Of a stretch of 64,000 nucleotides of DNA, positions 1-64,000 are shown one piece after another. The notes under the pieces were generated by a model. It was not told the origin of the DNA. It did not search any database and saw only the letters and a program-made list of their open reading frames with translations. Made by a program: the position numbers and the translations under genes. This stretch comes from a virus, in IMG/VR virus record IMGVR_UViG_3300032282_005530, positions 18,366 through 82,365 of that record; one strand, written 5' to 3'. Position 1 is the first letter of the stretch; every line of letters starts with the position of its first letter.

Positions 1-2398
1 TACTTACAAACACTTCATCTTTATCAATTGCGCCACTTATACCTAAGTGATCTCCAAATGGACTATTTAACTGAAATTCTAAATCAGTAAAAGCACCATT
101 AGAATTATAAAAACTGGCTGTGCTATATGGATGATTAAAACTTTGATATTCTATTGGTTGCTGGTTTGAGCTTATAGAATCTGCAATCCACTTATATCTC
201 AAATCGGTTGCCGGTATTGAATGCTGAACCCAAAAATTGTCATGTCTTGAATAATTTAGTTCTTGTATTTGCTTTAATTCATTAACATATACAATACCAG
301 AATTATATCCTGCTGCGCTGGCTGCATCTTCATCTTGATAAGCGCCGACAACAAATACACTTGCATCTGAATTTAATTGAACTCTAAAACCAAAATAATC
401 ACCAGCATTTATTGCTAAAGAACCAGTGATTTTGAGAGTTTCTGTCCATCCAACACTACCAGATCTAAAAATATAGGCAACACCAGAAGAAGAAGCATTC
501 GGGTCTACTTCATCATCACGAGCACCTACTGCAAGTATATCACCAGATGAATTAAGAGAAACACTAGTACCAAATCGATCGTTTTCGTGGGCCAAGGAGC
601 CAGTTAAGGCAGCTGTTTCTATCCACCCAGAACTGCCAGAAGAGAATATATAAACAACACCAGAAAATAAATCATTCGGAACATATTCATCAGCCCAAGC
701 ACCAACAGCAAGAATATTGCCTTCAGAGTTTAAAGATAGAGAAATACCAAATTGATCGTCCACATCAGTTGCATAACTTCCTGTTAATACAGAACTTTCA
801 ATCCAGCCAGAACTACCAGAAGAAAACATGTAAACAACACCAGAACTTAATCCGTTCGAACCGCTTTCATCTTTATATGCTGCGATTGCAAGAGTGTTTC
901 CTACAGAATTTAAAGAAACTGTATAGCCAAAATTGTCGTCTGTATCTGTTGCTAAAGAACCGGTTAATCTTGCAGTTTCAATCCAGCCAGAACTACCAGA
1001 AGAAAATATATATGTAATTCCGGAATTATTTCCATTTGAACCACTTTCATCTTGATATGCACCAACAGCAAGAATATCACCTACAGAATTCATTGCAATA
1101 CTACGACCGCTAAAAAGTTCGCTTCCATCAATTGCAAGAGAACCAGTTATTATGGCATTTTCAGTCCATCCCGAACTTCCGGAGGTAAATATATAAACAA
1201 CACCAGAACTTAATCCATTTGAACCGCTTTCATCATTTTGAGCACCAATTGCAAGAATATTGCCAGCAGAATTTATTGCTAAACTATATCCAAAATTATC
1301 ATTAGCATCCGTAGCCAAAGAGCCGGTTAATCTTGCGGCTTCAATCCACGAAGAATTATTTTTGGTAAATATATAAACAACGCCAGAACTTAACCCATTT
1401 GAACCACTTTCATCTTCGACAGAACCAACAGCAAGGATGTTTCCTAAAGAATTTAGTGCAATACTACGACCAAAATAGTCATTCGTATCTATCGCCAAAG
1501 AACCGGTTAGATATATTTGATCATTTATTTCAGTTGATTGTATTCTTTGTTTTACTAATGTATTTCTATTTACACCATGTATCGTTACTGCATTAACAGA
1601 ACCACTATCTGGTAAAAGAGCATAAGTTGAACCAGAATTAAATTGTGCTGCGTGCTGAGTTAGTTGATTATAGTATGGCTGTCTTACTTTTATATTTCTT
1701 GTTGTAAGAGAATTGTTTGGTGAAAACTCTTCACCAGCTCTATCTAAAACACCTCTTGAGCTTTCTTGTTTGCCACCTGGAGCATTAAATCTTTGAACAA
1801 AAGTTGTTTTATCTTGATATTCTTTTCCTTTTGCATCTATTCTTGTTATATCAGGGAGAGAATATATTTGTTGTGATGAAGATGAAACGAATTGAGTAGT
1901 TAATACACCATTTGCTTCAAATCCATCAGCAATTAAATTATTGTTTAAACCACGACCAACATTTTGAATAACTTGATAATTGTATTCAAAATTACCTGCG
2001 ATATTTCCACTTGTTTGTATATTTTTAATATTTATTGGTGATTTAGCAGTAAAATCTCGGGTTAATATTGCTCTTGGTCTGTTTATATCTACTACATCTG
2101 GTCCATATATTTTTATAGAATTTTGTGAAGCAGAAATAAAATATCCTTCTGCTCTACTGTCACCATTATCAGTACTGGAATTTAAATTAATATGACGATG
2201 TTGATTGCCGCCAACATGTTGTTGAGTAAATGGACCTTGTAACGGTGAATTTTCTAATTGACCATATTCATCACGATGATGATTGACTATATCAATGTTT
2301 TGTCCAACAGCAGCAGTTAGTTGCGCTGTATATCCTGTATTAACAGAAGAACTTACAACAGTAAACGGAAGTTTACCTCTTGTATTAATATCAGTCAT
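1..2398 (-). CDS. FG-GAP (integrin-type) beta-propeller tail/fibre protein, 3' end outside window
   Basis: This is an open leftward frame from an ATG at 2398 (GGAG 6 nt upstream) that is still open at the window edge, so the C-terminus is missing. The N-terminal part, about 290 residues, has no recognised domain. It is followed by seven repeats of about 55-60 residues, each with an FG dipeptide, LNSxGxxLAVGA, a DE-rich turn, SGVVYIF, SSGWIE and LTGSLA. This is the FG-GAP_2/integrin-alpha pattern, and seven repeats would close one propeller. A strand-rich segment follows. It is the last gene seen of the tail/baseplate cluster, so an adhesive tail or fibre role is likely but inferred. Confidence 0.7.
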   Translation of the reverse strand, partial: MTDINTRGKLPFTVVSSSVNTGYTAQLTAAVGQNIDIVNHHRDEYGQLENSPLQGPFTQQHVGGNQHRHINLNSSTDNGDSRAEGYFISASQNSIKIYGPDVVDINRPRAILTRDFTAKSPINIKNIQTSGNIAGNFEYNYQVIQNVGRGLNNNLIADGFEANGVLTTQFVSSSSQQIYSLPDITRIDAKGKEYQDKTTFVQRFNAPGGKQESSRGVLDRAGEEFSPNNSLTTRNIKVRQPYYNQLTQHAAQFNSGSTYALLPDSGSVNAVTIHGVNRNTLVKQRIQSTEINDQIYLTGSLAIDTNDYFGRSIALNSLGNILAVGSVEDESGSNGLSSGVVYIFTKNNSSWIEAARLTGSLATDANDNFGYSLAINSAGNILAIGAQNDESGSNGLSSGVVYIFTSGSSGWTENAIITGSLAIDGSELFSGRSIAMNSVGDILAVGAYQDESGSNGNNSGITYIFSSGSSGWIETARLTGSLATDTDDNFGYTVSLNSVGNTLAIAAYKDESGSNGLSSGVVYMFSSGSSGWIESSVLTGSYATDVDDQFGISLSLNSEGNILAVGAWADEYVPNDLFSGVVYIFSSGSSGWIETAALTGSLAHENDRFGTSVSLNSSGDILAVGARDDEVDPNASSSGVAYIFRSGSVGWTETLKITGSLAINAGDYFGFRVQLNSDASVFVVGAYQDEDAASAAGYNSGIVYVNELKQIQELNYSRHDNFWVQHSIPATDLRYKWIADSISSNQQPIEYQSFNHPYSTASFYNSNGAFTDLEFQLNSPFGDHLGISGAIDKDEVFVS

Positions 2399-2412
2399 TA
2401 TTTACTCCCAAT

Positions 2413-5400
2413 TCATTCGTCGGAACAATCTTTTTTCTCAATAACTTTAAGTACATCAATCTCTAAATATCCACCCGAACCAATTTTTGTTGCAGGTTTT
2501 ACAACATCCATGTTAATAGGATTTTTATTTACATATATTTGTATATCTGTACCAAAATCTGCAACTCTTGTAAACTTCTTTTTATATTCAGAAGATAGTG
2601 CTTGAAATATTCCATTTAATTCACTGCTTCTTTCTTTTCTTTCTTTCCACCACAAACAATTATTTCTTTCGTTTAATGGTATAGGAGCGTGTCCGTGTTG
2701 CCAATCATATTTTAATTCACCTATAGTTTTAACAACTGCTATTGGTAAATCTGCTCCAAATTCTATTGAGGGCAGTTTCCACATGTATTTATTTCTTTCT
2801 AAAACATGACTTTCAACAACATCACTTATTTCATCAGAGAAATCCGCCGATGCTGGTATTAGTTGATATACCATTTTATTGATTGCATTATCGATCCATT
2901 TAAAATAATCTACATATTTTTCTAAATCTGGTTTATTTGAAACTTTTTCGAAAAACATTTCTCTTAGCTTGATTAATTCTCTATACTCTCTCTCAAATTG
3001 ATATTGGGGTTTTCCTATTAAATTATTAAATTCTGTTATAGTTCCAAAAAATCTAATCATTTCTTCTGAAATTGTTTGATACATACTCTTTTCCAGAGCA
3101 AAATAATAATTTAAAGGTCTTGTATCTTTTGTAAAAATTTCAACATCTTCTCTGATTATGTTTATAAGATCTGTATCTGATATATTTTCTGGCAATCTAT
3201 GCTTGGCAATAGAAACGTATCCGTTTTCGACCATGTCGATATTGTTTCTAAAAAAGAAATCTCCTACACCGGTATTTAAATTATTAACTACATCTCCGAT
3301 AATATCATAATTATTTTCTAAAGAACCGCTCGATATATCCATGATGAAAAATTTACCATCATATGTATTCGAAGGTCCGGTTCCACTTCCATTATCAGAA
3401 CCTGTAACAAGAGAGAAGTCCCAATTTAATGCAAGAGTTTTAATTTGCGGTATTTCTAAACTTGAACTAATAGGTAATGTTTCTAAATTGTTATATGGTC
3501 TATCTTGTCCATAATTTTTTGGATCTTTTGCATGTTGTATTAATATTTCATCATCCAAATATGAACACCAGTATCTAATATTTGATAGTTTTATATCACT
3601 ATTATGCAATATAGAGCCGGTAAAATTTTCTCTATGACAACCAGCATATATTCTTTTTGCTGCAGCAAAATGTTGTTCTGCAATATTTTGCGGAACAGAT
3701 GCAGTTAAGCGTATTTCTAAATCAACAATATCCTGCGTTGTATTGAGAGCATAAAATTCAAATACATAATCTCCTACAGTACCACTATTAATTTTTAAAG
3801 AATTAGGATATTTTTCATGTTTTATTTTTGCATTTAAATTCCATTTTTCATTATTATACAAATCTTTTATTAAACTTGAAGTAAGTTGAAATCCCATATA
3901 CGAAGAAGACACTAAAAAGTATCCATCAGACGATAAAATATCTGGTCTTACAATATAAACTTCTAAATTTGCCTCATCGGAACCATTCCATGTTGTATCT
4001 CCTGGCGAGAATGTATTTGCAGAATGCATACCAAAAACTGAAGATGTTAAAAAATATGTATCAAAAAATATTTTTTGTGATTGTTTAAACTTTTGTGGAA
4101 TAACAATTTCCGCTTCAAAAGTAGAACCATGATAGGATAAATTAGAATTTCCAGGTATATAAGAAATAGATTGCGGGTATAGACTTGAAGTCATCTGATA
4201 GATTGTTCCTTGAAATCTATCTGGATCATTGAAACTTATAAATTTTTTCTTATAATATGTATTTATAAATCTATCATCAAATGTATAAGTGGCATCATTT
4301 GAATATATATTCAACTTTACTAATTCTTCATCGACACCAAAGCATCTCAATAAATTTCTTATTGATTTTTCAGTACCCTTTGATTTATTTATATAAGCCA
4401 AATTATTATATATGTTTTGGTATATATGATTTTTTACATTAAAAAGCCTATCTTCATATAGAATATCTTCTGTTCTATTTCCTAAGTTTTCTAATATAGA
4501 AGAATTTGTAAATATATCTTGAGTAACAAAACCCATAGATTCTAATAGTTTCATTCCATATGGGAATGCTCTTCCGTTTGAATATTTAACCTCTTTTAAA
4601 GATGGTAAGTGCTTAATTTTAATAAAAAGATCATCAAAATATGAACCAATTATTTGTGTTAATTCATAAAGTTTATTACTTTCATTTATTTGATCTTCTT
4701 CAACTATCCAAGATGGAATAGTATAATAAATCATAGAGTTATTATTATTGTCATGAAGATTTCCAAGTTCTTCTTTTTCTTGTAACAATGATTGAACACT
4801 TGGGTGTGTTAAATATATAACTGGATCTTGAAATTCAGTTTTTGATGCACCAGAATCAACAATTGCAGAACCGGTATTCCTTGAACCAAGTGCATATCCT
4901 GTCCAAGAACCGTTTGAAAATCTACCTGAATAATCTAAAATCTTTGTATCGTATCTTGTATCGATTGAAGATGAATTGTAAATTCCTTCATTAAATTTAA
5001 AATATACTCCTAAATTAGTATTTGAAATATCTGTATTGGCTCCTCCATTAATTTGAGTAAACCAATATCTTGAAATATCTTTTTCACTTCTTTTTGTTTT
5101 CCAGTATCTAAATTCATCTAAAGAACCCGATAATTTTCCATAACCTAAAGCAGCGTTTCCACCGCTTACTTGAGTTCCAAGAGAACCAATCCAACCAAGC
5201 ATTGCTCCATATACTCTTCCTATTGAAGAGCCAGTAACAATAGTATCATTTAAATCGCCATTCTTAAATAATCTAAATTGTATATTACTTCCAGTATTTA
5301 CAGCGGTAATAGAATAAAAATTCCAATTTCCATCTGATAAATCTAGATTTTGTCCTATAGATATATTGTTATTAAAATTTGAACCGGAGGACATTTCTAA

Positions 5401-6099
5401 GAAAAATTTATTTTCTTCTCCAGAAACTCCAGGATGTATTTCTACTCTAAATCTTCCATAATCAGAGCCAAAACTCGCTGTATTCCAAAGATCAAAAATA
5501 ACTTGTTTATTGCTTCCGCTTAAATTATCTTTTTTCAGCCAAAATTCTATAGTCGTACCAAGATTACCATCCAACAATAAATTACTTTCTCTATTTTCTT
5601 GTGCATCTAAAATATTTGATGTACCAAATAAAGGTTGTAATTTAAATTGATCTAAATTTTCTGCGGTATTTGGACCACCTTTGACAAGTATATATTCCTT
5701 ATCAATTGGATTTGAATATCCATCAGAAGAAACTGATGAAGAAAGACCATATGAATATCCAAGATTTATGTAACCATTTTGTCTCGGATATTCATTTTCG
5801 AAAATATAATTTTGAATATCTGATGCTTCTTTGGTCCATTTAAGTTTTTCACTTGCACTTCCATCATATGGATATTTTTTACATATTGTTTCTATTGCAT
5901 CTGTATAATATTTTTTTGCTGAACCGAAAAAAGCAAAATTTTTAGGATCACTATAATCTATGTCTGGTTTTATTAATTTTCTTTCTTCTAGCTCTTGTAT
6001 AATATATTCTGCAGATTCAACATCACGAGAAGCATCTTCTAAATTAGTTGAAACAAGTATTTTACTTGATTTTTTACCAAACAGATTTATCAAAGACAT
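2413..6099 (-). CDS. Large baseplate/tail protein with a LamG-like domain
   Basis: This is a 1,228-residue protein. The start of the protein has helical segments resembling phage structural proteins. At about residues 180-370 there is a concanavalin/LamG-like jelly-roll signature (IEFWLKKDN, then WNFYSI, then GSLDEFRYWKTKRSEKDI). The rest is Ser/Thr-rich beta structure, ending in helical and short beta segments. The start codon overlaps the stop of the upstream gene (ATGA-type), so the two are translationally coupled. Position after gp25-like and gp6-like genes suggests a gp7/gp8/gp10-like peripheral wedge or fibre-connector role. LamG folds usually bind glycans. The exact T4 equivalent cannot be assigned from sequence alone. 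Confidence 0.6.
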   Translation of the reverse strand: MSLINLFGKKSSKILVSTNLEDASRDVESAEYIIQELEERKLIKPDIDYSDPKNFAFFGSAKKYYTDAIETICKKYPYDGSASEKLKWTKEASDIQNYIFENEYPRQNGYINLGYSYGLSSSVSSDGYSNPIDKEYILVKGGPNTAENLDQFKLQPLFGTSNILDAQENRESNLLLDGNLGTTIEFWLKKDNLSGSNKQVIFDLWNTASFGSDYGRFRVEIHPGVSGEENKFFLEMSSGSNFNNNISIGQNLDLSDGNWNFYSITAVNTGSNIQFRLFKNGDLNDTIVTGSSIGRVYGAMLGWIGSLGTQVSGGNAALGYGKLSGSLDEFRYWKTKRSEKDISRYWFTQINGGANTDISNTNLGVYFKFNEGIYNSSSIDTRYDTKILDYSGRFSNGSWTGYALGSRNTGSAIVDSGASKTEFQDPVIYLTHPSVQSLLQEKEELGNLHDNNNNSMIYYTIPSWIVEEDQINESNKLYELTQIIGSYFDDLFIKIKHLPSLKEVKYSNGRAFPYGMKLLESMGFVTQDIFTNSSILENLGNRTEDILYEDRLFNVKNHIYQNIYNNLAYINKSKGTEKSIRNLLRCFGVDEELVKLNIYSNDATYTFDDRFINTYYKKKFISFNDPDRFQGTIYQMTSSLYPQSISYIPGNSNLSYHGSTFEAEIVIPQKFKQSQKIFFDTYFLTSSVFGMHSANTFSPGDTTWNGSDEANLEVYIVRPDILSSDGYFLVSSSYMGFQLTSSLIKDLYNNEKWNLNAKIKHEKYPNSLKINSGTVGDYVFEFYALNTTQDIVDLEIRLTASVPQNIAEQHFAAAKRIYAGCHRENFTGSILHNSDIKLSNIRYWCSYLDDEILIQHAKDPKNYGQDRPYNNLETLPISSSLEIPQIKTLALNWDFSLVTGSDNGSGTGPSNTYDGKFFIMDISSGSLENNYDIIGDVVNNLNTGVGDFFFRNNIDMVENGYVSIAKHRLPENISDTDLINIIREDVEIFTKDTRPLNYYFALEKSMYQTISEEMIRFFGTITEFNNLIGKPQYQFEREYRELIKLREMFFEKVSNKPDLEKYVDYFKWIDNAINKMVYQLIPASADFSDEISDVVESHVLERNKYMWKLPSIEFGADLPIAVVKTIGELKYDWQHGHAPIPLNERNNCLWWKERKERSSELNGIFQALSSEYKKKFTRVADFGTDIQIYVNKNPINMDVVKPATKIGSGGYLEIDVLKVIEKKDCSDE

Positions 6100-7526
6100 T
6101 ATTTATGCACCCTAAATTTAAATGTATCTTTTAGTTCATAAAACTCACCATTATATTCGAAACCAAAAAATAATTTATAAGAATATTCTGGTTCCAATAA
6201 ATTCATATCAAAATCAAAATAATTACCAATATTATCATACGATGTTAGAGTATGTTTAAAGCTTCCTGTTCCGTAAGGAATTACTTCATATCCATCTGCT
6301 ATTCTTATAATTTTATAATATAAATTTTCTATAATTGTAGTATCCGGTTCATAATATGCTACATGATATAAATTTGAATCCCAATTTCTATTTTTTATTT
6401 CTACTCTCAATCTAACATTATCACTGTTTCTATAATTTTGTTTTAATTGAGGCATAGACAATATGTATTCTGGTATTGAAAAATCATCTGAAGCATCTTG
6501 AGTTTTTGTATATATAAGAGAACCTGTGTGAAGTTCGGTTCCTCCTAAAGTTCTCCATACATCATATAAATACGAATAACTACCACTTATACCTATAGAA
6601 GCAGTATAAACACCAGTTGTATAATATCCTCCAGTTACAGTTGTCGTAGATCCATTTAATAAAGCCAAAGGTAATCCTGATGGACCATCGTCAACAGTTC
6701 CACTATACATACTTACCAATAAAGTTCCTGTACCTACAGTGGGAATATTTTTTAATTGCCCTCTAATATTATTGTACAAAAATAGAGTATTTAAATTATC
6801 TTGTGCTGAGACAAGCTCGCTACTCATATAGAAACTGTTTCTTTTATCTTTTATAGATGAATTACTTCTTACTTCAATCCAGGGTCTTTTATAAAAAAAC
6901 TGACTTCTTCTTGCGAAGAATTTTTTCGTGTAATAAGATTGATTGTCGTTTTCTAAAGAAGAACTAAGACAAATTAAAAATCCATTATTTGTTATTTCTG
7001 AATTTATCCATTTTTCTACAATATTAGTAACATCTACTTCTAAATCGTCAGTCGATAATTGAATTGTCGATATTGTTTCTTCGTTTTGTAGATAATCTCC
7101 ACCTTCAATTGTCCAACCTTGAGTAGAAGATGCACTTATCCAATTTGCTGGGCCAATATCTAAATATTGTTCCATATCAAGACCGTAACCTTCTGTCCAA
7201 GAACGAGATAATGGAAAAACACTAACAGTTATATTTTCCGGTGTTTCTTGTGAGTGAGAAGCGTTACTTAATTTTAAAATAAATTGACAACTTCCACTAT
7301 CCGCAATAACTTTATTATTTCTATCGCTAAGAATATTTGATATTGGAAACTGTACTAAAATTCTTGATTTTTCAGAAGATGTTTCACTTACTTGAGCATA
7401 TATGGAAAATATTTCTAATATGTCAGAAGCACCCATATTTGATTTAGTTGCCCTTGTAATATTATCATTTTTATAAGCATTTGTAATAGTTGTATCTTTT
7501 TCTGCTACATATCTTTTTATTGTCAT
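6099..7526 (-). CDS. Baseplate/tail structural protein (DNRLRE-like beta domain)
   Basis: This is a 475-residue protein whose stop overlaps the next start by 1 nt and whose own start overlaps the gp6-like stop, so the genes are coupled. The N-terminal 230 residues (TIKRYVAEKDTTITNAY, then SRILVQFPIS, then VDVTNIVEKWI) resemble DNRLRE-type beta-sandwich domains seen in surface proteins: a stretch of sequence hitting properties, then V..V..W. The remainder is beta-rich without a recognised family. It contains no enzyme motif. The location inside the baseplate operon makes a structural wedge or fibre role probable. Confidence 0.5.
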   Translation of the reverse strand: MTIKRYVAEKDTTITNAYKNDNITRATKSNMGASDILEIFSIYAQVSETSSEKSRILVQFPISNILSDRNNKVIADSGSCQFILKLSNASHSQETPENITVSVFPLSRSWTEGYGLDMEQYLDIGPANWISASSTQGWTIEGGDYLQNEETISTIQLSTDDLEVDVTNIVEKWINSEITNNGFLICLSSSLENDNQSYYTKKFFARRSQFFYKRPWIEVRSNSSIKDKRNSFYMSSELVSAQDNLNTLFLYNNIRGQLKNIPTVGTGTLLVSMYSGTVDDGPSGLPLALLNGSTTTVTGGYYTTGVYTASIGISGSYSYLYDVWRTLGGTELHTGSLIYTKTQDASDDFSIPEYILSMPQLKQNYRNSDNVRLRVEIKNRNWDSNLYHVAYYEPDTTIIENLYYKIIRIADGYEVIPYGTGSFKHTLTSYDNIGNYFDFDMNLLEPEYSYKLFFGFEYNGEFYELKDTFKFRVHK

Positions 7527-9325
7527 CAGCTTATTTCTCCAACTATGTCAGAATTTGGAAACTTCACTTCAAAAATAACATTGTTTGGAGCCTCTATATA
7601 TCTGCCATCTGGTGACATAAAACTTTCAACATCAAACAAAGTATCAGAATAGTCAGCGCCTCTCTTTTGAGAAACCTTAACCCACTTTACATCATTTACG
7701 CCAGTAACATTTTTAAGAGCAGTATATATATCGCTTATAAAAAATGATTCTCCAATATGCATCTTTACAGAATATAAAGTTGATAAAGCACTTATACAAC
7801 TTCTTAATACATCAACGTTGTCTGCTTCTATATCTGATACGATTTTAAAGTTAATTTCTAAATTAACTATTTTTGCATCTATTACATCTATTGTATCATT
7901 TATCATTCTATTTTTATTAAGCCAAGTTTTTATATTTTGTTTTATGGATTCATTGCAAACTTCCAAAGTTCTGTTTTGATTTTCACTAATAACATAAATG
8001 TTTAAATTTCTTTTAAACGAATCATTATCTCTTAGTATTCTTGCTCTTTTTATATTTCCATATTCTGGGGGCATATTATAAATTAATGCTTCATAATCTT
8101 TTTCTGTAACTGCTCTATTTTGAGAGCCGAATGTATTATAAACTCTAAATTTTAATTCTTCAGAAGTCATATTTGGTATATCACCAACTATTGGTTCTTC
8201 ATTGTTTACCTCTATAGATGATCTAACTAAATCGATTTTTTGTTGTTGAAGAGATCTCGTGTCTCCAAAATCAAAAATAGGATCATTCACATTTTTAAGA
8301 GTTCCGGCGCCGGCATTAACATTATTAGATGTATTTGCGCGCGCTATTATTTGCAGAATAGTATTTGAAGGAACAACACCTAGTTTATCTGATTTTATTA
8401 AATTGTTTGGATCAAATTCCTTGTCTGATATATAATTTTTACCATAATATTCTAAAGTAACAGATGCTGGGTCTACCAGATCTTGATTATAGGTTTCTGC
8501 AGACGAATCGCCAGTTCCGAATTGTAAATATGTACCTTCTCTATCTCGCAAAACAACAAATCTTCTCGGAACCGTGAAGGGTTTTAAGATATTTTTAACT
8601 TGATTATTTGTAGTATTATCTCTGTTTAATACTGGTTTATATACTATATCTTGACTTAAATAATCAACTTCATAATATTCATTTCCATCACCATCTTTGA
8701 CAGATATGATTTCAGTTAAAAAATCAATTTCAACTGGTATTTTTAAAAATCTTTGATACTGACCGACAGTATAGAATGTCTGAGCTAAATAACCAGATTG
8801 AACTCTTCCATAAGCTTTAATTGCATATGTTTCTGGTAAACCGGTTTGTTCATTGACGGTTCCAACTACTACCTCATTATCTTGTCTGTTAAAAAATACA
8901 TCTTCTACTAGTGTAAATGCTTCTCCAAATACTGTTGAAAATATACTATTTTTTCTTAAAACTGGAATATAATCCGGATCTGGTCTATCGCCTGTCACAT
9001 AAGCTGGGACTAATATGAAAAAACTTGCAATACCATGTGAAGAAGGATTTTCAGAATATTTAAAACCAAATGGTTTTGATAATTTTAATATATTATCAAA
9101 CTCTGTGGCAGTATCTAAAAAACTCTCATTTGCGTTATAATCTACATAAAAAGATAAATTATCGCCAATATATGAAACAGTATCTAGCATTAAACTACCA
9201 AAACCAACTTCACTAAAATCTTTATATGTTTCTGGATAGTATTTTTTGGCATGCTCTACTAAAGCATTTTTAATTGCTTGATAATCTCTTGCTAAATAAT
9301 CGATTGGTATATTCTTTTTTGGCAT
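7526..9325 (-). CDS. Baseplate wedge protein, gp6/J-like
   Basis: This 599-residue protein starts MPKKNIPIDYLARDYQAI, the characteristic opening of T4-type baseplate wedge subunit gp6 and its marine-phage relatives, followed by the conserved segment GFGSLMLDTVSYIGDNLSFY and, later, TEKDYEALIYNMPPEYGNIKRA, typical of baseplate J. gp6 forms the continuous ring that holds the inner baseplate together. Length is close to T4 gp6 (about 660). It sits directly after the gp25-like gene, the usual order. The start has a GAGG ribosome site upstream. Confidence 0.85.
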   Translation of the reverse strand: MPKKNIPIDYLARDYQAIKNALVEHAKKYYPETYKDFSEVGFGSLMLDTVSYIGDNLSFYVDYNANESFLDTATEFDNILKLSKPFGFKYSENPSSHGIASFFILVPAYVTGDRPDPDYIPVLRKNSIFSTVFGEAFTLVEDVFFNRQDNEVVVGTVNEQTGLPETYAIKAYGRVQSGYLAQTFYTVGQYQRFLKIPVEIDFLTEIISVKDGDGNEYYEVDYLSQDIVYKPVLNRDNTTNNQVKNILKPFTVPRRFVVLRDREGTYLQFGTGDSSAETYNQDLVDPASVTLEYYGKNYISDKEFDPNNLIKSDKLGVVPSNTILQIIARANTSNNVNAGAGTLKNVNDPIFDFGDTRSLQQQKIDLVRSSIEVNNEEPIVGDIPNMTSEELKFRVYNTFGSQNRAVTEKDYEALIYNMPPEYGNIKRARILRDNDSFKRNLNIYVISENQNRTLEVCNESIKQNIKTWLNKNRMINDTIDVIDAKIVNLEINFKIVSDIEADNVDVLRSCISALSTLYSVKMHIGESFFISDIYTALKNVTGVNDVKWVKVSQKRGADYSDTLFDVESFMSPDGRYIEAPNNVIFEVKFPNSDIVGEIS

Positions 9326-9353
9326 TTATAAAACCTCAATTATAAATATATTC

Positions 9354-9743
9354 TCAACTGATTATTAGTTGTCCGTCAGACTGTATTGTTATATTTTCAC
9401 TAGTACCCAAAGGTGTTATAAAAATACCTATATTTACAGACAAAAGATTTCCTTCTTGATTTAAGGAGCCATAACTTATATTCGTTAATTCAATATATGG
9501 TGCATATCTTGCTATTTGGGTTCTTAGTCTTGATTCAAAATTTATAATAAGTGTAGAGCTATAATTTTCAAATAGAATTCTTTTCAATCCAACCCCAAAA
9601 TTACTATCCATTATTCTTTCGCCAGGATTTGTTAATAATAACATTAAAAAATTTTGCCTAACCAGACTTTTTAAATCGCTGATCATATTGTAGCCTTGCT
9701 GACTACCGAGTTTTAGAGGTAATTTAGGACCAAATGCCGACAT
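9354..9743 (-). CDS. Baseplate wedge protein, gp25/GPW family
   Basis: This is a 129-residue protein of the GPW/gp25 family, a lysozyme-unrelated small wedge subunit that contacts sheath and gp6. Visible signatures are DLKSLVRQNFLMLLLTNPGERIMDSNFGVGLKRILFE (family core, NPGER plus FGVGL) and a later RI..YAPYIEL segment. It has the usual length. It lies between the 2,245-residue protein and the gp6-like gene. It is one of the safest calls in the window and fixes the block as a contractile-tail baseplate operon. Confidence 0.88.
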   Translation of the reverse strand: MSAFGPKLPLKLGSQQGYNMISDLKSLVRQNFLMLLLTNPGERIMDSNFGVGLKRILFENYSSTLIINFESRLRTQIARYAPYIELTNISYGSLNQEGNLLSVNIGIFITPLGTSENITIQSDGQLIIS

Positions 9744-9762
9744 TTTTATTCACCTTAATTAA

Positions 9763-12700
9763 TTATTCAATAGTATATTTTTTATATCCATCTAAATCAA
9801 GACATAATTGTTTTAATTGATTTTTTATTTCTTGATTAATTTGTGTATTTTCATCGGCATATACATCATAACCTAATAAAAGTATCTCGGCGCCAAGCAA
9901 TATTAAACCCGGTATTGTAATCGGAGGCCCATATCCAAATCCTGCTGGTGGTATACCAAATATATTTACTGGCAACTGTGCTAAGGAATATGGCAACAAT
10001 GTATTAAATGGGAACATCAATTCTGATGGCGTAGATGAACCTGGAGATGAGTTTCCTTGAGAAGCAAAACTTGTAGCAATTTTTACAGCATTCCTTATCA
10101 GCATAGAAGTACTTATATTTGGATCTGTCAAAGAACAATAATATTGTAAAACATGTACTGCTGCTTTTGCTGCTACTTTAGTTGCTATGGCGGCATTTGC
10201 TTGATCGAAAGCAAAAGTACTTTTCCATACCTCACTTAATTCGTCCCAATCAATTTCGTTATTAAGTGAAATCATTTGTGTATTAATATCATTTAATATT
10301 GCAGTTTTTGTTTCGTCAAATGGCTGTTTTATTTGCATATTACCAAGTGTATAGACACTTGAAAATATTAATATATTTGATAATAAATTATTTATTTTAT
10401 AAATGTTATAAATATTTGTATATTCTGGATCACATAAAAAATCTTGTTTTATTTGTTCTGTCAAAGTTGTTAAAGTTGTCGACAAACTATTATTTTCTCC
10501 AATTTCTAAACAATTTAATAAATCTTGTGATGTCGAAATATTTTCAAATTCATTAATTAATCTAGCCTTTTCTAGAAATGGCAATACAGTTATAATACCC
10601 ATTTTATCTTTTTCAGTTTGTCCTGAAGAATTAATTTTAGATGGAATAAAATATGGAATAGCAAAACTTGAATAAAATTCATTCGCAGTAATATATTCTG
10701 TTGATCCTGGTGCTGTAAGAACTTTAATCCTATAATTATTACTTCCTAACCATACTTTATATTTTTCTCTTGCCGTTAATTCAGCAACTCCTCTTTGGAG
10801 TATCGAACGATTATCGCCAGAAACAGGTTCAGGAATTTCTAAAATACTTTGCGAGTTTGGTTGAGGATCTTTTATAAAAGTTAATCTTACTCCATATTTT
10901 ACTCCTTCATCAAATAATTCATTTAAGATATTTGTAACAGAATTTGTTTGAGATAATAAATTATGAATATATCTAACAAAACCGTACATTTTTTTTATAC
11001 TAACATAACCATAACATTTAAAATTATTTTGATATTCTTTTATTAAATTTAAATTATTAGAATTTATTATTGAAGATGAGATTTTTACAAAAGGAACATA
11101 AATATATCTTTCGGCTATAAAAGAAAATGAATCTGTAAATTTACTATTTTGTTTTTGTAAATATAAATCTATATTATTACGATTATCATCTAAATCAACA
11201 TTTTTTATATCATGTAGGTCAAATAATTTTTTAGTAAATAAATTATTAATTATAAAATTATCCAAGAATTGCTGTTCGTTTATATTTTCTTGACATGATT
11301 CACCAAGTTCTTCTATTACTCTTTGATTTGTTGAAGTTATATAAGAAAGTTTATTAAAAATTATATTAAGTTCATTAAAAGCAAGATTTCTGAGATGTAA
11401 TTTAAAAATTTCTATTTCATTTTTTTCTATTTCATTTTCAAGACATTGTATTGTAAAATCTAGCTTTTCTTCATATTCAGGCGTCATTGGCACATCATTT
11501 TCAATTTTATTTTTATATTTTATAAGAATAAATCTATCTGATGATAAAAGTTTATTAGTATCTTTTAAAAATTTTAATCTTTCAAATAATTCTGGTCTTT
11601 CATTATTATCGATAAATTGTTTAAAGTAGTAATCATGAATATAGCCAACGTGTTGTTTTATTAAAAGCAAATAAGCATTTCTATTGTTTTTTAAACCACT
11701 AGAAAAAGAAATAATTTTATTATATACATGTTCTGAAACATAAGATGCAAACATTAAATCTTGTATTATTTCTTTTTTAAATTTAAAAGTTCTTAAAACA
11801 TTAATACTTCTTAAGCAAAATTCAGAACAAGCAGTTCTCATTAATCCTATTATTAAGCCATCTATTATTGATAATATTAGACTATTATCCGAATCTGATG
11901 CTAGTTGTTGTATACTTTGTACACTTAAAGCATCTCTTTCTCTTTGAGAAGAAATTTGTAAAATTAATTTGGCTAATTCTTCTCTACCATATAAATTTGG
12001 ATCTAAATTCAACTGTTTTTGTTCTTCTGTTGGAACAGGACAAAAATTTATATATTTCATAGCATTATCGATAAATGCTGTATCTTTTAAAAGCGGTGGA
12101 TTAACTGAACCTTCATTATTTAAATTAGGAAAAATAGAAGATAATGTTCTTTTAAATTCACTATCGGGTGGAGGTGCGGGAATTTCTTTTAATAAACTAT
12201 CATTCATTATTTCATCAGTTATAATACCAAAGGAAGCCTTTAAAAATGAAGCATATCCATCTTGTACGTATAAATCGATAGTATTTAATATATTTTCAGT
12301 CTGAGAATCTACCGCTAAAAATATTGAATTTTTTAATATTTGTGAATATTGTGTTTTATAAGTTAAGTAATTACGATTAGAAGTTTGTGAACCGGTTGGT
12401 ACTTCGTATGAAAATACTACAGTATTTGGTCTTTCTAGATTATTTTCATATATTTTGTATATATTTTTTTCATTTGTTTGAACATTTTCTATTTTCCAAC
12501 TTCTATTCAAATTAGATAGAAATGCTTCATATATTTTTTTAGATTCTTCAGAAGTATAAATATATTGACCCTCTACATTGATTGATAAAGCATCTTGTTC
12601 TTGTGAATAGTTAAATTTAATATTATCATCTATATCACCGAATCCTTGTTTAAATATTCCACTTCCCACATATCTATGAGTATTATCAAATATATATCTG

Positions 12701-15700
12701 CCGCCGGCGGGAAATTCATCATCAGATGGATATATTCCACTAGGTGTTTCATTATCCGATTCTGGTGCATTAAATCCACCTTTATTTAATAAATCTTTAA
12801 ATTCTTGATTTTCTATCTTTTGTGTTTCTCCTTCACTATTATTTGTGACATTAAACTCATATACTTTTCTTTGAATTTTTTTCTTTAATACAGTATTATT
12901 GTAAAAATTATTTGTAGAATTTCTAAATTTATTATATGTTGATTTTAAATTGTTTCTTATCAATCTTCTACTAGATTCATCAACAATTTTTATAGATTTA
13001 CCGTCTGGTAATAGGCCTATTAATATTGGTTTATATACTTTATCTTGAATTTCTTTTTGAACTTTATCTGGACTAATTCTAAAAAGACTATCGATAAGAT
13101 CTGCATAATTATTGTTTGAACGATTGTTTAATTGTTCAATTTGTGACGGTGTAATTTGTATTGAAGGTTGCTGTGTGCGATCTGTTTGTGGCTGTTGATT
13201 CTGATTTATTTGCTCTTGTGTATCTAGAGAATTTTGTGAATTATCTCTACGAGGTATACAAAAAATGCCATTTTTTTGCTCTTCAGATGAAACTCTGGAG
13301 GAATATGCTGATGCGGCTGCAATTATTTCTTCTCTAGATTGTGAAATACCGGTAAGAGAACCAAGAGCAGAAAAAATACTTCTAACAGTTGCAGGTGCAG
13401 ATATTGAAGTTAATACCGGATCGTACTCATTCATCGAACGAGATATTAGTACTATATCTTGATCTGGTGCTCTGCCAGCCAAAACATTAAGAAAATTAGA
13501 GGGCTCCATAGAATTAGAAACCAGCTTTAAGAAACTTGTAAATTTTACATATATTTCTTGTTCAGAAATAACTGCTTGGCTATTTTGATCTTGATTATTA
13601 GCAAGTAATTTATTTACTGTTGTATTTTTGGCTTTTATTTCTACACCACCAACAACTGGATAATTCCACGATGCTGTTAGATTTGTTTGTTCTGTTACGA
13701 TTATCGATGATGTTAAATGAGAATTTAAAATATCAGTTATTTGCTCTACATAATTTGTTGGATTAATATCTGGGTTATTTTGTAAAAATCCGTCTAAATC
13801 AAACTGCCCATTTTTAATCTGTGTTATTAAGCTTTGCGATTCGGCGCCCAAAACAGAAGCAGCGATTTCATTCGTAGCTAAATCAAATATAGACTTCCAA
13901 CCATTGCATGTTGTTAATAGGTCAACTATTTTTAAAAATATTGATATGATTAAATCGTAAAATAATTTAATTATTGTAAAATCAATAGATACTTTTATAT
14001 CATTGTATATATCTATTTCTGGCAATGAAGGCCATCTAAATGAGCCAAAAATAAAACTTAAATCAAATATATCAAATAATTTTACTAAATCACATAATAT
14101 ATCTGTATTTATACCATACTCTGTTTCTAGTTTGTCTAACATTCCATCTATTAATTCAGAGTCAAAAAGTCGTTTCTCTTCATCTGTTAATGTTAGTTCT
14201 TGATTCAGTTTTAAATCTCTATATTCTTGTAATTTTGTTTCAAGTTTTACTTCCATAATTCTAGTATATGGATCTTCAGATAAATTACCTAATATTCTAT
14301 CGGCTTCTGTTAAAGCAAATCCAGGCTCAACTCTTAAATCTAATTGTTGAAAAATAATAGTTCTTCTTCTATTTTCAGCAATATTTTGTTCTAATTGTGC
14401 TATTTCTTCCAGTAATATTGCCTCTCTTTGATCTCTGGCCTTCTCTATTTTTACTCTATTAATTGATTGAAGAATAGTAGGATATACGCTTTGAGGAAAT
14501 GCTTTTTTAACTATTTCTTCAAGTTGAGAAAATCTGAAACTTTTTAAAACATCTCTGCAAGATGAAGTTTGTGGAAGAAAACATTTTTGTACTTCTTTTA
14601 AAAGACATGCAATATTTAATCTAGCCGTGACAATGTCTTTAAATCTGTCAATTAAATATTTGTCTGTTATAGATAAAAATTTATCTCCTAACTCTTTTAT
14701 TATAGATGGATCTCCTATAAAAGATAATGTATTTTGAGGAAGATTTGCAAAACCATTTCTTTTTATAATATTTTTAAAAAACTTATTAGCATTTTGATCT
14801 CGCGCTATTTTAGCAGCCGGCGTTTGATCTGCAGATGAATAATAATATCGAGTATGTTTTCTTATCAGTTCTTCTGCTTTTGATAAACTTATTTTATTTT
14901 CACTTAAAGTTTCTTTAAAAAATGCAGATGGACCTTGTAAAATATTTGGTATAAAATATAAATCTGGAAATGTATAATAATCAAATGCACCGGACTCTAC
15001 TTTGATTAACCATTTAGAAACGGCATCTCCTCCAAAAGCAATTTCTTGTCTAAGTAATTTATGTCTTGATTTGGTTACAATATCATTGTCAAGATACTCT
15101 TCATAAGGTATTGATGCTTCTGGATTACTTAAATCGGATGGCGGGCAAAAGGTCCAATCAATTTCTTGTATATTAAAATCAATATAATCAATATCAGATA
15201 ATATAGAAAGTATTGTTGGTTCAAAGAATTCTGTTAGAGGAGCTGAAGGATTTATTGCAAAATCTTCTGGTGATATTATAGCAACGAATTTTTGTTTTCT
15301 TTCTGGTGCTGTGCTTTGAAATGGATCGCTAAATGTTTTGATTCTAGTTGAAGAACCAAATTCAACTTTAAGTGGTGATGTATTCTCAATCTTTTTTTGT
15401 ATTATTACTTGTGGTTCTTCTTTATAAAATGTTAATTTAAAATAAAGTTGTTCTTTTCTTATTCTTTGCGAATCGTATTCTGCATTACTAACAATCTGAT
15501 CTGAGTTTAAATCAAGTATTTGTTGACCAATAAATGTTTGATCATAAAAATTATAACCAACATATTGTGATTTAAATTCATCTAAATTAGCGGTTTTTGC
15601 TAAAGCATTTTCAGCTAATTGTGCAAGTTTTTTTCTTATAATATTATCAATTACTTTTATTCTTGCTTTATTAAGTTTACTTTCCTCCATGTTTCTTTGC

Positions 15701-16500
15701 GCATTTGAACTATCTTCAAACTGGCTCAAAAATGAATGCGTTTCTGGTTCTACTTCTCTTAAAGAATTAAAGAATATTTCGTTTTCTTTAAAAATAAGTG
15801 AAGAATTATTAGCAAAATTATCAAGATTGTTTAAATCATCTATTTCGAATAATTCAGATAATGGCATTTCTAAATTAGAAAATTCATTTATTATTCTAGT
15901 ATAATAAACACTAGGTTTTTCGGTCCAGCCAAATTCAGGTATATATTGAGAAGTAATACTGTTTAGTTTACTTAATAAAAAAGTATATTTATCAGCGTCT
16001 AAAGAAATATTTAAATTTTGATTATAATTCTCAAAATCTATTGGAGATAAAATATCTACTTTTAATTTTATATAAGGTTTAACATTTAAAAATTGTAATA
16101 TTGCATTATCAGGATTTGTATTCGCAGCAGCAAATACATCAAACTCTGAGCCGAAATCATCTATTGGTAATATAGCATCTGGTAATATATCAGTTCCAAC
16201 ATAGCCACTTTCCTGAAGAGATTGTCGAGTACTAACATATCTTGCTGAATACAGTTCATTAACTAATTTAACTAAACTTTCTTTATATTTTTTATTTTGA
16301 AAACTTTCTCTTAAATTTTTATAAGTTACATTTTGATTAACAAATGTCAGTCCTGGTTTTTCTGGATTGACTGGGTTATTATTGTTTAAATCGATTTCGG
16401 AGTTTTGAAGAAATTTTATTAATTTTTCTATCTTTTTATCAATAGTTGATAAATCGATAGTAAAAGAAGTTGGTACAACATTTTTAAGTATTAAAGGCAT
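9763..16500 (-). CDS. Giant 2,245-residue tail/baseplate-associated protein
   Basis: It is unrecognised beyond being a giant structural-type protein. The frame is uninterrupted over 6.7 kb. It contains long Asn/Lys/Ile-rich helical stretches and a coiled-coil-prone region around residues 690-780 (EIAQLEQNIAENRRRTIIF), a low-complexity Gln/Asn stretch near residue 1,100, and a C-terminal hydrophobic Gly/Pro-rich segment (FGIPPAGFGYGPPITIPGL) that could insert into a membrane or pack in a tube. It overlaps its neighbour by 1 nt. Its place between hub-like and gp25-like genes suggests a baseplate or tail-tube component. Possible delivery of its C-terminus into the envelope is speculation. Confidence 0.6.
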   Translation of the reverse strand: MPLILKNVVPTSFTIDLSTIDKKIEKLIKFLQNSEIDLNNNNPVNPEKPGLTFVNQNVTYKNLRESFQNKKYKESLVKLVNELYSARYVSTRQSLQESGYVGTDILPDAILPIDDFGSEFDVFAAANTNPDNAILQFLNVKPYIKLKVDILSPIDFENYNQNLNISLDADKYTFLLSKLNSITSQYIPEFGWTEKPSVYYTRIINEFSNLEMPLSELFEIDDLNNLDNFANNSSLIFKENEIFFNSLREVEPETHSFLSQFEDSSNAQRNMEESKLNKARIKVIDNIIRKKLAQLAENALAKTANLDEFKSQYVGYNFYDQTFIGQQILDLNSDQIVSNAEYDSQRIRKEQLYFKLTFYKEEPQVIIQKKIENTSPLKVEFGSSTRIKTFSDPFQSTAPERKQKFVAIISPEDFAINPSAPLTEFFEPTILSILSDIDYIDFNIQEIDWTFCPPSDLSNPEASIPYEEYLDNDIVTKSRHKLLRQEIAFGGDAVSKWLIKVESGAFDYYTFPDLYFIPNILQGPSAFFKETLSENKISLSKAEELIRKHTRYYYSSADQTPAAKIARDQNANKFFKNIIKRNGFANLPQNTLSFIGDPSIIKELGDKFLSITDKYLIDRFKDIVTARLNIACLLKEVQKCFLPQTSSCRDVLKSFRFSQLEEIVKKAFPQSVYPTILQSINRVKIEKARDQREAILLEEIAQLEQNIAENRRRTIIFQQLDLRVEPGFALTEADRILGNLSEDPYTRIMEVKLETKLQEYRDLKLNQELTLTDEEKRLFDSELIDGMLDKLETEYGINTDILCDLVKLFDIFDLSFIFGSFRWPSLPEIDIYNDIKVSIDFTIIKLFYDLIISIFLKIVDLLTTCNGWKSIFDLATNEIAASVLGAESQSLITQIKNGQFDLDGFLQNNPDINPTNYVEQITDILNSHLTSSIIVTEQTNLTASWNYPVVGGVEIKAKNTTVNKLLANNQDQNSQAVISEQEIYVKFTSFLKLVSNSMEPSNFLNVLAGRAPDQDIVLISRSMNEYDPVLTSISAPATVRSIFSALGSLTGISQSREEIIAAASAYSSRVSSEEQKNGIFCIPRRDNSQNSLDTQEQINQNQQPQTDRTQQPSIQITPSQIEQLNNRSNNNYADLIDSLFRISPDKVQKEIQDKVYKPILIGLLPDGKSIKIVDESSRRLIRNNLKSTYNKFRNSTNNFYNNTVLKKKIQRKVYEFNVTNNSEGETQKIENQEFKDLLNKGGFNAPESDNETPSGIYPSDDEFPAGGRYIFDNTHRYVGSGIFKQGFGDIDDNIKFNYSQEQDALSINVEGQYIYTSEESKKIYEAFLSNLNRSWKIENVQTNEKNIYKIYENNLERPNTVVFSYEVPTGSQTSNRNYLTYKTQYSQILKNSIFLAVDSQTENILNTIDLYVQDGYASFLKASFGIITDEIMNDSLLKEIPAPPPDSEFKRTLSSIFPNLNNEGSVNPPLLKDTAFIDNAMKYINFCPVPTEEQKQLNLDPNLYGREELAKLILQISSQRERDALSVQSIQQLASDSDNSLILSIIDGLIIGLMRTACSEFCLRSINVLRTFKFKKEIIQDLMFASYVSEHVYNKIISFSSGLKNNRNAYLLLIKQHVGYIHDYYFKQFIDNNERPELFERLKFLKDTNKLLSSDRFILIKYKNKIENDVPMTPEYEEKLDFTIQCLENEIEKNEIEIFKLHLRNLAFNELNIIFNKLSYITSTNQRVIEELGESCQENINEQQFLDNFIINNLFTKKLFDLHDIKNVDLDDNRNNIDLYLQKQNSKFTDSFSFIAERYIYVPFVKISSSIINSNNLNLIKEYQNNFKCYGYVSIKKMYGFVRYIHNLLSQTNSVTNILNELFDEGVKYGVRLTFIKDPQPNSQSILEIPEPVSGDNRSILQRGVAELTAREKYKVWLGSNNYRIKVLTAPGSTEYITANEFYSSFAIPYFIPSKINSSGQTEKDKMGIITVLPFLEKARLINEFENISTSQDLLNCLEIGENNSLSTTLTTLTEQIKQDFLCDPEYTNIYNIYKINNLLSNILIFSSVYTLGNMQIKQPFDETKTAILNDINTQMISLNNEIDWDELSEVWKSTFAFDQANAAIATKVAAKAAVHVLQYYCSLTDPNISTSMLIRNAVKIATSFASQGNSSPGSSTPSELMFPFNTLLPYSLAQLPVNIFGIPPAGFGYGPPITIPGLILLGAEILLLGYDVYADENTQINQEIKNQLKQLCLDLDGYKKYTIE

Positions 16501-17408
16501 TAGTTTGTCCTATTATAACGACTATTTATATAGTTTAAGCCAGAAGTATTAAGATAATTTCTTCTCATAATATCTATTCTTGGAATGGCTACTTTTGTGC
16601 TTTTTAAAACAGTGTGTTGATGAATAACAGAATTTTGAGATTTTACAGTATTATTTAAATTAATATCTAGTTCTTTTATTAATGATTGTGCAGTAAAATC
16701 TGATAAATGTGTGTGCTCCATTATTGCATCATTAATTTTCATTTGTGCATCAAAAGAACTATATAATTTTTTATATAAACTTTCAATTTCTAATAAAATA
16801 TCTTTTAGTAATAATACTAAATTATCGCCTTTTACCATTGCTTGAGTTGTATTTTCAGCATCACCAGCAATTAAATAAATTCCTCTTATTGGTTTTGGAG
16901 TATGTGATGGATCTTCCTGTCTACCGGTTATTAGTTCTGCTGGTTGTTGATCTACGCCAGTTACAAGCTTTATTGCTCCTCGTGAAAAAAATCTTAATTC
17001 ATCTGCTTTTAAAATTATAGCAGACTGATTTACAGATTGTGAATCATAAAAATATCCTTTTGAACCCCAATATTTATCAGAATTTGTTTTCTCTATTATT
17101 GAAATAACTGCAGAGTCATAATAAAAATTTGGACTCAAATTCGAACAAGAAGTATATGGAACAGGCTGATCTTTGATTGCCGTTCCTAATCCAGCACATA
17201 AAGTTATGGTAGATGAATCAATTTTTTTATCTGCTATGTTGGCTGTAACCGGACCAAGTATTATGTGAGTATTTGCTTCTGAGGTTATGTGGTTTTCTCC
17301 GCTCTGTTTAACATATTTTACAGAGCCAGGAACCCTTACTTCCAATCCTTCAGAGATCGTACTTGCTTTTTTTAGCATTTCTTCATACTGTGCTGTAAAA
17401 GATGACAT
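16500..17408 (-). CDS. Probable baseplate hub/spike-associated protein
   Basis: This is a 302-residue protein. It has beta-rich sequence with a segment ILKADELRFFSRGAIKLVTG, a pattern I associate with phage baseplate proteins of T4-like marine phages, then a helical region (KDILLEIESLYKKLYSSFDAQMKIND) and a His-rich C-terminal part (EHTHLSDF, HQHTV) that might bind metal. It lies 1 nt from the stop of the peptidase-bearing upstream gene and overlaps the giant gene downstream. The function is inferred from context only. Confidence 0.5.
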   Translation of the reverse strand: MSSFTAQYEEMLKKASTISEGLEVRVPGSVKYVKQSGENHITSEANTHIILGPVTANIADKKIDSSTITLCAGLGTAIKDQPVPYTSCSNLSPNFYYDSAVISIIEKTNSDKYWGSKGYFYDSQSVNQSAIILKADELRFFSRGAIKLVTGVDQQPAELITGRQEDPSHTPKPIRGIYLIAGDAENTTQAMVKGDNLVLLLKDILLEIESLYKKLYSSFDAQMKINDAIMEHTHLSDFTAQSLIKELDINLNNTVKSQNSVIHQHTVLKSTKVAIPRIDIMRRNYLNTSGLNYINSRYNRTN

Positions 17409-17409
17409 A

Positions 17410-18738
17410 TTATATACTCAATTTAAATGCATTTATTATTTTATAAGTAGCATTGTATAATTTTGAGCCTCGTTTAGAAGGTATAAAAGAAAACAAATTT
17501 TCTCTTCTAAAAATAAATGAACTTCCAAACATAGGATCATTACATATATAATTACCTTCTGGATCTTTTTTATATGCCATTATATAATGATCTCCTATTC
17601 CATCTTGTCCAAGATTAGTTTCACTTCCAATTTTGTAATCAACATGTAAAATGGCTACTGAATTACTATCAATGGTTTCATCGATAAATTTTTTTAAACT
17701 TTCTAAATCAGTAGAGGGGGCGCTTGAAACATATCTTATATTTAAAGAATTAGCAAGTTGCGTGCGATCAATTACAGCGCCAACAGAATTAAATATTTTA
17801 AAATTATAATTTTCTAATTTTTTTTGTGTTTCATATTTTTTAATTATTTCATATGATTCCTTCGGATTTATAGTTTCTCTTTTTAAAAGCCAATTTCTAG
17901 ACATAGTATAACAAGTAACAAGACAACCAATACTGCTGAAGCTTTTACTTGTATCGCCACCAAGTTTTAAGGTTCTCCAACCTTCTTCTGCTTGCCAATA
18001 AGCAGGTGTAGGTGGAGAATTTATGATTGTAACATCACAATTTTCTCTTTTTTCACAATTATCGATATTTTGTTTTGGTTTTGCTATTTCTTCATCTTGT
18101 TTATTAACTATATTTTCTTCTATCTGTGAAACGTTCAATTCAGAAATAAAACTTCTTTCTTCTTCTGTTAATTGAGTAAAAGTATTATTTTCTTTACTTA
18201 TAATTTCATAAAAACCCTTTATTCGCTCTCCGCTTTCTTCTGTTGCATTAAAATAATGTATCTTTACTCTCTCTCCTTCTAAAGGTCTCTTTTGAGAAGG
18301 ATCTAAAGGAGCAAACAAATCATGCTCTGATACTGAATTCATGAATTCGAATTTTAAATTTTCCCTTTCTTGTTTTGTTAATCTTGGAGTTATTTTATCT
18401 AAAATATTTTGTGGATTAGTTTTAGAAGACTTATCAAGTTCTGTTCTAGCATAAACACAGAAGCCCTCTAAATATCCTGGTGATTGTTGTTCACCCATTT
18501 GTTGGTTTAAATGATGTGATAATAATTTATATTTTATTTGAGTAACCGGAGATAATACTACTACTCCAACAAATGTTGATGGAAGAGGTGTTTTATCTTG
18601 CTCTTCAATAGTCTTTTGAAAATTATAAAATCCGCTTCTTGGCTGTTCTACTCTACTATCTGCTTTTCTCTTTCTATACCATGTAGATGTATCATGTGGT
18701 ATACTAAGGCCTTTTTTTCTATAAATATTTTCAGCCAT
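17410..18738 (-). CDS. Hub/spike-like protein with C-terminal C39-like cysteine peptidase
   Basis: This is a 442-residue protein in two parts. Residues 1-170 look like an OB-fold or spike-type phage domain (FVGVVVLSPVTQIKY, GERVKIHYFNATE). Residues 245-430 match the Peptidase_C39_2-like papain fold: Cys272 in SIGCLVTC, His384 in GDHYIMAYK and Asp401 in CNDPMFG are in the correct order and spacing. A T4 gp5 spike carries a lysozyme at the comparable place, so a peptide-cleaving domain here could open cross-linked peptidoglycan during entry. The domain call is seen in sequence; the substrate is inferred. Confidence 0.65.
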   Translation of the reverse strand: MAENIYRKKGLSIPHDTSTWYRKRKADSRVEQPRSGFYNFQKTIEEQDKTPLPSTFVGVVVLSPVTQIKYKLLSHHLNQQMGEQQSPGYLEGFCVYARTELDKSSKTNPQNILDKITPRLTKQERENLKFEFMNSVSEHDLFAPLDPSQKRPLEGERVKIHYFNATEESGERIKGFYEIISKENNTFTQLTEEERSFISELNVSQIEENIVNKQDEEIAKPKQNIDNCEKRENCDVTIINSPPTPAYWQAEEGWRTLKLGGDTSKSFSSIGCLVTCYTMSRNWLLKRETINPKESYEIIKKYETQKKLENYNFKIFNSVGAVIDRTQLANSLNIRYVSSAPSTDLESLKKFIDETIDSNSVAILHVDYKIGSETNLGQDGIGDHYIMAYKKDPEGNYICNDPMFGSSFIFRRENLFSFIPSKRGSKLYNATYKIINAFKLSI

Positions 18739-18743
18739 TTAGA

Positions 18744-19034
18744 TTATTCCTCTATCTCCTCTATTTCATTATAGAGTTTTTCTTTATCTTTATTATCTAA
18801 ATCGCCATATTTATCTTCATCTGACTTTTTCATCAAACCAATTAATTTAACCAATTGTTCATTGGAACGCTGAAGTGTTTCCAGATATTTAGCAGCAACC
18901 ATTCCAGTTGTAGCATACCTATCTTGTTGCTGTCCTATATATTGAGCAACATCTTCAAGTAATTCTTGTGCGGCTTCTCGATCTTTGTTTATATTTTCTA
19001 TTGCTTGTAGGATTAATTCATCTTTAGATTTCAT
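18744..19034 (-). CDS. Small helical protein, unknown
   Basis: This is a 96-residue, highly charged and helical protein (Lys/Glu/Asp-rich ends, GQQQDRYATTGMVAAKYLETLQRSNEQLVKLI centre), probably coiled-coil. There is no recognised family. It lies between the hub-like gene and the sigma factor with gaps of 5 and 19 nt, so it is co-transcribed. A tail-completion or regulatory partner role is possible but not shown. Confidence 0.5.
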   Translation of the reverse strand: MKSKDELILQAIENINKDREAAQELLEDVAQYIGQQQDRYATTGMVAAKYLETLQRSNEQLVKLIGLMKKSDEDKYGDLDNKDKEKLYNEIEEIEE

Positions 19035-19053
19035 ATTAATAATTATGGTCTAA

Positions 19054-19785
19054 TTAAATTTCTCCATTATCCCAAGTTTTCTTAAAATCTTTATATTTTT
19101 GTCTTATTTTATTGAGATTGTTCACAACTTGTTTTGTGTTTAAGTCAGTAATCTCACGTACATATAAATATATGGCTTTTTTATTAAAAATCTCTATAGA
19201 ATCAGGTTCTTTTAATAATATTATTATAGCATCCAGAACCTTTTTTTCATTTGCCTTTAAATCTAGTTTTTTCCAACCTTCTATCTCTAGCCATAAATGA
19301 TTCCAAAATTCTTCATTTTCTCTTTTTATATCAGTATCGTTATGTATAATTAAATTATCATAATCAACTTCTTTTTGATGCTCTGCATCATCCAGAAATA
19401 ATTCTTTTTTATTTTGACGACTTACTTTTTTAACTTTATGAATAAACCAATTTTTTGTAATAACAGAAAAATAACTAAACGCTTTGGAACCCTTAGACGG
19501 ATCGAATTTGTCTAATATTGTTGTGATCCAAATCTTACATTCTTCTTTTAAATCGTCGATATTTGGAAGATTGTTAAATTTATAGGTAAATACAATTTTA
19601 TTTACCATTTCATTAAAAGCCGGTCCAATAAGACTTCTGTATAAATGTTGTCTTACTTTTGGATCTTTTGTGAGAGAATATTCAATTATAGCATCCTCAT
19701 GATCCTGAGTAAAATACAGTTTTTCCTGTTGTTGAGGCGAATTTTTCTTTCTTCTCCTCGTTGTCTTCGGAGTCGTCTTCGTCAT
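19054..19785 (-). CDS. Late-transcription sigma factor (gp55-like)
   Basis: This is a 243-residue protein with a sigma70 region 2-like core: FDPSKGSKAFSYFSVITKNWFIHKVKK matches the region 2.2-2.4 pattern of phage sigma factors, followed by a helical region and a C-terminal segment that could be a minimal region 4 (KKAIYLYVREITDLNTKQVVNNLNKIRQKYKDF). T4 gp55 is similar in size and directs host polymerase to late promoters. A GAGG-like site precedes the ATG, which lies inside the 3' end of the upstream membrane-protein gene; the two frames overlap by 89 nt. Late structural genes lie immediately downstream. Confidence 0.78.
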   Translation of the reverse strand: MTKTTPKTTRRRKKNSPQQQEKLYFTQDHEDAIIEYSLTKDPKVRQHLYRSLIGPAFNEMVNKIVFTYKFNNLPNIDDLKEECKIWITTILDKFDPSKGSKAFSYFSVITKNWFIHKVKKVSRQNKKELFLDDAEHQKEVDYDNLIIHNDTDIKRENEEFWNHLWLEIEGWKKLDLKANEKKVLDAIIILLKEPDSIEIFNKKAIYLYVREITDLNTKQVVNNLNKIRQKYKDFKKTWDNGEI

Positions 19786-20086
19786 CTGGTTCCTCTTCGA
19801 TAATTTCTTCTTGGTCTTCCAATAATTCCATGACTTCTTTATATTTTGTCATGTAATTTCTTAAATCTCGTGAATGACGAATAAGATTTTTTAAAGTTTC
19901 ATCGCCATAATACATTTCAAGTTCATAAATGAATTTAATATGTTGATCAAATTCACTTAATCTGCCATATAATTCAACTAGATTATTGGAAACAAAGTTA
20001 AGTCTAAATACCAATTTAAAACAAAACCATCCAAGAAGAGCGGTTGAAACGATAAATAAAATTAATAAGAATATTAGTATAGTCAT
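19697..20086 (-). CDS. Small membrane protein with acidic tail
   Basis: This is a 129-residue protein. Residues 3-28 form a hydrophobic membrane segment (ILIFLLILFIVSTALLGWFCFKLVF), followed by a helical middle and a strongly acidic stretch (EEEPDDEDDSEDNEEKKEK). The acidic tail is encoded in the region that also encodes the Lys/Arg-rich N-terminus of the sigma factor in another frame, an unusually long 89-nt overlap. The start overlaps the FmdB-like gene's stop. No family is recognised. Confidence 0.55.
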   Translation of the reverse strand: MTILIFLLILFIVSTALLGWFCFKLVFRLNFVSNNLVELYGRLSEFDQHIKFIYELEMYYGDETLKNLIRHSRDLRNYMTKYKEVMELLEDQEEIIEEEPDDEDDSEDNEEKKEKFASTTGKTVFYSGS

Positions 20087-20337
20087 TCAGGTTTATATTC
20101 TGTCTTGGTTAATTCTTTCTTTTCACGTTTTATTTCTTCACGGGCTTCTTCAATATAAGACTCAACTATAGAACCTACTTTTTGGGTAGATTGCTTTTTT
20201 ATTGTACCACTGAAATATGGAAGTTTTAACAAAGTTTGTTCTTTACAAACTTCACATTCATTCTTTTTGTCTGTCATCGCATGATAATATTCAAAAGTAT
20301 TATCACACTTTTCACAATGATATACGTATCTAGGCAT
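20083..20337 (-). CDS. FmdB-type zinc-ribbon protein
   Basis: Starting at the ATG at 20337 gives MPRYVYHCEKC, the canonical opening of FmdB-family putative regulatory proteins (MPxYxYxCxxC). A second CxxC (CEVCKE) completes a four-cysteine zinc ribbon, followed by a charged helical tail. A GTG 9 nt upstream is also open but fits the family worse. It is a small regulator or structural zinc protein of unknown target, common in phages and bacteria. It overlaps the membrane-protein gene by 4 nt. Confidence 0.7.
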   Translation of the reverse strand: MPRYVYHCEKCDNTFEYYHAMTDKKNECEVCKEQTLLKLPYFSGTIKKQSTQKVGSIVESYIEEAREEIKREKKELTKTEYKPE

Positions 20338-20338
20338 A

Positions 20339-20557
20339 TCATTCACTTACAAATTGAGGTACTTCTTCTTCGTCTTCTGGTAATTTTGCTCTCACTGATG
20401 GTGGATTTGAAACAACTAATTCTCCATCTGGTCCAGTAAATAGTTCAAAACCTTTTAACACTGGAACAATGTCAGTCTGAGTTAGTAGGCTATTCTGTAA
20501 AGCCATCATTACTGCTCCGAGAGCTTGATTTGATAATTTTAATTTTTCCATTTTCAT
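20339..20557 (-). CDS. Conserved small phage protein
   Basis: This is a 72-residue protein with ATGA overlap to the upstream cupin gene. The motif LSNQALGAVMMALQNSLL followed by VLKGFELFTGPDGELVVSNPP resembles a small protein that recurs in T4-like marine phages, of unknown function. It is mostly one amphipathic helix, a beta hairpin and an acidic tail. It is placed between sugar genes and the sigma factor region. Confidence 0.55.
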   Translation of the reverse strand: MKMEKLKLSNQALGAVMMALQNSLLTQTDIVPVLKGFELFTGPDGELVVSNPPSVRAKLPEDEEEVPQFVSE

Positions 20558-20892
20558 ACCCTTCCGTAAGAATCTTCGTATCTTACTATATCTTCTTCTG
20601 CAAATGAAGTGCCTGTTTGTACTTCTATTACTACGAGATCATCAGTTCCAACGTTTTCTAATCTGTGTTTTGTAGTTGCTGGAATAAAATATATCATTCC
20701 TGCTTGTGTTGGTGAAATTTCATCATCAAGAGTTATTTCACCATTTCCACTTATAACACACCACAACTCATTTCTATTTTGATGAGATTGTAGACTAAAC
20801 TTTTGTCCTGGCTTTACAACTAGTTTTTTTACTTTACATTTTTCTTCTTCGTGGAGAATTTGAAACGTTCCCCAAGGTCTTGTTTCTGTCAT
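20554..20892 (-). CDS. Cupin, mannose-6-phosphate isomerase/GMP C-terminal type
   Basis: This is a 112-residue single cupin. RPWGTFQILHE, QKFSLQSHQNRNELWCVISG (metal-binding H..H..E motif 1), PATTKHRLEN (motif 2 His) and EVQTG..FAEEDIVRYEDSYGRV at the end match the type II mannose-6-phosphate isomerase domain normally found at the C-terminus of GMP/PMI enzymes. It would make mannose-6-phosphate from fructose-6-phosphate and feed GDP-mannose synthesis. The start overlaps the gmd stop by 4 nt, linking it to the sugar operon. No guanylyltransferase domain is seen, so the host would supply that step. Confidence 0.75.
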   Translation of the reverse strand: MTETRPWGTFQILHEEEKCKVKKLVVKPGQKFSLQSHQNRNELWCVISGNGEITLDDEISPTQAGMIYFIPATTKHRLENVGTDDLVVIEVQTGTSFAEEDIVRYEDSYGRV

Positions 20893-21869
20893 TTACTGCT
20901 CCTTTTCACATATTCTAAATCACTTTCATACATTTCTTTTGCTAATTGTTTAATATCAGTTTTAGGTTGCCAATTAAGAACTTTTTTTGCTTTTTCTGCA
21001 TTTCCTAAAAGGAATGGAACTTCATGAGGCCTGAATAATCTTGGATCTATTTCTAAATATTTATACGGATCAAGTTGAGCATTGTTAAAAACTAATTCTA
21101 AGAAATCTCTAACAGATTTCGAAATACCAGTTGCTATTACATAATCGTCCGGTTTATCTTGTTGCAACATCAACCACATAGCCTCAACATAATCTCTTGC
21201 ATGACCCCAATCTCTTTTTGCATCTAGATTTCCAAGTTGGATCTTTGCTTGTAGTCCTAATTTAATTTTGGCGGCGGCTATTGTTATTTTTCTTGTTACA
21301 AAAGTCTCACCGCGTCTTGGCGATTCATGATTAAATAATATACCACTATTTGCATGAATATTATATGAATAACGATAATTTCTAGTTAGATTGTGTGCAA
21401 ATAATTTAGCACAAGCATATGGAGACGCAGGTGTCATCAAGCTAGTTTCTACGTATCCTATTTCTGGTGTTGGTGCATCTCCATACATTTCCGAAGAAGA
21501 AGCTTGATAAAATTTTGTATCTGGTTTTATATTTCTAATTGCTTCTAATATTCTCATAGGTCCCATTGCAACACTATCAACACTATGTTCTACTAAATCA
21601 AAAGAAACTTTTACATGAGATTGTGCAGCTATGTTGTAAATTTCATCTGGTTTATATTGTTGTATAAATCTATAAATCGAGCCATTATCATTTAAATCAT
21701 AATATTCTAACTTAAAATTAGAATCTGATAATATATGATCTATTCTATTGGTATTGATTAGACTTGTTCTTCTTTTTGTGCCAATTACTTTATATCCTTT
21801 AGACAATAAAAGTTCTGCTAAATAAGAACCATCTTGGCCAGTAACTCCAGTTATAAGTGCGGTTTTCAA
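20889..21869 (-). CDS. gmd: GDP-mannose 4,6-dehydratase
   Basis: This is a 326-residue SDR-family enzyme that converts GDP-D-mannose to GDP-4-keto-6-deoxy-D-mannose using bound NADP. TGVTGQDGSYLAELLLSKGY is the Rossmann glycine motif specific to Gmd; SSSEMYGD and YACAKLFAHNLTRNYR provide the Ser/Thr and YxxxK catalytic residues, and NHESPRRGETFVTRK is the conserved Gmd substrate-binding stretch. Its length is normal. It is first in the pathway shared by GDP-fucose, colitose and perosamine routes, and is located next to the next two enzymes. Confidence 0.9.
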   Translation of the reverse strand: MKTALITGVTGQDGSYLAELLLSKGYKVIGTKRRTSLINTNRIDHILSDSNFKLEYYDLNDNGSIYRFIQQYKPDEIYNIAAQSHVKVSFDLVEHSVDSVAMGPMRILEAIRNIKPDTKFYQASSSEMYGDAPTPEIGYVETSLMTPASPYACAKLFAHNLTRNYRYSYNIHANSGILFNHESPRRGETFVTRKITIAAAKIKLGLQAKIQLGNLDAKRDWGHARDYVEAMWLMLQQDKPDDYVIATGISKSVRDFLELVFNNAQLDPYKYLEIDPRLFRPHEVPFLLGNAEKAKKVLNWQPKTDIKQLAKEMYESDLEYVKRSSK

Positions 21870-21895
21870 AATAGACTCCTAAATATTAATATCTT

Positions 21896-23056
21896 TTAAA
21901 TAACACAATTAATTAAATCACAAACTTGCTTAATATCATCATATGTTAAATTTTGATTATTTGGTACATATAAACCATATTTATGTATTAAATCACAATT
22001 TTTTAGATTTGTTATTCCATGATTTTTAATCCAAAATGGTTGTAATCCCATAGAGCCAGCAATCAATGGACGACACTCAATATTATTATTTTTTAATACA
22101 TCTATTATTGTATTTCTATTTTTAGAAACAATTGGAAATGCAAAATTTGATATTAAATTTTCTCTCATAGCAATATTAACATTATTATTTTTAATATTAT
22201 TTAAATAAGTTTTAAAATTTTCGAATCTTACTTTAGAAAAACTTTCTAAATTTTTTATTTGCCTCAAGCCTATAAAAGCTTGTAAATCCGTTGCTCTAAA
22301 ATTAAATCCAGAATAATAAAATGTATATAAAGAATCAAAACCGGTTATTTTCCACTCATCTCTAAGTTTATTTTTAAAATGTTCATTATTGTCTCGATCC
22401 CATCCGTGATTTCTGATACTCAATAGAACCTGATACAATTCTTCATCATTTGTATTTATGAAACCACCTTCTATTGTGCTAAGGTGATGGCCAAAATAAA
22501 ATGAATAAAAAGAAGCAAGTCCAAAATTTCCTAAATATGTATCTTTATATTTACTTCCAGCACTTTCGCAATTATCTTCCAATAATAAAACATCATACTT
22601 TTTACATAATTCCACAATTCTATTCATATCTGGAACTAATCCTAAAACTGAAACTAAAATTAAAGAAGATGGATTTTCTTTTTCGAAGATTTGCTCTAAA
22701 TGTTCTAGATCACAAGATAAATCTTGTAAATTACAATCACACAATATTACATCCATACCTAATATTTCCGGAGATGAAACATCAGTATGCCAACTTAAAG
22801 AAGGTACGACTATTTTATTGTTCTTCAATCTTCCCATTTGTTGAAGCGCACTTAGGGTTAAAAATATCGCAGAAGAACCAGAATTAACAAATACAGAATA
22901 TTTAGTACCTATTTTTTCTGCCCATCTATCTTGAAGTTCAACAGTTAATTTTCCTTTTGTTAGTTGAGGAGTATCTTCTGTACTCAACCATTCACAAAGA
23001 GATCTAATATCTTCTTTATTTATTGTATCATTTACAAGTTTTATCATAGTATTCAT
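21896..23056 (-). CDS. GDP-4-keto-6-deoxymannose 3-dehydratase, ColD-like
   Basis: This is a 386-residue DegT/DnrJ/EryC1 fold PLP enzyme. The usual Schiff-base lysine of this family is replaced: the motif reads YSFYFGHHLSTIEGG, with His where lysine normally sits. A His at this place is the hallmark of ColD, which removes the 3-hydroxyl instead of transaminating. Further ColD-like stretches are LLEDNCESAGS, LLSIRNHGWDR and NIECRPLIAGS. The start may be 23056 or the ATG at 23047. The gene overlaps the 3' end of the epimerase/reductase gene. With Gmd upstream in the pathway and a ColC-like enzyme next door, the product is probably GDP-4-keto-3,6-dideoxymannose. Confidence 0.78.
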   Translation of the reverse strand: MNTMIKLVNDTINKEDIRSLCEWLSTEDTPQLTKGKLTVELQDRWAEKIGTKYSVFVNSGSSAIFLTLSALQQMGRLKNNKIVVPSLSWHTDVSSPEILGMDVILCDCNLQDLSCDLEHLEQIFEKENPSSLILVSVLGLVPDMNRIVELCKKYDVLLLEDNCESAGSKYKDTYLGNFGLASFYSFYFGHHLSTIEGGFINTNDEELYQVLLSIRNHGWDRDNNEHFKNKLRDEWKITGFDSLYTFYYSGFNFRATDLQAFIGLRQIKNLESFSKVRFENFKTYLNNIKNNNVNIAMRENLISNFAFPIVSKNRNTIIDVLKNNNIECRPLIAGSMGLQPFWIKNHGITNLKNCDLIHKYGLYVPNNQNLTYDDIKQVCDLINCVI

Positions 23057-23933
23057 ATACCTTTCTTATTCCATCAAATAGATTTATAAAATTATAATTT
23101 CCAATAATATTTAAAAGCTTTTTATTTGTTACATCTTTTCTATGTTGACCATTTGGCTTTGTTGTGTCAAAAATAATTTGCAAATTTTGATTATTAGTAG
23201 ACTTTAAAGCTATTTCCGCTATTTCTTTTATATTGTAAATCTCATTATTAGATACATTACAGTTTTCAGTTATATTATTATCTAAAAATATTTTTATTAT
23301 ATATGCTAAATCTTTAGCATGCATAAATTGCCTTATTGGCGTACCATCTCCATAAATTTCTATATTTTGTTTTTTATTTTTATTTGCTTCATGTATTTTT
23401 CTTATCAAAGATGAAACATAATGTGAGTTTTCATCAAATTTATCATATTCTCCATACAGATTACATGGTATTAAATAATTATATTTTTTATTATATTGTT
23501 TATTAATAGAGTCAATTTGTACTGCTAAAGTTCTCTTTGCATATGCATATGAAAAATTTGACTTAGCTGGTGGACCTTCGAATAGCATATCTTCATTCAT
23601 TGGATAATTCGCAACAATATCAGGATATATGCAGGTACTTAAAACAGACAAACAATCTTCTACTGAATATTTTACACAATTTTGTAATAAGAATGTGTTC
23701 ATCAATACATTTTCTTCTAAAAATTGTACTGGGTATTTTAGATTTTCTGTTATACCGCCTACTCTTGCTGCTAGATGTATTACTTTTGTTGGCTTAATAT
23801 CTTTAAAAAGCTTATCTACTTGTTGTTGACTAGTCAAATCACAGTCTTTTGAAGATAAATATATGCCTTCGAACTTTAATTCTTTAAGGAATTTGCCAAC
23901 CATTCCGGAACCGCCAGTTATTAAAGTTGTCAT
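23028..23933 (-). CDS. GDP-L-fucose synthase / GDP-L-colitose synthase (ColC)-like epimerase-reductase
   Basis: This is a 301-residue extended SDR: TLITGGSGMVGKFLKE (NADP motif), HLAARVGGI (typical GMER/Fcl), LSTCIYPD and YAYAKRTL (Ser and YxxxK). Fcl performs 3,5-epimerisation and 4-reduction of GDP-4-keto-6-deoxymannose; its relative ColC performs 5-epimerisation and 4-reduction of the 3-deoxy compound. Sequence alone does not separate them, but a ColD-like gene directly downstream favours the ColC role. It overlaps FkbM-like and ColD-like genes by a few nt on either side, so it is tightly coupled. Confidence 0.75.
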   Translation of the reverse strand: MTTLITGGSGMVGKFLKELKFEGIYLSSKDCDLTSQQQVDKLFKDIKPTKVIHLAARVGGITENLKYPVQFLEENVLMNTFLLQNCVKYSVEDCLSVLSTCIYPDIVANYPMNEDMLFEGPPAKSNFSYAYAKRTLAVQIDSINKQYNKKYNYLIPCNLYGEYDKFDENSHYVSSLIRKIHEANKNKKQNIEIYGDGTPIRQFMHAKDLAYIIKIFLDNNITENCNVSNNEIYNIKEIAEIALKSTNNQNLQIIFDTTKPNGQHRKDVTNKKLLNIIGNYNFINLFDGIRKVYEYYDKTCK

Positions 23934-24532
23934 TTATTTTTTCTCCAACACTCCCAAACAAAAGGAAAGTCATAAATTTTAATAAAATTATTTTCTATTA
24001 ATAAATTTTGTATATTATTACGACGATTTTGACAATTTTCAATAAAATCATGAAATTGAACTTGTATGGAATTTATTTTTTGAATTGTATATTTTAAATC
24101 AGCTAAATTTTCTAATAAACTATATTCTTCACCTTCTATATTTATTTGGATTAAATCAATTTTATTTAAAGAAAAAATTTCAAACAATTTTTCAATTGTA
24201 ATCATTTTTATGTCTATAAAATTATCAGTTTTTTTATAAACAGAACTAGCATCCTTGTCTAAATATATTTTTTGTGTAGTATTTTTATCTGAAATACCAC
24301 AATTTAAAATGTGAACCTTTTTATTGTTTTTATATTTTTCTACTAGTATATTATAAAATTCTGGTACAGATTCTAATAAAATTATATTAGGATTATATTT
24401 TTTAATAATTTTATCTGCCCATACACCAGTATACGCTCCTAAGTCAACAACATAACTATCTTCATTGAGCTCGTGTTGAACAGAAAATGTATTATCTCCA
24501 TTCGATGAGAACCAATTATTTATATTGCTCAT
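23930..24532 (-). CDS. FkbM-family methyltransferase
   Basis: This is a 200-residue SAM-dependent methyltransferase: YVVDLGAYTGVWADKI (SAM motif I), NIILLESVPEFYNIL, and LIQINIEGEEYSLLENL, the FkbM signature (usually DIEGxE). FkbM enzymes O-methylate sugars. In this locus it probably caps or modifies the deoxysugar or glycan. It overlaps the epimerase gene by 4 nt. Confidence 0.75.
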   Translation of the reverse strand: MSNINNWFSSNGDNTFSVQHELNEDSYVVDLGAYTGVWADKIIKKYNPNIILLESVPEFYNILVEKYKNNKKVHILNCGISDKNTTQKIYLDKDASSVYKKTDNFIDIKMITIEKLFEIFSLNKIDLIQINIEGEEYSLLENLADLKYTIQKINSIQVQFHDFIENCQNRRNNIQNLLIENNFIKIYDFPFVWECWRKNK

Positions 24533-24535
24533 AAT

Positions 24536-25354
24536 TCATATTTCCTTCAGTAGTAAAGAATATAACGCTCTCTCTAGCATATCATAGTTAAGACTAAGAT
24601 TAAAATTAATATCAATATGCTTTTTTTTACTTTCATAAAGTTTAAAATCTATCTTATTTATTATTTTTTCTAAATAAGATAAATTATCGAATGTTAATAT
24701 GCCATCTTTATTAAAATAATCACCTATATTTGGACAACCCCAATAAATTGGTATTGTACCAACTGCAATACAATCGATTATTTTTTCAGTAAAATACCCT
24801 TCTATTTTAGCATTTTCTACAATAATAGAAAACATATAATCATTTAATCCATCTTCTTTAAATTTTATTGGCTTTGTTGAGCTTCCAAAAAAATCTATGT
24901 CAAAATTATTAAATTTTTTATAAATATCGTGCCTTAATTTATGTCCTTCAAGAAAATTTTTTTCAGAAAATATCATAGATATTTTCTTACTCTTTTTTTC
25001 AATAACTTGTGGATTTTTTATCCAACAACCACCCAAAGGAAGATATAAACCATTTGAAATATTTTTTATTAAATTTATATCATGAGTATATATACGATCA
25101 AATTTAGTACAATTTTCTTCCAAATAATCATATACATGAGGTATTAATTTGCGGCACTCTAAAGGCATCGCAATTTTTTTACCAGAAATATTTTCTATAA
25201 AATTAGATCTAATAAAATTATCAGTAAAAATAAAAATATTTGAATTATTAAAATTATTTCTTTCATATTCGATTAAATTAAATTCTTTATTAGGAACAGA
25301 ATATTTAATATGAGAAAAGTTTGAATCAAATAAATTAACAGTAATTTTATTCAT
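24536..25354 (-). CDS. GT10 (alpha-1,3-fucosyltransferase)-like glycosyltransferase
   Basis: Starting at ATG 25354 (ATGA overlap with the GT11 stop) gives 272 residues. The C-terminal half carries the family 10 signature: YMFSIIVENAKIEGYFTEKI, then AVGTIPIYWGCPNIGDYFN. Family 10 enzymes transfer L-fucose from GDP-fucose; a GDP-colitose donor would be a close mimic. An upstream in-frame ATG exists but would place 25 basic residues over the GT11 C-terminus, so it is rejected. It is adjacent to a GT11 enzyme, again pointing to fucose/colitose chemistry. Confidence 0.78.
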   Translation of the reverse strand: MNKITVNLFDSNFSHIKYSVPNKEFNLIEYERNNFNNSNIFIFTDNFIRSNFIENISGKKIAMPLECRKLIPHVYDYLEENCTKFDRIYTHDINLIKNISNGLYLPLGGCWIKNPQVIEKKSKKISMIFSEKNFLEGHKLRHDIYKKFNNFDIDFFGSSTKPIKFKEDGLNDYMFSIIVENAKIEGYFTEKIIDCIAVGTIPIYWGCPNIGDYFNKDGILTFDNLSYLEKIINKIDFKLYESKKKHIDINFNLSLNYDMLERALYSLLLKEI

Positions 25355-26130
25355 ATTTTTATCCAGTCTTCCGGAAAAAGATCTTGTGTATCTTGTGGAC
25401 CAAATTCGCCAAACCACTTGATGGGACAAATTACCTTTTTTTGTTTATTTTTATTTAACCATGCAGACCACCAACTAAAAGTACTATTTGCAATAACATT
25501 AAAAGAACATCTAGACATTAAATATAGATCTATATAATCTTGTTCGTTATTAATAAATTGTAAATTTTTAAATTTTAAATTATGTTTGCACCATTCTACA
25601 TCGTCACTGAACAATAAAATATTTTTATCTTCGTTTAAAATTTGTAATGCATTTTTATAATATTCAATATCACATACTGGATGTATTTTAGGATATCTCA
25701 AGTAATCGCCTCTTCTAACATGTAAAGAAATTGAATTATTAAAATCTATATTCGAATATTTTTTATTTATATAAGAACTTATTTCTTCTGTTTCTTCAAA
25801 TAATTTTTTAATGTCTTCTTTATGATCGATAAAATATTTTTCACTCTGAAAATATCCATCTAAAATTTGATTATTTTCAAGTGTAATTTGTTCATATGAA
25901 AATTTTTTTTCATTAAAAGATTTTAAATATAAATTTGGCTTTTCTTTTGATAATATAATTTTTGAAAAAATATTATTTTTATATTTATCAAAACTATATC
26001 CGTGAATTGAAGTATTGACATAGTTTTGATAAATGACTAATTCTGTTGAAAGATTTTTGGATAAAGAAAAAGCCGCAGCTATTTGAAATAGCTGATTTCC
26101 TAGTCCGCCTTTTAAATTGCAGGATATCAT
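25351..26130 (-). CDS. GT11 (alpha-1,2-fucosyltransferase)-like glycosyltransferase
   Basis: This is a 259-residue family 11 enzyme. It opens KGGLGNQLFQIAAAFSLS, has SLHVRRGDYLRYP (HxRRGDY, donor-binding), and ends with STFSWWSAWLN and ICPIKWF, all hallmarks of GT11. These enzymes use GDP-L-fucose; relatives sit in colitose-containing O-antigen clusters. The start overlaps the GT2 gene stop by 4 nt. It is one of two fucosyltransferase-type enzymes here, matching the GDP-sugar pathway. Confidence 0.85.
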   Translation of the reverse strand: MISCNLKGGLGNQLFQIAAAFSLSKNLSTELVIYQNYVNTSIHGYSFDKYKNNIFSKIILSKEKPNLYLKSFNEKKFSYEQITLENNQILDGYFQSEKYFIDHKEDIKKLFEETEEISSYINKKYSNIDFNNSISLHVRRGDYLRYPKIHPVCDIEYYKNALQILNEDKNILLFSDDVEWCKHNLKFKNLQFINNEQDYIDLYLMSRCSFNVIANSTFSWWSAWLNKNKQKKVICPIKWFGEFGPQDTQDLFPEDWIKI

Positions 26131-26861
26131 ATGTTTAATTTATTATATGGTATTTTATTTCTTATTTTACGATCGGTTGATAATTGTAGATTAAGATTTA
26201 CTTTATGATCATTTATTGGATTGCTAGTATTATAGCAATAAAGAATATCAGATACACATTTATGTTTTCCACCACTCATCTCTAACATCGGAAACATTAT
26301 GGCTAAATCCCACGCCATTCTATAAAATTCACCATCATCATCTTTTAAGTCTTCTATTTTTATATTTTTCCAAAGTTTATATTTAAAAGTTCTTAAATGA
26401 CTCGCTCTCCATGTGTCTTTTCTATAAAGATTATTTTTTATAACATTTTCTGAATACGAAGTAACATTTGAAGGTAAAATTCCTTGTGGATAATGTACAT
26501 AAGTTCCATATGTTAACAATATATCTTCGTTAGAATAATAATAATTTAACTTATACAAAGCAAAATCATCAAATAACCAGTCATCTCCATCTAATAATAC
26601 TATAACATCTTCATCGCTTGGTTTTGAATAGTTAATAGTATCATAAATATTTTTTAAAGCATATTTTTTTTCAGTATTCGTTATAATATTTAATTTAGGA
26701 TCCTTATATTTATTTAATACTTCTAATCCACGATCTGTAGAAATATCATCAGAAAAATAACATGAAAAATTATCATATTTTTGAGATAATAAACTTTCTA
26801 CCGTTTTAGACAACCATTTTTCTGTGTTATAAAATGGAATTATAATTTTAAAATTAATCAT
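26127..26861 (-). CDS. GT2-family glycosyltransferase
   Basis: This is a 244-residue GT-A fold enzyme: IIPFYNTEKWLSKTVESLLSQ at the start, CYFSDDISTDRG and VLLDGDDWLFDDFAL (DxD-type metal/nucleotide-sugar site). The length is that of a minimal catalytic domain without a membrane segment. It is part of the coupled glycosylation operon, with a 4-nt overlap with the GT11 gene and 3 nt from the next GT2. The sugar specificity cannot be read. Confidence 0.75.
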   Translation of the reverse strand: MINFKIIIPFYNTEKWLSKTVESLLSQKYDNFSCYFSDDISTDRGLEVLNKYKDPKLNIITNTEKKYALKNIYDTINYSKPSDEDVIVLLDGDDWLFDDFALYKLNYYYSNEDILLTYGTYVHYPQGILPSNVTSYSENVIKNNLYRKDTWRASHLRTFKYKLWKNIKIEDLKDDDGEFYRMAWDLAIMFPMLEMSGGKHKCVSDILYCYNTSNPINDHKVNLNLQLSTDRKIRNKIPYNKLNI

Positions 26862-26864
26862 ATT

Positions 26865-27470
26865 TTAATGTCCTACTTTATACATGATATAGTCTGAAAT
26901 ATAGATTTTTGCTTTATTGTCAATACTCTTCTTTAAGAAGAAAAAATCTTCTGCTTCACTAGATTCAAATAATATATTATTTTCTTTTAAAAAAGATGTT
27001 TTTATAGCAAAAGATATACCTACATTTCCAACATATAAAGAGTTATTTCCATATCTTGGAATTATTGTTCCATCTTTTAAAATCATTCTAAATATGCAAA
27101 AATCAAAATCATTTTTATTTGATTCCAATTTTAATGCTTCAACATAATCAGATGACAAAGTATCGTCATCATCTAAAAAGCCTATCCACTCGGAATCAAT
27201 CTGTTTGTTTAGTAAATGATTTCTAACGCCGCCGGCTTTACTGTGATTTTGTGCTTTAAAATCAACATTTTTTAAAAAACCTGTTTTAGGAAGATAAAAA
27301 TAATTTATTCTATCGTCTTGCATTGGTATTTTTATTTGTTGTTCAGTTAATCCATCAAATCCAACATAAGCACACCAATCATCTTGGCTTTGTTTTATTA
27401 ATGAATTTAAAGAATTATTTAAACTTTCTCTCGCTACACTTGGTATAATAAAAGTAATAAATTTTTTCAT
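26865..27470 (-). CDS. GT2-like glycosyltransferase
   Basis: The ATG at 27470 overlaps the upstream stop (ATGA) and gives about 200 residues beginning MKKFITFIIPSVARESL. It has GFLDDDDTLSSDYV as the DxD motif, and a WCAYVGFDG segment. It is a compact GT-A catalytic domain with a short C-terminal tail. The first ten residues of the longest frame are dropped because the overlap start is better. The acceptor is unknown. Confidence 0.68.
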   Translation of the reverse strand: MKKFITFIIPSVARESLNNSLNSLIKQSQDDWCAYVGFDGLTEQQIKIPMQDDRINYFYLPKTGFLKNVDFKAQNHSKAGGVRNHLLNKQIDSEWIGFLDDDDTLSSDYVEALKLESNKNDFDFCIFRMILKDGTIIPRYGNNSLYVGNVGISFAIKTSFLKENNILFESSEAEDFFFLKKSIDNKAKIYISDYIMYKVGH

Positions 27471-28525
27471 AATATTATTTTTGATATTTTGTTGTTCCAA
27501 ATTTTTCCAAACAATACATGATCGCTTATCATCTGTTTATCATTCTTTTTTTCTCCAACAGAATTAAATGTCAAAGATTCATCATGCCAAAAAAATAAAT
27601 CTTTTCCATAATACATCACTTTCTTATTGTCTTCAGAAACTCTCAGACAAATATCAACATCCTGAAAGTTTTTCGAAAGTGAAGGATTTAATCCGCCATT
27701 TTTAATAAACCAAAATAAATCATATAAATGAAAAGCACCGGTTATAAATGTTTCACCTTTATCGCAATTTACTAAATGATTATTGGGTTTAGAAAATCTT
27801 TTAAAATGTAGTGGATTATATAATATTGGATTATTTGCAAATTGTATCCAAGCTCCACCTCCAAATTGAACTGTTCCTCTCCATTTTCCATCTTTCATAT
27901 CTGGAAAATGTTGCTTCACATTTTCACTATCTTCTGTATGGCCTCTAAATGATTTAAGAGGATAAAGAAGTTTAGTTCCGGAAATAGTTGAACCATCTTC
28001 TCTGTGCTTTTTAATTATTGTTTCTAAGTATTCTCTTTTTTCAACCCATAAATCATTATTCCACAATATTATTTCTTCACAACCTAATTTGTTGGCGACA
28101 TATGCTCCAATATTACAAAGCATTGAAAAGTTGAAACCCTTTTGATTATCAACTTGTAATAAAGAAAGAGAAGAGTATTTTAAAAGAGACGAATAATCAT
28201 CTGTAGAACGATCATCAACTACCATTATATTACAAATCTCATCAACCTTGTTGATGAATAAATTATTCAAAGTATATTCAATTAAATCTAGATTATTCCT
28301 TGAAGGAATAATAATAAATGGTTTTGTTTTATCAAATTGTGTTTTTTGTTTTGTAAATTTGCAAATATATTCAACATCAATAGATTTAAATTTCGCTTGT
28401 TCTCCAATTACTTCATCAAGCAAGATTTCTTTTTGTTTGACTATAAATTTATCTGTAAAAATATCTATATCTTCATTAAATAAATTACACTCAAAGAATA
28501 ATTTCTGTTCCATCTGATTTTCCAT
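27467..28525 (-). CDS. GT2-family glycosyltransferase
   Basis: This is a 352-residue protein. After about 65 residues without a match, the GT-A domain begins (PFIIIPSRNNLDLIEYTLNN, MVVDDRSTDD, IILWNNDLWVEKREYLE), similar to rhamnosyltransferase-like GT2 enzymes that use NND rather than DxD. It continues with GGAWIQFAN and FITGAFHLYDLFWFIKNGG. The start overlaps the GT4 gene by 35 nt (or 23 nt from the ATG at 28513, which has a GGAA-type ribosome site). It acts in the glycan locus. Confidence 0.7.
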   Translation of the reverse strand: MENQMEQKLFFECNLFNEDIDIFTDKFIVKQKEILLDEVIGEQAKFKSIDVEYICKFTKQKTQFDKTKPFIIIPSRNNLDLIEYTLNNLFINKVDEICNIMVVDDRSTDDYSSLLKYSSLSLLQVDNQKGFNFSMLCNIGAYVANKLGCEEIILWNNDLWVEKREYLETIIKKHREDGSTISGTKLLYPLKSFRGHTEDSENVKQHFPDMKDGKWRGTVQFGGGAWIQFANNPILYNPLHFKRFSKPNNHLVNCDKGETFITGAFHLYDLFWFIKNGGLNPSLSKNFQDVDICLRVSEDNKKVMYYGKDLFFWHDESLTFNSVGEKKNDKQMISDHVLFGKIWNNKISKIIL

Positions 28526-29723
28526 TCAATACTTGAACAAATTTTTGTACTTGTTTTTGTTCCGCAAATTCTTCTAAAATATATTCTTTTAATTTCCTTG
28601 CTGGAGCAAGAGCAGCACCATAGTTCTTTTGTACTTTTCTCATAGCGTCCATGACACTACTTTCTTTAACAAAGCACCACTGACTATCTGCTTGTATCAC
28701 GCCTTCCCAAACTGCTTCTTTGTTTACATTTGCCAAATCAAAATCGATACTTGTAAAATGATTTCTCATTCTTACCTTGCCGTCTTCTTTAAGCGGTGCA
28801 AGTAGAAAATCAACATGACCACTCCACTTAGGAGCGATTACCGGAAGTCCATTGCATACCGCTTCGAACAATGGTAATCCAAATCCTTCTCCGTGGGTTG
28901 TTGATACAATTGCCTTAATTTTTGGATGAGTATAAAGAGATTGCATTTCTTCATCGCTCATATTACCATGAAGGAGATATACTTTGCATTTTGCATCTGT
29001 AAATTCCTTCTTTAGTAGTTCAATTCTTTTTTCGCACATCAATCTGTCAGCGATACAGTTTTTGGCAAAGTTCAACTTCAAAACCAACCCAACATCAGCA
29101 TCATTTTTAAACTCTTTTAAAAAGGCTTTGATAGTTGTTTCGACATTTTTCCTTGGTCCCCACTGTGCAACAGAAAGGAAGTTAAAATCGGTTTTTAAAT
29201 CGAGATTAATTTCTTTTTGTTCTAATTTCTTAACCGGAAAATGAACCACTTCAACTGGAGTTGTATTTTTAAAATCTATTACTTGACCTGTTTGTGGGTG
29301 TTGTAATTTATACTCTGTTACATCAAATATCTGCTTCGAATGATTGGATACAACAATAATTTTATCCATTAATCTTGCTTTATCAATCCACTGTGGAGAA
29401 ACTTTTGTTGTTTCAATACCAGCTGTATATCCGATATTTACAGCCGCTATTTTTTCAAATTCGTTTGGTATAGTGATCTGAATACTTATATCAAATGGAC
29501 CTTTTTGTTGAATGTATCCATGAGTTTTGGCCATTAATCCTGCAAGCCATTCTGTTTCTTGTGATTGTTCAATTGTCCAACCGGTTTTTCCCCAAGGAAT
29601 ATTAACAAGATATATGTCGAATAGGTCTTCTCTTGTTCGTAGAGAACGAAGTGCAAATCTCGCTTGTTCTCCGTAACCACTTAAAGATAAAGCTGGTCCT
29701 TTTACTAAAACTTTCTTTCTCAT
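28491..29723 (-). CDS. GT4-family (group 1) glycosyltransferase
   Basis: This is a 410-residue GT-B fold enzyme: N-terminal GPALSLSGYGEQARFALRSL, central FLSVAQWGPRKNVETTIKAF (donor-domain start), and the E-x7-E type region HGEGFGLPLFEAVCNGLPVIAP in the C-terminal donor-binding domain. Retaining GT4 enzymes use nucleotide sugars such as GDP-mannose. It overlaps the next GT4 gene upstream by 4 nt. The base composition is a little less AT-rich than the GT2 and GT10 genes, hinting at a different acquisition history. Confidence 0.82.
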   Translation of the reverse strand: MRKKVLVKGPALSLSGYGEQARFALRSLRTREDLFDIYLVNIPWGKTGWTIEQSQETEWLAGLMAKTHGYIQQKGPFDISIQITIPNEFEKIAAVNIGYTAGIETTKVSPQWIDKARLMDKIIVVSNHSKQIFDVTEYKLQHPQTGQVIDFKNTTPVEVVHFPVKKLEQKEINLDLKTDFNFLSVAQWGPRKNVETTIKAFLKEFKNDADVGLVLKLNFAKNCIADRLMCEKRIELLKKEFTDAKCKVYLLHGNMSDEEMQSLYTHPKIKAIVSTTHGEGFGLPLFEAVCNGLPVIAPKWSGHVDFLLAPLKEDGKVRMRNHFTSIDFDLANVNKEAVWEGVIQADSQWCFVKESSVMDAMRKVQKNYGAALAPARKLKEYILEEFAEQKQVQKFVQVLNGKSDGTEIIL

Positions 29724-30985
29724 GCGATCTCCTTAAAGGTCCAACGAGCATAATTTTTTCTATTTTCCCATGAACCACGCTCATTATACATTTTTGTAAA
29801 GATTTCATCCCACTTATTCATAAGAGTTGCAGTATTATAGTTTATTTGTAAATGATTTCTGCCGGCAGTTCCAAGTGCGCGTCTTTCTTGCTCGCTCATA
29901 TTATAAATTTTTAATAGAGCATTTATAAAATCATCTTTATTTACTCGATCTTCATAAATAAATGGAACTTCTTGAGAGCCAACAATCATTTGTGAAACAA
30001 TTGGCAATTCAACACCAAAATAATTTCCATTTTCATCTTTTACTTGTTCTTGTAGTCCACCGGTTCTTGGAACGATTATTGGAGTTTCACATGCTAAACT
30101 TTCCATGGTTGAAAGACCAAATCCTTCGGCATCAGATAGGCTTACTGTTACGTCGGCAAGATTATACATCGCTGCTAAATCTAATGGACCTACTCTTGAA
30201 GGAGAGAACATAACTTCTCCATTTGACAAACCTAATTCTGCGATGATTGCTTCAAGATTTGGCCCATGTACATCTTTAGGATCTGTGTGCATCAATAGTT
30301 TGGCTTTATCTTTTCCTACAATTTTTAGGAAATCAGCAAACCACCATACAACACTTCCAGGATTTTTTCTACGAGCATTTCTACTGTTCCAAAATACAGT
30401 AAATTTTTTAACCGGGTCTTTTGGAAAGATCATCTTTCTAAAATTATTTATTTGTTCCTCGGGCATCCTTTTAAACATATCCATGTCGACCGAATGAGGA
30501 ACATAATGTGTTTCTACTTCTGGGGCCACATTTCTAACAATATCATCTGTTACTTTTGATATTGTTGCTATTATATCGTTAGACACATAAAAAGGTTTAT
30601 TGAATTTTGGATATGGATAATTGTCCCATACATGATAATAAATCATGGGAACATTGCAACGAATTTCGTCTTCTATTTCCCATAACCAACCATAAAAACG
30701 AGGATCTGTCATAAACCAAAGAATATCTGGTTTTTGTTGCTTTAAAATTTGTCTTATAAGATCTTGCGTACCATATCCATCAACTGGGACTATGATAAAA
30801 TCATCGCCCCATTCATGGGTTTTTTGTGGGCGATAATCATTGTGCTTCATCGCACCACCAAGGCATATGAAAGAATACTTACCAGTCTTTAACATCGCCT
30901 CGATCATATATCTGGTTTGAGTTCCAACACCAGAAGGCGATAATGGATGATCTGATATTGTTAATATCTTAATTTTTTTATTCAT
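29720..30985 (-). CDS. GT4-family (group 1) glycosyltransferase
   Basis: This is a 421-residue GT-B protein: ISDHPLSPSGVGTQTRYMIEAML at the N-terminus (GGxxT-type acceptor loop), KFTVFWNSRNARRKNPGSVVWWF at the second domain, and VSLSDAEGFGLSTMESLACETPIIVPRTGG carrying the two catalytic/nucleotide-binding glutamates. It is at the 5' end of the glycosylation block; only 9 nt separate it from the nuclease gene upstream, so transcription is shared. It probably builds the first or core sugar links. Confidence 0.82.
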   Translation of the reverse strand: MNKKIKILTISDHPLSPSGVGTQTRYMIEAMLKTGKYSFICLGGAMKHNDYRPQKTHEWGDDFIIVPVDGYGTQDLIRQILKQQKPDILWFMTDPRFYGWLWEIEDEIRCNVPMIYYHVWDNYPYPKFNKPFYVSNDIIATISKVTDDIVRNVAPEVETHYVPHSVDMDMFKRMPEEQINNFRKMIFPKDPVKKFTVFWNSRNARRKNPGSVVWWFADFLKIVGKDKAKLLMHTDPKDVHGPNLEAIIAELGLSNGEVMFSPSRVGPLDLAAMYNLADVTVSLSDAEGFGLSTMESLACETPIIVPRTGGLQEQVKDENGNYFGVELPIVSQMIVGSQEVPFIYEDRVNKDDFINALLKIYNMSEQERRALGTAGRNHLQINYNTATLMNKWDEIFTKMYNERGSWENRKNYARWTFKEIA

Positions 30986-30994
30986 TAAACTTCC

Positions 30995-31804
30995 TCAAGG
31001 ACAGTGCTGTGTTCTATGGAATGAACACGTTGAGCACGATAGTTTATTTTTTATAAACCTTTCGTGGTCAACATTATGCACACATTCTTGTAAAAGTTTA
31101 AGAGCATTATTTACTTTTTTCTCACCACTAGTAACGCGGAATAATTCTACTTTATCTTTCTTTGCTGTTCGCTTAAGAAGTCCGAAATGAGTTTCGATTT
31201 TATCTACTGGAATACCGTGTTTTTTCGAAAAGAAATGCTTATAATAAGTCAACTGATAAGTGACCATCGCATCACTTTTCTTTTGTGGTTCCCATCCCCA
31301 ACTACAAGTTTTCCAGTCGATAATATGATGAACACCGTCTTTTGTTTTTAGAACAAGATCGATATATCCTTTGTATTTATAATCATCAGCCTTATATTGT
31401 TCAATTTCTTCAAGTAAATCTTCTTCAGCAGAAAAGAATTGAAATTCACCAAAATACTGCTGTGCTGCTGGATATACTAGATCCACCAACTCACGACCTT
31501 GATTTTCAAAATCTTTTAGATCTTTTTCTGATATGCCTTCACGGATTTGTTTTGATAAGGCACTAATTTCTTTGGAGAAGTTAAATGAAAAGTCTTTTCC
31601 ATAATCAAAAGATCCTTCCTTCTCTTGCTTAAAGATTTTCTCGCTTGTTGAGTGAATTGCTTTTCCGAAAGCAGTATGAATAGACTCGCGGCCTGCGGCA
31701 ATACCATCAACCCGAGTGAGTTTATAGTAGAAAGGACAAAACTTCCAATCTTTGATTGAAGAATAACTAACATAATCAGGTTTTTTATTTTCTGTTTCAA
31801 GCAA
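30995..31804 (-). CDS. PD-(D/E)XK nuclease, Cas4/RecB-like with Fe-S cysteines
   Basis: This is a 269-residue protein. YSSIKDWKFCPFYYKLTRVDG supplies the first cysteine, GKAIHSTSEKI an H-type motif I, YKGYIDLVLKT and HHIIDWKTCSWGW the D...DxK catalytic residues, and LSCSTCSFHRTQHCP the three C-terminal cysteines. A 1+3 cysteine pattern around the RecB nuclease core is the Fe-S arrangement of Cas4 and AddB-like nucleases. It is probably a recombination or replication-linked DNA exonuclease; T4-type marine phages often have one. Confidence 0.8.
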   Translation of the reverse strand: MLETENKKPDYVSYSSIKDWKFCPFYYKLTRVDGIAAGRESIHTAFGKAIHSTSEKIFKQEKEGSFDYGKDFSFNFSKEISALSKQIREGISEKDLKDFENQGRELVDLVYPAAQQYFGEFQFFSAEEDLLEEIEQYKADDYKYKGYIDLVLKTKDGVHHIIDWKTCSWGWEPQKKSDAMVTYQLTYYKHFFSKKHGIPVDKIETHFGLLKRTAKKDKVELFRVTSGEKKVNNALKLLQECVHNVDHERFIKNKLSCSTCSFHRTQHCP

Positions 31805-31817
31805 CGGACACCTCTCG

Positions 31818-32498
31818 TTAGGTTCCTAGTAAGAGTTCTATTTTTTCAAAAACAGCAGGAGAAATCTTTTTAACATTGTCGTATTCACGACGAGCAAAAT
31901 ATTCCTCAAAGCAATTAGCAAAATATTCTCTCAAGGAAGTTGCGCCATATGGCGATACAAATAAATTTGGTGTCAATTGTGTTAGAGTTGGATATCCTAC
32001 AATTAGGTAAAGAAACTCATCAAACTTTTGACTAAATTCTGTATTACCGTAAGACGCGTCGGACACCTGATTGTACCCGTATGCCTTCAGCAAGTCAAGC
32101 AAAGCACGTCTTTTGCGTAAAAATTCTTCCTCTATCTTGCCATCTTCATATATATCCATACCATAAGTTTCTTCTACGCAATGTGCTATTTCATGAACAA
32201 TATCTTCGTAAACATCTTGTTCGTCATCTTGTTCAGGAAGAACGTATATCGCTCCATCTTTATAAAGAGCATTTAAATCTCTCTTCAACAAGAAATCATA
32301 ATCTCCAATATAAATTCCATCTAAATTTTGAACAAAATGCTCTGGAATAATAATTTGTAATTTTTTTAAAATGTTATTTAAATTAATGTTTTCCGGCATT
32401 TCTTGTTGCTGAATTACATTAATATTACCAAATATAGTTTGTTCTATTAGTTTGACTTGATACGAAGATTTAAAATATCTATTGAAGTTTCTGCTCAT
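31818..32498 (-). CDS. Gluzincin-type metallopeptidase-like protein
   Basis: This is about 226 residues from the ATG at 32498 (21 nt inside the longest frame). IVHEIAHCVEE is an HExxH zinc motif, and SLREYFANCFEEYFARRE supplies a downstream glutamate, as in gluzincins. The N-terminal half lacks matches. There is no signal peptide. It is one of at least four HExxH proteins in the window. The 3' end of the preceding small gene overlaps the start by 20 nt. Confidence 0.62.
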   Translation of the reverse strand: MSRNFNRYFKSSYQVKLIEQTIFGNINVIQQQEMPENINLNNILKKLQIIIPEHFVQNLDGIYIGDYDFLLKRDLNALYKDGAIYVLPEQDDEQDVYEDIVHEIAHCVEETYGMDIYEDGKIEEEFLRKRRALLDLLKAYGYNQVSDASYGNTEFSQKFDEFLYLIVGYPTLTQLTPNLFVSPYGATSLREYFANCFEEYFARREYDNVKKISPAVFEKIELLLGT

Positions 32499-32727
32499 TT
32501 TCAGCTCGCTCCATATCAAGAAGACATTGTCTATATCCTCTTAAAAAATTTTCCTGTGCTACAAGTAGTAAAAAATCTGGAAATTCTTTTGCTAATACAT
32601 CTACACACATTTCGACGTTTACTTCGCCGTTTTCTGGTTTTAATTTTTCACCAACATATTGAACAAACATTTCTTTTAGTGGATTATCTTTTTGTACCAC
32701 TGTTTCTTCTAATTCTCTATCGTCCAT
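32479..32727 (-). CDS. Conserved small phage protein
   Basis: This is 82 residues with a GAGGAG ribosome site just upstream. There is an acidic N-terminus, then FLLLVAQENFLRGYRQCLLDME, a helical segment that looks conserved in T4-like phages. No catalytic motif and no membrane segment are seen. It is co-transcribed with the metallopeptidase gene downstream. Confidence 0.55.
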   Translation of the reverse strand: MDDRELEETVVQKDNPLKEMFVQYVGEKLKPENGEVNVEMCVDVLAKEFPDFLLLVAQENFLRGYRQCLLDMERAENEQKLQ

Positions 32728-32746
32728 ATTATCTCCTCAAAGTATT

Positions 32747-33403
32747 TTATTTATTATCTCTAACAATTCCATGACAGGAACAATTTGGTATTCCTAGATT
32801 ATCAAAATTAAGCGAAATAATTTGCTCTTTTGATACAAAATTTTTCAATTCTTCACTCATTTTATATTCACCATTTTCAAATTTTATTAAACCTTTTTTA
32901 TAAAGTTCAAAAATTAATTTTTCTGCTGTGTCGTGAGAGTGATTGTGAATTTGATTTGATTCTTTTCTATCTTGTCCGGAACATAAAAATAGATTTTCTG
33001 GTGTGTTATTTAATTTATCTCCGTCAATATGGTGAATTATTTCGTGCTCTTCTAGATGTCTTCCTATTTGTTTTTCTATAACTAAAATATGCTCCATAAT
33101 ATATCTACCGCCTCTATATGGTTTTGAACGAGGGTGATCGTCAACCAAAACTGCTTTATATCCACCGCCCTGTTTTCTCCAACCTTTTCTAATATTTCCC
33201 AAGCTTATCTTTTTTTTTAATTCTTTTGATAATTTTTTTCCCCAATTAGGATGATTTTCACCAGATACAGAACACTTTCTACATAAATGCTCTTTTTTGT
33301 ATTTTGCCGTTATGTATTTAACATTTCTTTCTTTATTACACTTTTCACATTTAACTTTTATTATATCTTTCCAAGATTTTTCTTCTATATTATCTAATAT
33401 CAT
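32747..33403 (-). CDS. HNH homing-type endonuclease
   Basis: This is 218 residues. Two N-terminal CxxC knuckles (VKCEKCNKE, HLCRKCSV) precede an HNH core, HILVIEKQIGRHLEEHEIIHHIDGDKLNNTPENLFLC, with HH and N in the expected places. An AAGGAG site precedes the ATG. It is a free-standing nuclease in an intergenic position, typical of phage homing endonucleases that spread into sister genomes. Confidence 0.82.
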   Translation of the reverse strand: MILDNIEEKSWKDIIKVKCEKCNKERNVKYITAKYKKEHLCRKCSVSGENHPNWGKKLSKELKKKISLGNIRKGWRKQGGGYKAVLVDDHPRSKPYRGGRYIMEHILVIEKQIGRHLEEHEIIHHIDGDKLNNTPENLFLCSGQDRKESNQIHNHSHDTAEKLIFELYKKGLIKFENGEYKMSEELKNFVSKEQIISLNFDNLGIPNCSCHGIVRDNK

Positions 33404-33454
33404 TTCACTATCTCCTTTTTAGAAGTAAATAGTGAAATAAAATATTTTCTACCT

Positions 33455-34771
33455 TTATAAAATACGAGCCGCCAAACTTGCAACAGCAGATCTTTCACCC
33501 TTGGTAAGGGTTACGTGGCCGGCTAATTGTGTTGATTTAAATTTTTCAACAGCGTAGGCAAGTCCGTTACTTGTATCATTAACATAGACATTATCTATTT
33601 GCTCTATATCGCCCGTTAAAACGATTTTGGTGTCTTCGCCTACACGAGTGACGATTGTTTTTAGTTCGTGCGCTGAGAGGTTTTGTGCTTCGTCTATAAT
33701 CATGAATGCCTTGGCGATGCTGCGACCACGAATATAGGTTAGAGCTTCAATTTCAATTTGACCCTTCATCATATATTCTTGTAATAATTCTTTATCATTA
33801 CCAAGAAGGAACTGAAGATTGTCTTGGATTGGACTTAACCATGGCAACATTTTTTCTTCCATGGTTCCGGGCAAATAACCAATATCACGACCAAGTGGCT
33901 GAACTGGACGAGATACAATTAAGCGAGTATAAAGACCTTTTGTAAGCATTTGCTCTAATCCAGCAGCAATCGCAGTTAGAGTTTTACCTGAACCAGCTTT
34001 ACCTACAAGGGTTACAACTGGAACGGTTGGATCCATCAATAGGTCCATAGCGAAACTTTGCTCTCTATTACGAGATTCAATTCCATAAATATTATTTCTT
34101 CCCTTAAACTCACCAATCTTGCGAAGTGGAGTATCTTTATTTATAAATCTGGCGAGAGCAGTTTTGTTTGGATTATTATTGCTTATCAAAGTTAGATACT
34201 GATGTGGGTAGAGATAAGATGCTGCCTTGTCTTCTAAAAACATTTGCTCACCCTTATAGTGGCGATCAATAAATTCGTCATCAACAACAATTTCTTTAAA
34301 TCCAGAATACAATTCTGAACTACTGGAGATTACTTGATTTGAATCATATCCTTCAGAACCAAGACCTATTGAATCGCAAATAACTCGCATATTAATATCA
34401 CGAGATACAACAACAACTTTTTTATCTTGATTATTTTTCCATACCGCATATGCCGTAGCAATAATAACGTGATCTGGAACTGTCAAATCTAAATCGGCTG
34501 GAAAGGTAGAAGGAGAAAATGCAACAGATTTAAGAAGACCTTTGCCTTTTTGTAATCTTACACCTTCTTGTAGAGAACCTTTTTCTCTTAATTCATCAAG
34601 AATTTTAATAAAGTTACGAGCATTTTGTCCAACACCGTCTTGACGATTTTTATGTTTATCGACTTCTTCAAGAACTTTTAATGGAATATAAACATCATCT
34701 TTGCCAAAACTATAAACAGCATTAGCATTAGCCAAACAAACACTTGTATCTAGCACGAATATTTTTTTCAT
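33455..34771 (-). CDS. phoH: PhoH-like ATPase with N-terminal PIN domain
   Basis: This is a 438-residue protein: a PIN nuclease-type N-terminus (KIFVLDTSVCLAN, DGVGQNARNFI, VVSRDINMR) joined to a PhoH P-loop ATPase (GKAGSGKTLTAIAAGLEQ Walker A; FMIIDEAQNLSAHELK Walker B). PIN-PhoH proteins are probable RNA helicase-nucleases and are very common in T4-type phages. It is transcribed leftwards, divergent from the secreted protease gene at 34835, with only about 63 nt between the starts. The base composition is less AT-rich than the surroundings. Confidence 0.88.
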   Translation of the reverse strand: MKKIFVLDTSVCLANANAVYSFGKDDVYIPLKVLEEVDKHKNRQDGVGQNARNFIKILDELREKGSLQEGVRLQKGKGLLKSVAFSPSTFPADLDLTVPDHVIIATAYAVWKNNQDKKVVVVSRDINMRVICDSIGLGSEGYDSNQVISSSSELYSGFKEIVVDDEFIDRHYKGEQMFLEDKAASYLYPHQYLTLISNNNPNKTALARFINKDTPLRKIGEFKGRNNIYGIESRNREQSFAMDLLMDPTVPVVTLVGKAGSGKTLTAIAAGLEQMLTKGLYTRLIVSRPVQPLGRDIGYLPGTMEEKMLPWLSPIQDNLQFLLGNDKELLQEYMMKGQIEIEALTYIRGRSIAKAFMIIDEAQNLSAHELKTIVTRVGEDTKIVLTGDIEQIDNVYVNDTSNGLAYAVEKFKSTQLAGHVTLTKGERSAVASLAARIL

Positions 34772-34825
34772 TTTGTTACCAACTTTTCTTTATAATAATT
34801 ATGTATTTTAACCTGCGGCAATATA

Positions 34826-34853
34826 GTTACATATATGCCGCAGTTTTTTAAAC
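34826..34853 (+). promoter_or_regulatory. Inverted repeat over the start of the secreted protease gene
   Basis: An 8-bp inverted repeat, CTGCGGCA paired with TGCCGCAG and followed by TTTTTT, flanks the ATG at 34835 with about 14 nt between the arms (the left arm lies just upstream of this interval). It looks like a terminator with its T-run, yet sits across the start codon of the rightward protease gene; in RNA it would sequester the start. Rightward reading requires a promoter in the same short gap. The position of the left arm is approximate. Confidence 0.4.
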
Positions 34854-35587
34854 AACTATTTGGCATGATTTTACTAGTGATATTCTCTACTAGTTGCGGA
34901 TGTGTAACTGTATTAAATTCAGTTAATTTCAAAAATGCTCCAAGAGAATCGTTTGTTAAGGTTGAAATTCTCACTTCTGAATACGCCTCTATGGGCTCTG
35001 GAGTAATTATCAACCATATCGATAATTTGAACACGATTATTCTTACTGCTGGTCATGTTTGTGATTTTAACACAATAGCAATCAGAGTTTTAGATCTACA
35101 AGAAAATAAATATCCTGTTATTGGATTTGTAGTTTCTTCTGAAGACGATTTATGCTTGCTTATAACAGAAACAATAATACCAGCCAATCCATTAAAAATG
35201 GCTGAAAATGCTCCCGAAATAGGAGATCATATTTATAATATTGCTGCACCATTAGGATTACATGGTCCAAATATGGCATTAATGTTTGATGGATATTATG
35301 AAGGTGCTGTTCAACTGCAAGAAGAAGAATATAAATCTAGCGTTTATAAATTAGTTGGTGTTGGTGGAAGTTCTGGTTCTCCAATTTTTAATGAAAATTG
35401 GGAAATAATAGGAATTATTTCTCGTGGAGTTCCAGATTTTCAACATGTTATGTTGGCAACAAATCACGAAAGAACTAGTTTATTTTACAAATATTCTTTC
35501 ACTTATGATTTTAAAATAAAAATATTACAATCAAGAAAAATAAAAGAAAATTTTTCTGAAAAAGTAAAAGAAATATTTAATCAATAA
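34835..35587 (+). CDS. Secreted trypsin-like serine protease, probable lipoprotein
   Basis: This is a rightward gene in a leftward region, 250 residues. The N-terminus has a hydrophobic signal stretch (MILLVIFSTS) ending at Cys21, a possible lipobox. The trypsin triad is complete: His74 in LTAGHVCD, Asp105 in SEDDLCLL and Ser180 in GVGGSSGSPIF. It resembles HtrA-like protease domains without PDZ. It would act in the host envelope or periplasm. The start ATG lies in an inverted repeat and lacks a clear ribosome site (see the 34826 entry). Confidence 0.75.
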   Translation: MPQFFKQLFGMILLVIFSTSCGCVTVLNSVNFKNAPRESFVKVEILTSEYASMGSGVIINHIDNLNTIILTAGHVCDFNTIAIRVLDLQENKYPVIGFVVSSEDDLCLLITETIIPANPLKMAENAPEIGDHIYNIAAPLGLHGPNMALMFDGYYEGAVQLQEEEYKSSVYKLVGVGGSSGSPIFNENWEIIGIISRGVPDFQHVMLATNHERTSLFYKYSFTYDFKIKILQSRKIKENFSEKVKEIFNQ

Positions 35588-35588
35588 T

Positions 35589-35771
35589 TTATTTATTTAA
35601 TTTTTTAATTATCTCACGAGAAACTAAAACTTCTTTAAATCCACCGGGTATTTCTAAAAACGCGCCACCGTCATATTCAGACCAGCCTTCAATTATATAA
35701 ATTAACTCTTCTATTTCTTCTTGAGTTAGTTGATCTTTAAATTCGAAATCAAAAGTTACTCGCAACTTCAT
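35589..35771 (-). CDS. Small protein, unknown
   Basis: This is 60 residues starting MKLRVTFDFEFKDQLTQ at the ATG at 35771. The longer frame would start inside the terminator hairpin at 35800 and is rejected. A mixed alpha/beta sequence with an acidic centre is seen (LIYIIEGWSEYDGGAFLEIPGG). The stop is 2 nt from the convergent protease gene's stop. No family is recognised. Confidence 0.5.
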   Translation of the reverse strand: MKLRVTFDFEFKDQLTQEEIEELIYIIEGWSEYDGGAFLEIPGGFKEVLVSREIIKKLNK

Positions 35772-35796
35772 ATAATATATAGTCTTTAAAAAAGAC

Positions 35797-35820
35797 AATA
35801 AAAAACCCCCTTTCGGGGGC
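35797..35820 (-). terminator. Rho-independent terminator after tRNA-Gln
   Basis: On the minus strand a CCCCC-GAAA-GGGGG hairpin is followed by TTTTTT. It lies between tRNA-Gln and the small gene at 35589, and would end the tRNA-containing transcript. Confidence 0.8.
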
Positions 35821-35841
35821 AAATAATTATTAAGTTTTTGG

Positions 35842-35912
35842 TTGGGGAACAGGGACTCGAACCCCGATAAGTGGAATCAAAATCCACGGTCCTGCCATTA
35901 GACGATTCCCCA
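35842..35912 (-). tRNA. tRNA-Gln (anticodon TTG)
   Basis: The minus strand folds as a full cloverleaf: acceptor TGGGGAA/TTCCCCA, D-arm TGGC, anticodon loop TTTTGAT (TTG), T-loop GTTCGAG. No encoded CCA. It decodes CAA, fitting the AT-rich phage codon usage. Confidence 0.93.
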
Positions 35913-35921
35913 ATAAAATTA

Positions 35922-36503
35922 TTAAATATTATTAATTAATTCTTCAAACTTTTCGAATGATTCTCCAAAAATTATATGTGAATTATTTTTTATTTTTTCT
36001 CTACTCCAATTCCACCATTCTGATTTTAAAAGAATATCTATTTGTCTATCAGTAAATCTCTTCTTTACAACTTTTCCTGGATTACCAACAACAATAGAAT
36101 ACGGCTCTATATCTTTTGCTACTACGGCATGTGTTCCTATTACTGAACCTGTTCCTATTTTAACACCGGATAAAATTGTAGAAGATCTGCCTAGCCAAAC
36201 ATCATTCTCGATTATAATGTTTCCTTTAGTTAATAATTCTGTTGTTGTATCTGACTTCATATCTAAATCCGGTAGATATGTTGTTATACGTTTTATATTG
36301 TGGTTTCCTCCCAGAAAGAAAGATACTTGTGCTGCTATAGAGCAAAATTTTCCTATTTTTAATTTAGCCTGATGCTCAGTAGCTTGTTCGTAATAAACAA
36401 CAGAATTTAACAAAGAATTAAAACTAACAGTTATTCTTGTTGAAGAATCGATGTTTATTATGTGTGGTATATCTTTATGCTTGTGAAGTTCAACTGCCAT
36501 CAT
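35922..36503 (-). CDS. Hexapeptide-repeat acetyltransferase (CatB/Vat-like)
   Basis: This is a 193-residue left-handed beta-helix acetyltransferase: the hexapeptide stretch GKFCSIAAQVSF followed by GGNHNIKRITTYP-like residues (GGNHN), then IIIENDVWLGRSSTILSGVKIGTGSVIGTHAVVAKDIEPYSIVVGNPGKVVKKRF. This is the xenobiotic/CatB-type pattern used for sugars as well as antibiotics. The HDRN-like motif is replaced by NHN. It lies between tRNA-Leu and tRNA-Gln. It could modify the phage's own glycans. Confidence 0.8.
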   Translation of the reverse strand: MMAVELHKHKDIPHIINIDSSTRITVSFNSLLNSVVYYEQATEHQAKLKIGKFCSIAAQVSFFLGGNHNIKRITTYLPDLDMKSDTTTELLTKGNIIIENDVWLGRSSTILSGVKIGTGSVIGTHAVVAKDIEPYSIVVGNPGKVVKKRFTDRQIDILLKSEWWNWSREKIKNNSHIIFGESFEKFEELINNI

Positions 36504-36528
36504 ATATTTATAATTTTATATTAATATT

Positions 36529-36615
36529 TGGTGCCCCGAGCCGGAATCGAACCGGCATGACCTTGCGGTCGGCGGATTTTAAGTCCGCTGCGTCTACCTG
36601 TTCCGCCATCGGGGC
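36529..36615 (-). tRNA. tRNA-Leu (anticodon TAA)
   Basis: This is a class II tRNA: acceptor GCCCCGA/TCGGGGC with encoded CCA, anticodon loop CTTAAAA (TAA), long variable arm, and T-loop GTTCGAT. It decodes UUA. A strong promoter lies directly upstream (36628-36656). Confidence 0.93.
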
Positions 36616-36627
36616 AGGAACGAGATC

Positions 36628-36656
36628 AGTATAACACCGATCTCCCGGTCTGTCAA
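36628..36656 (-). promoter_or_regulatory. Sigma70-type promoter for the tRNA-Leu transcript
   Basis: TTGACA, a 17-bp spacer containing GAGATC, then TATACT and GATCTC. It lies in a short GC-rich island in AT-rich DNA and overlaps the stop codon of the SpoU gene. The TATACT-GATCTC stretch matches the promoter at 62386 (TATAAT-GATCTC), so it belongs to the same promoter family as the right-hand module. Confidence 0.8.
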
Positions 36657-37168
36657 GCCGCTGCCATCTGCTTTGTGTATTCAAAGAGCATAATGTTACA
36701 CGCTTGCGCCGTATTTAAACAAAAACCTATTCCCGGCATTGGAATTTGTACAACTTCACTGTGCTGGAGAATATCGGATGGTACTCCTGTTTGTTCGTTC
36801 CCCACCACAATACAGACCTTACGATCTGTCGGATACGCATAATCATACAAACTCCTTGAGCTGTCTGTTAATTCCGCTGATACAATATGAATATTATTCT
36901 CTCTGCAATAAGTTAAAAAATGATGTGGATTAGAAAACTTTTGAAGTTCTATGAAGTCACTTGTAGTACCTGAAAGCTCTCTTAGTTCTTTTGGTTCCGG
37001 ACAACAACCAATCAGATTTACTTTACTTGCTCCAAAACAAGCAGCGGCCCTTATAACATAACCAATATTTGGTTCATGTTTAAAATTAATACAAGCAACC
37101 TCTACTGGAAACTTAACAGAGAGTTTTTCTTTGTTCTTATATCTTTCTCGACGAGTTTCACCGCGCAT
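36653..37168 (-). CDS. SpoU/TrmH-family RNA 2'-O-methyltransferase
   Basis: This is 171 residues from the ATG at 37168 (GGAG 5 nt upstream; the longer frame is rejected). The SPOUT trefoil-knot motifs are EPNIGYVIRAAACFGASKV (motif 1), IVVGNEQTGV (motif 2) and IPMPGIGFCLNTAQACNIMLFE (motif 3, usually SLNVSxA). It probably methylates tRNA or rRNA. It precedes a tRNA cluster and its base composition is less AT-rich than its neighbours. Confidence 0.85.
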   Translation of the reverse strand: MRGETRRERYKNKEKLSVKFPVEVACINFKHEPNIGYVIRAAACFGASKVNLIGCCPEPKELRELSGTTSDFIELQKFSNPHHFLTYCRENNIHIVSAELTDSSRSLYDYAYPTDRKVCIVVGNEQTGVPSDILQHSEVVQIPMPGIGFCLNTAQACNIMLFEYTKQMAAA

Positions 37169-37170
37169 AT

Positions 37171-37491
37171 TCACTCCATAAAAAGAAAACAACTTGTTGG
37201 CATATTATCAGAGCATTCAATATTCCTTAGTTCTTCTTTACAAAGATAAATCATTTGCAAATCTGGTAGTTCTACGTTACACATTTCTCCATCTTTTACA
37301 ACTTTATCGCAATCTTCTACATCAAATCCAGTACAGGCATGTGCTTGTACACACAAAACTTCATATGCATCATTACAAGCAGATTTTTTCTTATTTAATG
37401 ACATTTGTAGTTCTACTGCATTTTTAGCAGTAATACCAAATAAAAAACCACCCGCTAATCCTATAATACAAAAAAGAATATTTTTTTTCAT
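37171..37491 (-). CDS. Cys-rich secreted/membrane-anchored protein
   Basis: This is 106 residues. An N-terminal hydrophobic segment (MKKNILFCIIGLAGGFLFGITA) can act as signal or anchor. The remaining 80 residues contain eight cysteines (CNDAYEVLCVQAHAC, DC, MC, LC, EC, SC), enough for four disulfides, so an extracytoplasmic location is likely. It resembles no family known to me. It overlaps the YkuK-like gene by 4 nt. Confidence 0.55.
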   Translation of the reverse strand: MKKNILFCIIGLAGGFLFGITAKNAVELQMSLNKKKSACNDAYEVLCVQAHACTGFDVEDCDKVVKDGEMCNVELPDLQMIYLCKEELRNIECSDNMPTSCFLFME

Positions 37492-37976
37492 GTATTTAAT
37501 CCTTTTCTCTTTGTTCCATCATTACCTTTATGAACTATGAAATCGGCAGCATAAATAGCAAAAATAGAATCAGGCTTACAGTATGCTTTAAATCCCATCG
37601 ATTCAGCATACCCAATAGCACCAGCAACAAGTCGACTCGATTCATAGGTAATATCTGGATTCAAATCAAAGTCAATACATTCAATATCTATTGAATAATC
37701 GTCTCTTAACGTCGTAGCAAACTCAATTGCTTTCTCGACCTCAACCCAAAGACGAACTTGTGGTTCTTCAATTTTAGCAATTTTTTCTTTTGAATAAAGA
37801 ATAAAAGCACCACTCTTGTCTGGATGAATTCCGACAAGAGTAGTAATAAAGACAGTTTTATCCTTGATGTTCATACTATCACATCCAACACGATATTTAA
37901 TATTTGGATGTTTTGAAATCACATCTTCTAGTGATACTTCTGAACCATCGTGTAAAGTTTTAATTTTTAGTTCCAT
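37488..37976 (-). CDS. YkuK-like RNase H-fold protein (DUF458)
   Basis: This is 162 residues from the ATG at 37976 (AGGAA site upstream; the longer frame runs through a terminator hairpin). YRVGCDSMNIKDKTVFITTLVG and CIDFDLNPDITYESSRLVAGAIGYAESMGF match the YkuK/DUF458 pattern of a predicted RNase H-like nuclease: acidic residues follow the strands. The role in phage is unknown; possibly RNA processing or repair. Confidence 0.65.
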   Translation of the reverse strand: MELKIKTLHDGSEVSLEDVISKHPNIKYRVGCDSMNIKDKTVFITTLVGIHPDKSGAFILYSKEKIAKIEEPQVRLWVEVEKAIEFATTLRDDYSIDIECIDFDLNPDITYESSRLVAGAIGYAESMGFKAYCKPDSIFAIYAADFIVHKGNDGTKRKGLNT

Positions 37977-37992
37977 AAACATTCCTAGGAAT

Positions 37993-38029
37993 ATAAACAA
38001 GACTGCCCTGTTTTTAGGCAGGGCAGTCA
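37993..38029 (-). terminator. Rho-independent terminator
   Basis: On the minus strand GACTGCCCTG pairs with CAGGGCAGTC across an 8-nt A-rich loop, followed by TTGTTTAT. It ends the transcript of the 38042 gene. Confidence 0.75.
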
Positions 38030-38041
38030 TCTAATCATCTA

Positions 38042-38359
38042 TCAAGTAGCAGGCTTCCAACCAAGCTTTTTAAAGTGTTCTGAACGAGAACTAAACCACT
38101 CTCGTCCCTTCTCTGAATCATTGCGGGAGATAAATTTAATTCCTTTTGTAGTTACTGGATAAGCTACATGCTTCAATCCACTTAGATTAGCAAGTGCTAC
38201 TGTCTTTACTCGGAAAGGAATTTCATCAACCATAACAACCATTCCGTGTTGTGGAACGAAATTAGCCTCAACAGTCTTTACGAGTGTTGAATTCTGGTGT
38301 TCTTCACGACCACGAAGTTCAAGATCAAGATTTAGTTCAATTGTACGCTTATCAGACAT
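38042..38359 (-). CDS. Conserved phage protein, unknown
   Basis: This is 105 residues from the ATG at 38359, with AAGGAG upstream. MSDKRTIELNLDLELRGRE, then TVEANFVPQHGMVVMVDEIPFRVKTVAL suggests a small beta-barrel (SH3- or OB-like). Less AT-rich codon use than neighbours. A terminator follows, so it may be an independent transcription unit. The function is unknown. Confidence 0.55.
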   Translation of the reverse strand: MSDKRTIELNLDLELRGREEHQNSTLVKTVEANFVPQHGMVVMVDEIPFRVKTVALANLSGLKHVAYPVTTKGIKFISRNDSEKGREWFSSRSEHFKKLGWKPAT

Positions 38360-38392
38360 AACATTTCTCCTTTTGTTCAAGTGTCGGTAGTC

Positions 38393-38827
38393 TCAATCTA
38401 CCATGCACATATCATATCTTTCTACATCAATACCAGATTTTTTTAAGATGTCTAATCCTTTTGAATCTCGGTATTCATCACAAAAAATAACTTTTTTAAT
38501 TCCAGCATTAACAATCATACGAGCACAAACAGGACAAGGCGAATGAGTGAGATACATTTTTTTGTTTCTGTGATCTCCAAAATTCATCTTGATCAACGCA
38601 TTTGCTTCTGCGTGGATGAACCCACTTTTACCCGGCTCCATACTATCAGGTTGATTATTTCCACCTTGCTCGTCTCCGTTGTAACCAATAGCAAGAACAC
38701 TAGTATTGTCTTCTGTAACAATTACAGAACCAACTTTCAATCTGGGATCACGGGAACGTTCTGCGATATGCAGAGTTAATCCCATCCAGATTTCATCCCA
38801 CTTTGGTTTTTTCTTTGGTCTTGCCAT
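38393..38827 (-). CDS. dCMP deaminase
   Basis: This is 144 residues from the ATG at 38827 (GGGG-type site upstream; the longer frame overlaps the neighbour). The zinc deaminase motifs are intact: HAEANAL (His72, Glu74) and PCPVCARMI (Cys98, Cys101). It converts dCMP to dUMP for dTMP supply. The length is typical for phage dCMP deaminases. It overlaps the 3' end of the 38793 gene by 35 nt. Confidence 0.87.
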   Translation of the reverse strand: MARPKKKPKWDEIWMGLTLHIAERSRDPRLKVGSVIVTEDNTSVLAIGYNGDEQGGNNQPDSMEPGKSGFIHAEANALIKMNFGDHRNKKMYLTHSPCPVCARMIVNAGIKKVIFCDEYRDSKGLDILKKSGIDVERYDMCMVD

Positions 38828-39011
38828 ACTTTTCCCCATAACATTCATCACAAAGTTTTTCTTCTTGTAATGTTGTCCATTCCCATTCATTCATACAACA
38901 ATCACAAAGCTTTGATGGGTCTTTAATCGCCGCTCTATTCGCTTTTGACAAGACTCTTGCTGCTTTTAATGCTGCTTTAAGTATTTTGCCTTCTTTTTTA
39001 TTTTCATTCAT
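38793..39011 (-). CDS. Small zinc-ribbon-like protein
   Basis: This is 72 residues: a basic helix (KKEGKILKAALKAARVLSKANRAAIK) followed by four cysteines (LCDCCMNEWEW, KLCDECYGE) that could form a zinc knuckle. It is immediately upstream of the deaminase and downstream of tRNA-Arg. No family is recognised. Confidence 0.5.
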   Translation of the reverse strand: MNENKKEGKILKAALKAARVLSKANRAAIKDPSKLCDCCMNEWEWTTLQEEKLCDECYGEKYGKTKEKTKVG

Positions 39012-39015
39012 GATT

Positions 39016-39092
39016 TGGCGCTCTCGGAGAGATTCGAACTCCCGACCTTACGGGTAGAAACCGTCGGCTCTATCCAACTGAGCTACGAGAGC
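39016..39092 (-). tRNA. tRNA-Arg (anticodon TCT)
   Basis: It has acceptor GCTCTCG/CGAGAGC with encoded CCA, anticodon loop TTTCTAC (TCT), and a T-arm GGGAG-TTCGAAT-CTCTC. It decodes AGA. The first base pair of the anticodon stem (G-A) is mismatched. Confidence 0.9.
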
Positions 39093-39100
39093 ATTTCCTT

Positions 39101-39265
39101 TCACTTTCCTAATACACGATACAAATCAAAACATCCACTACACTGACCTATTGATAATACGATAATCAATAGGGTTGAAACGGCGCCCAACTGTCTTGAA
39201 AATTCTTTTACAGCACCGGCCCAAGTTTCAGTAACTACAATCGTATTTTTATTCTGTTCTGTCAT
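39101..39265 (-). CDS. Small single-span membrane protein
   Basis: This is 54 residues, MTEQNKNTIVVTETW at the start, a hydrophobic helix at residues 28-40 (AVSTLLIIVLSIG), then CSGC and a short tail. It lies between tRNA-Asn and tRNA-Arg. A purine-rich stretch (AGAGAAGAAA) precedes the ATG. It could be a spanin, holin-like or membrane regulator; nothing decides it. Confidence 0.45.
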   Translation of the reverse strand: MTEQNKNTIVVTETWAGAVKEFSRQLGAVSTLLIIVLSIGQCSGCFDLYRVLGK

Positions 39266-39278
39266 TTTCTTCTCTATT

Positions 39279-39356
39279 TGGCTGTCCAGGTTGGGGTCGA
39301 ACCAACGACTTCGTGATTAACAGTCACGCGCTACTACCAACTGAGCTACTGGACAA
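39279..39356 (-). tRNA. tRNA-Asn (anticodon GTT)
   Basis: It has acceptor TGTCCAG/CTGGACA, discriminator G, encoded CCA, stem CGTGA/TCACG and loop CTGTTAA (GTT). The 5' 33 nt overlap the 3' end of the HNH-like gene at 39324. Confidence 0.92.
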
Positions 39357-39821
39357 TAAAATATTTCTTTCATTTTTGTCTATCATATTTCTGATATTTT
39401 CAATTTTATCAGAAAATCTTTTATCTGTTTCATATTTTTTAAATATGTATGAATTATTTTCTATGTGGGTTTTTATTCGGTGGCAATTTGCGCATAATAT
39501 TCTACATTTTGCTATTTCATTTTTTATAGCTTCAGACTTTACACCTATTCTTACCATTTCAGAAACAGACTCAGTTTTATTATCAATATGATCAAACTCT
39601 AAAACCATTGGATTTTGTTCTTCGCATATAAAACATTTGTGCGCTTCTTTTATTTCTAAAACTACATCTTGTAAACGATTTCTGTTATTTTTTACTCTTT
39701 CTTGTTGCTTTAATTTATTTTTATTCCACCAAATACTTTGATTTTTTTTATTACATGAACGACATTGTTTTCTTCCATTTTTGTAAACTACTTTTTCTTC
39801 ATTATGCTCTTTACAAATCAC
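39324..39821 (-). CDS. HNH-type endonuclease overlapping tRNA-Asn
   Basis: This is 165 residues: CKEHNEEKVVYKNGRKQCRSCNKKNQ (zinc knuckle), KCFICEEQNPMVLEFDHIDNK (CxxC plus DHID, the HNH His), and CRILCANCHRIKTH (second knuckle plus CH). The last 11 codons (LLSSSSVGSSA) are read from the 5' part of tRNA-Asn, and the gene is flanked by tRNA-Ile upstream. This is the expected layout of a homing endonuclease inserted next to a tRNA. Confidence 0.8.
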   Translation of the reverse strand: MICKEHNEEKVVYKNGRKQCRSCNKKNQSIWWNKNKLKQQERVKNNRNRLQDVVLEIKEAHKCFICEEQNPMVLEFDHIDNKTESVSEMVRIGVKSEAIKNEIAKCRILCANCHRIKTHIENNSYIFKKYETDKRFSDKIENIRNMIDKNERNILLSSSSVGSSA

Positions 39822-39822
39822 T

Positions 39823-39898
39823 TGGTACTCCCGGTGGGATTCGAACCCACATTTGTACGCTTATAAGGCGCGCGCATTAACCGTAATGCTACAGGAGT
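39823..39898 (-). tRNA. tRNA-Ile (anticodon TAT)
   Basis: It has acceptor ACTCCTG/CGGGAGT, discriminator A, encoded CCA, anticodon loop CTTATAA (TAT), reading AUA. The unmodified TAT anticodon avoids the lysidine requirement of CAT-type tRNA-Ile and suits an AT-rich phage. Confidence 0.9.
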
Positions 39899-39933
39899 AA
39901 ATAGTACTTATAACTTGTAAGAGACTTATAAAA

Positions 39934-39955
39934 CTTCTACCGAGTTACGAGAGCA
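39934..39955 (-). tRNA. Truncated tRNA 5' fragment (arginine-like)
   Basis: On the minus strand TGCTCTCGTA followed by ACTCGGTAGAAG is almost identical at its first ten bases to tRNA-Arg (39092). No anticodon or T-arm follows. It sits about 10 nt after the -10 at 39965, so it is the first part of the tRNA-Ile transcript, and probably a remnant of recombination at a tRNA. Confidence 0.5.
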
Positions 39956-39964
39956 CATGCATGC

Positions 39965-39993
39965 ATCATAGCAGAGATCGCTGGCCGCGTCAA
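39965..39993 (-). promoter_or_regulatory. Sigma70-type promoter for the tRNA-Ile/HNH transcript
   Basis: TTGACG, a 17-bp spacer ending CGATCTCTGC, then TATGAT. The stretch CGATCTCTGC-TA is repeated in promoters at 60018 and 61198 with a one-codon-scale variation (CGATCTCTCTGC-TA), so this belongs to the module's promoter family. It sits in a GC-rich island. Confidence 0.8.
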
Positions 39994-40007
39994 GCACGGC
40001 ACAACGG

Positions 40008-40253
40008 TCATTTATTTTTTTTATTCTTTTTTGGCGTTTCTTCTGTTTGAACTAATGCTGGATTTGTTCTTACTTTGACTACAAATGTTTCAACTCCAGC
40101 AGCGTTTACAAAACGTTTTACTTTTACCTGTTTTGTTTCATCGGATAGAAAAGTTTTTCTAAATGTATCCGCTTCTCCGAATGTTGAAAACACTCGCTTA
40201 TTATCCCATGGTGGTCCATCTTTATGTGGAACTTTTTCAACTTGTTCTGTCAT
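40008..40253 (-). CDS. Small protein, unknown
   Basis: This is 81 residues: KDGPPWDNKRVFSTFGEADTFRKTFLSDETKQVKVKRF, then VETFVVKVRTNP, ending in a Lys/Asn tail. A small alpha/beta domain is likely. The start overlaps the upstream gene by 17 nt. No recognisable family. Confidence 0.5.
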   Translation of the reverse strand: MTEQVEKVPHKDGPPWDNKRVFSTFGEADTFRKTFLSDETKQVKVKRFVNAAGVETFVVKVRTNPALVQTEETPKKNKKNK

Positions 40254-40548
40254 TTTTTTTCTCTCTTTCTTTATTAAATTTCTCTAATCTAACTCGATGC
40301 TGATGTAACAAAACAATCAAACGATTGGTATTATCTTGATCGAGATTTACAACATCCCAATTTCCATATTTGCACTTATAGCCAAGTAGATATTTACCTA
40401 CTGTGACTAGTTTTCCAATAATATTTTTTGGCTGTATTAATTGAAAGTGAAAAAATAATTCTGGTGGCCATTCACCATCGCTTTGTTCACTTGTTACGCA
40501 AAATGTATGTTCCTTACTGGAACAAGTGCATTCAAAATAATCATTCAT
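40237..40548 (-). CDS. Small protein, unknown
   Basis: This is 103 residues from the ATG at 40548, which overlaps the upstream stop (ATGA). It opens MNDYFECTCSSKEHTFCV (three cysteines), with WPPELFFHFQLIQPKNIIGKLVTVGKYLLG central and a charged helical C-terminus. The fold looks like a beta-sandwich. It is coupled to the 40545 gene. Confidence 0.5.
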   Translation of the reverse strand: MNDYFECTCSSKEHTFCVTSEQSDGEWPPELFFHFQLIQPKNIIGKLVTVGKYLLGYKCKYGNWDVVNLDQDNTNRLIVLLHQHRVRLEKFNKEREKKNDRTS

Positions 40549-40790
40549 ACCGGTTGGACCCATTTTTCTAAAAATAATTCTTCTTCGGTACAATTATCAT
40601 GAAAACCAATCCATATTTGTTGGTGAGAGCTAATAAATTTAAATATATCATTAAACTCACCACTAATAAGATATACTCTACCGGTTATTCCATTTTCGAC
40701 TGTATATTTTCCACAATCTTTTTCTACGAGAAGTGGAGGAAGAACAGGTTTTGTGAACTTGTCCATAAAAACAAACATACTGTAATGCAT
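40545..40790 (-). CDS. Small protein, unknown
   Basis: This is 81 residues. DKFTKPVLPPLLVEKDCGKYTVENGITGRVYLISGEFNDIFKFISSHQQIWIGF has alternating strands and suggests a small beta domain. It overlaps the next gene. No motif is recognised. A possible partner of the 40237 product. Confidence 0.45.
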   Translation of the reverse strand: MHYSMFVFMDKFTKPVLPPLLVEKDCGKYTVENGITGRVYLISGEFNDIFKFISSHQQIWIGFHDNCTEEELFLEKWVQPV

Positions 40791-40802
40791 TTTATTCTCT
40801 TT

Positions 40803-41396
40803 TCAGAAACATGTCTCTAAAAACAATTTTAACATTTTTTTTGAAGGTTTTAAAGTTCTTGTGAATGTTTTTGGCATATTAGAAAATATTTTATTTGTTC
40901 TAGATGGTGCAGTTTTAAACCATTTTCTTTTTATTTTGGCTGCTTCATATCCAAGAACATAACTATTTGCTTTCTGAATATAAAGTTTCTCATCTTTATA
41001 TAATTTATATTCTTTTATAAATTTTAAAGCTCTCTTCTCGCAATCCAATTCACATTTTTGTATTAATTCACAAGTTTTTTGTAATTTATTCTTAGAAAGT
41101 TCTATTTTTCCTTCAAGCCATTCATCAAAATCAACATAAGCATCAGAAGTAGCTTTATCTAAAAATTTATTTTCTTTCCATTGACAAAAATGACTATATT
41201 CATGTGCTAATACGGTAAGCCATTCATCACAATAAATAGCAACATTTAATCGTCGCTCATCGTCACTCCAATAACCAGAAACACCTATCTTTTTTGAGAG
41301 TTTTATTTCTTGTTTTGGATGAAAGACTATTTCAACCCCATGTCTTAAACAGTCTTCTTGAACCAATTCTAAGAACTTCAGGATTGAATTTTTCAT
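40803..41396 (-). CDS. HExxH metallopeptidase-like protein
   Basis: This is a 197-residue protein with TVLAHEYSHFCQW (HExxH) at about residue 64-68, an Asp/Glu-rich stretch after it, and CELDCEKRALKFI downstream that may supply the third zinc ligand. The C-terminal 60 residues are basic and Tyr-rich. No signal peptide. It belongs to a group of phage zincin-like proteins of unknown target. It sits between two small genes and tRNA-Ala. Confidence 0.62.
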   Translation of the reverse strand: MKNSILKFLELVQEDCLRHGVEIVFHPKQEIKLSKKIGVSGYWSDDERRLNVAIYCDEWLTVLAHEYSHFCQWKENKFLDKATSDAYVDFDEWLEGKIELSKNKLQKTCELIQKCELDCEKRALKFIKEYKLYKDEKLYIQKANSYVLGYEAAKIKRKWFKTAPSRTNKIFSNMPKTFTRTLKPSKKMLKLFLETCF

Positions 41397-41424
41397 ATAT
41401 TTAACTAGTCATAACGAAAAATTT

Positions 41425-41498
41425 TGGTGGACCGGGAGAGAATCGAACTCTCAATTCAACGATGCAAACGTCGTGTTATCCCATTTAACTACCAGCCC
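41425..41498 (-). tRNA. tRNA-Ala (anticodon TGC)
   Basis: It has acceptor GGGCTGG/CCGGTCC with the G3-T70 (G-U in RNA) wobble that defines alanine identity, discriminator A, CCA, stem CGACG/CGTTG and loop TTTGCAT (TGC). Confidence 0.93.
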
Positions 41499-41501
41499 AT
41501 A

Positions 41502-41592
41502 TGGCGGACAGGGTGAGATTCGAACTCACGATAGGCTATTAACCTACTCCGGGTTAGTAATCCGGTGCCTTCAGCCACTCGGCCACCTGTCC
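41502..41592 (-). tRNA. tRNA-Ser (anticodon ACT, unusual)
   Basis: This is a class II tRNA: acceptor GGACAGG/CCTGTCC, discriminator G, CCA, long variable arm. The anticodon arm is CCGGA-TTACTAA-CCCGG, with an A-C mismatch at the base of the loop and anticodon ACT (read AGU). A34 is unusual outside arginine ACG tRNAs in bacteria; GCT would be expected. Confidence 0.85.
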
Positions 41593-41599
41593 ATTATAT

Positions 41600-41851
41600 T
41601 TACTTAGGTGGAAAAACCACTTTTACCATAACTAATTTAAAATCATCTTTACTATCTTTTCCCCAAAGTAAACTATCTACCATTCTACCAAGCCAATTTT
41701 TTCTTACAAGAGTTACAGAATAATTTTTCTTTATCATATCACCTTGTTCTGGTGTTAAAAATTTTTCTGAAACAAGCGCATCAACAAACCCCTCTTTTAC
41801 AAGGTTAAAATTGATTGGAAGACTTTCATCATATTGAACTATTTGTGACAT
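41600..41851 (-). CDS. Small protein, unknown
   Basis: This is 83 residues: acidic N-terminus, FVDALVSEKFLTPEQGDMIKKNYSVTLVRKNWLGRMVDSLLWGKDSKDDFKLVMVKVVFPPK with an amphipathic helix then a beta hairpin. It resembles small conserved phage proteins but I do not assign a family. It is between tRNA-Leu-like and tRNA-Ser. Confidence 0.48.
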   Translation of the reverse strand: MSQIVQYDESLPINFNLVKEGFVDALVSEKFLTPEQGDMIKKNYSVTLVRKNWLGRMVDSLLWGKDSKDDFKLVMVKVVFPPK

Positions 41852-41878
41852 ATTTAAATCTCTCTAAAATTAAGTCCG

Positions 41879-41962
41879 ATGTTTAACCCGGATTCGAACC
41901 GGGATGCCATAACGGCGCTATAAACTACTTTATAGTGAGTCTACCAATTCCTCCAGTAAACA
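41879..41962 (-). tRNA. Class II (leucine-type) tRNA with non-standard anticodon loop
   Basis: The acceptor pairs TGTTTAC/TTAAACA, the D-arm GGAATTGGTAGACTC is leucine-like, a variable arm GCC/GGC and a T-arm CCCGG-TTCGAAT-CCGGG are seen. The anticodon arm is CTATA-AAGTAGTT-TATAG: an 8-nt loop lacking U33, so the anticodon is uncertain (TAG or GTA read). No encoded CCA. Confidence 0.6.
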
Positions 41963-41970
41963 TAAGACAG

Positions 41971-42045
41971 TGGTGACGGGTGCGGGAATCGAACCCGCGA
42001 TGCCTGGGTGAAAGCCAAGTGTTATAACCGTTTAACTAACCCGCC
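41971..42045 (-). tRNA. tRNA-Glu (anticodon TTC)
   Basis: It has acceptor GGCGGGT/ACCCGTC, discriminator A, CCA, anticodon loop CTTTCAC (TTC), and T-loop GTTCGAT. Its 5' 14 nt overlap the 3' end of the endonuclease gene at 42032. Confidence 0.92.
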
Positions 42046-42688
42046 TTTTCTTTTTTATAAAACCTACAGCACTTTTATGAATATTAAATTTTTTAGCTAT
42101 CATACTATAACTATCTTGATCGTTTAAGATTGATAATATTTGTTCTTCCGAAAGTTTCGGTTTAAATCTCGTTTTTTTTCCGGATTCAATAAAATTATTT
42201 TCATTTTGTTTTTTTCTATATTTTCCACAACAAATACGACTACAAAAGTTTGTTTTTTTTGGTTTTCTTTCAGAGTTATAATTTTTTAAACAATGCATAC
42301 AATTTAAATTATATTTTGGATTATAAATATCGTACAATAAATAAAATTTTGTAGTATGATATTTGTTTTTTACATAATCAAAAATATGTTTTAAATCTTT
42401 TTTATATAAAACTTTAATTTTATATCCATTATCAATTGCTATTTGAGTTTTTATTTTAACAATTTCTGTTTCATATCCTTTAATTTCTACAATTTCACTC
42501 GTATCGGTTAAAATAAAATCTGGATAATATTTTATATTACCATCTGTTAAAAAACCCGGAAACCTACAAAAAGATATATTATTTTCTAAATTATAAATTA
42601 CCCAGCACAATTCATATGTAGAACCACAATATATACCTTTATAATATCCGGTCTTACTGCGACCAGTACCTTTTCTTATTCCGCCCAT
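42032..42688 (-). CDS. PD-(D/E)XK homing-type endonuclease overlapping tRNA-Glu
   Basis: This is 218 residues. GSTYELCWVIYNLENNI, then YYPDFILTDTSEIVEIKGY gives the PD...ExK catalytic core; two CxxC knuckles follow (CMHCLKNYN, FCSRICC), and the C-terminus is an HTH-like region (SEEQILSILNDQDSYSMIAKKFNIHKSAVGF) for DNA binding. The stop codon is within tRNA-Glu. It is flanked by tRNA-Thr upstream. Layout and domains indicate a free-standing homing endonuclease. Confidence 0.75.
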   Translation of the reverse strand: MGGIRKGTGRSKTGYYKGIYCGSTYELCWVIYNLENNISFCRFPGFLTDGNIKYYPDFILTDTSEIVEIKGYETEIVKIKTQIAIDNGYKIKVLYKKDLKHIFDYVKNKYHTTKFYLLYDIYNPKYNLNCMHCLKNYNSERKPKKTNFCSRICCGKYRKKQNENNFIESGKKTRFKPKLSEEQILSILNDQDSYSMIAKKFNIHKSAVGFIKKKRRVS

Positions 42689-42750
42689 ATTAAATTTCCT
42701 TTAATATAATTAGAATATTCCTAGCCATTAGACAATAAAAAATTAAAAAA

Positions 42751-42823
42751 AGCCGATACTCAGACTTGAACTGAGAACCTTCGCGTTACAAGGGCGATGC
42801 TCTACCAATTGAGCTATGTCGGC
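42751..42823 (-). tRNA. tRNA-Thr (anticodon TGT)
   Basis: It has acceptor GCCGACA/TATCGGC, anticodon arm TCGCC-CTTGTAA-CGCGA (TGT), T-arm CTCAG-TTCAAGT-CTGAG, no encoded CCA. A T-rich tract follows the 3' end. Confidence 0.88.
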
Positions 42824-42825
42824 AA

Positions 42826-42849
42826 ATTGGCACACGAAAGTGTGCCAAT
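42826..42849 (-). terminator. Strong hairpin upstream of tRNA-Thr
   Basis: A perfect 10-bp stem (ATTGGCACAC / GTGTGCCAAT) with a TTTC loop lies between the 42853 gene and tRNA-Thr. It could be a terminator or an RNA-processing signal; the following T-run is short. Confidence 0.6.
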
Positions 42850-42852
42850 ATA

Positions 42853-43131
42853 TCACTTTTTACGTAGACGAGTAACCGCTACAGCAAGAAGTCCTACAAC
42901 CAATACTAAAACTGCTCCAGTGGCAGGTGTAAGTTGAAGACCTTCATCATCAGTGTCAGTTACAGCAACTTGTACCCCTTCTACGGTTACAGCTACGTCC
43001 GGAACTGCTTCACCTTCACCAGCTACTACTGGTGCTGCTGCAACGACTTCTTCAGTTTTAGGTGAATCTGTAACTGCTGTAGCTGTATCAGTTGTTTGTG
43101 TAGTTGGCGTGTTTGTTGTTTGATTATCCAT
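42853..43131 (-). CDS. Small C-terminally membrane-anchored protein
   Basis: This is 92 residues from the ATG at 43131. A Thr/Ala/Val/Glu-rich domain of low complexity precedes one membrane helix and a positive tail (LTPATGAVLVLVVGLLAVAVTRLRKK). The layout is like a sorting signal of surface proteins but LTPATG is not a proper LPxTG box. Less AT-rich codon use. The longer frame starting MIEWN is rejected because it overlaps the upstream gene. Confidence 0.55.
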   Translation of the reverse strand: MDNQTTNTPTTQTTDTATAVTDSPKTEEVVAAAPVVAGEGEAVPDVAVTVEGVQVAVTDTDDEGLQLTPATGAVLVLVVGLLAVAVTRLRKK

Positions 43132-43489
43132 TTGTTTCTCCTTCAAAATAAGTAACAATATTATATTTTTTGATAGACTGCACGTATTCCATTCTATCAA
43201 TTCCTAACAGAGCAGCGGCTTCCCGATCTGATCTGGTGGCAGATGCAGCATACATTAGTAGTGCCGCCTTGGCAACATCTTTGAGACTCTTATAAATTGG
43301 TATTCCAAAAAGAGCAGTACCAGATGCTTTAATTGCTAATTCTAATTTTAAACCTATCAATTCTTCTATTGTTAGTGAATTTAACATTATTTCAAATTGT
43401 TCTGATATTTTACCATCGCGTTTTAATTTTTTCGACAACGAATAGTGTTCGCGTTTACCTTGAATTTTTCTTTTCTTCTTCCAAGTCAC
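43124..43489 (-). CDS. Putative DNA-binding protein, unknown
   Basis: This is 121 residues from a GTG (AGGA upstream). Basic N-terminus KKRKIQGKREHYSLSKKLKRDGK, then a helical region, then SDREAAALLGIDRMEYVQSIKKY, which may be a helix-turn-helix. It overlaps the preceding gene's stop by 35 nt. The function is unknown. Confidence 0.45.
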   Translation of the reverse strand: MTWKKKRKIQGKREHYSLSKKLKRDGKISEQFEIMLNSLTIEELIGLKLELAIKASGTALFGIPIYKSLKDVAKAALLMYAASATRSDREAAALLGIDRMEYVQSIKKYNIVTYFEGETNG

Positions 43490-43748
43490 TTACTAATCCT
43501 AAAAGGGCATAACCCGCTATATCACGATATGGACTTTCACCAAACGCATCTTTTCTTGTAGCTATGCGAAACAATTTATCAATTATTCGTGTTATTGTTA
43601 ATAGATCTCTATAGTTTTCTGGTTTAACACCGTTAGGAAATAAAATTTTTATTATCTCTTCACTTTTCGAAAAACTATCGCCATAAGCTTCTTGTTTTTC
43701 TTTTACAAGTTTACCTATTTCAGTAGCAGTTTTTATATAGTCTCTCAT
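43455..43748 (-). CDS. Conserved phage protein (DUF1599-like)
   Basis: This is 97 residues: VKEKQEAYGDSFSKSEEIIKILFPNG, then DLLTITRIIDKLFRIATRKDAFGESPYRDIAGYALLGL. This pattern resembles small phage proteins related to the DUF1599 nucleotide-modification-associated family. The ATG is exactly 6 nt after a -10 box (43755), suggesting a leaderless transcript. Confidence 0.55.
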   Translation of the reverse strand: MRDYIKTATEIGKLVKEKQEAYGDSFSKSEEIIKILFPNGVKPENYRDLLTITRIIDKLFRIATRKDAFGESPYRDIAGYALLGLVSDLEEEKKNSR

Positions 43749-43754
43749 GCCAAT

Positions 43755-43783
43755 AAATTAGCACATGTTTAGAAACATGTAAA
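43755..43783 (-). promoter_or_regulatory. Promoter with palindromic operator upstream of 43748
   Basis: TTTACA, a 17-bp spacer, TAATTT, then 6 nt (ATTGGC) to the ATG, the same geometry as in the right-hand module. The -35 and spacer are covered by a perfect palindrome, ACATGTTT-CT-AAACATGT, that could be an operator or a short terminator hairpin of the upstream gene. Confidence 0.55.
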
Positions 43784-43785
43784 GA

Positions 43786-46700
43786 CTATCTACGTTTTCT
43801 TCTTTCCATGACTGGATTTGGAGAAGCCGGCGGTGGTTGTTCTAAATTAGAAGATGGCATTTGAGAAGTTGTATTTCCTTCTGGAGAGTTTGAATCAAGT
43901 TTTTGTTTTTCTTTTTCATAAGAAGGGGTTGTTGGCTCTTCTGGAGTTTTTGCCATATCATCTTCGAAAATATCCATATGTAACAATTCATTTGTTAAAA
44001 GATATTCAGAAAAAGCATCTTTGTCGCGCTGATCTGATAAAACATCATAAGCATCTTTTATTTGTTTTTTAATTTTATTAAACGTTCTTTGAGACATATC
44101 ACGACCAGTTGTATCAAGGCCATCATCTACTTCTGGTTCTGGTTTTAATTCTGTTTTATCAGAAACTTTTGGTTCGTTTTTCTTTGCAAAAGGATCAATA
44201 AATCTTGGATCTGATTTTGCTGCTTGGCGAGCTTGACTTAATTCCGCTTCGTCTTCTTGTTCCTTTAATTCAACATCAACAGAGACTTTTTCTTCTGGTG
44301 TTTCTGTTGCAGTAATTAAATTTTTTGTTGCTTTAACAAGATTTGCTCTGAATGAATCACGTTGTTCTTTACTGGTTGTTAATTGCTTATAACTATTTTC
44401 TATTGTTGGAACAATTTTTTTAAGAAGATCTCTAAGAACATTGATCCCGGTTATAGGATGTGGTGGTTCTTCATCTTTTTCCTGCAAGAGTTTTCTTATA
44501 ACTAATCGTAATTGTTTTTCTTCTTGAAGAATTTTTTCTTCACGCTCTTTCATTTTACGTTTTAATGCTTCACGTACTACTTTGCGTAATTTAATTTCTT
44601 CAATAAATTCTTTTCTGTTTACCATGAATTGTTCCTCTTGCATAATTAGCACTTTAATGCGTTCTTTTCTGGATGGTTCATCATCTCTTTTTTGAACAGA
44701 AATTCCAAGACGAGCATTATTATCACCACCGTAATTAACATTAACTTCATCAACTTCTTCTGTTTCTTCTAAATGATCTTGATTTACGTGCCCAGCAACT
44801 CCACCGCCGCTCATAGCCATTTCTTCTAGATCTTGTTCTTCTTTAATAGATTTAAAATATTCAACTTGACGAAGACGATTTTTTGCACCAGCACGACTAT
44901 TATAGCAACCTAATTTTTTCTTTTTTCCTTCTTTGGTTTTCTTTTTCGAAAAGACACACCATTTATTTCCAGATTTTCTTATAATTTCATTTAACAAAGA
45001 AGGGGACAAAGGTTCCAGAACTTTTTTTTTGTTGTCTTCAAGAATTTCAATTCTGGAACGGATCAAATTCATTAATCTGATGCCTTCTTCCAGTTCAAGA
45101 CGACCAGCAAAGTTCTTCATAAACGTTTCTACGTCGCCATCAATAGCGGCTTGACGCGCTTTACTGGCTGAAACTGACTGAACACCTTCGCCTTCATCAA
45201 GTCTTTCACCGGCAGAAACTATTTCAATAGATTTAAAATTATAATCTTTATTATACTTATTTAATACTTCAAACTGTTCTTTTCTATCAGAACCAACAAT
45301 TACTTTTAAATTCTTGTAACCTTGTTCTGATAGATATTTGGCAGTATCAAATATAGTATTAATATTAGTATTATTTAATATATTACTGTTATATTCAGGG
45401 AAGATTTTACTAAGATAAGAGATCTTTTCCTGGATTGTTAAGGGATTTTTTTGTTTGTCTGTTGTTTTTGTTGGAACAATAAAGAAATCAGCTTTATTTT
45501 GTTTTGCTAGATCTGAAGCGACTTTAAATACAATTTCATGACCGATCGTTGGTGGATTAAATCTACCAAATGAAATGATTGCTGTCTTATTTTCAGACAG
45601 TTTATTTAATGGAGGTATTGTACCACGTGAATATTTTTTCATACCTAATATCTGATTAAGAGGAGAAAATAATCCAGTGATTTTATAGACGTCATCATTA
45701 TATTTAAAAACAAACCCTTCACAAGCAGAGTTAATATTATTAACATCTTTTATTCTTTTGAATTGATTATTTAAAAAGTTTTGCGCTTCTACATTTCCAG
45801 TAGAACCAACAATATTAAAAATTTCATTTAATTCAGTCTTTAATCGATTAACTTCACTTAAGTGATCTTTAATATATGAACTTTGAAATTCTTTTAAAAC
45901 ACCAGCACCAAACTGGGTTGTTATTTCTTCTATTGGAGAAATGGCTTCTTTTAAAAGTTTTTTCTCTGAATTAATTATATTTCTTATTGTTTCTAATAAT
46001 TCTGGTTTTCCAGATTTAATTAAAGCATCATAAACATGTTTAGAGGTTGTATTACCCTCTTTCATTAATCTCTTTAATAATTCAATTTTTACTTTTTTAG
46101 GTAATTCTACTTTTTCATCAATCTTTTTATCTAATCGATTTAAAATGTATTCTGCTAAACTTGCCTTATCCGACAAGCCACATCCTTTTAACTCGTTTTG
46201 TAACGATTTTAATGAATTCTCATAGCATCTTTTATCTTTGAGAGGACCCACTTTTCTTATATCGTTTGAACGAATTATAAAACCATCGCCAGCTTGTTCA
46301 TTAAGCTGAACGTTTTCTTTTAATAATTTTTCTAATCTTAGAAATTCTTTCGAAAGAGTGTCATTAAAAACTTTTTTATTAAATTTATTTTGTTTTAAAT
46401 GACCGCTTCTGTGAACAGTTATGATTGGTCTTTCATAAACCAAAACATTTGGATTTTTTGGATCTTGAATTTCACAATTATAATAATAATTGGCATTAGG
46501 ACCAAATATATTGATTTGGTCTTCAATAGAAAAATTCTTAACAATATTCTCAAATACTTTTAGTGCTTCCAAAAAAGAAGACTGAACTTCTTTAACTTCT
46601 GTTAAATTAGCAACGTTGTCTGTTGATATACCGCCATTTAATATATCATCATTTTTTCTTGCTGCTTTGGCCTTTCCTTGTGTAACAGAAAAAGAAAGAA

Positions 46701-46836
46701 GTAGATTTTGTCCATCTAACTTCTCTGTTACTAACAATTTACCATCATTTATTTTTTTAAAAATATCTTTAATCTCTGTAAATGTCAAAGATGGATTTTC
46801 ATATAAATGCTTCATATGTCTGGAAAGACCGCCCAT
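43786..46836 (-). CDS. Ligase-type nucleotidyltransferase fused to an adenylyltransferase (NMNAT-like) and a basic C-terminus
   Basis: This is a 1,016-residue multidomain protein. Residues about 1-395 look like an ATP-dependent ligase fold: EKLDGQNLLLSF with the KxDG lysine at 39, EGFVFKY at about 373 (motif IV-like) and YKITG (V-like). Residues about 420-590 are a HIGH-type nucleotidyltransferase: SFGRFNPPTIGHE, VGSDRKEQFE and SASKARQAA. A Lys-rich module with NKWCVFSKKKTKEGKKKKLGCYNS follows, then coiled-coil and Pro/Glu-rich regions. Roles in RNA repair or NAD chemistry are inferred. Confidence 0.65.
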   Translation of the reverse strand: MGGLSRHMKHLYENPSLTFTEIKDIFKKINDGKLLVTEKLDGQNLLLSFSVTQGKAKAARKNDDILNGGISTDNVANLTEVKEVQSSFLEALKVFENIVKNFSIEDQINIFGPNANYYYNCEIQDPKNPNVLVYERPIITVHRSGHLKQNKFNKKVFNDTLSKEFLRLEKLLKENVQLNEQAGDGFIIRSNDIRKVGPLKDKRCYENSLKSLQNELKGCGLSDKASLAEYILNRLDKKIDEKVELPKKVKIELLKRLMKEGNTTSKHVYDALIKSGKPELLETIRNIINSEKKLLKEAISPIEEITTQFGAGVLKEFQSSYIKDHLSEVNRLKTELNEIFNIVGSTGNVEAQNFLNNQFKRIKDVNNINSACEGFVFKYNDDVYKITGLFSPLNQILGMKKYSRGTIPPLNKLSENKTAIISFGRFNPPTIGHEIVFKVASDLAKQNKADFFIVPTKTTDKQKNPLTIQEKISYLSKIFPEYNSNILNNTNINTIFDTAKYLSEQGYKNLKVIVGSDRKEQFEVLNKYNKDYNFKSIEIVSAGERLDEGEGVQSVSASKARQAAIDGDVETFMKNFAGRLELEEGIRLMNLIRSRIEILEDNKKKVLEPLSPSLLNEIIRKSGNKWCVFSKKKTKEGKKKKLGCYNSRAGAKNRLRQVEYFKSIKEEQDLEEMAMSGGGVAGHVNQDHLEETEEVDEVNVNYGGDNNARLGISVQKRDDEPSRKERIKVLIMQEEQFMVNRKEFIEEIKLRKVVREALKRKMKEREEKILQEEKQLRLVIRKLLQEKDEEPPHPITGINVLRDLLKKIVPTIENSYKQLTTSKEQRDSFRANLVKATKNLITATETPEEKVSVDVELKEQEDEAELSQARQAAKSDPRFIDPFAKKNEPKVSDKTELKPEPEVDDGLDTTGRDMSQRTFNKIKKQIKDAYDVLSDQRDKDAFSEYLLTNELLHMDIFEDDMAKTPEEPTTPSYEKEKQKLDSNSPEGNTTSQMPSSNLEQPPPASPNPVMERRKRR

Positions 46837-46839
46837 TTA

Positions 46840-47121
46840 TCATTCTCCGTTCGAAGCCTTGACTTCTTTCTTAGGTTGTTCTACAACTTGATCTTGTGAT
46901 TTTGCTGTTTCAACAACTTTACTTTCTTCTGCTTTCTTTGTTTCTACTAAAGCGTTTTTGGTTACTGATTTTTTTGGCTTCGGCTCTGATTCTACCACCG
47001 ATGGGGTCACTACTGCAACCTGTAGCTCAGGATTTTTTACAGTAAGGGTTTTTTCTGCTTCTTGTGCTTCTTTATTTTTTAAATAAATAGCTCTTTTTTT
47101 TCTTAATGCTGGTGAGGTCAT
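46840..47121 (-). CDS. Small Lys/Glu-rich protein
   Basis: This is 93 residues, a basic start (MTSPALRKKRAIYLKNKEAQEAEK) followed by low-complexity Val/Lys/Glu sequence (VVESEPKPKKSVTKNALVETKK). Probably unstructured. It overlaps the metallopeptidase gene by 4 nt and is 3 nt upstream of the fusion gene's start. No family is recognised. Confidence 0.45.
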   Translation of the reverse strand: MTSPALRKKRAIYLKNKEAQEAEKTLTVKNPELQVAVVTPSVVESEPKPKKSVTKNALVETKKAEESKVVETAKSQDQVVEQPKKEVKASNGE

Positions 47122-47696
47122 TCCGTGTTTCCTTCCTTTTTAACTGGTTTGATGAATTTATCCATTAATTTTTTATTAAGTTTATTTCTTCTATCTTCAA
47201 ACATATCTGTAACAGCTTCGTCATCGTCTAGACGCTTACGAGCTTGTTTTGCTTCTTTATGTTCTGGTTCTTTATTTTCCATAATATTAATTAAAACCTT
47301 TCTTTTTTCACCTTTAAGCGTATCTGTCCAATCGCGGACAAGCATTCCACCTTGCATATATGCTTCTTCTTCAGCTTTTCTTAACAAGGGATCTTTTTGT
47401 GCGTATCCTTCTTCTGTTGATACTTCTTGACCATCAAAATCACCACGGCAATGTTGTGCATGGTGGGTTAATTCGTGAGCAAAAGATCTTAATATATCTT
47501 TTGGATGTCTGTTAAGTGTAAATAATGTAACACTATTTTGATCGGGATTGTAATAAGCAGTTTTGCCAAATGGATCTACTGAATTTTCTTCGGCTTTTGT
47601 AACATAAATAATTTTAACCGGTTTTTCGAAACCAAGTTGTTGTTTAGCATACGGATAAAATGCTCTTATGAGATTTCTAATGCGTTCAATATTCAT
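47118..47696 (-). CDS. HExxH metallopeptidase-like protein
   Basis: This is 192 residues from the ATG at 47696; the longer frame is rejected. LRSFAHELTHHAQHCRGDFDG has the HExxH motif, with a later EEEAYMQGG segment that could give the third zinc ligand (E). No signal peptide. It may be a virion-packaged or prohead-type peptidase, which is a guess. The gene next upstream encodes a DEDD exonuclease. Confidence 0.65.
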   Translation of the reverse strand: MNIERIRNLIRAFYPYAKQQLGFEKPVKIIYVTKAEENSVDPFGKTAYYNPDQNSVTLFTLNRHPKDILRSFAHELTHHAQHCRGDFDGQEVSTEEGYAQKDPLLRKAEEEAYMQGGMLVRDWTDTLKGEKRKVLINIMENKEPEHKEAKQARKRLDDDEAVTDMFEDRRNKLNKKLMDKFIKPVKKEGNTE

Positions 47697-47727
47697 AAAA
47701 ATAAATAGTAATATTCTTGGTTTATCT

Positions 47728-49044
47728 TCAATATCCGCCTTCAGCCGCAGATGGAGCACTCTTGCTTTTCTTTAATTTTACTTGTTTTTGAAATTCTTGA
47801 ATTTCATTAATAAATTCAGTTATAACTATTTCGCCATGTTCAATATAATTGTCAACAAGAACCATAACTCTTTTCATTTCTTTAAATATCTGAACTAACA
47901 TTCTTACGTCTTCTATCGCCATGTGTGCGCCTGCAGGATCAATATTGATGGTTTTTGCTATATCACCAAGTTTAGCTGAATATTTTTGTTCTTCTTCTTT
48001 TATCTTTTCATCTATTATGGGTTTGCCACGTTGCAAGGCCCTATCTGTACTATCTAGCAAGACAGTTAATAAAAGTTTTGTCTTTTCTTCTACACTATCT
48101 TCAGTAGAGGCTTTTTGAACTTGTAGAGATAGATTTTTTATATCTTGTTCTGCTTCTTGTTGTACTTTTTTAGTTGATATTGATTTTAATTGTTGTTCTA
48201 AAGTAATTCTTAATTTTTCTAACGCTGGAACATAATTATTCTTACACAATTTAAGAGTATCAAGTAGGGTATGTATATTTTCACCTTCTTGTAATAGAGG
48301 AAGACCGTATAATTGATTTCTTCCGTTTACAAATCTAAAGTCGAATCCGATATTGTGAGCCACTAAAACACTATTCGGATTTTGATTTATAATAGACAAA
48401 AAATTAGTCAACATTTCTTTTTCTGTCATGGTTGCTTTGCTTTCATCATATCCAGTATATTGTAAAATATATTTTGGATCTGTTGCCATTTTTATATCTT
48501 TTTCTAAATGTTGAAATTCTCTTTTGGCTGTCTCTATTTCTTTTTTTAAATCTTTAAGTTCTCTTTTGACTGTATCTATTTCTTGAACAGAAAATTGTTC
48601 TTTGTTTTTTGTTTGCTCTATTTGTTGGAATTCTAATTCTTCCTTCTTTTTTAACATTAAAGAATACTTTTCTTCTTTTTCTTGTTTTTTCTTTATTAGA
48701 CTTTGAGAATATTTTGCATTTTTCTCATGCCACTTTAAATTTTCAGAAGTACCATCTTTAAATCTTCTTCTTGTCTCATCTGTTAGACGAGCAATTAAAT
48801 TTCCTTCTGTTGCGCCTTCTTTTTGACCGCCTTTAATAATTGTATATGCTAATTGAGTTATTTGATCTTCTTTGGAGGTTAATCCAAGAGTTTCTGTATC
48901 AAAATAAATAAATGTATTATTAGATAATTGATCTAATTCGGCAATAACTTGTTTTAAATCTTCCTTTTCTGCTTTAGAAGATTTCTTTTTTGTTTCAGAA
49001 TTTTCATTAATATATTTTTTCCAATTTTCTAATAATATTTTCAT
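47728..49044 (-). CDS. DnaQ-like 3'-5' exonuclease (DEDD) with coiled-coil insert
   Basis: This is 438 residues. The opening MKILLENWKKYINE is followed by FIYFDTETLGL (Exo I, DxE), VAHNIGFDFRF (Exo II-type) and AHMAIEDVRMLVQIF (Exo III-type HxAxxD). Between Exo I and II there is a long coiled coil (IKKKQEKEEKYSLMLKKKEELEF). The catalytic acid residues are all present. It would trim DNA or RNA. The short tag-like N-terminus is shared with neighbouring proteins (see findings). Confidence 0.72.
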   Translation of the reverse strand: MKILLENWKKYINENSETKKKSSKAEKEDLKQVIAELDQLSNNTFIYFDTETLGLTSKEDQITQLAYTIIKGGQKEGATEGNLIARLTDETRRRFKDGTSENLKWHEKNAKYSQSLIKKKQEKEEKYSLMLKKKEELEFQQIEQTKNKEQFSVQEIDTVKRELKDLKKEIETAKREFQHLEKDIKMATDPKYILQYTGYDESKATMTEKEMLTNFLSIINQNPNSVLVAHNIGFDFRFVNGRNQLYGLPLLQEGENIHTLLDTLKLCKNNYVPALEKLRITLEQQLKSISTKKVQQEAEQDIKNLSLQVQKASTEDSVEEKTKLLLTVLLDSTDRALQRGKPIIDEKIKEEEQKYSAKLGDIAKTINIDPAGAHMAIEDVRMLVQIFKEMKRVMVLVDNYIEHGEIVITEFINEIQEFQKQVKLKKSKSAPSAAEGGY

Positions 49045-49053
49045 AAATATAAA

Positions 49054-49770
49054 TCACCATTTACGGCAAGACCAATAACGTGCCTTTGTTCTTGGTCCTG
49101 GATTAGCACAATTATGACGAGCGCGGAAAGATTTACGGCGTTTGGGATTGCTCTTTTTGATTCTCATCTTCTTGTCACCGAAATTAACTTTCTTTACATT
49201 TCCAGTCTTTGGATCTCTTACGAAGACTTTAAATTTCTTTACATCACCACGCATGGGTTTGCCCAGAGGAACTGTTCTACCTTTATATTTTGCTTCAGTT
49301 AATAATTTATCTGTTTTGCAGTATTTACATTCATTACAAGTTTTTTCTTCTTCCATTTCGTCATATGACAGTTCTACCATACAAGATTTACCACCTTCTT
49401 CCATTCCTTCGTGGCAACCGGATGCTTCTTCTAATTGTTCTTCGGTTAGTTCTTCTTCATCTAATATTTGATAAGGAACGTTGCCGACTGCTCCATCAGC
49501 AAGACCACCAACACTCATATTGTCCGCTTCAGTTGTAAGGCCAGTTGTTGGCTTTGGACTTGAAGTACCTGTTTTTATTTGTTGTTTTTTTAATTCTTTG
49601 GCTTCTTCTTGTTGTTGTTTCTTCTTATCTTCGGCTGCTTTTTTTAAAGCAGCTGCTTCTTCTGCTGCTAATTTTGCTTTGTCTGCGGCAATTTGATCTA
49701 ATGTTTTTGTCTCTATTAATATATTTTGTTTATATTTCTTCCATTCGGTTAGATAATTTTTCATTTTCAT
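49054..49770 (-). CDS. Conserved phage protein with basic Cys-rich C-terminus, tag-like start
   Basis: This is 238 residues. MKMKNYLTEWKKYKQNILIE opens it, then an Ala/Lys-rich coiled coil, a Cys-rich segment (KTCNECKYCKTDKLL) and the conserved block GKPMRGDVKKFKVFVRDP, then FGDKKMRIKKSNPKRRKSFRARHNC, ending YWSCRKW. I recognise the C-terminal block as recurring in T4-like marine phage proteins of unknown role. A DNA-binding internal or core protein is plausible. Confidence 0.58.
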   Translation of the reverse strand: MKMKNYLTEWKKYKQNILIETKTLDQIAADKAKLAAEEAAALKKAAEDKKKQQQEEAKELKKQQIKTGTSSPKPTTGLTTEADNMSVGGLADGAVGNVPYQILDEEELTEEQLEEASGCHEGMEEGGKSCMVELSYDEMEEEKTCNECKYCKTDKLLTEAKYKGRTVPLGKPMRGDVKKFKVFVRDPKTGNVKKVNFGDKKMRIKKSNPKRRKSFRARHNCANPGPRTKARYWSCRKW

Positions 49771-51056
49771 TCTTCCTTCTTAGATTTCCAAGAAACTTGT
49801 TTAGAACTCTTTTTACGCTTCATTCCGGCGCGAGTACACTGTGATGGTGTTGGACGGCACGCTGGATATTTGCTTCGTTTTTCACCTTCTCCACGACCGC
49901 AAGTTTTGCAGGTTTTCTTTCCTGTTTTCTTATCTTTACGGCAGGTATTACAATCTATCCACCCTTTGCTCTTACCTTTTTCACCATGGCGAGAAAACCA
50001 ACCACGAAGACCTTGTGATTTTTCTTTTGAGAAATCAGATTTTTTCTTTTTCTTTTTTTTCTCATCAAGAATATTGTTTAATTCTTCAATTATTTCTTCA
50101 TCAAGTTCCAATTCTTCATCAAGAATAGTTTCATCGATCTCAAATTCTTCTTCGTTTATTCTACCCTTCTTTTTACGGCATCTTACCAAATAGCCGGAAG
50201 CATAGGCAGAAGGCCATACTTTATATTTTGCTCTTGCTTTATAATAACAGGCATCTTTTTTCCGTTTTTTCTTTTTCTTTGCTTCTTCAAGAGTTTTTTG
50301 AAAATTAAGTATCTCTTCTTCGATACTCATATCACTATCATATGCTTGAAGTTTTAGATTTGACAAAGTCTCTAAGTATCCTTGATTACGAAGCATCTTA
50401 AATACAAGATTTTCGGTAGAATACTCACCTTCAGTCTCTAATCCTGCTTGACGATACTTTTTAATTTTCTTTTTAAGATTATCAATACCGGTTTTAGCCT
50501 TTTGATAATCTTTTTTACCTATTAGTTCCGAAAGTTTATTTATTTGTTCAATAAAACTTTCTGTTTTATTGATTACATCATCATAATTTACATCTTGTCT
50601 CTTAAACGTTGGTTGCGACACCCATTTATCGTTTAATATTGAATAAACACCAGTAGAATAATGTGGTTCATTAAGATCTTGTATATAAACTTCAACTTCA
50701 TGGCCAACAATCATAATATTGTGATTTTTATTCCATATTTCTTTTTTAGCATTAAAATAATCTTTAAATGCTTCGCGATATTCATCTGGAATTTCATTAA
50801 AATCTAATAAAACATGTAAATCTATGTCAGAAAATTGATTCCAATTGAAATTTGCTATAGAACCAGTTAAAATTATATCTTTTATTTTTAAAGGATACTC
50901 AAAGCCACGAATAAAGTCTTCAGCTATTTGTTTTAATTTTAAAACAACATTATGATTGAGTTTTTTAGTATTTGGATCCCACAATTTTGGATACAAATCA
51001 GCCTTTGGGGCCAAAACAGATGGATCAACTTGAGATTTTGTAGCGAGTTCGTTCAT
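49767..51056 (-). CDS. Pol beta-type nucleotidyltransferase fused to phage Cys-rich modules
   Basis: This is 429 residues. Residues about 45-150: a nucleotidyltransferase fold with LTGSIANFNWNQFSDIDLHVLLD (GS...DxD), like MNT or CCA-type enzymes. Residues about 270-310: KKDACYYKARAKYKVWPSAYASGYLVRCRKKKG, a recurring phage module. Residues about 340-410: GWFSRHGEKGKSKGWIDCNTC, then YPACRPTPSQC, resembling the DUF5872-type Cys-rich module. Such combinations are typical of T4-like marine phages; the substrate is unknown. Confidence 0.65.
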   Translation of the reverse strand: MNELATKSQVDPSVLAPKADLYPKLWDPNTKKLNHNVVLKLKQIAEDFIRGFEYPLKIKDIILTGSIANFNWNQFSDIDLHVLLDFNEIPDEYREAFKDYFNAKKEIWNKNHNIMIVGHEVEVYIQDLNEPHYSTGVYSILNDKWVSQPTFKRQDVNYDDVINKTESFIEQINKLSELIGKKDYQKAKTGIDNLKKKIKKYRQAGLETEGEYSTENLVFKMLRNQGYLETLSNLKLQAYDSDMSIEEEILNFQKTLEEAKKKKKRKKDACYYKARAKYKVWPSAYASGYLVRCRKKKGRINEEEFEIDETILDEELELDEEIIEELNNILDEKKKKKKKSDFSKEKSQGLRGWFSRHGEKGKSKGWIDCNTCRKDKKTGKKTCKTCGRGEGEKRSKYPACRPTPSQCTRAGMKRKKSSKQVSWKSKKEE

Positions 51057-51271
51057 TTTTCTATCTTTTTTAGTTTTTTATAATAATTAGGATCTTCACT
51101 CAAATGATCTTTGGCAATTTCTTTGGCTACTTGACGATCTTTTGTATGTTCCATTTCGTGTTTGATGCCATCTTCAAGATCTTTTTTATCAAAATCACTA
51201 TCGGGACGATAATCTCCCTTTCCACCGTGAAGTTTTTCTTTGTCTTTTATGATAATTTTAATTTTTTCCAT
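51053..51271 (-). CDS. DUF5661-like small protein
   Basis: This is 72 residues, with GIKHEMEHTKDRQVAKEIAKDHLSEDPNYYKKLKKIEK matching the small family (DUF5661) common in phages. Strongly charged and helical. It is coupled to the nucleotidyltransferase gene by a 4-nt overlap. Confidence 0.6.
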   Translation of the reverse strand: MEKIKIIIKDKEKLHGGKGDYRPDSDFDKKDLEDGIKHEMEHTKDRQVAKEIAKDHLSEDPNYYKKLKKIEK

Positions 51272-51277
51272 AAATTT

Positions 51278-51874
51278 TCACTTTTTTGTTGGTAATATTT
51301 TTGAAATTTGTCTAAAAACTGGAGTATCATCTTCTAAAACGCTAAAAATTTCCCAAGTTGCTGCACAGACAGGTTCGCATCCGTATTTTTCTGCTGATTT
51401 TACTTGAAAATCTTCAATATTTTGGATTAAATTTGGATTTCCATAATCACACCAGAATAATTTTCCTTGAAAATCTTGAAAAACACATACGGCATGAGAT
51501 TGATATGTGTCATCCGGCCATTTACCCTTCATCGTATAGAAAGAAAGCCATACTTTTTTTGCTAATTTTGATTTTTTTATTGCTACACACCAATAAATCG
51601 CATGATCATCACAGTCTCCAAACATAACTTTGTTTTCTAAACGACACTGTATGGTTCTTGGGTGTATCATGTAATCTTTAAAGACATTTGCTACATTATC
51701 ATGTTTATAAAATTTTCCATAATTTAATGCTTTTATTATATCTTCAAATTTATAATAAATTGGAACTTCACATTTTGGAAGATTTTGTGAAATTTTTATA
51801 GTTATAACATAATATAGTCTGCTAAACCAAGTAAAATTATATATAAATTGTATAAATCTATCCTTAAAACTCAC
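51278..51874 (-). CDS. Transglutaminase-like (papain-fold) protein
   Basis: This is a 198-residue protein. GDCDDHAIYWCV contains the nucleophile Cys, QSHAVCVFQD the His, and FWCDYGNPN the Asp, the order of the transglutaminase-like core. The N-terminal 80 residues lack motifs. It could be a peptidase or transferase acting on host proteins. Coupled to the Nudix gene by 4-nt overlap. Confidence 0.6.
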   Translation of the reverse strand: MSFKDRFIQFIYNFTWFSRLYYVITIKISQNLPKCEVPIYYKFEDIIKALNYGKFYKHDNVANVFKDYMIHPRTIQCRLENKVMFGDCDDHAIYWCVAIKKSKLAKKVWLSFYTMKGKWPDDTYQSHAVCVFQDFQGKLFWCDYGNPNLIQNIEDFQVKSAEKYGCEPVCAATWEIFSVLEDDTPVFRQISKILPTKK

Positions 51875-52293
51875 TTTAAGTTCTCCAAGGCAGCAAATAT
51901 TATAGTTGGTAAATCTGGAACTATTTTGTATTTAGATAAATCTTTTGGATTTACCCACATAAAATCATCGTGTTCAAAATCTAGTTTTGGTTCTCCAGAA
52001 AATTTTGTTGTATAGAAAAAAGCGTGTTCTTTTTCTTTACTCACTTTTGGAAGCAACACTAAATCTGCCGGAGACACTGTTAAGTTTGCTTCTTCTTTAC
52101 ACTCACGCGAAGCTGCTTGTTTAGGATTTTCTCCAGCATCTAATTTTCCACCGGGAAGTCCATAATGTCCTGGCATCCAAGCATCAGTAGAAGAGCGTTT
52201 TAATATTAAGACATTACCATCTTTTATTATAACAACATGAGCACTGCTAAAATTGTTTTCTTTATTATTAATTTTTATTAAAATTTTAGACAT
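51871..52293 (-). CDS. Nudix hydrolase
   Basis: This is 140 residues with the complete Nudix box GLPGGKLDAGENPKQAASRECKEEANL (G-x5-E-x7-REUxEExGU). It would hydrolyse a nucleoside diphosphate linked compound, such as an oxidised nucleotide, ADP-ribose or NADH. The start lies within the hairpin tail of the upstream terminator at 52300. Confidence 0.85.
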   Translation of the reverse strand: MSKILIKINNKENNFSSAHVVIIKDGNVLILKRSSTDAWMPGHYGLPGGKLDAGENPKQAASRECKEEANLTVSPADLVLLPKVSKEKEHAFFYTTKFSGEPKLDFEHDDFMWVNPKDLSKYKIVPDLPTIIFAALENLK

Positions 52294-52299
52294 AAAAAT

Positions 52300-52331
52300 A
52301 CCCCGGTAGACTAAATAAATAGTTTACCGGG
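52300..52331 (-). terminator. Hairpin terminator upstream of the Nudix gene
   Basis: CCCCGGTA and TACCGGGG pair (8 bp, 16-nt loop) on the minus strand, followed by TATTTTT just before the Nudix ATG. Ends the transcript from 52340. Confidence 0.7.
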
Positions 52332-52339
52332 GTGACTGA

Positions 52340-52540
52340 TTACGATATTTTTTCTATATAATCTATAGGTATATCTTTTAAGTATATATTTTCTGTTTGT
52401 ATTAATATGTCATATAATTTTAAAAGTTTTTTTCTTTTTACCACTATTGCTAATTGAATTTTTACTGCTGATAGAGGTTTATATATTACTAAATCTCCAA
52501 CATCAAATACATCAGTCCGGGTCTTTTTTGCTACTGTCAT
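52340..52540 (-). CDS. Small SH3/KOW-like protein
   Basis: This is 66 residues: FDVGDLVIYKPLSAVKIQLAIVVKRKKLLKLYDILI, a small barrel pattern (VGDxVxY) shared with four other genes nearby. It overlaps the 52512 gene by 29 nt. The function is unknown. Confidence 0.5.
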   Translation of the reverse strand: MTVAKKTRTDVFDVGDLVIYKPLSAVKIQLAIVVKRKKLLKLYDILIQTENIYLKDIPIDYIEKIS

Positions 52541-53087
52541 TTGTATCTACATAATAATTGTAATCTACATCAGTATTATTGACATATTCAAAAGTATAAC
52601 TTGATGGATCGTCATCATAATAAGTATCATATTTATCATCGTATTTTGTTTTATCAGTTTCTTTTATCTCCCACTGATTTGGGTCATCATTTTTTTTCTC
52701 TACTTTTTCTATTTTTGGTTCTGGAGCAAATATATGTTTCAACATTTTATCGGTAGATTTCTTTTTAAAATCTTCCCATTCTTGTAATTCTTTACCTGCC
52801 TTTGCCATATTGTTTCTAAGACTAGCAAGAGATTGAGAAGAGTGAATTAAATGATCAGACTTAAACCATTCATAATAATGACCTGGCTTGAGATGACCCA
52901 AACCATCAACAAACTCAACTCTCACAGCATATAAAAATTTTCCAGGACGATCTTCGTCTTCTGATATGTTGGATATGCATCCAATTTTATCTAAAAAATC
53001 TTTATAAATATCTTGTGAGTTTCTCCATTGTTCCCATTTTAAATCTGGTGTTGGTGTAATCTGAACCCAATCTCCTACTTTGAACAT
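52512..53087 (-). CDS. SH3-like phage protein
   Basis: This is 191 residues: MFKVGDWVQITPTPDLKWEQW starts a small barrel domain (residues 1-85, DGLGHLKPGHYYEWF), then a coiled helix and a low-complexity acidic/Asp-Tyr tail (DDPSSYTFEYVNNTDVDYNYYVDTNDSS). The related proteins are at 52340, 54502, 54974 and 55194. A ribosome site (GGAGAAG) precedes it. Confidence 0.5.
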   Translation of the reverse strand: MFKVGDWVQITPTPDLKWEQWRNSQDIYKDFLDKIGCISNISEDEDRPGKFLYAVRVEFVDGLGHLKPGHYYEWFKSDHLIHSSQSLASLRNNMAKAGKELQEWEDFKKKSTDKMLKHIFAPEPKIEKVEKKNDDPNQWEIKETDKTKYDDKYDTYYDDDPSSYTFEYVNNTDVDYNYYVDTNDSSKKDPD

Positions 53088-53185
53088 TTGTCTTCTCCGC
53101 TAATAATAAAAAATAAAAATATTAAATGAGGTACTGTTGTTATAATAATTAATATTATTAAATATATTGTAACATAGTCCACATA

Positions 53186-53515
53186 TTAAATATGTGTTTT
53201 ATATGTGCGTTTGCAATTTGGACATTTAGAAATTATATCATTATTTTCGATATTTAATAAAGAATATGTTTCTCGTGAACAATCTAGACAAATTGGATTA
53301 GCAAAAGCCAGTTGCTTTTCCATTAATTCTTCTGGTGTATCCACGAAAAAATCTTCTGATGAATATTCATCTTTTAAATATTCATTCCAATATTTATTCA
53401 GTTCTTCTTCTTCATCTTTATCCATTTTAATTCTCGTAAAATCCTTTGGTGACATAGAAATTTTATATGACGTCAATAATGCGATAAGTATATCATTAAA
53501 CATTTTTATGATCAC
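53186..53515 (-). CDS. Zinc-ribbon-containing small protein
   Basis: This is 109 residues. Acidic middle (KMDKDEEEELNKYWNEYLKDEYSSEDFFV), then CLDCSRETYSLLNIENNDIISKCPNCKRTYKT, a four-cysteine zinc ribbon. Start could be 53515 or the internal Met at 53503. The upstream gap 53088-53185 (AT-rich) shows no gene. Its position next to the UvsE gene is the only context clue. Confidence 0.5.
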   Translation of the reverse strand: MIIKMFNDILIALLTSYKISMSPKDFTRIKMDKDEEEELNKYWNEYLKDEYSSEDFFVDTPEELMEKQLAFANPICLDCSRETYSLLNIENNDIISKCPNCKRTYKTHI

Positions 53516-53520
53516 TAATA

Positions 53521-54450
53521 TTAATTAATAATACCAAAATCATTTCGCATTTTTAAAACCGATAAATTTTTTCCTTTTGCTTCCACATCAACATCAATTT
53601 TATTTTCCATAATTAATTGTTTTTGAACTTCCGGAATTTGATGAATATAATAGCTATGTTTACGGCGTTCTGTAAACGAACCGTTTTCTAGACCAATCTC
53701 AGTATTACTTAGATGCTGAAGAGGCTTGATGTTTCCCCATGTTTTCATCGCTTCATAGCACGCAGTAGAAACGTCCATATCGCCCGTATTGAATGTGTAG
53801 TGGTGCGAATCCCATACGATCGGAGTGCCTGTTTTATCGTGGATTTTAAGAAGTTCTGGAACACTATAAGAACTTTCATCATTCTCAAGTGTTAAACGTT
53901 TACGTGTCTGTTCGGGTAGGGAATTAATTGTTGTAATTGCTCGTTCGATGTTTCCACGTTTACCACCATGAATATTAATTGCATAATAAGGCGAATGATC
54001 AAAGCCCATCTGATCAAACATCCAAGCATGATAATTTAATTCTTTAATTGTATTTTTAATTACATCATCACTGTCACTGCTGATCACAGCGAATTGACCG
54101 GGATGACAAGTTACACGAATATTGTTCTTCTTGAACATGTCGCCAAGAAGTTTAAACTTATTTAGTAATTCTACACTTGATTTAGCAATATCTTCACAAA
54201 ATTCAAATAACGGAAGAACATTGCTAGACATGCGGAATGATTTAATATTAGCCGCATTAAGTTTGGGAACAAGTCTCAATAATTCATTAACATTATTGAG
54301 ATATGTTTGACGTATCATTTCTTCGCTATACTTGCCTTTTTTGAAGGCACCAAGTTGAAGTAATTTTTCGTCAATTGAATTTTCATAAACAATAGAACCA
54401 TCTCGTTTTGTACGAGGTTCCAACCATTGACAACACACAGTTAAGCTCAT
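53521..54450 (-). CDS. uvsE: UV damage endonuclease UvsE
   Basis: This is 309 residues from the ATG at 54450 (GGAGG upstream). MSLTVCCQWLEP is the opening; FRMSSNVLPLFEF, CHPGQFAVISS, YAINIHGGKRGN, LTLENDESSYSVPELL, and IVWDSHHYTFN contain the TIM-barrel metal-binding residues of UvdE/UvsE. It nicks DNA 5' of UV photoproducts. A GC-rich promoter-like segment is just upstream. The length matches the family. Confidence 0.9.
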   Translation of the reverse strand: MSLTVCCQWLEPRTKRDGSIVYENSIDEKLLQLGAFKKGKYSEEMIRQTYLNNVNELLRLVPKLNAANIKSFRMSSNVLPLFEFCEDIAKSSVELLNKFKLLGDMFKKNNIRVTCHPGQFAVISSDSDDVIKNTIKELNYHAWMFDQMGFDHSPYYAINIHGGKRGNIERAITTINSLPEQTRKRLTLENDESSYSVPELLKIHDKTGTPIVWDSHHYTFNTGDMDVSTACYEAMKTWGNIKPLQHLSNTEIGLENGSFTERRKHSYYIHQIPEVQKQLIMENKIDVDVEAKGKNLSVLKMRNDFGIIN

Positions 54451-54467
54451 GCAGCCTCCGAACCCGG

Positions 54468-54496
54468 AGACTAGCATGCCTAGGATGGCAAAGCAA
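54468..54496 (-). promoter_or_regulatory. Possible promoter upstream of uvsE
   Basis: TTGCTT, 17 bp, TAGTCT, again in a GC-rich patch, then CCGGGTTCGGAGG as ribosome site. The -35 is weak, so this is less certain than the tRNA promoters. Confidence 0.45.
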
Positions 54497-54501
54497 GCAG
54501 A

Positions 54502-54765
54502 TTACTTTTGGATTGGATAGTGTAAAATATATCCGTCAAGGATCATTTTTCTTAGTGAAGAATTTATAATACTTGTCTTAGATAAATCGGTTGATGGATT
54601 TTCTCCATCAAGCGTCCACTCTATTGTTGAAATATTATTTTGTATATTTACAATTATTCCTCTTCTACGAATGAACTCTTCTGATTTTAATGGATTTATT
54701 ATCTGTTGTATCAACAGATCTCCAACATTAATATTTCTAAATTCGTATGGTGATTTCATTATCAT
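54502..54765 (-). CDS. Small SH3-like protein
   Basis: This is 87 residues with INVGDLLIQQIINPLKSEEFIRRRGIIVNIQNNISTIEWTLDGENP, a GDL-type small barrel similar to 54974 and 55194. Overlaps the coiled-coil gene by 4 nt (ATGA). Function unknown. Confidence 0.48.
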   Translation of the reverse strand: MIMKSPYEFRNINVGDLLIQQIINPLKSEEFIRRRGIIVNIQNNISTIEWTLDGENPSTDLSKTSIINSSLRKMILDGYILHYPIQK

Positions 54766-54962
54766 GCTTCGTATGTGGTCATATATATTTCAGATAATAC
54801 TTTAATTCTTTCAGCAGTTAATTTTAATATTTCATCTACGCTTTCTACATCAGCATCTTTTTTATTATAATTTTTTTTTGCTGCTTCCCACTTCTGATCT
54901 AGCTCTTCAAGTTGCAATTGTAACTCAAGTTGACGGAAAGGAGTAGAAGTATTTTTTTTCAT
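54762..54962 (-). CDS. Small coiled-coil protein
   Basis: This is 66 residues (FRQLELQLQLEELDQKWEAAKKNYNKKD...), helical throughout, likely coiled coil. It lies between two SH3-like genes; no family is recognised. Confidence 0.45.
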   Translation of the reverse strand: MKKNTSTPFRQLELQLQLEELDQKWEAAKKNYNKKDADVESVDEILKLTAERIKVLSEIYMTTYEA

Positions 54963-54973
54963 TAGAAGTACCT

Positions 54974-55201
54974 TTATTTAACTACTTTGTAATATCCAAA
55001 AATTTCATTTTCTATACGCCATTTTATTATCGATTCAAATATTTCTGTTTCTAAAGCCATATCATTCCACAATACTGAATATACGTATTCTCCATCTAAA
55101 GCATCAAAATATACGCCAGTTATTAATCCGGAAGACAAGTTTAATCCATCAACATATTCTGTTAATAAGTCTCCTATAGAATATAATGGCGGTTCATTCA
55201 T
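54974..55201 (-). CDS. Small SH3-like protein
   Basis: This is 75 residues: YSIGDLLTEYVDGLNLSSGLITGVYFDALDGEYVYSVLWND, a GDL-type small barrel followed by a WR helix. Related to 54502 and 55194. Overlaps the 55194 gene by 8 nt. Confidence 0.48.
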   Translation of the reverse strand: MNEPPLYSIGDLLTEYVDGLNLSSGLITGVYFDALDGEYVYSVLWNDMALETEIFESIIKWRIENEIFGYYKVVK

Positions 55202-55430
55202 TTTTTATTATTTTACAACAAACTTTTAACTTTCTAGCAAGAGTGGTCTCAGAAAACAAATCATCCATTTGCGAACGAGACCAGTAGATTTTATAAAACA
55301 AAACATTATCACCATAGATATGATAAATTATTCCAATATCATGGCGAGAAGTTTCTAAATCATTTGGACAATAATGAATCAAGTCTCCAATAATTATATT
55401 TTTAAGAATTTGTTTTTTAGCTGTTGTCAT
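55194..55430 (-). CDS. Small SH3-like protein
   Basis: This is 78 residues from the ATG at 55430, the first start free of the upstream gene. NIIIGDLIHYCPNDLETSRHDIGIIYHIYGDNVLFYKIYWSRSQMDDLF has the family pattern (GDLxxY ... IYW). The longer frame begins in the neighbouring gene and is rejected. Confidence 0.45.
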   Translation of the reverse strand: MTTAKKQILKNIIIGDLIHYCPNDLETSRHDIGIIYHIYGDNVLFYKIYWSRSQMDDLFSETTLARKLKVCCKIIKNE

Positions 55431-55449
55431 TCTGCGGAACTTAGCAGAA

Positions 55450-55779
55450 TTAATCTTGGCCGTCAAGATCTTCAAGTTCTTCTTCGTTTTCCATTTCTTC
55501 ATCGCTATTTTGCTCAACCATATATTCCATTACAGAATGCATATAATCACTAGCAAGAGTAATATAAGAAGAAACCCACCCTGGAAGTTCATCATTTTTA
55601 TCAAATGATTTATAAATGATTAAACCATTTTTGATCATATCACGAAGCTCGCCTTTTGCCATTTTGCCTTCATGATCTTGCATGTGTTTACGACCCATTT
55701 CAGCAGCTTCGGTTTTTTGCTGAGATTCTTCTACTGCTTGTTCGATCATTTCAAGTAATATTTTATTATCTGATTTCAT
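55450..55779 (-). CDS. Small acidic helical protein
   Basis: This is 109 residues, acidic at the C-terminus (EQNSDEEMENEEELEDLDGQD) with a helical core (EMIEQAVEESQQKTEAAEMGRKHMQD). No domain is recognised. Located between small-barrel genes and the 55789 gene. Confidence 0.45.
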   Translation of the reverse strand: MKSDNKILLEMIEQAVEESQQKTEAAEMGRKHMQDHEGKMAKGELRDMIKNGLIIYKSFDKNDELPGWVSSYITLASDYMHSVMEYMVEQNSDEEMENEEELEDLDGQD

Positions 55780-55788
55780 TTTAATTCC

Positions 55789-56262
55789 TCATTTAAATGG
55801 CCAAGCATCATCAACAGCAAGCATACGATTAAGTACATTTATTTCTTTATCTAATTCTGCTTTTGTTTTTTGTAACATAGGAGTATCAGCAGCTTGACCT
55901 GACATTATTGCTTTTAAATATTTAACTTCAAGTGCAATCATTTTTGTTATTTGAGAAACCAAATCTTTATGGCCCTTCATTTTAAGTTTAATTTTTTTGC
56001 CAGTTAATTTAGCAGAAACGATATTTCTTATATTATCTGTAAATTGTTGCAATGCATCTTGTCGAACTTGTTCATCACTTTGATCTTCGATACTGCCGGC
56101 GTCTTCACCTTCTCTTACGCCTATTTTTCCAATTCTAAATCCCTTTTGTCTGCCATCTCCAACTCCATGATCTTCTATAAAATGGGGTATTTGATATTTT
56201 GCCGGTTCTTCATTATAAGCAATAACCTTACCCATTTTATATTCTTGATTATGTTTTCTCAT
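55789..56262 (-). CDS. Small protein, unknown
   Basis: This is 157 residues: an N-terminal segment (PAKYQIPHFIEDHGVGDGRQKGFRIGKIG), then a helical region (ALQQFTDNIRNIVSAKLTGKKIKLKMKGHKDLVSQI). No motif is recognised. Ten nt separate it from the 55450 gene downstream. Confidence 0.45.
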   Translation of the reverse strand: MRKHNQEYKMGKVIAYNEEPAKYQIPHFIEDHGVGDGRQKGFRIGKIGVREGEDAGSIEDQSDEQVRQDALQQFTDNIRNIVSAKLTGKKIKLKMKGHKDLVSQITKMIALEVKYLKAIMSGQAADTPMLQKTKAELDKEINVLNRMLAVDDAWPFK

Positions 56263-56312
56263 TTAATTTCTCCAAATATCTTTATTAATTATTCCTTATC
56301 TAATTATAATAC

Positions 56313-56708
56313 ATGGGAACAAAAAAATTAATTACTCCTAAAATCATAAAAAGAATTTATCTCATAGTCTATGATCAGCAAGAGTTCTTTGGTTACGATC
56401 CAAATACGCCAATAAAAGCTTTTAAAACAAAAAAATCTGCAGAAATATACGCAGCAACAAGAAATTTTGAATTTCAAACAATTTGTATGCTTGATGAAGA
56501 AGACTATGAAAGTTATGTTCTATCTAACAATTATTCTGATTATGTTATTTCAGTAAGCGATTTTCGAGACGCCCACGGTTTTATTAAAGAAGAGATGTTA
56601 AGATTACAAAGAAATAAAATGTCATCAAATCTATGGGAAATCTTAAACAATATAAAGCCGTTTAAAGTTATACCGATTGAATATATAACTGATTCAAAAG
56701 ATCTTTAA
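56313..56708 (+). CDS. Rightward small protein, unknown
   Basis: This is a 131-residue rightward gene in a leftward cluster: KIIKRIYLIVYDQQEFFGYDPNTPIKAFKTKKSAEIYAATRNFEF. The frame looks coding (AT-ending codons, no stops) and is not a shadow, since no leftward frame is long here. It ends 4 nt inside the convergent metallopeptidase gene. Whether it is translated from a leaderless transcript is not clear. No family is recognised. Confidence 0.5.
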   Translation: MGTKKLITPKIIKRIYLIVYDQQEFFGYDPNTPIKAFKTKKSAEIYAATRNFEFQTICMLDEEDYESYVLSNNYSDYVISVSDFRDAHGFIKEEMLRLQRNKMSSNLWEILNNIKPFKVIPIEYITDSKDL

Positions 56709-57958
56709 ACATCGATTTGGTCAATAACATGTGTACTGCTAAAGGATAATTCGCGATAGAATTTTTTCACGAATTCCTTGGTTATTTTGGCAATTTCTTT
56801 TTTGGCGTCTTTATCTTTCAGCATTTTTTCGAATTCATCACGAACAAGCTTGCGGATCTCTTCTTTTGTGAGTTCTTCTGTAAGGATTGTGCTTTCTTTT
56901 AGTATAACTTTAATCTTGTTCATAATGATATTTTCCTGCAATTGATCGTTTACAGAAGTATATAGAATTGACAAAGCATAATTATAAAATTTCGGATTAT
57001 ATGTTTTTATCGTTTCTAAATTATCTTTTATATTATTCATATACGTTTTAATGTTTTGCTGTTCAAGTTCTTTGTATAACTGTTTTTCTTCGGCGGATAA
57101 TTGAGAGCCAACTAATTTCTTTAAAAGAACTTTTTTTGCAAAAGGTAGTTGCTCTGGTTCAATATTTAGAATATTGATCATGTCATTAAATAAAGTAACA
57201 GAATTCTGTGCATATGTTTGAATTTCATTTGGATTATCGTTTGGCGTAGCACCAAGAGAAGTTGCACGTGGTGCGGCTCCATATGATGATAATCCAGTTG
57301 CTTGTCTAACTATGTTGACAAATAAATGTTGAAACTCATGATAAACAGTTCTCTTTGTAAGAGATAATTCCTTATCGATAGTTTTAAACAATTCTTCAAC
57401 ATTACTTTGAAATACAAGACCTTCAAATGGTTCAACATTATAATTGACAGAGATGCTCATGGATTCATAATCCATAATTCCGTGATACTTATCTTCTTTT
57501 CTTGAAAGTTCTAGGAGCATTTTAATGTCTTTAAAACCGGTTGAATCAAGATAGGCTTGCATTGCCTTGGTTGCTCGCTTTTGACCCATCCCAGCTGATT
57601 TAAATGCGTTTACAGCTGTTTCTTGTTTTAAGATGTGTGGAATTATTTTTTCACTTGGCAGAGAAGCAATTTCATATATTATTTTTTGAGACAAATCAGA
57701 ATCTAAATTGCTTTTAAAATCTGCAGCAGATATAGGACTTTTACCAACAAGTAGATCACTATATTGTTCTTTAAATCTATCAAGAGCAATTTTGTATAAA
57801 TTGGTGCCTTTTTTATTTTTTGATTCTTTCTTATTATTATGAACCAAGAATATTTCAACAAGTTTTAAATAATTTAATTTATAGAAATTCGAAATGCCAT
57901 CAACCAAATCATCGCTGACGGATATTGTTCGTCTTTCTTGAAGTTTAACTTTTATCAT
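56705..57958 (-). CDS. Large HExxH metallopeptidase-like protein
   Basis: This is 417 residues. LTKRTVYHEFQHLFVNIV contains HExxH; a downstream NEIQTYAQN supplies a possible third ligand (E). The C-terminal 60 residues are charged (EEIRKLVRDEFEKMLKDKDAKKEIAKITKEFVKKFYREL), a phage-typical tail. No signal peptide. It is coupled to the 57955 gene by a 4-nt overlap. Roles as virion or prohead proteases are possible. Confidence 0.65.
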   Translation of the reverse strand: MIKVKLQERRTISVSDDLVDGISNFYKLNYLKLVEIFLVHNNKKESKNKKGTNLYKIALDRFKEQYSDLLVGKSPISAADFKSNLDSDLSQKIIYEIASLPSEKIIPHILKQETAVNAFKSAGMGQKRATKAMQAYLDSTGFKDIKMLLELSRKEDKYHGIMDYESMSISVNYNVEPFEGLVFQSNVEELFKTIDKELSLTKRTVYHEFQHLFVNIVRQATGLSSYGAAPRATSLGATPNDNPNEIQTYAQNSVTLFNDMINILNIEPEQLPFAKKVLLKKLVGSQLSAEEKQLYKELEQQNIKTYMNNIKDNLETIKTYNPKFYNYALSILYTSVNDQLQENIIMNKIKVILKESTILTEELTKEEIRKLVRDEFEKMLKDKDAKKEIAKITKEFVKKFYRELSFSSTHVIDQIDV

Positions 57959-58971
57959 TTTGCTTTAAATATAATAGTATCTTTTTCTTTTAATTGTTCT
58001 TCAGTTTCTGTTGCAACGTTTTCATTTCCGGGTTTACGCACACCAAAGAAAAACATTCCACCAGCAGATTTATAATTTACAATAACAAATTCTTGTCCTT
58101 TATCATTTTTTACATCAAAATGATTGTTCATTTCTTTTGTAAAATTATTTCTTAATTCATCTAATTTTAGCGTATTATTCATATTCTTATATGCACTAAA
58201 AACTTCACTCAATATTGAACCGATTTGACTATCTGCTGTAAACGTATAGCGTACCGGTGGCTTTGTTGGATCGATCGAAGGATAATATTTTTGTTTGAAT
58301 ACAAGTCCACCAGCAAGCTTTTTCTTTGCTTCTTCTAATTTATCGTGATATTTTTGTTTTTTATCTACATCTGTACCGGTGCCTTTATCTAGATTAGAAA
58401 ATGAACCAGGTGTCTTACTTGTTATTAAATCTTTTATGCCAATCTTAACGTTATAGGCTCCGGGAGCGTTTTGACCTTGTATTAGTGCGCCCGTTGTACT
58501 AGCAAGCAGTTCAGCAAGGCTTTTACCATCTTTAAAAGTTATTTTTGTTGCCAGACTTGCTCCGGATGTATCTCCAATATTATATATATTTGCTAGATTT
58601 CTTGCTCGTCCATGATGTTCAACAACTTGATACACCGGTGTATTATCTCTTTGCTTATCAAGTCCTCTCGGTTCCAATATAAGTTCTGGTGGTTCTGTTT
58701 TTACTATACTCGAAAGGGCTGACATCATTCTTAATGCTCGTCTTTGTATATCGAATTTTTCTTCTTTAGAAGCCAAGATTTGTTTCTGTTCTTCTTCGGT
58801 TGGTTTAATTATAATTCTTTCTATATCTGCCGGTGGAACAGTTAGTCTTAAGAATTGCTGAGAATTCACGTTTGCCATCTGTGGATTTAGTTGTTCTTCT
58901 TCAACAAGCAATTCACGTTTTGGTTTTGCAAAACTATGCCAAGCATTATAAAATTGTTTGTAATTTGTCAT
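57955..58971 (-). CDS. Probable internal virion protein with tag-like N-terminus
   Basis: This is 338 residues starting MTNYKQFYNAWHSFAKPK at the ATG at 58971; the longer frame crosses the AT-to-GC junction and is rejected. The tag is followed by PQMANVNSQQFLRLTVPPADIERIIIKP, a basic/beta-rich body and a C-terminal Gly-rich segment. No enzymatic motif is recognised. It is the last gene before the GC-rich module. Confidence 0.5.
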   Translation of the reverse strand: MTNYKQFYNAWHSFAKPKRELLVEEEQLNPQMANVNSQQFLRLTVPPADIERIIIKPTEEEQKQILASKEEKFDIQRRALRMMSALSSIVKTEPPELILEPRGLDKQRDNTPVYQVVEHHGRARNLANIYNIGDTSGASLATKITFKDGKSLAELLASTTGALIQGQNAPGAYNVKIGIKDLITSKTPGSFSNLDKGTGTDVDKKQKYHDKLEEAKKKLAGGLVFKQKYYPSIDPTKPPVRYTFTADSQIGSILSEVFSAYKNMNNTLKLDELRNNFTKEMNNHFDVKNDKGQEFVIVNYKSAGGMFFFGVRKPGNENVATETEEQLKEKDTIIFKAK

Positions 58972-59036
58972 ATGATATAAATAGGCAAAAAGAAAAATCC
59001 CGGAAAAATTCCCAGGAAATTTTTTTCGATGCCCGA

Positions 59037-59103
59037 TTTTTAGAGATGTTTTAGATTTTTTGAGAATTCTTGACGCAGTGCGAAAAGTCAAAATCTCTAA
59101 AAA
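59037..59103. repeat. Inverted repeat at the AT/GC junction
   Basis: TTTTTAGAGAT at 59037-59047 and its exact reverse complement ATCTCTAAAAA at 59093-59103 flank a 45-bp core. It lies at the composition switch. The unassigned stretch 58972-59214 holds no convincing gene. Confidence 0.6.
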
Positions 59104-59167
59104 TTTCCCGTGTGTTGTGGGGGTACTTAGTACAGATCACCCACCCTCCCACCTATAGGGACATACA

Positions 59168-59200
59168 TTCCGGGGAATGGGGGACCTGTGTCCCCCGTCA
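59168..59200 (-). terminator. Tandem GC-rich hairpins after the 59215 gene
   Basis: CATTCC-GG-GGAATG and then GGGGGAC-CTGT-GTCCCCC. They would end leftward transcription of the small genes at 59215-59585; a T-run is absent, so the efficiency is uncertain. Confidence 0.4.
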
Positions 59201-59214
59201 CAGTATACAGTTGA

Positions 59215-59385
59215 TCAATCGTTCCAGTGCGCAGTAGCAATAGTGATCACGCGACAAGGCCATTCACGATCAGCTGTAGGATAGATGCCAGCGTCACGCA
59301 TGCGCTCAACCTGAAACGCTGTATAGATCAAAGAGATGATCGGGTCACGGCTGAAAGGTGAACGGAGATACATAAAGTTTTGCAC
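59215..59385 (-). CDS. Small protein, unknown (module gene)
   Basis: This is 56 residues from a GTG at 59385 with AGGAT 5 nt upstream; the AGGAT overlaps the stop of the 59397 gene, so translation is coupled. It has RSPFSRDPIISLIYTAFQVERMRDAGIYPTADREWPCR. The ATG at 59373 is an alternative start. No family is recognised. GC-rich codons. Confidence 0.5.
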   Translation of the reverse strand: MQNFMYLRSPFSRDPIISLIYTAFQVERMRDAGIYPTADREWPCRVITIATAHWND

Positions 59386-59396
59386 TGTGTATCCTT

Positions 59397-59585
59397 TCAA
59401 GCGTTGGCAGCGGGGATATATTCGCACACTTCGTTGATCAGTTCATTGATCAGATCAGCACAATAGGCAATCTCATCGTGATCATCGTTGTCGAAAGCCA
59501 CAAGCAAACAGCAGTCAAGCTGACGGAAAGATTGCATCATGGCGATATTGGAGAACTGTTCGGCGAGGTGCTTGGCGTTGTTCAT
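59397..59585 (-). CDS. Small protein, unknown (module gene, leaderless)
   Basis: This is 62 residues: MNNAKHLAEQFSNIAMMQSFRQLDCC, then an acidic/helical C-terminus (NDDHDEIAYCADLINELINEVCE). The ATG is 6 nt after the -10 of the 59592 promoter and no ribosome site precedes it, so a leaderless mRNA is likely. First gene of a two-gene unit with 59215. Confidence 0.55.
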   Translation of the reverse strand: MNNAKHLAEQFSNIAMMQSFRQLDCCLLVAFDNDDHDEIAYCADLINELINEVCEYIPAANA

Positions 59586-59591
59586 GCGATC

Positions 59592-59620
59592 ACTGTATCC
59601 CGATCACGTGGAGATCACAA
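59592..59620 (-). promoter_or_regulatory. Module promoter P1 (leaderless geometry)
   Basis: TTGTGA, 17 bp containing GATC, TACAGT, then 6 nt to the ATG at 59585. A perfect TGTGA-N6-TCACA site is centred about 61 bp upstream of the inferred start (59638-59653). Confidence 0.7.
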
Positions 59621-59637
59621 GCGCAAGAACAGAAAGT

Positions 59638-59653
59638 TGTGATGCAGGTCACA
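59638..59653. promoter_or_regulatory. CRP-like palindrome
   Basis: TGTGA-TGCAGG-TCACA, an exact match to the E. coli CRP consensus, one bp from dyad element R1 and at the class I distance (about -61) from P1. Confidence 0.55.
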
Positions 59654-59654
59654 C

Positions 59655-59714
59655 TTGCAAGGATCATGCCAGCGGGCACAAACCGGGTCGGCGCCCCTGG
59701 CATGGTTTATGCAA
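59655..59714. repeat. Dyad element R1 (60 bp)
   Basis: Left arm TTGCAAGGATCATGCCA, 26-bp core with CCGGGTCGG, right arm TGGCATGGTTTATGCAA. Both arms read outward as TGGCAYG-N4-YTGCA with GG-N10-GC, the sigma54 -24/-12 spacing. Lies between the 59592 promoter and the 59730 gene's stop. Confidence 0.85.
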
Positions 59715-59729
59715 GGGGATCCGGTAGGG

Positions 59730-60011
59730 TCACAGATCCCAGTTGAAATCCCAGTTGACGGAACGCATATTCTGTGCGTTGGCGATCGTCAGTTGCGACT
59801 GATACACCCGAAAGGATGCATCGCCATCGTGATCCGCTTCTTCGTTGACAGCGTCAAGGATCTGTGCTGCTTCCGAGCGGCGGATCGCACGGTTCCACGC
59901 TGCCTTGGCATTACGACGCAGAGACGGCGTGCCGTTGCACATCGGGCACATGCACGACTGATAGCCCTTGCGGGCGTGGTTGTAGTTGGCGAGGGTGCGA
60001 GCGGTGTTCAT
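59730..60011 (-). CDS. Small CxCxxC protein (module gene, leaderless)
   Basis: This is 93 residues with SCMCPMCNGTPS (four Cys in six residues), then an Arg/Ala-rich helical region and an aromatic tail (VNWDFNWDL). The ATG at 60011 is 6 nt after the -10 of the 60018 promoter, so leaderless translation is likely. Unrecognised; a zinc or nucleic-acid-binding role is possible. Confidence 0.55.
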   Translation of the reverse strand: MNTARTLANYNHARKGYQSCMCPMCNGTPSLRRNAKAAWNRAIRRSEAAQILDAVNEEADHDGDASFRVYQSQLTIANAQNMRSVNWDFNWDL

Positions 60012-60017
60012 AGGTGA

Positions 60018-60046
60018 TCCTTAGCAGAGAGATCGTGAGGTGTCAA
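60018..60046 (-). promoter_or_regulatory. Module promoter P2
   Basis: TTGACA, 17 bp with CGATCTCTCTGC, TAAGGA, 6 nt, ATG. Its -35 ends at the base before the stop codon of the 60047 gene, so it abuts it. Shares the CGATCTCT stretch with the promoters at 39965 and 61198. Confidence 0.75.
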
Positions 60047-60298
60047 TCAGTAATCGGCGGTGTTGTAGGCTTCCCAGATCAGGTGCTGCAACGCGCAATC
60101 GTATTCGTTGTGTTCCTGCTGATTCCAGATCTGGAACGCATAGGAATCAAAGAGCGGAGCACCGTCGTTGATCGTTTCGTCATCGTTGAAAAGAGCTTCA
60201 ACGTGCGAGCGGTCGCAGATCAAACGATCGTAATCGTTGCAACCGACAAAGAAGTTAGCGGGAGGAAGGACGGCACCGGGCTTGGTCGTGTTGTTCAT
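60047..60298 (-). CDS. Small acidic protein (module gene, leaderless)
   Basis: This is 83 residues from the ATG at 60298, chosen because it lies 6 nt after the -10 of the 60305 promoter; the 149-codon longer frame crosses that promoter. Sequence: FFVGCNDYDRLICDRSHVEALFNDDETINDGAPLF, then an aromatic C-terminus. Acidic, no recognised family; DNA-mimic or inhibitor roles are possible but unshown. Confidence 0.55.
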   Translation of the reverse strand: MNNTTKPGAVLPPANFFVGCNDYDRLICDRSHVEALFNDDETINDGAPLFDSYAFQIWNQQEHNEYDCALQHLIWEAYNTADY

Positions 60299-60304
60299 GC
60301 GATC

Positions 60305-60333
60305 AACGTAGCGGCTCCCGTTCATACCGTCAA
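60305..60333 (-). promoter_or_regulatory. Module promoter P3
   Basis: TTGACG, 17 bp, TACGTT, then 6 nt to the ATG at 60298. A perfect CRP-like palindrome (60352-60367) is centred about 61.5 bp upstream of the inferred start. Confidence 0.7.
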
Positions 60334-60351
60334 GCGGTGTTCTTGTGTTGT

Positions 60352-60367
60352 TGTGATAGCGGTCACA
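60352..60367. promoter_or_regulatory. CRP-like palindrome
   Basis: TGTGA-TAGCGG-TCACA, exact consensus; at -61.5 from the inferred start of the P3 transcript, the canonical class I position. Confidence 0.55.
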
Positions 60368-60377
60368 TCGGCGGCGC

Positions 60378-60406
60378 ACATTAGCAGATCCGTTCTGGGG
60401 TGTCAA
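60378..60406 (-). promoter_or_regulatory. Orphan leftward promoter O1
   Basis: TTGACA, 17 bp ending GGATCTGC, TAATGT. No ATG at 6 nt; the transcript would begin GCGCCGCCGATGTGACC and run into the 60298 gene region. Belongs to a set of three (60378, 61198, 63330). Confidence 0.6.
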
Positions 60407-60420
60407 TCTTTCTTTCTCTC

Positions 60421-60480
60421 TTGCAGGAATCGTGCCAAGGGGCCAAAACCGGTTCGGCAGGCTTGGCACGTTTATTGCAT
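60421..60480. repeat. Dyad element R2 (60 bp)
   Basis: TTGCAGGAATCGTGCCA, 26-bp core with CCGGTTCGG, TGGCACGTTTATTGCAT. Right arm is a full match to TGGCACG-N4-TTGCA. A CRP-like site begins 2 bp beyond its right end. Confidence 0.85.
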
Positions 60481-60481
60481 A

Positions 60482-60497
60482 CGTGATACAGATCACA
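60482..60497. promoter_or_regulatory. CRP-like palindrome (one mismatch)
   Basis: CGTGA-TACAGA-TCACA adjacent to R2 (1 bp gap). Confidence 0.4.
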
Positions 60498-60509
60498 CAA
60501 GCCGGGTTG

Positions 60510-60540
60510 ACAAAACAAAACCCGCCATCTAGGCGGGGTC
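60510..60540 (-). terminator. Rho-independent terminator after the 60568 gene
   Basis: On the minus strand ACCCCGCC pairs with GGCGGGT across a short loop, followed by TTTTGTTTTG. Confidence 0.75.
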
Positions 60541-60567
60541 TGCTCTTATTCCATTATGTGATCGCGA

Positions 60568-60894
60568 TCACGGACGCTTGCTGGGACACTTGACAGCGAC
60601 AAGACCGAGGCCAGCGGGCACCGTTGCCTGAGTTGCGAGACGACCGATCCACGCACCTTGCTTTGTCAAACGAATGTTGCGATTGCTTCCCGTCACAAGA
60701 CGCCGAGCACGCAACGCCGTCAACGACGTCTGACAAGCAGCGGGACCATGAAGGAAACGCAGCGTGTCAAGATCAACCGGCGAACCGAGCGAGGTCATTT
60801 CTGCGATGTGAGCGATCATCGCGGTTTGACGAGCACCGATCGTGGTCGTGGATCCGTAGTTCTGTGCAGCGAGGGTCTTGTAGTTGTTCGCCAT
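60568..60894 (-). CDS. Winged-helix-like DNA-binding protein (paralogue of 61970)
   Basis: This is 108 residues: QNYGSTTTIGARQTAMIAHIAEM, then CQTSLTALRARRLVTGSNRNIRLTKQGAWIGR, which looks like a wing plus recognition helix. GGAG lies 9 nt upstream of the ATG, so this gene uses a ribosome site, after a 5-codon leader ORF in its mRNA (60951-60968). Its paralogue at 61970 shares QNYGST-STIG-RQ, and GLG-VA near the end. A phage regulator, possibly of the module. Confidence 0.6.
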   Translation of the reverse strand: MANNYKTLAAQNYGSTTTIGARQTAMIAHIAEMTSLGSPVDLDTLRFLHGPAACQTSLTALRARRLVTGSNRNIRLTKQGAWIGRLATQATVPAGLGLVAVKCPSKRP

Positions 60895-60950
60895 TGTCTC
60901 TTTCTCCGTTGTTCTCTGCGTTGCGTTATGTGACGGAGGGCTAACCCGTC

Positions 60951-60968
60951 TTACTTACCGGCCCTCAT
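60951..60968 (-). CDS. Five-codon leader ORF (MRAGK) upstream of the 60568 gene
   Basis: The ATG is 6 nt after the -10 of the 60975 promoter, and the frame is five codons then TAA. A stem GAGGGC/GCCCTC surrounds it. This looks like a translated leader that could control downstream expression. Coding status is inferred from the spacing only. Confidence 0.4.
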   Translation of the reverse strand: MRAGK

Positions 60969-60974
60969 GCGTAC

Positions 60975-61003
60975 AGAGTACACGGTGATCGCTTGACTGT
61001 CAA
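60975..61003 (-). promoter_or_regulatory. Module promoter P4
   Basis: TTGACA, 17 bp (GTCAAGCGATCACCGTG), TACTCT, 6 nt, ATG of the leader ORF. Spacer is nearly the same as at 62386. Confidence 0.7.
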
Positions 61004-61032
61004 CGCTGGCGCACTCGCAGATCACTTTCGCT

Positions 61033-61048
61033 TGTGTGCAGGATCACA
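61033..61048. promoter_or_regulatory. CRP-like palindrome (one mismatch)
   Basis: TGTGT-GCAGGA-TCACA, 67 bp left of R3. Confidence 0.3.
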
Positions 61049-61115
61049 ACGATCCGGCTTGCCTTGCTGGAATGTCTTTGCTAATGTCTGCAACTTTTTT
61101 TCTTTCTATCCCGCC

Positions 61116-61175
61116 TTGCAAGTTTCGTGCCAGCGTACACAAACCGGTTCGGGCGGCTTGGCATGGTTCTTGCAT
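61116..61175. repeat. Dyad element R3 (60 bp)
   Basis: TTGCAAGTTTCGTGCCA, 26-bp core with CCGGTTCGG, TGGCATGGTTCTTGCAT. Downstream of orphan promoter O2 (61198), which reads leftwards through it. Confidence 0.85.
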
Positions 61176-61197
61176 AGAGCCTGCTTTCTGGGGGCGA

Positions 61198-61226
61198 ACA
61201 CTAGCAGAGAGATCGCGGACTGTCAA
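61198..61226 (-). promoter_or_regulatory. Orphan leftward promoter O2
   Basis: TTGACA, 17 bp with CGATCTCTCTGC, TAGTGT. No ATG at 6 nt; the transcript starts TCGCCCCC and would include R3. Could make a non-coding RNA containing the dyad. Confidence 0.6.
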
Positions 61227-61281
61227 CGGGCAAAGAGGTGATCCCGGTACAGTAGAAAGTGATCTCCCACGAGCACGACGC

Positions 61282-61310
61282 TTGACGGCAGAGCGATCAC
61301 CCGCTATACT
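61282..61310 (+). promoter_or_regulatory. Module promoter P6 for the 61376 gene
   Basis: TTGACG, 17 bp with CGATCAC, TATACT. Transcript starts about 61317, giving the structured 5' leader of the 61376 gene. Confidence 0.75.
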
Positions 61311-61316
61311 GGTCAG

Positions 61317-61360
61317 GTCGGAAGGGTTCGCGGTTGCCGCCGACACTAACCTAAACCGCT
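61317..61360 (+). ncRNA. Structured 5' leader (candidate pseudoknot), copy A
   Basis: GTCGG (61317-61321) pairs with CCGAC (61340-61344); the loop GCGGTT (61330-61335) is complementary to AACCGC (61354-61359) downstream. The copy before the paralogous gene at 63512 has the same pairing. The SD-containing GTCGG at 61362 offers an alternative partner for CCGAC in this copy. Confidence 0.5.
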
Positions 61361-61375
61361 TGTCGGAGTCTGAAT

Positions 61376-61774
61376 ATGTCGCAGAATGTCGCCCCCGTCC
61401 GTAAGGTTCGCGTCACCGCTCAACACGTTGCGTTTCTCGCGTTGACTGAGACTGTAAACGCTGTCACGGCCCTGCACAATACTCCGGGATCGGAGATTGC
61501 CCCTGCCACGTTCGACGCTGCGGTTGAACTTCTCGCGGGTCGTCCCGATGTCCGCGAGGCTCTTGAGGGTCTGCGTTCCGACCTCTTTGGTGAGGGTGGA
61601 TCGGGTGAGCGTGGCCGTCCGGCTGCAAAGATCGGTGAGTCTCGCGGATACAAGGTTCAGCAGGTGGGAGATTCGGATCCGTTTATCCGTCTGCCCGTCT
61701 CGCTCCTTGGTCTTTCCAAGGGTGGAACCGCCACCGTGACCTTCGACAATGGTGTGATCCGCGTCAAGGGTTGA
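61376..61774 (+). CDS. Small regulator-like protein, AbrB-type C-terminus (paralogue of 63512)
   Basis: This is 132 residues. A basic opening, PVRKVRVTAQHVAFLALTE, a Gly-rich linker (FGEGGSGERGRPAAKIGESRG) and a C-terminal beta region FIRLPVSLLGLSKGGTATVTFDNGVIRV that resembles a SpoVT/AbrB-type swapped hairpin (IxLPxxLLxxLGLxxGDxVxV). Both copies share a conserved 5' leader and promoter type. It may bind DNA or its own RNA; inferred. Confidence 0.6.
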   Translation: MSQNVAPVRKVRVTAQHVAFLALTETVNAVTALHNTPGSEIAPATFDAAVELLAGRPDVREALEGLRSDLFGEGGSGERGRPAAKIGESRGYKVQQVGDSDPFIRLPVSLLGLSKGGTATVTFDNGVIRVKG

Positions 61775-61778
61775 CCTA

Positions 61779-61823
61779 TTGACAAGGGTTTGCGGTCATC
61801 CTCCGAAACCGCTGTCCTCTTGC
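61779..61823 (+). other. Decayed third copy of the leader motif
   Basis: AGGGTTTGCGGT, then CCTCCGA-AACCGCT and CTTGCAAG, similar in order to the leader motifs at 61317 and 63451 but without the GTCGG/TCCGAC stem. It lies just after the 61376 gene's stop. Its function is unclear. Confidence 0.35.
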
Positions 61824-61824
61824 A

Positions 61825-61862
61825 AGCCTCCCGTCAAGGGGGGTTTTTGTTTTTCTTTTTTC
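61825..61862 (+). terminator. Rho-independent terminator of the 61376 gene
   Basis: CCTCCC-GTCAA-GGGGGG with one G-T pair, then TTTTTGTTTTTC. Confidence 0.7.
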
Positions 61863-61866
61863 TGCC

Positions 61867-61882
61867 CGTGATCTGAATCACA
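61867..61882. promoter_or_regulatory. CRP-like palindrome (one mismatch)
   Basis: CGTGA-TCTGAA-TCACA, one bp left of dyad element R4. Confidence 0.4.
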
Positions 61883-61883
61883 G

Positions 61884-61943
61884 GAGCAAGAATCGTGCCA
61901 ACCCGGGCGAACCGGTTCGGAAAGGCCGGCATAGTTTTTGCTA
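61884..61943. repeat. Dyad element R4 (60 bp)
   Basis: The most divergent copy: GAGCAAGAATCGTGCCA, 26-bp core with CCGGTTCGG, CGGCATAGTTTTTGCTA. Geometry is still exact (60 bp, 26-bp core, GG-N10-GC in both arms). Confidence 0.8.
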
Positions 61944-61969
61944 TGCCATTCCTTTCTGTATGTTGTGTT

Positions 61970-62335
61970 TTATTTTCTGACTGGCATGTTTGTTGCAACG
62001 AATCCAAGACCCTTTACAATACTGCTACGATGAACCATCATAGCAACGTCAAAGCCTCTTGCGGTGACTTGATAACAACGACCGCGACCACCAGCACGCT
62101 TGATAAGTTTACGACCGAGCAAAACCATGATCACGCTTTCAATAGTACTGACAGGATGATGATCTTTCAGACTTTCCACACTACAGTTTGCACCATTCTT
62201 GTTGGCGATGAAAATATCATAAATGACAGAAACCTGCCGTGGACCGATTGTGCTGGTTGAGCCGTAGTTTTGTTTGGCATACTGATCGGCCTTTTTGTTG
62301 CGACGGCGTTGGGCTTGCGTGTTAGTCGTTCCCAT
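61970..62335 (-). CDS. Winged-helix-like DNA-binding protein (paralogue of 60568)
   Basis: This is 121 residues. A basic N-terminal extension (TNTQAQRRRNKKADQYAK), then QNYGSTSTIGPRQVSVIYDIF, and STIESVIMVLLGRKLIKRAGGRGRCYQVTARGFDVAMM, a likely wing. It ends GLGFVATNMPVRK. A ribosome-like stretch (AGGCAAGAGAAA) precedes the ATG, with a 5' UTR of about 45 nt from the 62386 promoter. A regulator role is inferred. Confidence 0.6.
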   Translation of the reverse strand: MGTTNTQAQRRRNKKADQYAKQNYGSTSTIGPRQVSVIYDIFIANKNGANCSVESLKDHHPVSTIESVIMVLLGRKLIKRAGGRGRCYQVTARGFDVAMMVHRSSIVKGLGFVATNMPVRK

Positions 62336-62385
62336 TTTCTCTTGCCTTTGCTGGGGTTTTCTGTTCGCCGGGACGGCTTGAGATC

Positions 62386-62414
62386 ATTATACCCGGTGAT
62401 CGCTTGACCGGCAA
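62386..62414 (-). promoter_or_regulatory. Module promoter P5
   Basis: TTGCCG, 17 bp (GTCAAGCGATCACCGGG), TATAAT, then GATCTC. It is the strongest -10 of the set; the next ATG is 45 nt further on, so this one is not leaderless. Confidence 0.75.
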
Positions 62415-62475
62415 GGGTGACGCTTCCGAGCCGGGGAAATAGTTTGTGGCGGTTTTCATCGTTTTATTTGGTGGG

Positions 62476-62491
62476 GGTGATAGAGATCACA
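62476..62491. promoter_or_regulatory. CRP-like palindrome (one mismatch)
   Basis: GGTGA-TAGAGA-TCACA, 12 bp left of R5. Confidence 0.35.
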
Positions 62492-62503
62492 AAAAATAAA
62501 ATC

Positions 62504-62563
62504 TTGCAATATTCGTGCCAGCCTCACAAAGCCGGTTCGGGCACCTTGGCATGGTTTATGCAA
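62504..62563. repeat. Dyad element R5 (60 bp)
   Basis: TTGCAATATTCGTGCCA, 26-bp core with CCGGTTCGG, TGGCATGGTTTATGCAA. The 62336-62643 gap holds P5, this element, CRP-like sites on both sides and promoter P7. Confidence 0.85.
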
Positions 62564-62574
62564 GACCTGAACTT

Positions 62575-62590
62575 TGTGATCCATAACACA
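62575..62590. promoter_or_regulatory. CRP-like palindrome (one mismatch)
   Basis: TGTGA-TCCATA-ACACA, 11 bp right of R5 and at -61.5 from the inferred start of the 62644 gene's leaderless transcript. Confidence 0.4.
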
Positions 62591-62608
62591 CTGTTCGCAC
62601 CGCAACGC

Positions 62609-62637
62609 TTGACGGCAGGGCAGATCGCTGCTACACT
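62609..62637 (+). promoter_or_regulatory. Module promoter P7 (leaderless geometry)
   Basis: TTGACG, 17 bp with CAGATCGCTGC, TACACT, then 6 nt (AACCCC) to the ATG at 62644. Confidence 0.75.
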
Positions 62638-62643
62638 AACCCC

Positions 62644-62796
62644 ATGACGATCATGCACCTCTCTCTCGCGGAACTGGCAAACATGAACGATGACGCTTGG
62701 ATCTGGAAGGATGACATGATGGTGTGGCCGGAAACGGATCATCCCATCGCTGAGTGTTTCTCTGAAACCAACAGCGACGATTGCAGCGACGATTGA
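62644..62796 (+). CDS. 50-residue acidic protein (module gene, leaderless)
   Basis: The frame runs MTIMHLSLAELANMNDDAWIW, then an Asp/Glu-rich tail ending SDDCSDD. The ATG lies exactly 6 nt after the -10 and no ribosome site precedes it; an inner ATG (62653) is an alternative. A strong terminator follows. It is short, acidic and distinct; no family is recognised. DNA mimicry or inhibition is a possible role. Confidence 0.55.
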   Translation: MTIMHLSLAELANMNDDAWIWKDDMMVWPETDHPIAECFSETNSDDCSDD

Positions 62797-62845
62797 TCGC
62801 CATAACATAGCCCGAAAGGGACAGCAATAGCAAAACCCTACACTA

Positions 62846-62877
62846 AGCCCCGATTACAGGGGCTTTTTCTTTTTTTG
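62846..62877 (+). terminator. Rho-independent terminator of the 62644 gene
   Basis: AGCCCC-GATTACA-GGGGCT followed by TTTTTCTTTTTTT. Confidence 0.85.
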
Positions 62878-62894
62878 TGTGCCGGAAACGTCGC

Positions 62895-62954
62895 TTGCAA
62901 GTATCATGCCAAGCCTGCCGAACCGGGTCGGAACCCTTGGCACGTATTGTGCAA
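62895..62954. repeat. Dyad element R6 (60 bp)
   Basis: TTGCAAGTATCATGCCA, 26-bp core with CCGGGTCGG, TGGCACGTATTGTGCAA. Right after the terminator of the 62644 gene and before the stop of the 62967 gene. Confidence 0.85.
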
Positions 62955-62966
62955 GGGCCGTTTGTC

Positions 62967-63155
62967 TCAGTAGTTGTCGTTTTCCCGGATTGCATTCCAC
63001 AGTTCACCGGCGTTGCTGACAGTTCGCCAGCCCTTGGGAGTTTCAATATCCCACACCTTGTCCTTGTCGTCCCAGAAGAACTGCCAACCCTTTACGTTGA
63101 TCGTGGCGAAGCCGACGTTGATTGCCATCTTCTCTTGGATTTCGTTGTGGTTCAT
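62967..63155 (-). CDS. Small protein, unknown (module gene, leaderless)
   Basis: This is 62 residues starting MNHNEIQEKMAINVGFATINVKGWQFFWDDKDKVWDIETPKGWRTV, an aromatic small beta domain. The ATG at 63155 is 6 nt after the -10 of the 63162 promoter. The longer frame (from 63224) crosses the promoter and is rejected. Confidence 0.55.
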   Translation of the reverse strand: MNHNEIQEKMAINVGFATINVKGWQFFWDDKDKVWDIETPKGWRTVSNAGELWNAIRENDNY

Positions 63156-63161
63156 AGGGAT

Positions 63162-63190
63162 CTTGTAGCAGGTGATTGCTAATCCGTCAA
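63162..63190 (-). promoter_or_regulatory. Module promoter P8 (leaderless geometry)
   Basis: TTGACG, 17 bp (GATTAGCAATCACCTGC), TACAAG, 6 nt, ATG of the 62967 gene. Confidence 0.7.
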
Positions 63191-63215
63191 GCATTGATCT
63201 TTTTTCTTCTATCCC

Positions 63216-63275
63216 CTGCAACATTCATGCCAACACTGCAAAGCCGGTTCGGCCGGGCTGGCACGCTTTTTGCAG
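63216..63275. repeat. Dyad element R7 (60 bp)
   Basis: CTGCAACATTCATGCCA, 26-bp core with CCGGTTCGG, TGGCACGCTTTTTGCAG. Orphan promoter O3 reads leftwards through it. Confidence 0.85.
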
Positions 63276-63286
63276 GACCTGGACTC

Positions 63287-63302
63287 TATGATTCACGTCA
63301 CA
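63287..63302. promoter_or_regulatory. CRP-like palindrome (one mismatch)
   Basis: TATGA-TTCACG-TCACA, 11 bp right of R7. Confidence 0.3.
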
Positions 63303-63329
63303 CTATGGCCCCGGTCACAAGGGGGCGGC

Positions 63330-63358
63330 ACACTAGCAGATCACCTACAACCCGTCAA
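63330..63358 (-). promoter_or_regulatory. Orphan leftward promoter O3
   Basis: TTGACG, 17 bp with GTGATCTGC, TAGTGT. Transcript starts GCCGCCCCC and would contain R7; no ATG at 6 nt. Confidence 0.6.
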
Positions 63359-63415
63359 CCCCCGATCCGTGTGACCAGTCGCACAGATAAAAGTGATCTG
63401 CAACGAGCACGACGC

Positions 63416-63444
63416 TTGCGCTTTCTACAGATCGCGGCTACAAT
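63416..63444 (+). promoter_or_regulatory. Module promoter for the 63512 gene
   Basis: TTGCGC, 17 bp with CAGATCGCGGC, TACAAT. The stretch upstream, AAGTGATCT...ACGAGCACGACGCTTG, is shared with the 61282 promoter region. Confidence 0.7.
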
Positions 63445-63450
63445 GGGGAG

Positions 63451-63494
63451 GTCGGAAGGGTTCGCGGTTGCCTCCGACACTAACCTAAACCGCT
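63451..63494 (+). ncRNA. Structured 5' leader (candidate pseudoknot), copy B
   Basis: GTCGGA (63451-63456) pairs with TCCGAC (63473-63478), and loop GCGGTT (63464-63469) is complementary to AACCGC (63488-63493), as in copy A. The flanking sequence is nearly identical to copy A over about 45 nt. Confidence 0.5.
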
Positions 63495-63511
63495 TGCAAG
63501 AGGATCACACC

Positions 63512-63910
63512 ATGACGAACACGATCAACAACGCTCGCAAGGTTCGCGTTACCGCCCAGTCGGTCGCTTTCATGATGCTGACGGAAAGTGCCGATGCGGT
63601 GCTTGCTTCGCATAGCAAGCCCGGTCACGAGATCGCACCCGCTACCTTTGAGGGTGCCTTGGAACTCCTCGCGGGTATGCCTGAAAAGCGTGCAGCCCTT
63701 GAGGCTCTGCGTTCCGATCTCTTTGGTGAGGGTGGAACGGGCGAGCGTGGTCGTCCCGCTGCCAAGGTTGGCGAATCGCGGGGTTACAAGGTGCAACAGG
63801 TCGGCGATTCCGATCCGTTTATCCGTCTGCCGGTTTCTTTGCTCGGTCTGGCAAAGGGTGGTGTTGCAACCGTGTTCTTTGACAACGGTGTGATCCGCGT
63901 CAAGGCTTGA
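63512..63910 (+). CDS. Small regulator-like protein, AbrB-type C-terminus (paralogue of 61376)
   Basis: This is 132 residues, same length as the 61376 product and very similar after the first 35 residues, especially from the Gly-rich linker to the end (FIRLPVSLLGLAKGGVATVFFDNGVIRVKA). AGAGG precedes the ATG by 9 nt. A duplicated gene with a duplicated 5' leader suggests that the leader is part of its control. Confidence 0.6.
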   Translation: MTNTINNARKVRVTAQSVAFMMLTESADAVLASHSKPGHEIAPATFEGALELLAGMPEKRAALEALRSDLFGEGGTGERGRPAAKVGESRGYKVQQVGDSDPFIRLPVSLLGLAKGGVATVFFDNGVIRVKA

Positions 63911-63922
63911 TCGCCTAGACGG

Positions 63923-63951
63923 TTGACAGCCGCTAGCCCCCCGGCTACAAT
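63923..63951 (+). promoter_or_regulatory. Module promoter P9 at the right edge
   Basis: TTGACA, 17 bp (ending CCCCCCGGC), TACAAT. The downstream gene, if any, is outside the window. A GCCCCC/GGGGGC pairing overlaps it. Confidence 0.65.
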
Positions 63952-64000
63952 AGGGGGCACCTAGCGGATCGGGAACGACATAAACAGTCCCCGAATCCGA

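Follow-up and report, generated by a model that had tools for sequence, protein, structure and literature searches.

Outward-facing sigma54-like dyads as candidate joints between exchangeable gene cassettes in an island of a T4-like phage

A viral DNA stretch of 64,000 nucleotides (IMG/VR record IMGVR_UViG_3300032282_005530, positions 18,366 to 82,365; hereafter the window) carries near its end a series of 60-bp repeats set between small genes, which raises the question of what kind of element recurs at these gene borders and which factor might read it. A preliminary description made from the sequence had listed seven copies, and all seven starts are exact. The architecture it gave, a 26-bp core between two 17-bp arms, is found in all seven 60-bp elements, and the GG-N10-GC spacing in 14 of the 14 window arms. 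The elements are listed here with the sigma54 scores of their two arms, together with a lone half-site.

59655..59714, no strand: element 1, outward sigma54-like arms (-24/-12) around a 26-bp core; 20.3 and 18.4 bits
60421..60480, no strand: element 2, 60 bp; 19.5 and 20.1 bits
61116..61175, no strand: element 3, 60 bp, right end of a recently exchanged block; 21.4 and 19.7 bits
61884..61943, no strand: element 4, 60 bp, tail-to-tail gene border; 20.9 and 14.8 bits
62504..62563, no strand: element 5, 60 bp, head-to-head gene border; 22.5 and 18.1 bits
62895..62954, no strand: element 6, 60 bp, tail-to-tail gene border; 20.8 and 15.6 bits
63216..63275, no strand: element 7, 60 bp, head-to-head gene border; 20.6 and 21.4 bits
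61981..61997, + strand: lone fifteenth sigma54-like half-site; 18.9 bits, conserved in lineage L012 (G001:20034)

At about 59.1 kb, where the region with the elements begins, the GC content of the window rises from 30% to 53%.

59100..64000, no strand: GC-rich (53%) accessory island, truncated by the record end

The phage is T4-like with about 30% GC, and the embedded island (53-60% GC) looks like host DNA within this low-GC phage group. An assembly chimera at the GC jump is ruled out, because a second contig (L026) spans the jump with 100% identity to window positions 48675-60305 and because three other phage lineages have an island with related genes and elements at the matching locus. Neither the island nor its proteins had a match in INPHARED phages or plasmids, and PHROGs and Pfam searches of the island proteins returned nothing significant.

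The search of relatives for the motif, proposed in the preliminary description, found the elements in the islands of L012 (nine copies), L014 (eight) and L249 (eight), with partly differing cassette genes; beyond these lineages, two contigs duplicate known ones, and L013 is a near-duplicate of L014. Two of the L012 copies have 61 bp, and all eight L249 copies have 44 bp. The core of the window elements is the palindrome CCGAACCGGTTCGG, centred on the dyad axis, and the L249 core has 10 bp instead of 26 bp and lacks this palindrome, with the arms kept (17.4-20.8 bits). Because L249 keeps the arms around a different core, the central palindrome is, judging from the sequences, lineage-specific, and as it is absent in L249 it cannot be a general activator site. 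A genome scan for the core-bearing element gave one match, in an archaeal MAG, without sigma54-like sites. The earlier argument for a DNA site and against an RNA hairpin stands: within an element the two arms differ at the C/T base and in the N4, positions that vary independently and do not pair, which rules out a hairpin or terminator.

In Gram-negative bacteria sigma54 is a major alternative sigma factor; its promoters are recognised by GG and GC 10 bases apart within YTGGCACG-N4-TTGCW. The arms follow the consensus YTGGCAYG-N4-YTGCW, seven positions of which are identical in all 48 of the 48 copies. There is strong support for reading them as sigma54 sites, and positions outside the core motif of the preliminary description agree as well: Y at -27, T at -15 and only A or T at -11, and at -21 C is about as frequent as T, as in sigma54. 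With a matrix built from E. coli sigma54 ChIP sites, the 14 window arms average 19.6 bits (range 14.8-22.5) and outscore nearly all E. coli sigma54 sites (mean 14.1, maximum 20.5, same matrix). Sites of at least 12 bits in this matrix number 15 in the island vs 0.3 expected from shuffles, and the half-site motif, with up to two mismatches, occurs 25 times in the window vs 8.1 expected, a count reached by 0 shuffles. The arm spacing also matters: a pattern one base off in one arm has 10 loci in IMG/VR, treated as chance matches that serve as a spacing control, and the correct pattern has more than 119 among the matches listed, in a scan with a somewhat wider gap range. We consider it highly likely that the arms are sigma54 sites; host sigma54 polymerase would bind them, and they might fire as promoters once an activator is present. 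They have in common with bacterial sigma54 (RpoN) -24/-12 promoters the consensus, the spacing and the minor base preferences. Unlike these promoters, the phage arms always stand back-to-back, at borders of any gene orientation, and no activator site was identified with the elements; a search of the phage records, which are fragments, for a sigma54 activator gene (PF00158) gave no match.

The cassettes between the elements contain small genes, most with their own sigma70 promoter, and several terminator-like hairpins.

59730..60011, - strand: cassette gene family B, 93 aa, CxxC...C zinc-ribbon-like
60047..60298, - strand: small cassette gene, 83 aa, probably leaderless
60521..60537, - strand: terminator-like hairpin and T run, between the 3' side of gene 60568-60894 and element 2
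60568..60894, - strand: cassette gene family A, 108 aa, winged-helix model
61282..61310, + strand: sigma70-type promoter TTGACG-17-TATACT of gene 61376, GATCAC within the spacer
61376..61774, + strand: cassette gene family C, 132 aa, possible AbrB/SpoVT-like C-terminus
61824..61846, + strand: terminator-like hairpin past gene 61376-61774, ahead of element 4
61970..62335, - strand: cassette gene family A paralogue, 121 aa
62386..62414, - strand: sigma70-type promoter TTGCCG-17-TATAAT of gene 61970-62335
62609..62637, + strand: sigma70-type promoter TTGACG-17-TACACT of gene 62644, GATC within the spacer
62644..62796, + strand: cassette gene family D, 50 aa, probably leaderless
62845..62865, + strand: terminator-like hairpin past gene 62644-62796, ahead of element 6
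62967..63155, - strand: cassette gene, 62 aa, with an unrelated gene in its place in L012
63512..63910, + strand: cassette gene family C, second copy

That the elements are simply promoters of the adjacent genes, a role raised in the preliminary description, is unsupported as stated, given these sigma70 promoters and the good preservation of antisense arms. Antisense-pointing arms at tail-to-tail borders score 18.5 bits vs 19.7, sense arms lying marginally above antisense ones (p = 0.047).

A second host regulator may be involved. Class I activation by CRP uses TGTGA-N6-TCACA sites centred at -61.5, or one to two helical turns further upstream, relative to a sigma70 start. The island has 11 CRP-type sites in 4.9 kb vs 0.2 expected, among them the following.

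59638..59653, no strand: CRP-type site TGTGATGCAGGTCACA, 1 bp from element 1
60352..60367, no strand: CRP-type site, centre -61.5 to the sigma70 start of gene 60047-60298
60482..60497, no strand: CRP-type site, 1 bp from element 2
61033..61048, no strand: CRP-type site, centre -72.5 to the sigma70 start of gene 60568-60894
61867..61882, no strand: CRP-type site, 1 bp from element 4
62476..62491, no strand: CRP-type site, 12 bp from element 5
62575..62590, no strand: CRP-type site, 11 bp from element 5, -61.5 to the sigma70 start of gene 62644
63287..63302, no strand: CRP-type site, 11 bp from element 7

These sites lie outside the elements, in helical register with the element ends (offsets of 1, 10-12 and 19-20, and one at 28), and 0 of 5000 random sets were as regular; in L249 the register is repeated with offsets of 10-11 and 17-20. 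CRP activates at -61.5 and -71.5/-72.5 and has no effect at -66.5 (PMC6301791). At the cassette promoters, eight of the 11 upstream CRP centres are at -61.5 or -71.5/-72.5 when counted from the sigma70 start (binomial p ~2e-8), the class I positions also found in lac-type promoters; unlike these, the phage island adds an upstream sigma54 dyad. Host CRP may bind these sites, and together with the elements they suggest that the phage island is wired to host carbon and nitrogen signals.

The shuffling of cassettes, likewise anticipated, is borne out: some cassettes are swapped, some inverted and some exchanged, and the breaks fall at the elements. Cassette order and orientation vary among lineages. 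A 97% identical block at 60507-61174, made up of one cassette and element 3, has been exchanged, divergence resuming at the last base of that element. The cassette between elements 6 and 7 is swapped in L012, and half-elements track the neighbouring cassette end (p = 0.004). Both the breaks and this tracking would suit an element that is primarily a recombination site, like an integron attC or a T4 PeSL, with a secondary likeness to sigma54 promoters. However, homologous recombination between repeats accounts for this pattern as well, the island shows no recombinase, the L249 core differs, and the arms match sigma54 at every informative position, which would be superfluous for recombination. 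Integron attC sites have the cores RYYYAAC and GTTRRRY, a folded single strand and an integrase nearby; none of these cores was seen by eye in the seven elements. A primary recombination site is, in our judgement, very improbable. According to PMC4503421, PeSLs of T4-type phages join an early promoter and a terminator stem-loop (Arbiol 2010; Comeau 2014). The elements resemble PeSLs in being a repeated regulatory motif between small genes that marks exchange borders, and differ in being a sigma54-type dyad with sigma70 promoters and terminators outside it. The view that the element is not a PeSL therefore stands, because the element itself includes no sigma70 promoter and no terminator hairpin.

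We tentatively propose, at somewhat less than even confidence, that the elements are host-sigma54 docking sites serving as symmetrical promoter joints between exchangeable cassettes. Each element would be a symmetrical joint of two outward -24/-12 sites for host sigma54 RNA polymerase. The island around it would be a host-like regulatory region within a low-GC phage, with most cassettes served by their own sigma70 promoter and several by a CRP site at activating distance. Because the joint reads identically both ways, a cassette landing in either orientation would meet the same sigma54 promoter site, and recombination between joints could exchange, reorder or invert cassettes while preserving this arrangement. 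The central palindrome would be a lineage-specific regulator site and not the essence of the element. The proposal draws on features visible in the DNA itself, namely the sigma54 match, the symmetry, the conservation in four lineages, the CRP register and the exchange breaks at the joints. Against it count the tail-to-tail elements, in which both arms would yield only antisense RNA and yet are nearly as well kept, the sigma70 promoters that many cassettes already have, the lack of a PF00158 match in the fragmentary phage records, and the loss of the palindrome as a general activator site through its absence in L249.

Sigma54-site clusters extend beyond these islands: at least 78 unrelated viral groups carry them, Vibrio phage VpV262 among them, and they are also present in PaP1-type Pseudomonas phages. 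Within the clusters of these groups the sites alternate in orientation, and at 40 loci 189 strong sites were counted vs 3 in Markov copies. The main rival to the joint model builds on this: the sites need not drive genes, and sigma54 polymerase, inactive because the activator is absent, would be held at near-consensus sites, replicated copies of which titrate it (and perhaps CRP), or form roadblocks that insulate cassettes. This would explain why the sites are stronger than native ones, clustered in alternating orientation in so many viruses and independent of gene orientation. It also fits 47 virus records with such sites, in which no RpoN-like protein (PF04552) and no activator domain were found except for one weak AAA+ match in a 473-kb record, so that a phage-encoded RpoN-like repressor (0 of 47) and a phage-encoded activator are both rejected. 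Moreover, sigma54 holoenzyme sits inactive on promoters and most E. coli sites are silent (PMC4591121). However, for titration the elements of a genome would not have to share one spacing (in nearly all copies 26 or 10 bp), nor would they have to be in helical register with CRP sites; the latter occupy activating positions for sigma70 promoters and are therefore not mere decoys, and repression by roadblock was not seen in E. coli (PMC4591121). We regard titration or insulation as rather unlikely.

In the clusters, gaps between divergent neighbours peak at 6-10, 16-21, 26-29 and 36-38, and those between convergent ones at 2-5. Convergent sites 2-5 bp apart could hardly be two simultaneous promoters, which also counts against the joint model, and such gaps would suit a compact protein, i.e., another phage or host DNA-binding protein that happens to share the sigma54 consensus, its sites acting as a structural, partition or replication platform. 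DnaA boxes in some arrays point the same way, but their enrichment disappears when related contigs are counted once (2 groups); it stems from one group of related contigs, and a replication-origin reading is rejected. The motif is, in addition, constant across unrelated phages, as befits a conserved host factor, and unselected positions in these phages show the same preferences as sigma54. Such a protein seems improbable. CRP is rejected as a general partner of sigma54 clusters, there being no enrichment of CRP sites near those of other phages.

In the literature searched, no paper was found to describe phages that use arrays of sigma54 sites, and the clusters in dozens of unrelated viruses seem to be undescribed there. 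PAK_P1-like phages have sigma54-like sites too, of which we found no mention in the excerpted text of PMC4309531. That excerpt describes 41-nt repeated sigma70 promoters, which are, like the element, a promoter-like repeat in a small early gene region and, unlike it, of sigma70 type and in one direction. With considerable reserve, clusters of consensus sigma54 sites might be seen as a type of phage DNA element, widespread but unrecognised, on which host sigma54 RNA polymerase is captured and kept poised. If so, they would counter host sigma54 programmes as a sponge or switch made of DNA, and the window dyads would be their cassette-border version, linked to CRP control. IHF-type sites show an enrichment of about 4-fold, seen in 15 of the 78 groups, which weakly fits sigma54 promoters.

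The seven elements reported between positions 59655 and 63275 in the preliminary description were all recovered where it had placed them, each with the same 17-26-17 base organization (arm, core, arm). When the 48 arms of three islands (GC-rich accessory regions holding elements and small gene cassettes) are pooled, the arm consensus is YTGGCAYG-N4-YTGCW, in which G-25, G-24, C-23, A-22, T-14, G-13 and C-12 are invariant and position -11 is occupied by A or T only. Scored with a σ54 matrix built from 50 E. coli σ54 ChIP sites (PMC4591121), which stands in for the σ54 of the host, the window arms have a mean of 19.6 bits; the mean of the E. coli sites in leave-one-out scoring is 14.1 bits. This scoring also reveals a fifteenth, solitary σ54-like site at 61981. 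The arms are very probably built for the σ54 polymerase, and it is quite improbable that the elements are binding sites for another protein. The 26-bp core forms the palindrome CCGAACCGGTTCGG, with the dyad axis at its centre; this palindrome is better kept in L014, one of three related phage lineages with the same island (L012, L014 and L249), than in the window. Because several core palindromes are damaged in L012, yet the 26-base distance is retained in seven of its nine copies, and because all eight L249 elements have a 10-base core lacking the palindrome while keeping their arms (17.4-20.8 bits), the comparison indicates that the arms are the conserved part of the element and that the core, nearly uniform inside one genome, is a lineage-specific addition.

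The spaces between elements are filled by small genes, most of them with a σ70-type promoter and often with a terminator ahead of the next element. The window island has 11 CRP-type sites (no more than one mismatch each), versus 0.21 expected, and the islands of L012, L014 and L249 have 14, 11 and 13, respectively. These sites lie 1, 10-12 or 19-20 bases from the element ends (one at 28), a regularity that exceeds that of all 5000 random sets; in L249 the distances are 10-11 or 17-20 bases. Eight of the 11 non-redundant upstream CRP centres are located at -61.5 or -71.5/-72.5 relative to predicted σ70 start sites, and in published measurements CRP activates strongly at -61.5, -71.5 and -72.5, not at -66.5 and hardly at -76.5 (PMC6301791). 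This coincidence with positions of measured activation gives good reason to regard host CRP as the intended partner of these sites, and the host is therefore probably a proteobacterium with CRP. Cassette genes 59397/59585, 60047/60298 and 62644 appear to be leaderless: the predicted start site is only a few bases from the ATG, and the -10 box ends about 6 bases before that codon. Models of family A cassette proteins show, with modest scores, winged helices of the MntR, DtxR and MarR kind, and low-confidence modelling gives family C an N-terminus that is helical and an end that may be AbrB-like; regulators may therefore be among the products of the island.

The window and L012 share five of the six intervening cassettes in collinear arrangement (80-97%), and in L012 an unrelated gene takes the place of the remaining one, between elements 6 and 7. 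A near-identical tract (about 60507-61174) comprises one cassette and element 3, and divergence resumes at the last base of this element. L014 and L249 contain the same cassette families in different order and orientation, and half-elements flanking the same cassette end are more alike (p = 0.004). These patterns show that cassettes are exchanged at the elements, which is compatible with a special recombinase or with ordinary homologous recombination; that the element is primarily a recombination site is very unlikely. With a likelihood a little under even, the element would be a symmetrical joint with outward σ54 promoter sites between exchangeable cassettes. The symmetry of such a joint would make it usable in both directions, antisense arms being the cost of this, and joints would be the places of cassette exchange.

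Back-to-back pairs with correct spacing were found in more than 119 IMG/VR stretches among the matches listed, and in 10 with a control scan in which one arm was one base short and the gap range somewhat narrower; a complete scan for pairs at exactly 26 bases gave 14 stretches. A σ54-like site is present in 41 of 41 records with such pairs, the reversed control pattern almost never. Strong sites in 40 loci number 189 versus 3 in Markov copies, which measures clustering and not frequency among all phages because the loci were picked for holding such sites. At least three strong sites fall within 300 bases in 78 groups (related contigs counted once). Preferred gaps are 6-10, 16-21, 26-29 and 36-38 between divergent neighbours and 2-5 between convergent ones. 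The sequences compared are metagenomic fragments, save those of two isolated phages: Vibrio phage VpV262, where non-coding DNA immediately within the terminal repeat holds five sites (L144 172-331), and Pseudomonas phage PaP1 (L145), with clusters at 78.7-79.9 kb and 90.6-91.6 kb, towards the genome end and in or near non-coding DNA. An analogue of the window arrangement is found in L131, a 236-kb phage with a convergent pair at several gene borders.

Convergent σ54-like pairs in L131
1863, 7566, 9209, 9888, 10405 and 10971: convergent pairs, several flanked by GGGGAGAAAA inverted repeats

About eleven σ54-like sites stand in tandem in L099 (5667-6040); the repeat units measure 52 and 63 bases, which are whole helical turns. 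Two perfect DnaA boxes (TTATCCACAGG) lie within the σ54-like arrays of L136 and L139, one group of related contigs.

The alternating arrays in other phages, the well-kept antisense arms and the missing activator speak for poised or decoy σ54 sites, an explanation that we consider rather unlikely. Among 47 virus records, none encodes an RpoN DNA-binding domain, and a σ54 activator-like domain gave a single weak match. The placing of the CRP sites speaks for working promoters, and so does a slight bias towards sense arms (p = 0.047). The symmetrical joint would cover the well-kept antisense arms, as the cost of working both ways, and also the exchange at the joints.

The window is the final 64 kb of an 82,365-base IMG/VR record. 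Left of 59.1 kb, the phage has about 30% GC and a large T4-like gene complement that includes PhoH, tRNAs and a cytidyltransferase; from 59.1 kb to the window end, GC is 53%. This jump is genuine, since a second contig, L026, matches window 48675-60305 without a difference across it, and the three related lineages likewise have a GC-rich island, about 4-6 kb long, with low-GC DNA on either side and homologous left flanks. In the island (window 59100-64000, also L012 and L014), GATC reaches about four times the expected number (78 versus 18.8), with no excess in the low-GC part; GTGATC/GATCAC occurs there 28 times versus 2.3, often within σ70 promoter spacers. At its right end, the island carries two elements separated by only about 24 bases, in each of the three lineages in which this end is visible.

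Close element pairs at the island right end
L012: elements at 13124 and 13208
L014: elements at 10666 and 10751
L249: elements at 9447 and 9515

The right flank (L014 11948-17121; L012 14186-18970) carries many small divergent paralogues starting with MKYxxGDLxV, nearly all on the same strand. G003, a related phage, has genes for a chaperonin (Cpn60) and for a DUF2827 protein (L149 4335-5909; L150 10388-11554), which are possible host clues.
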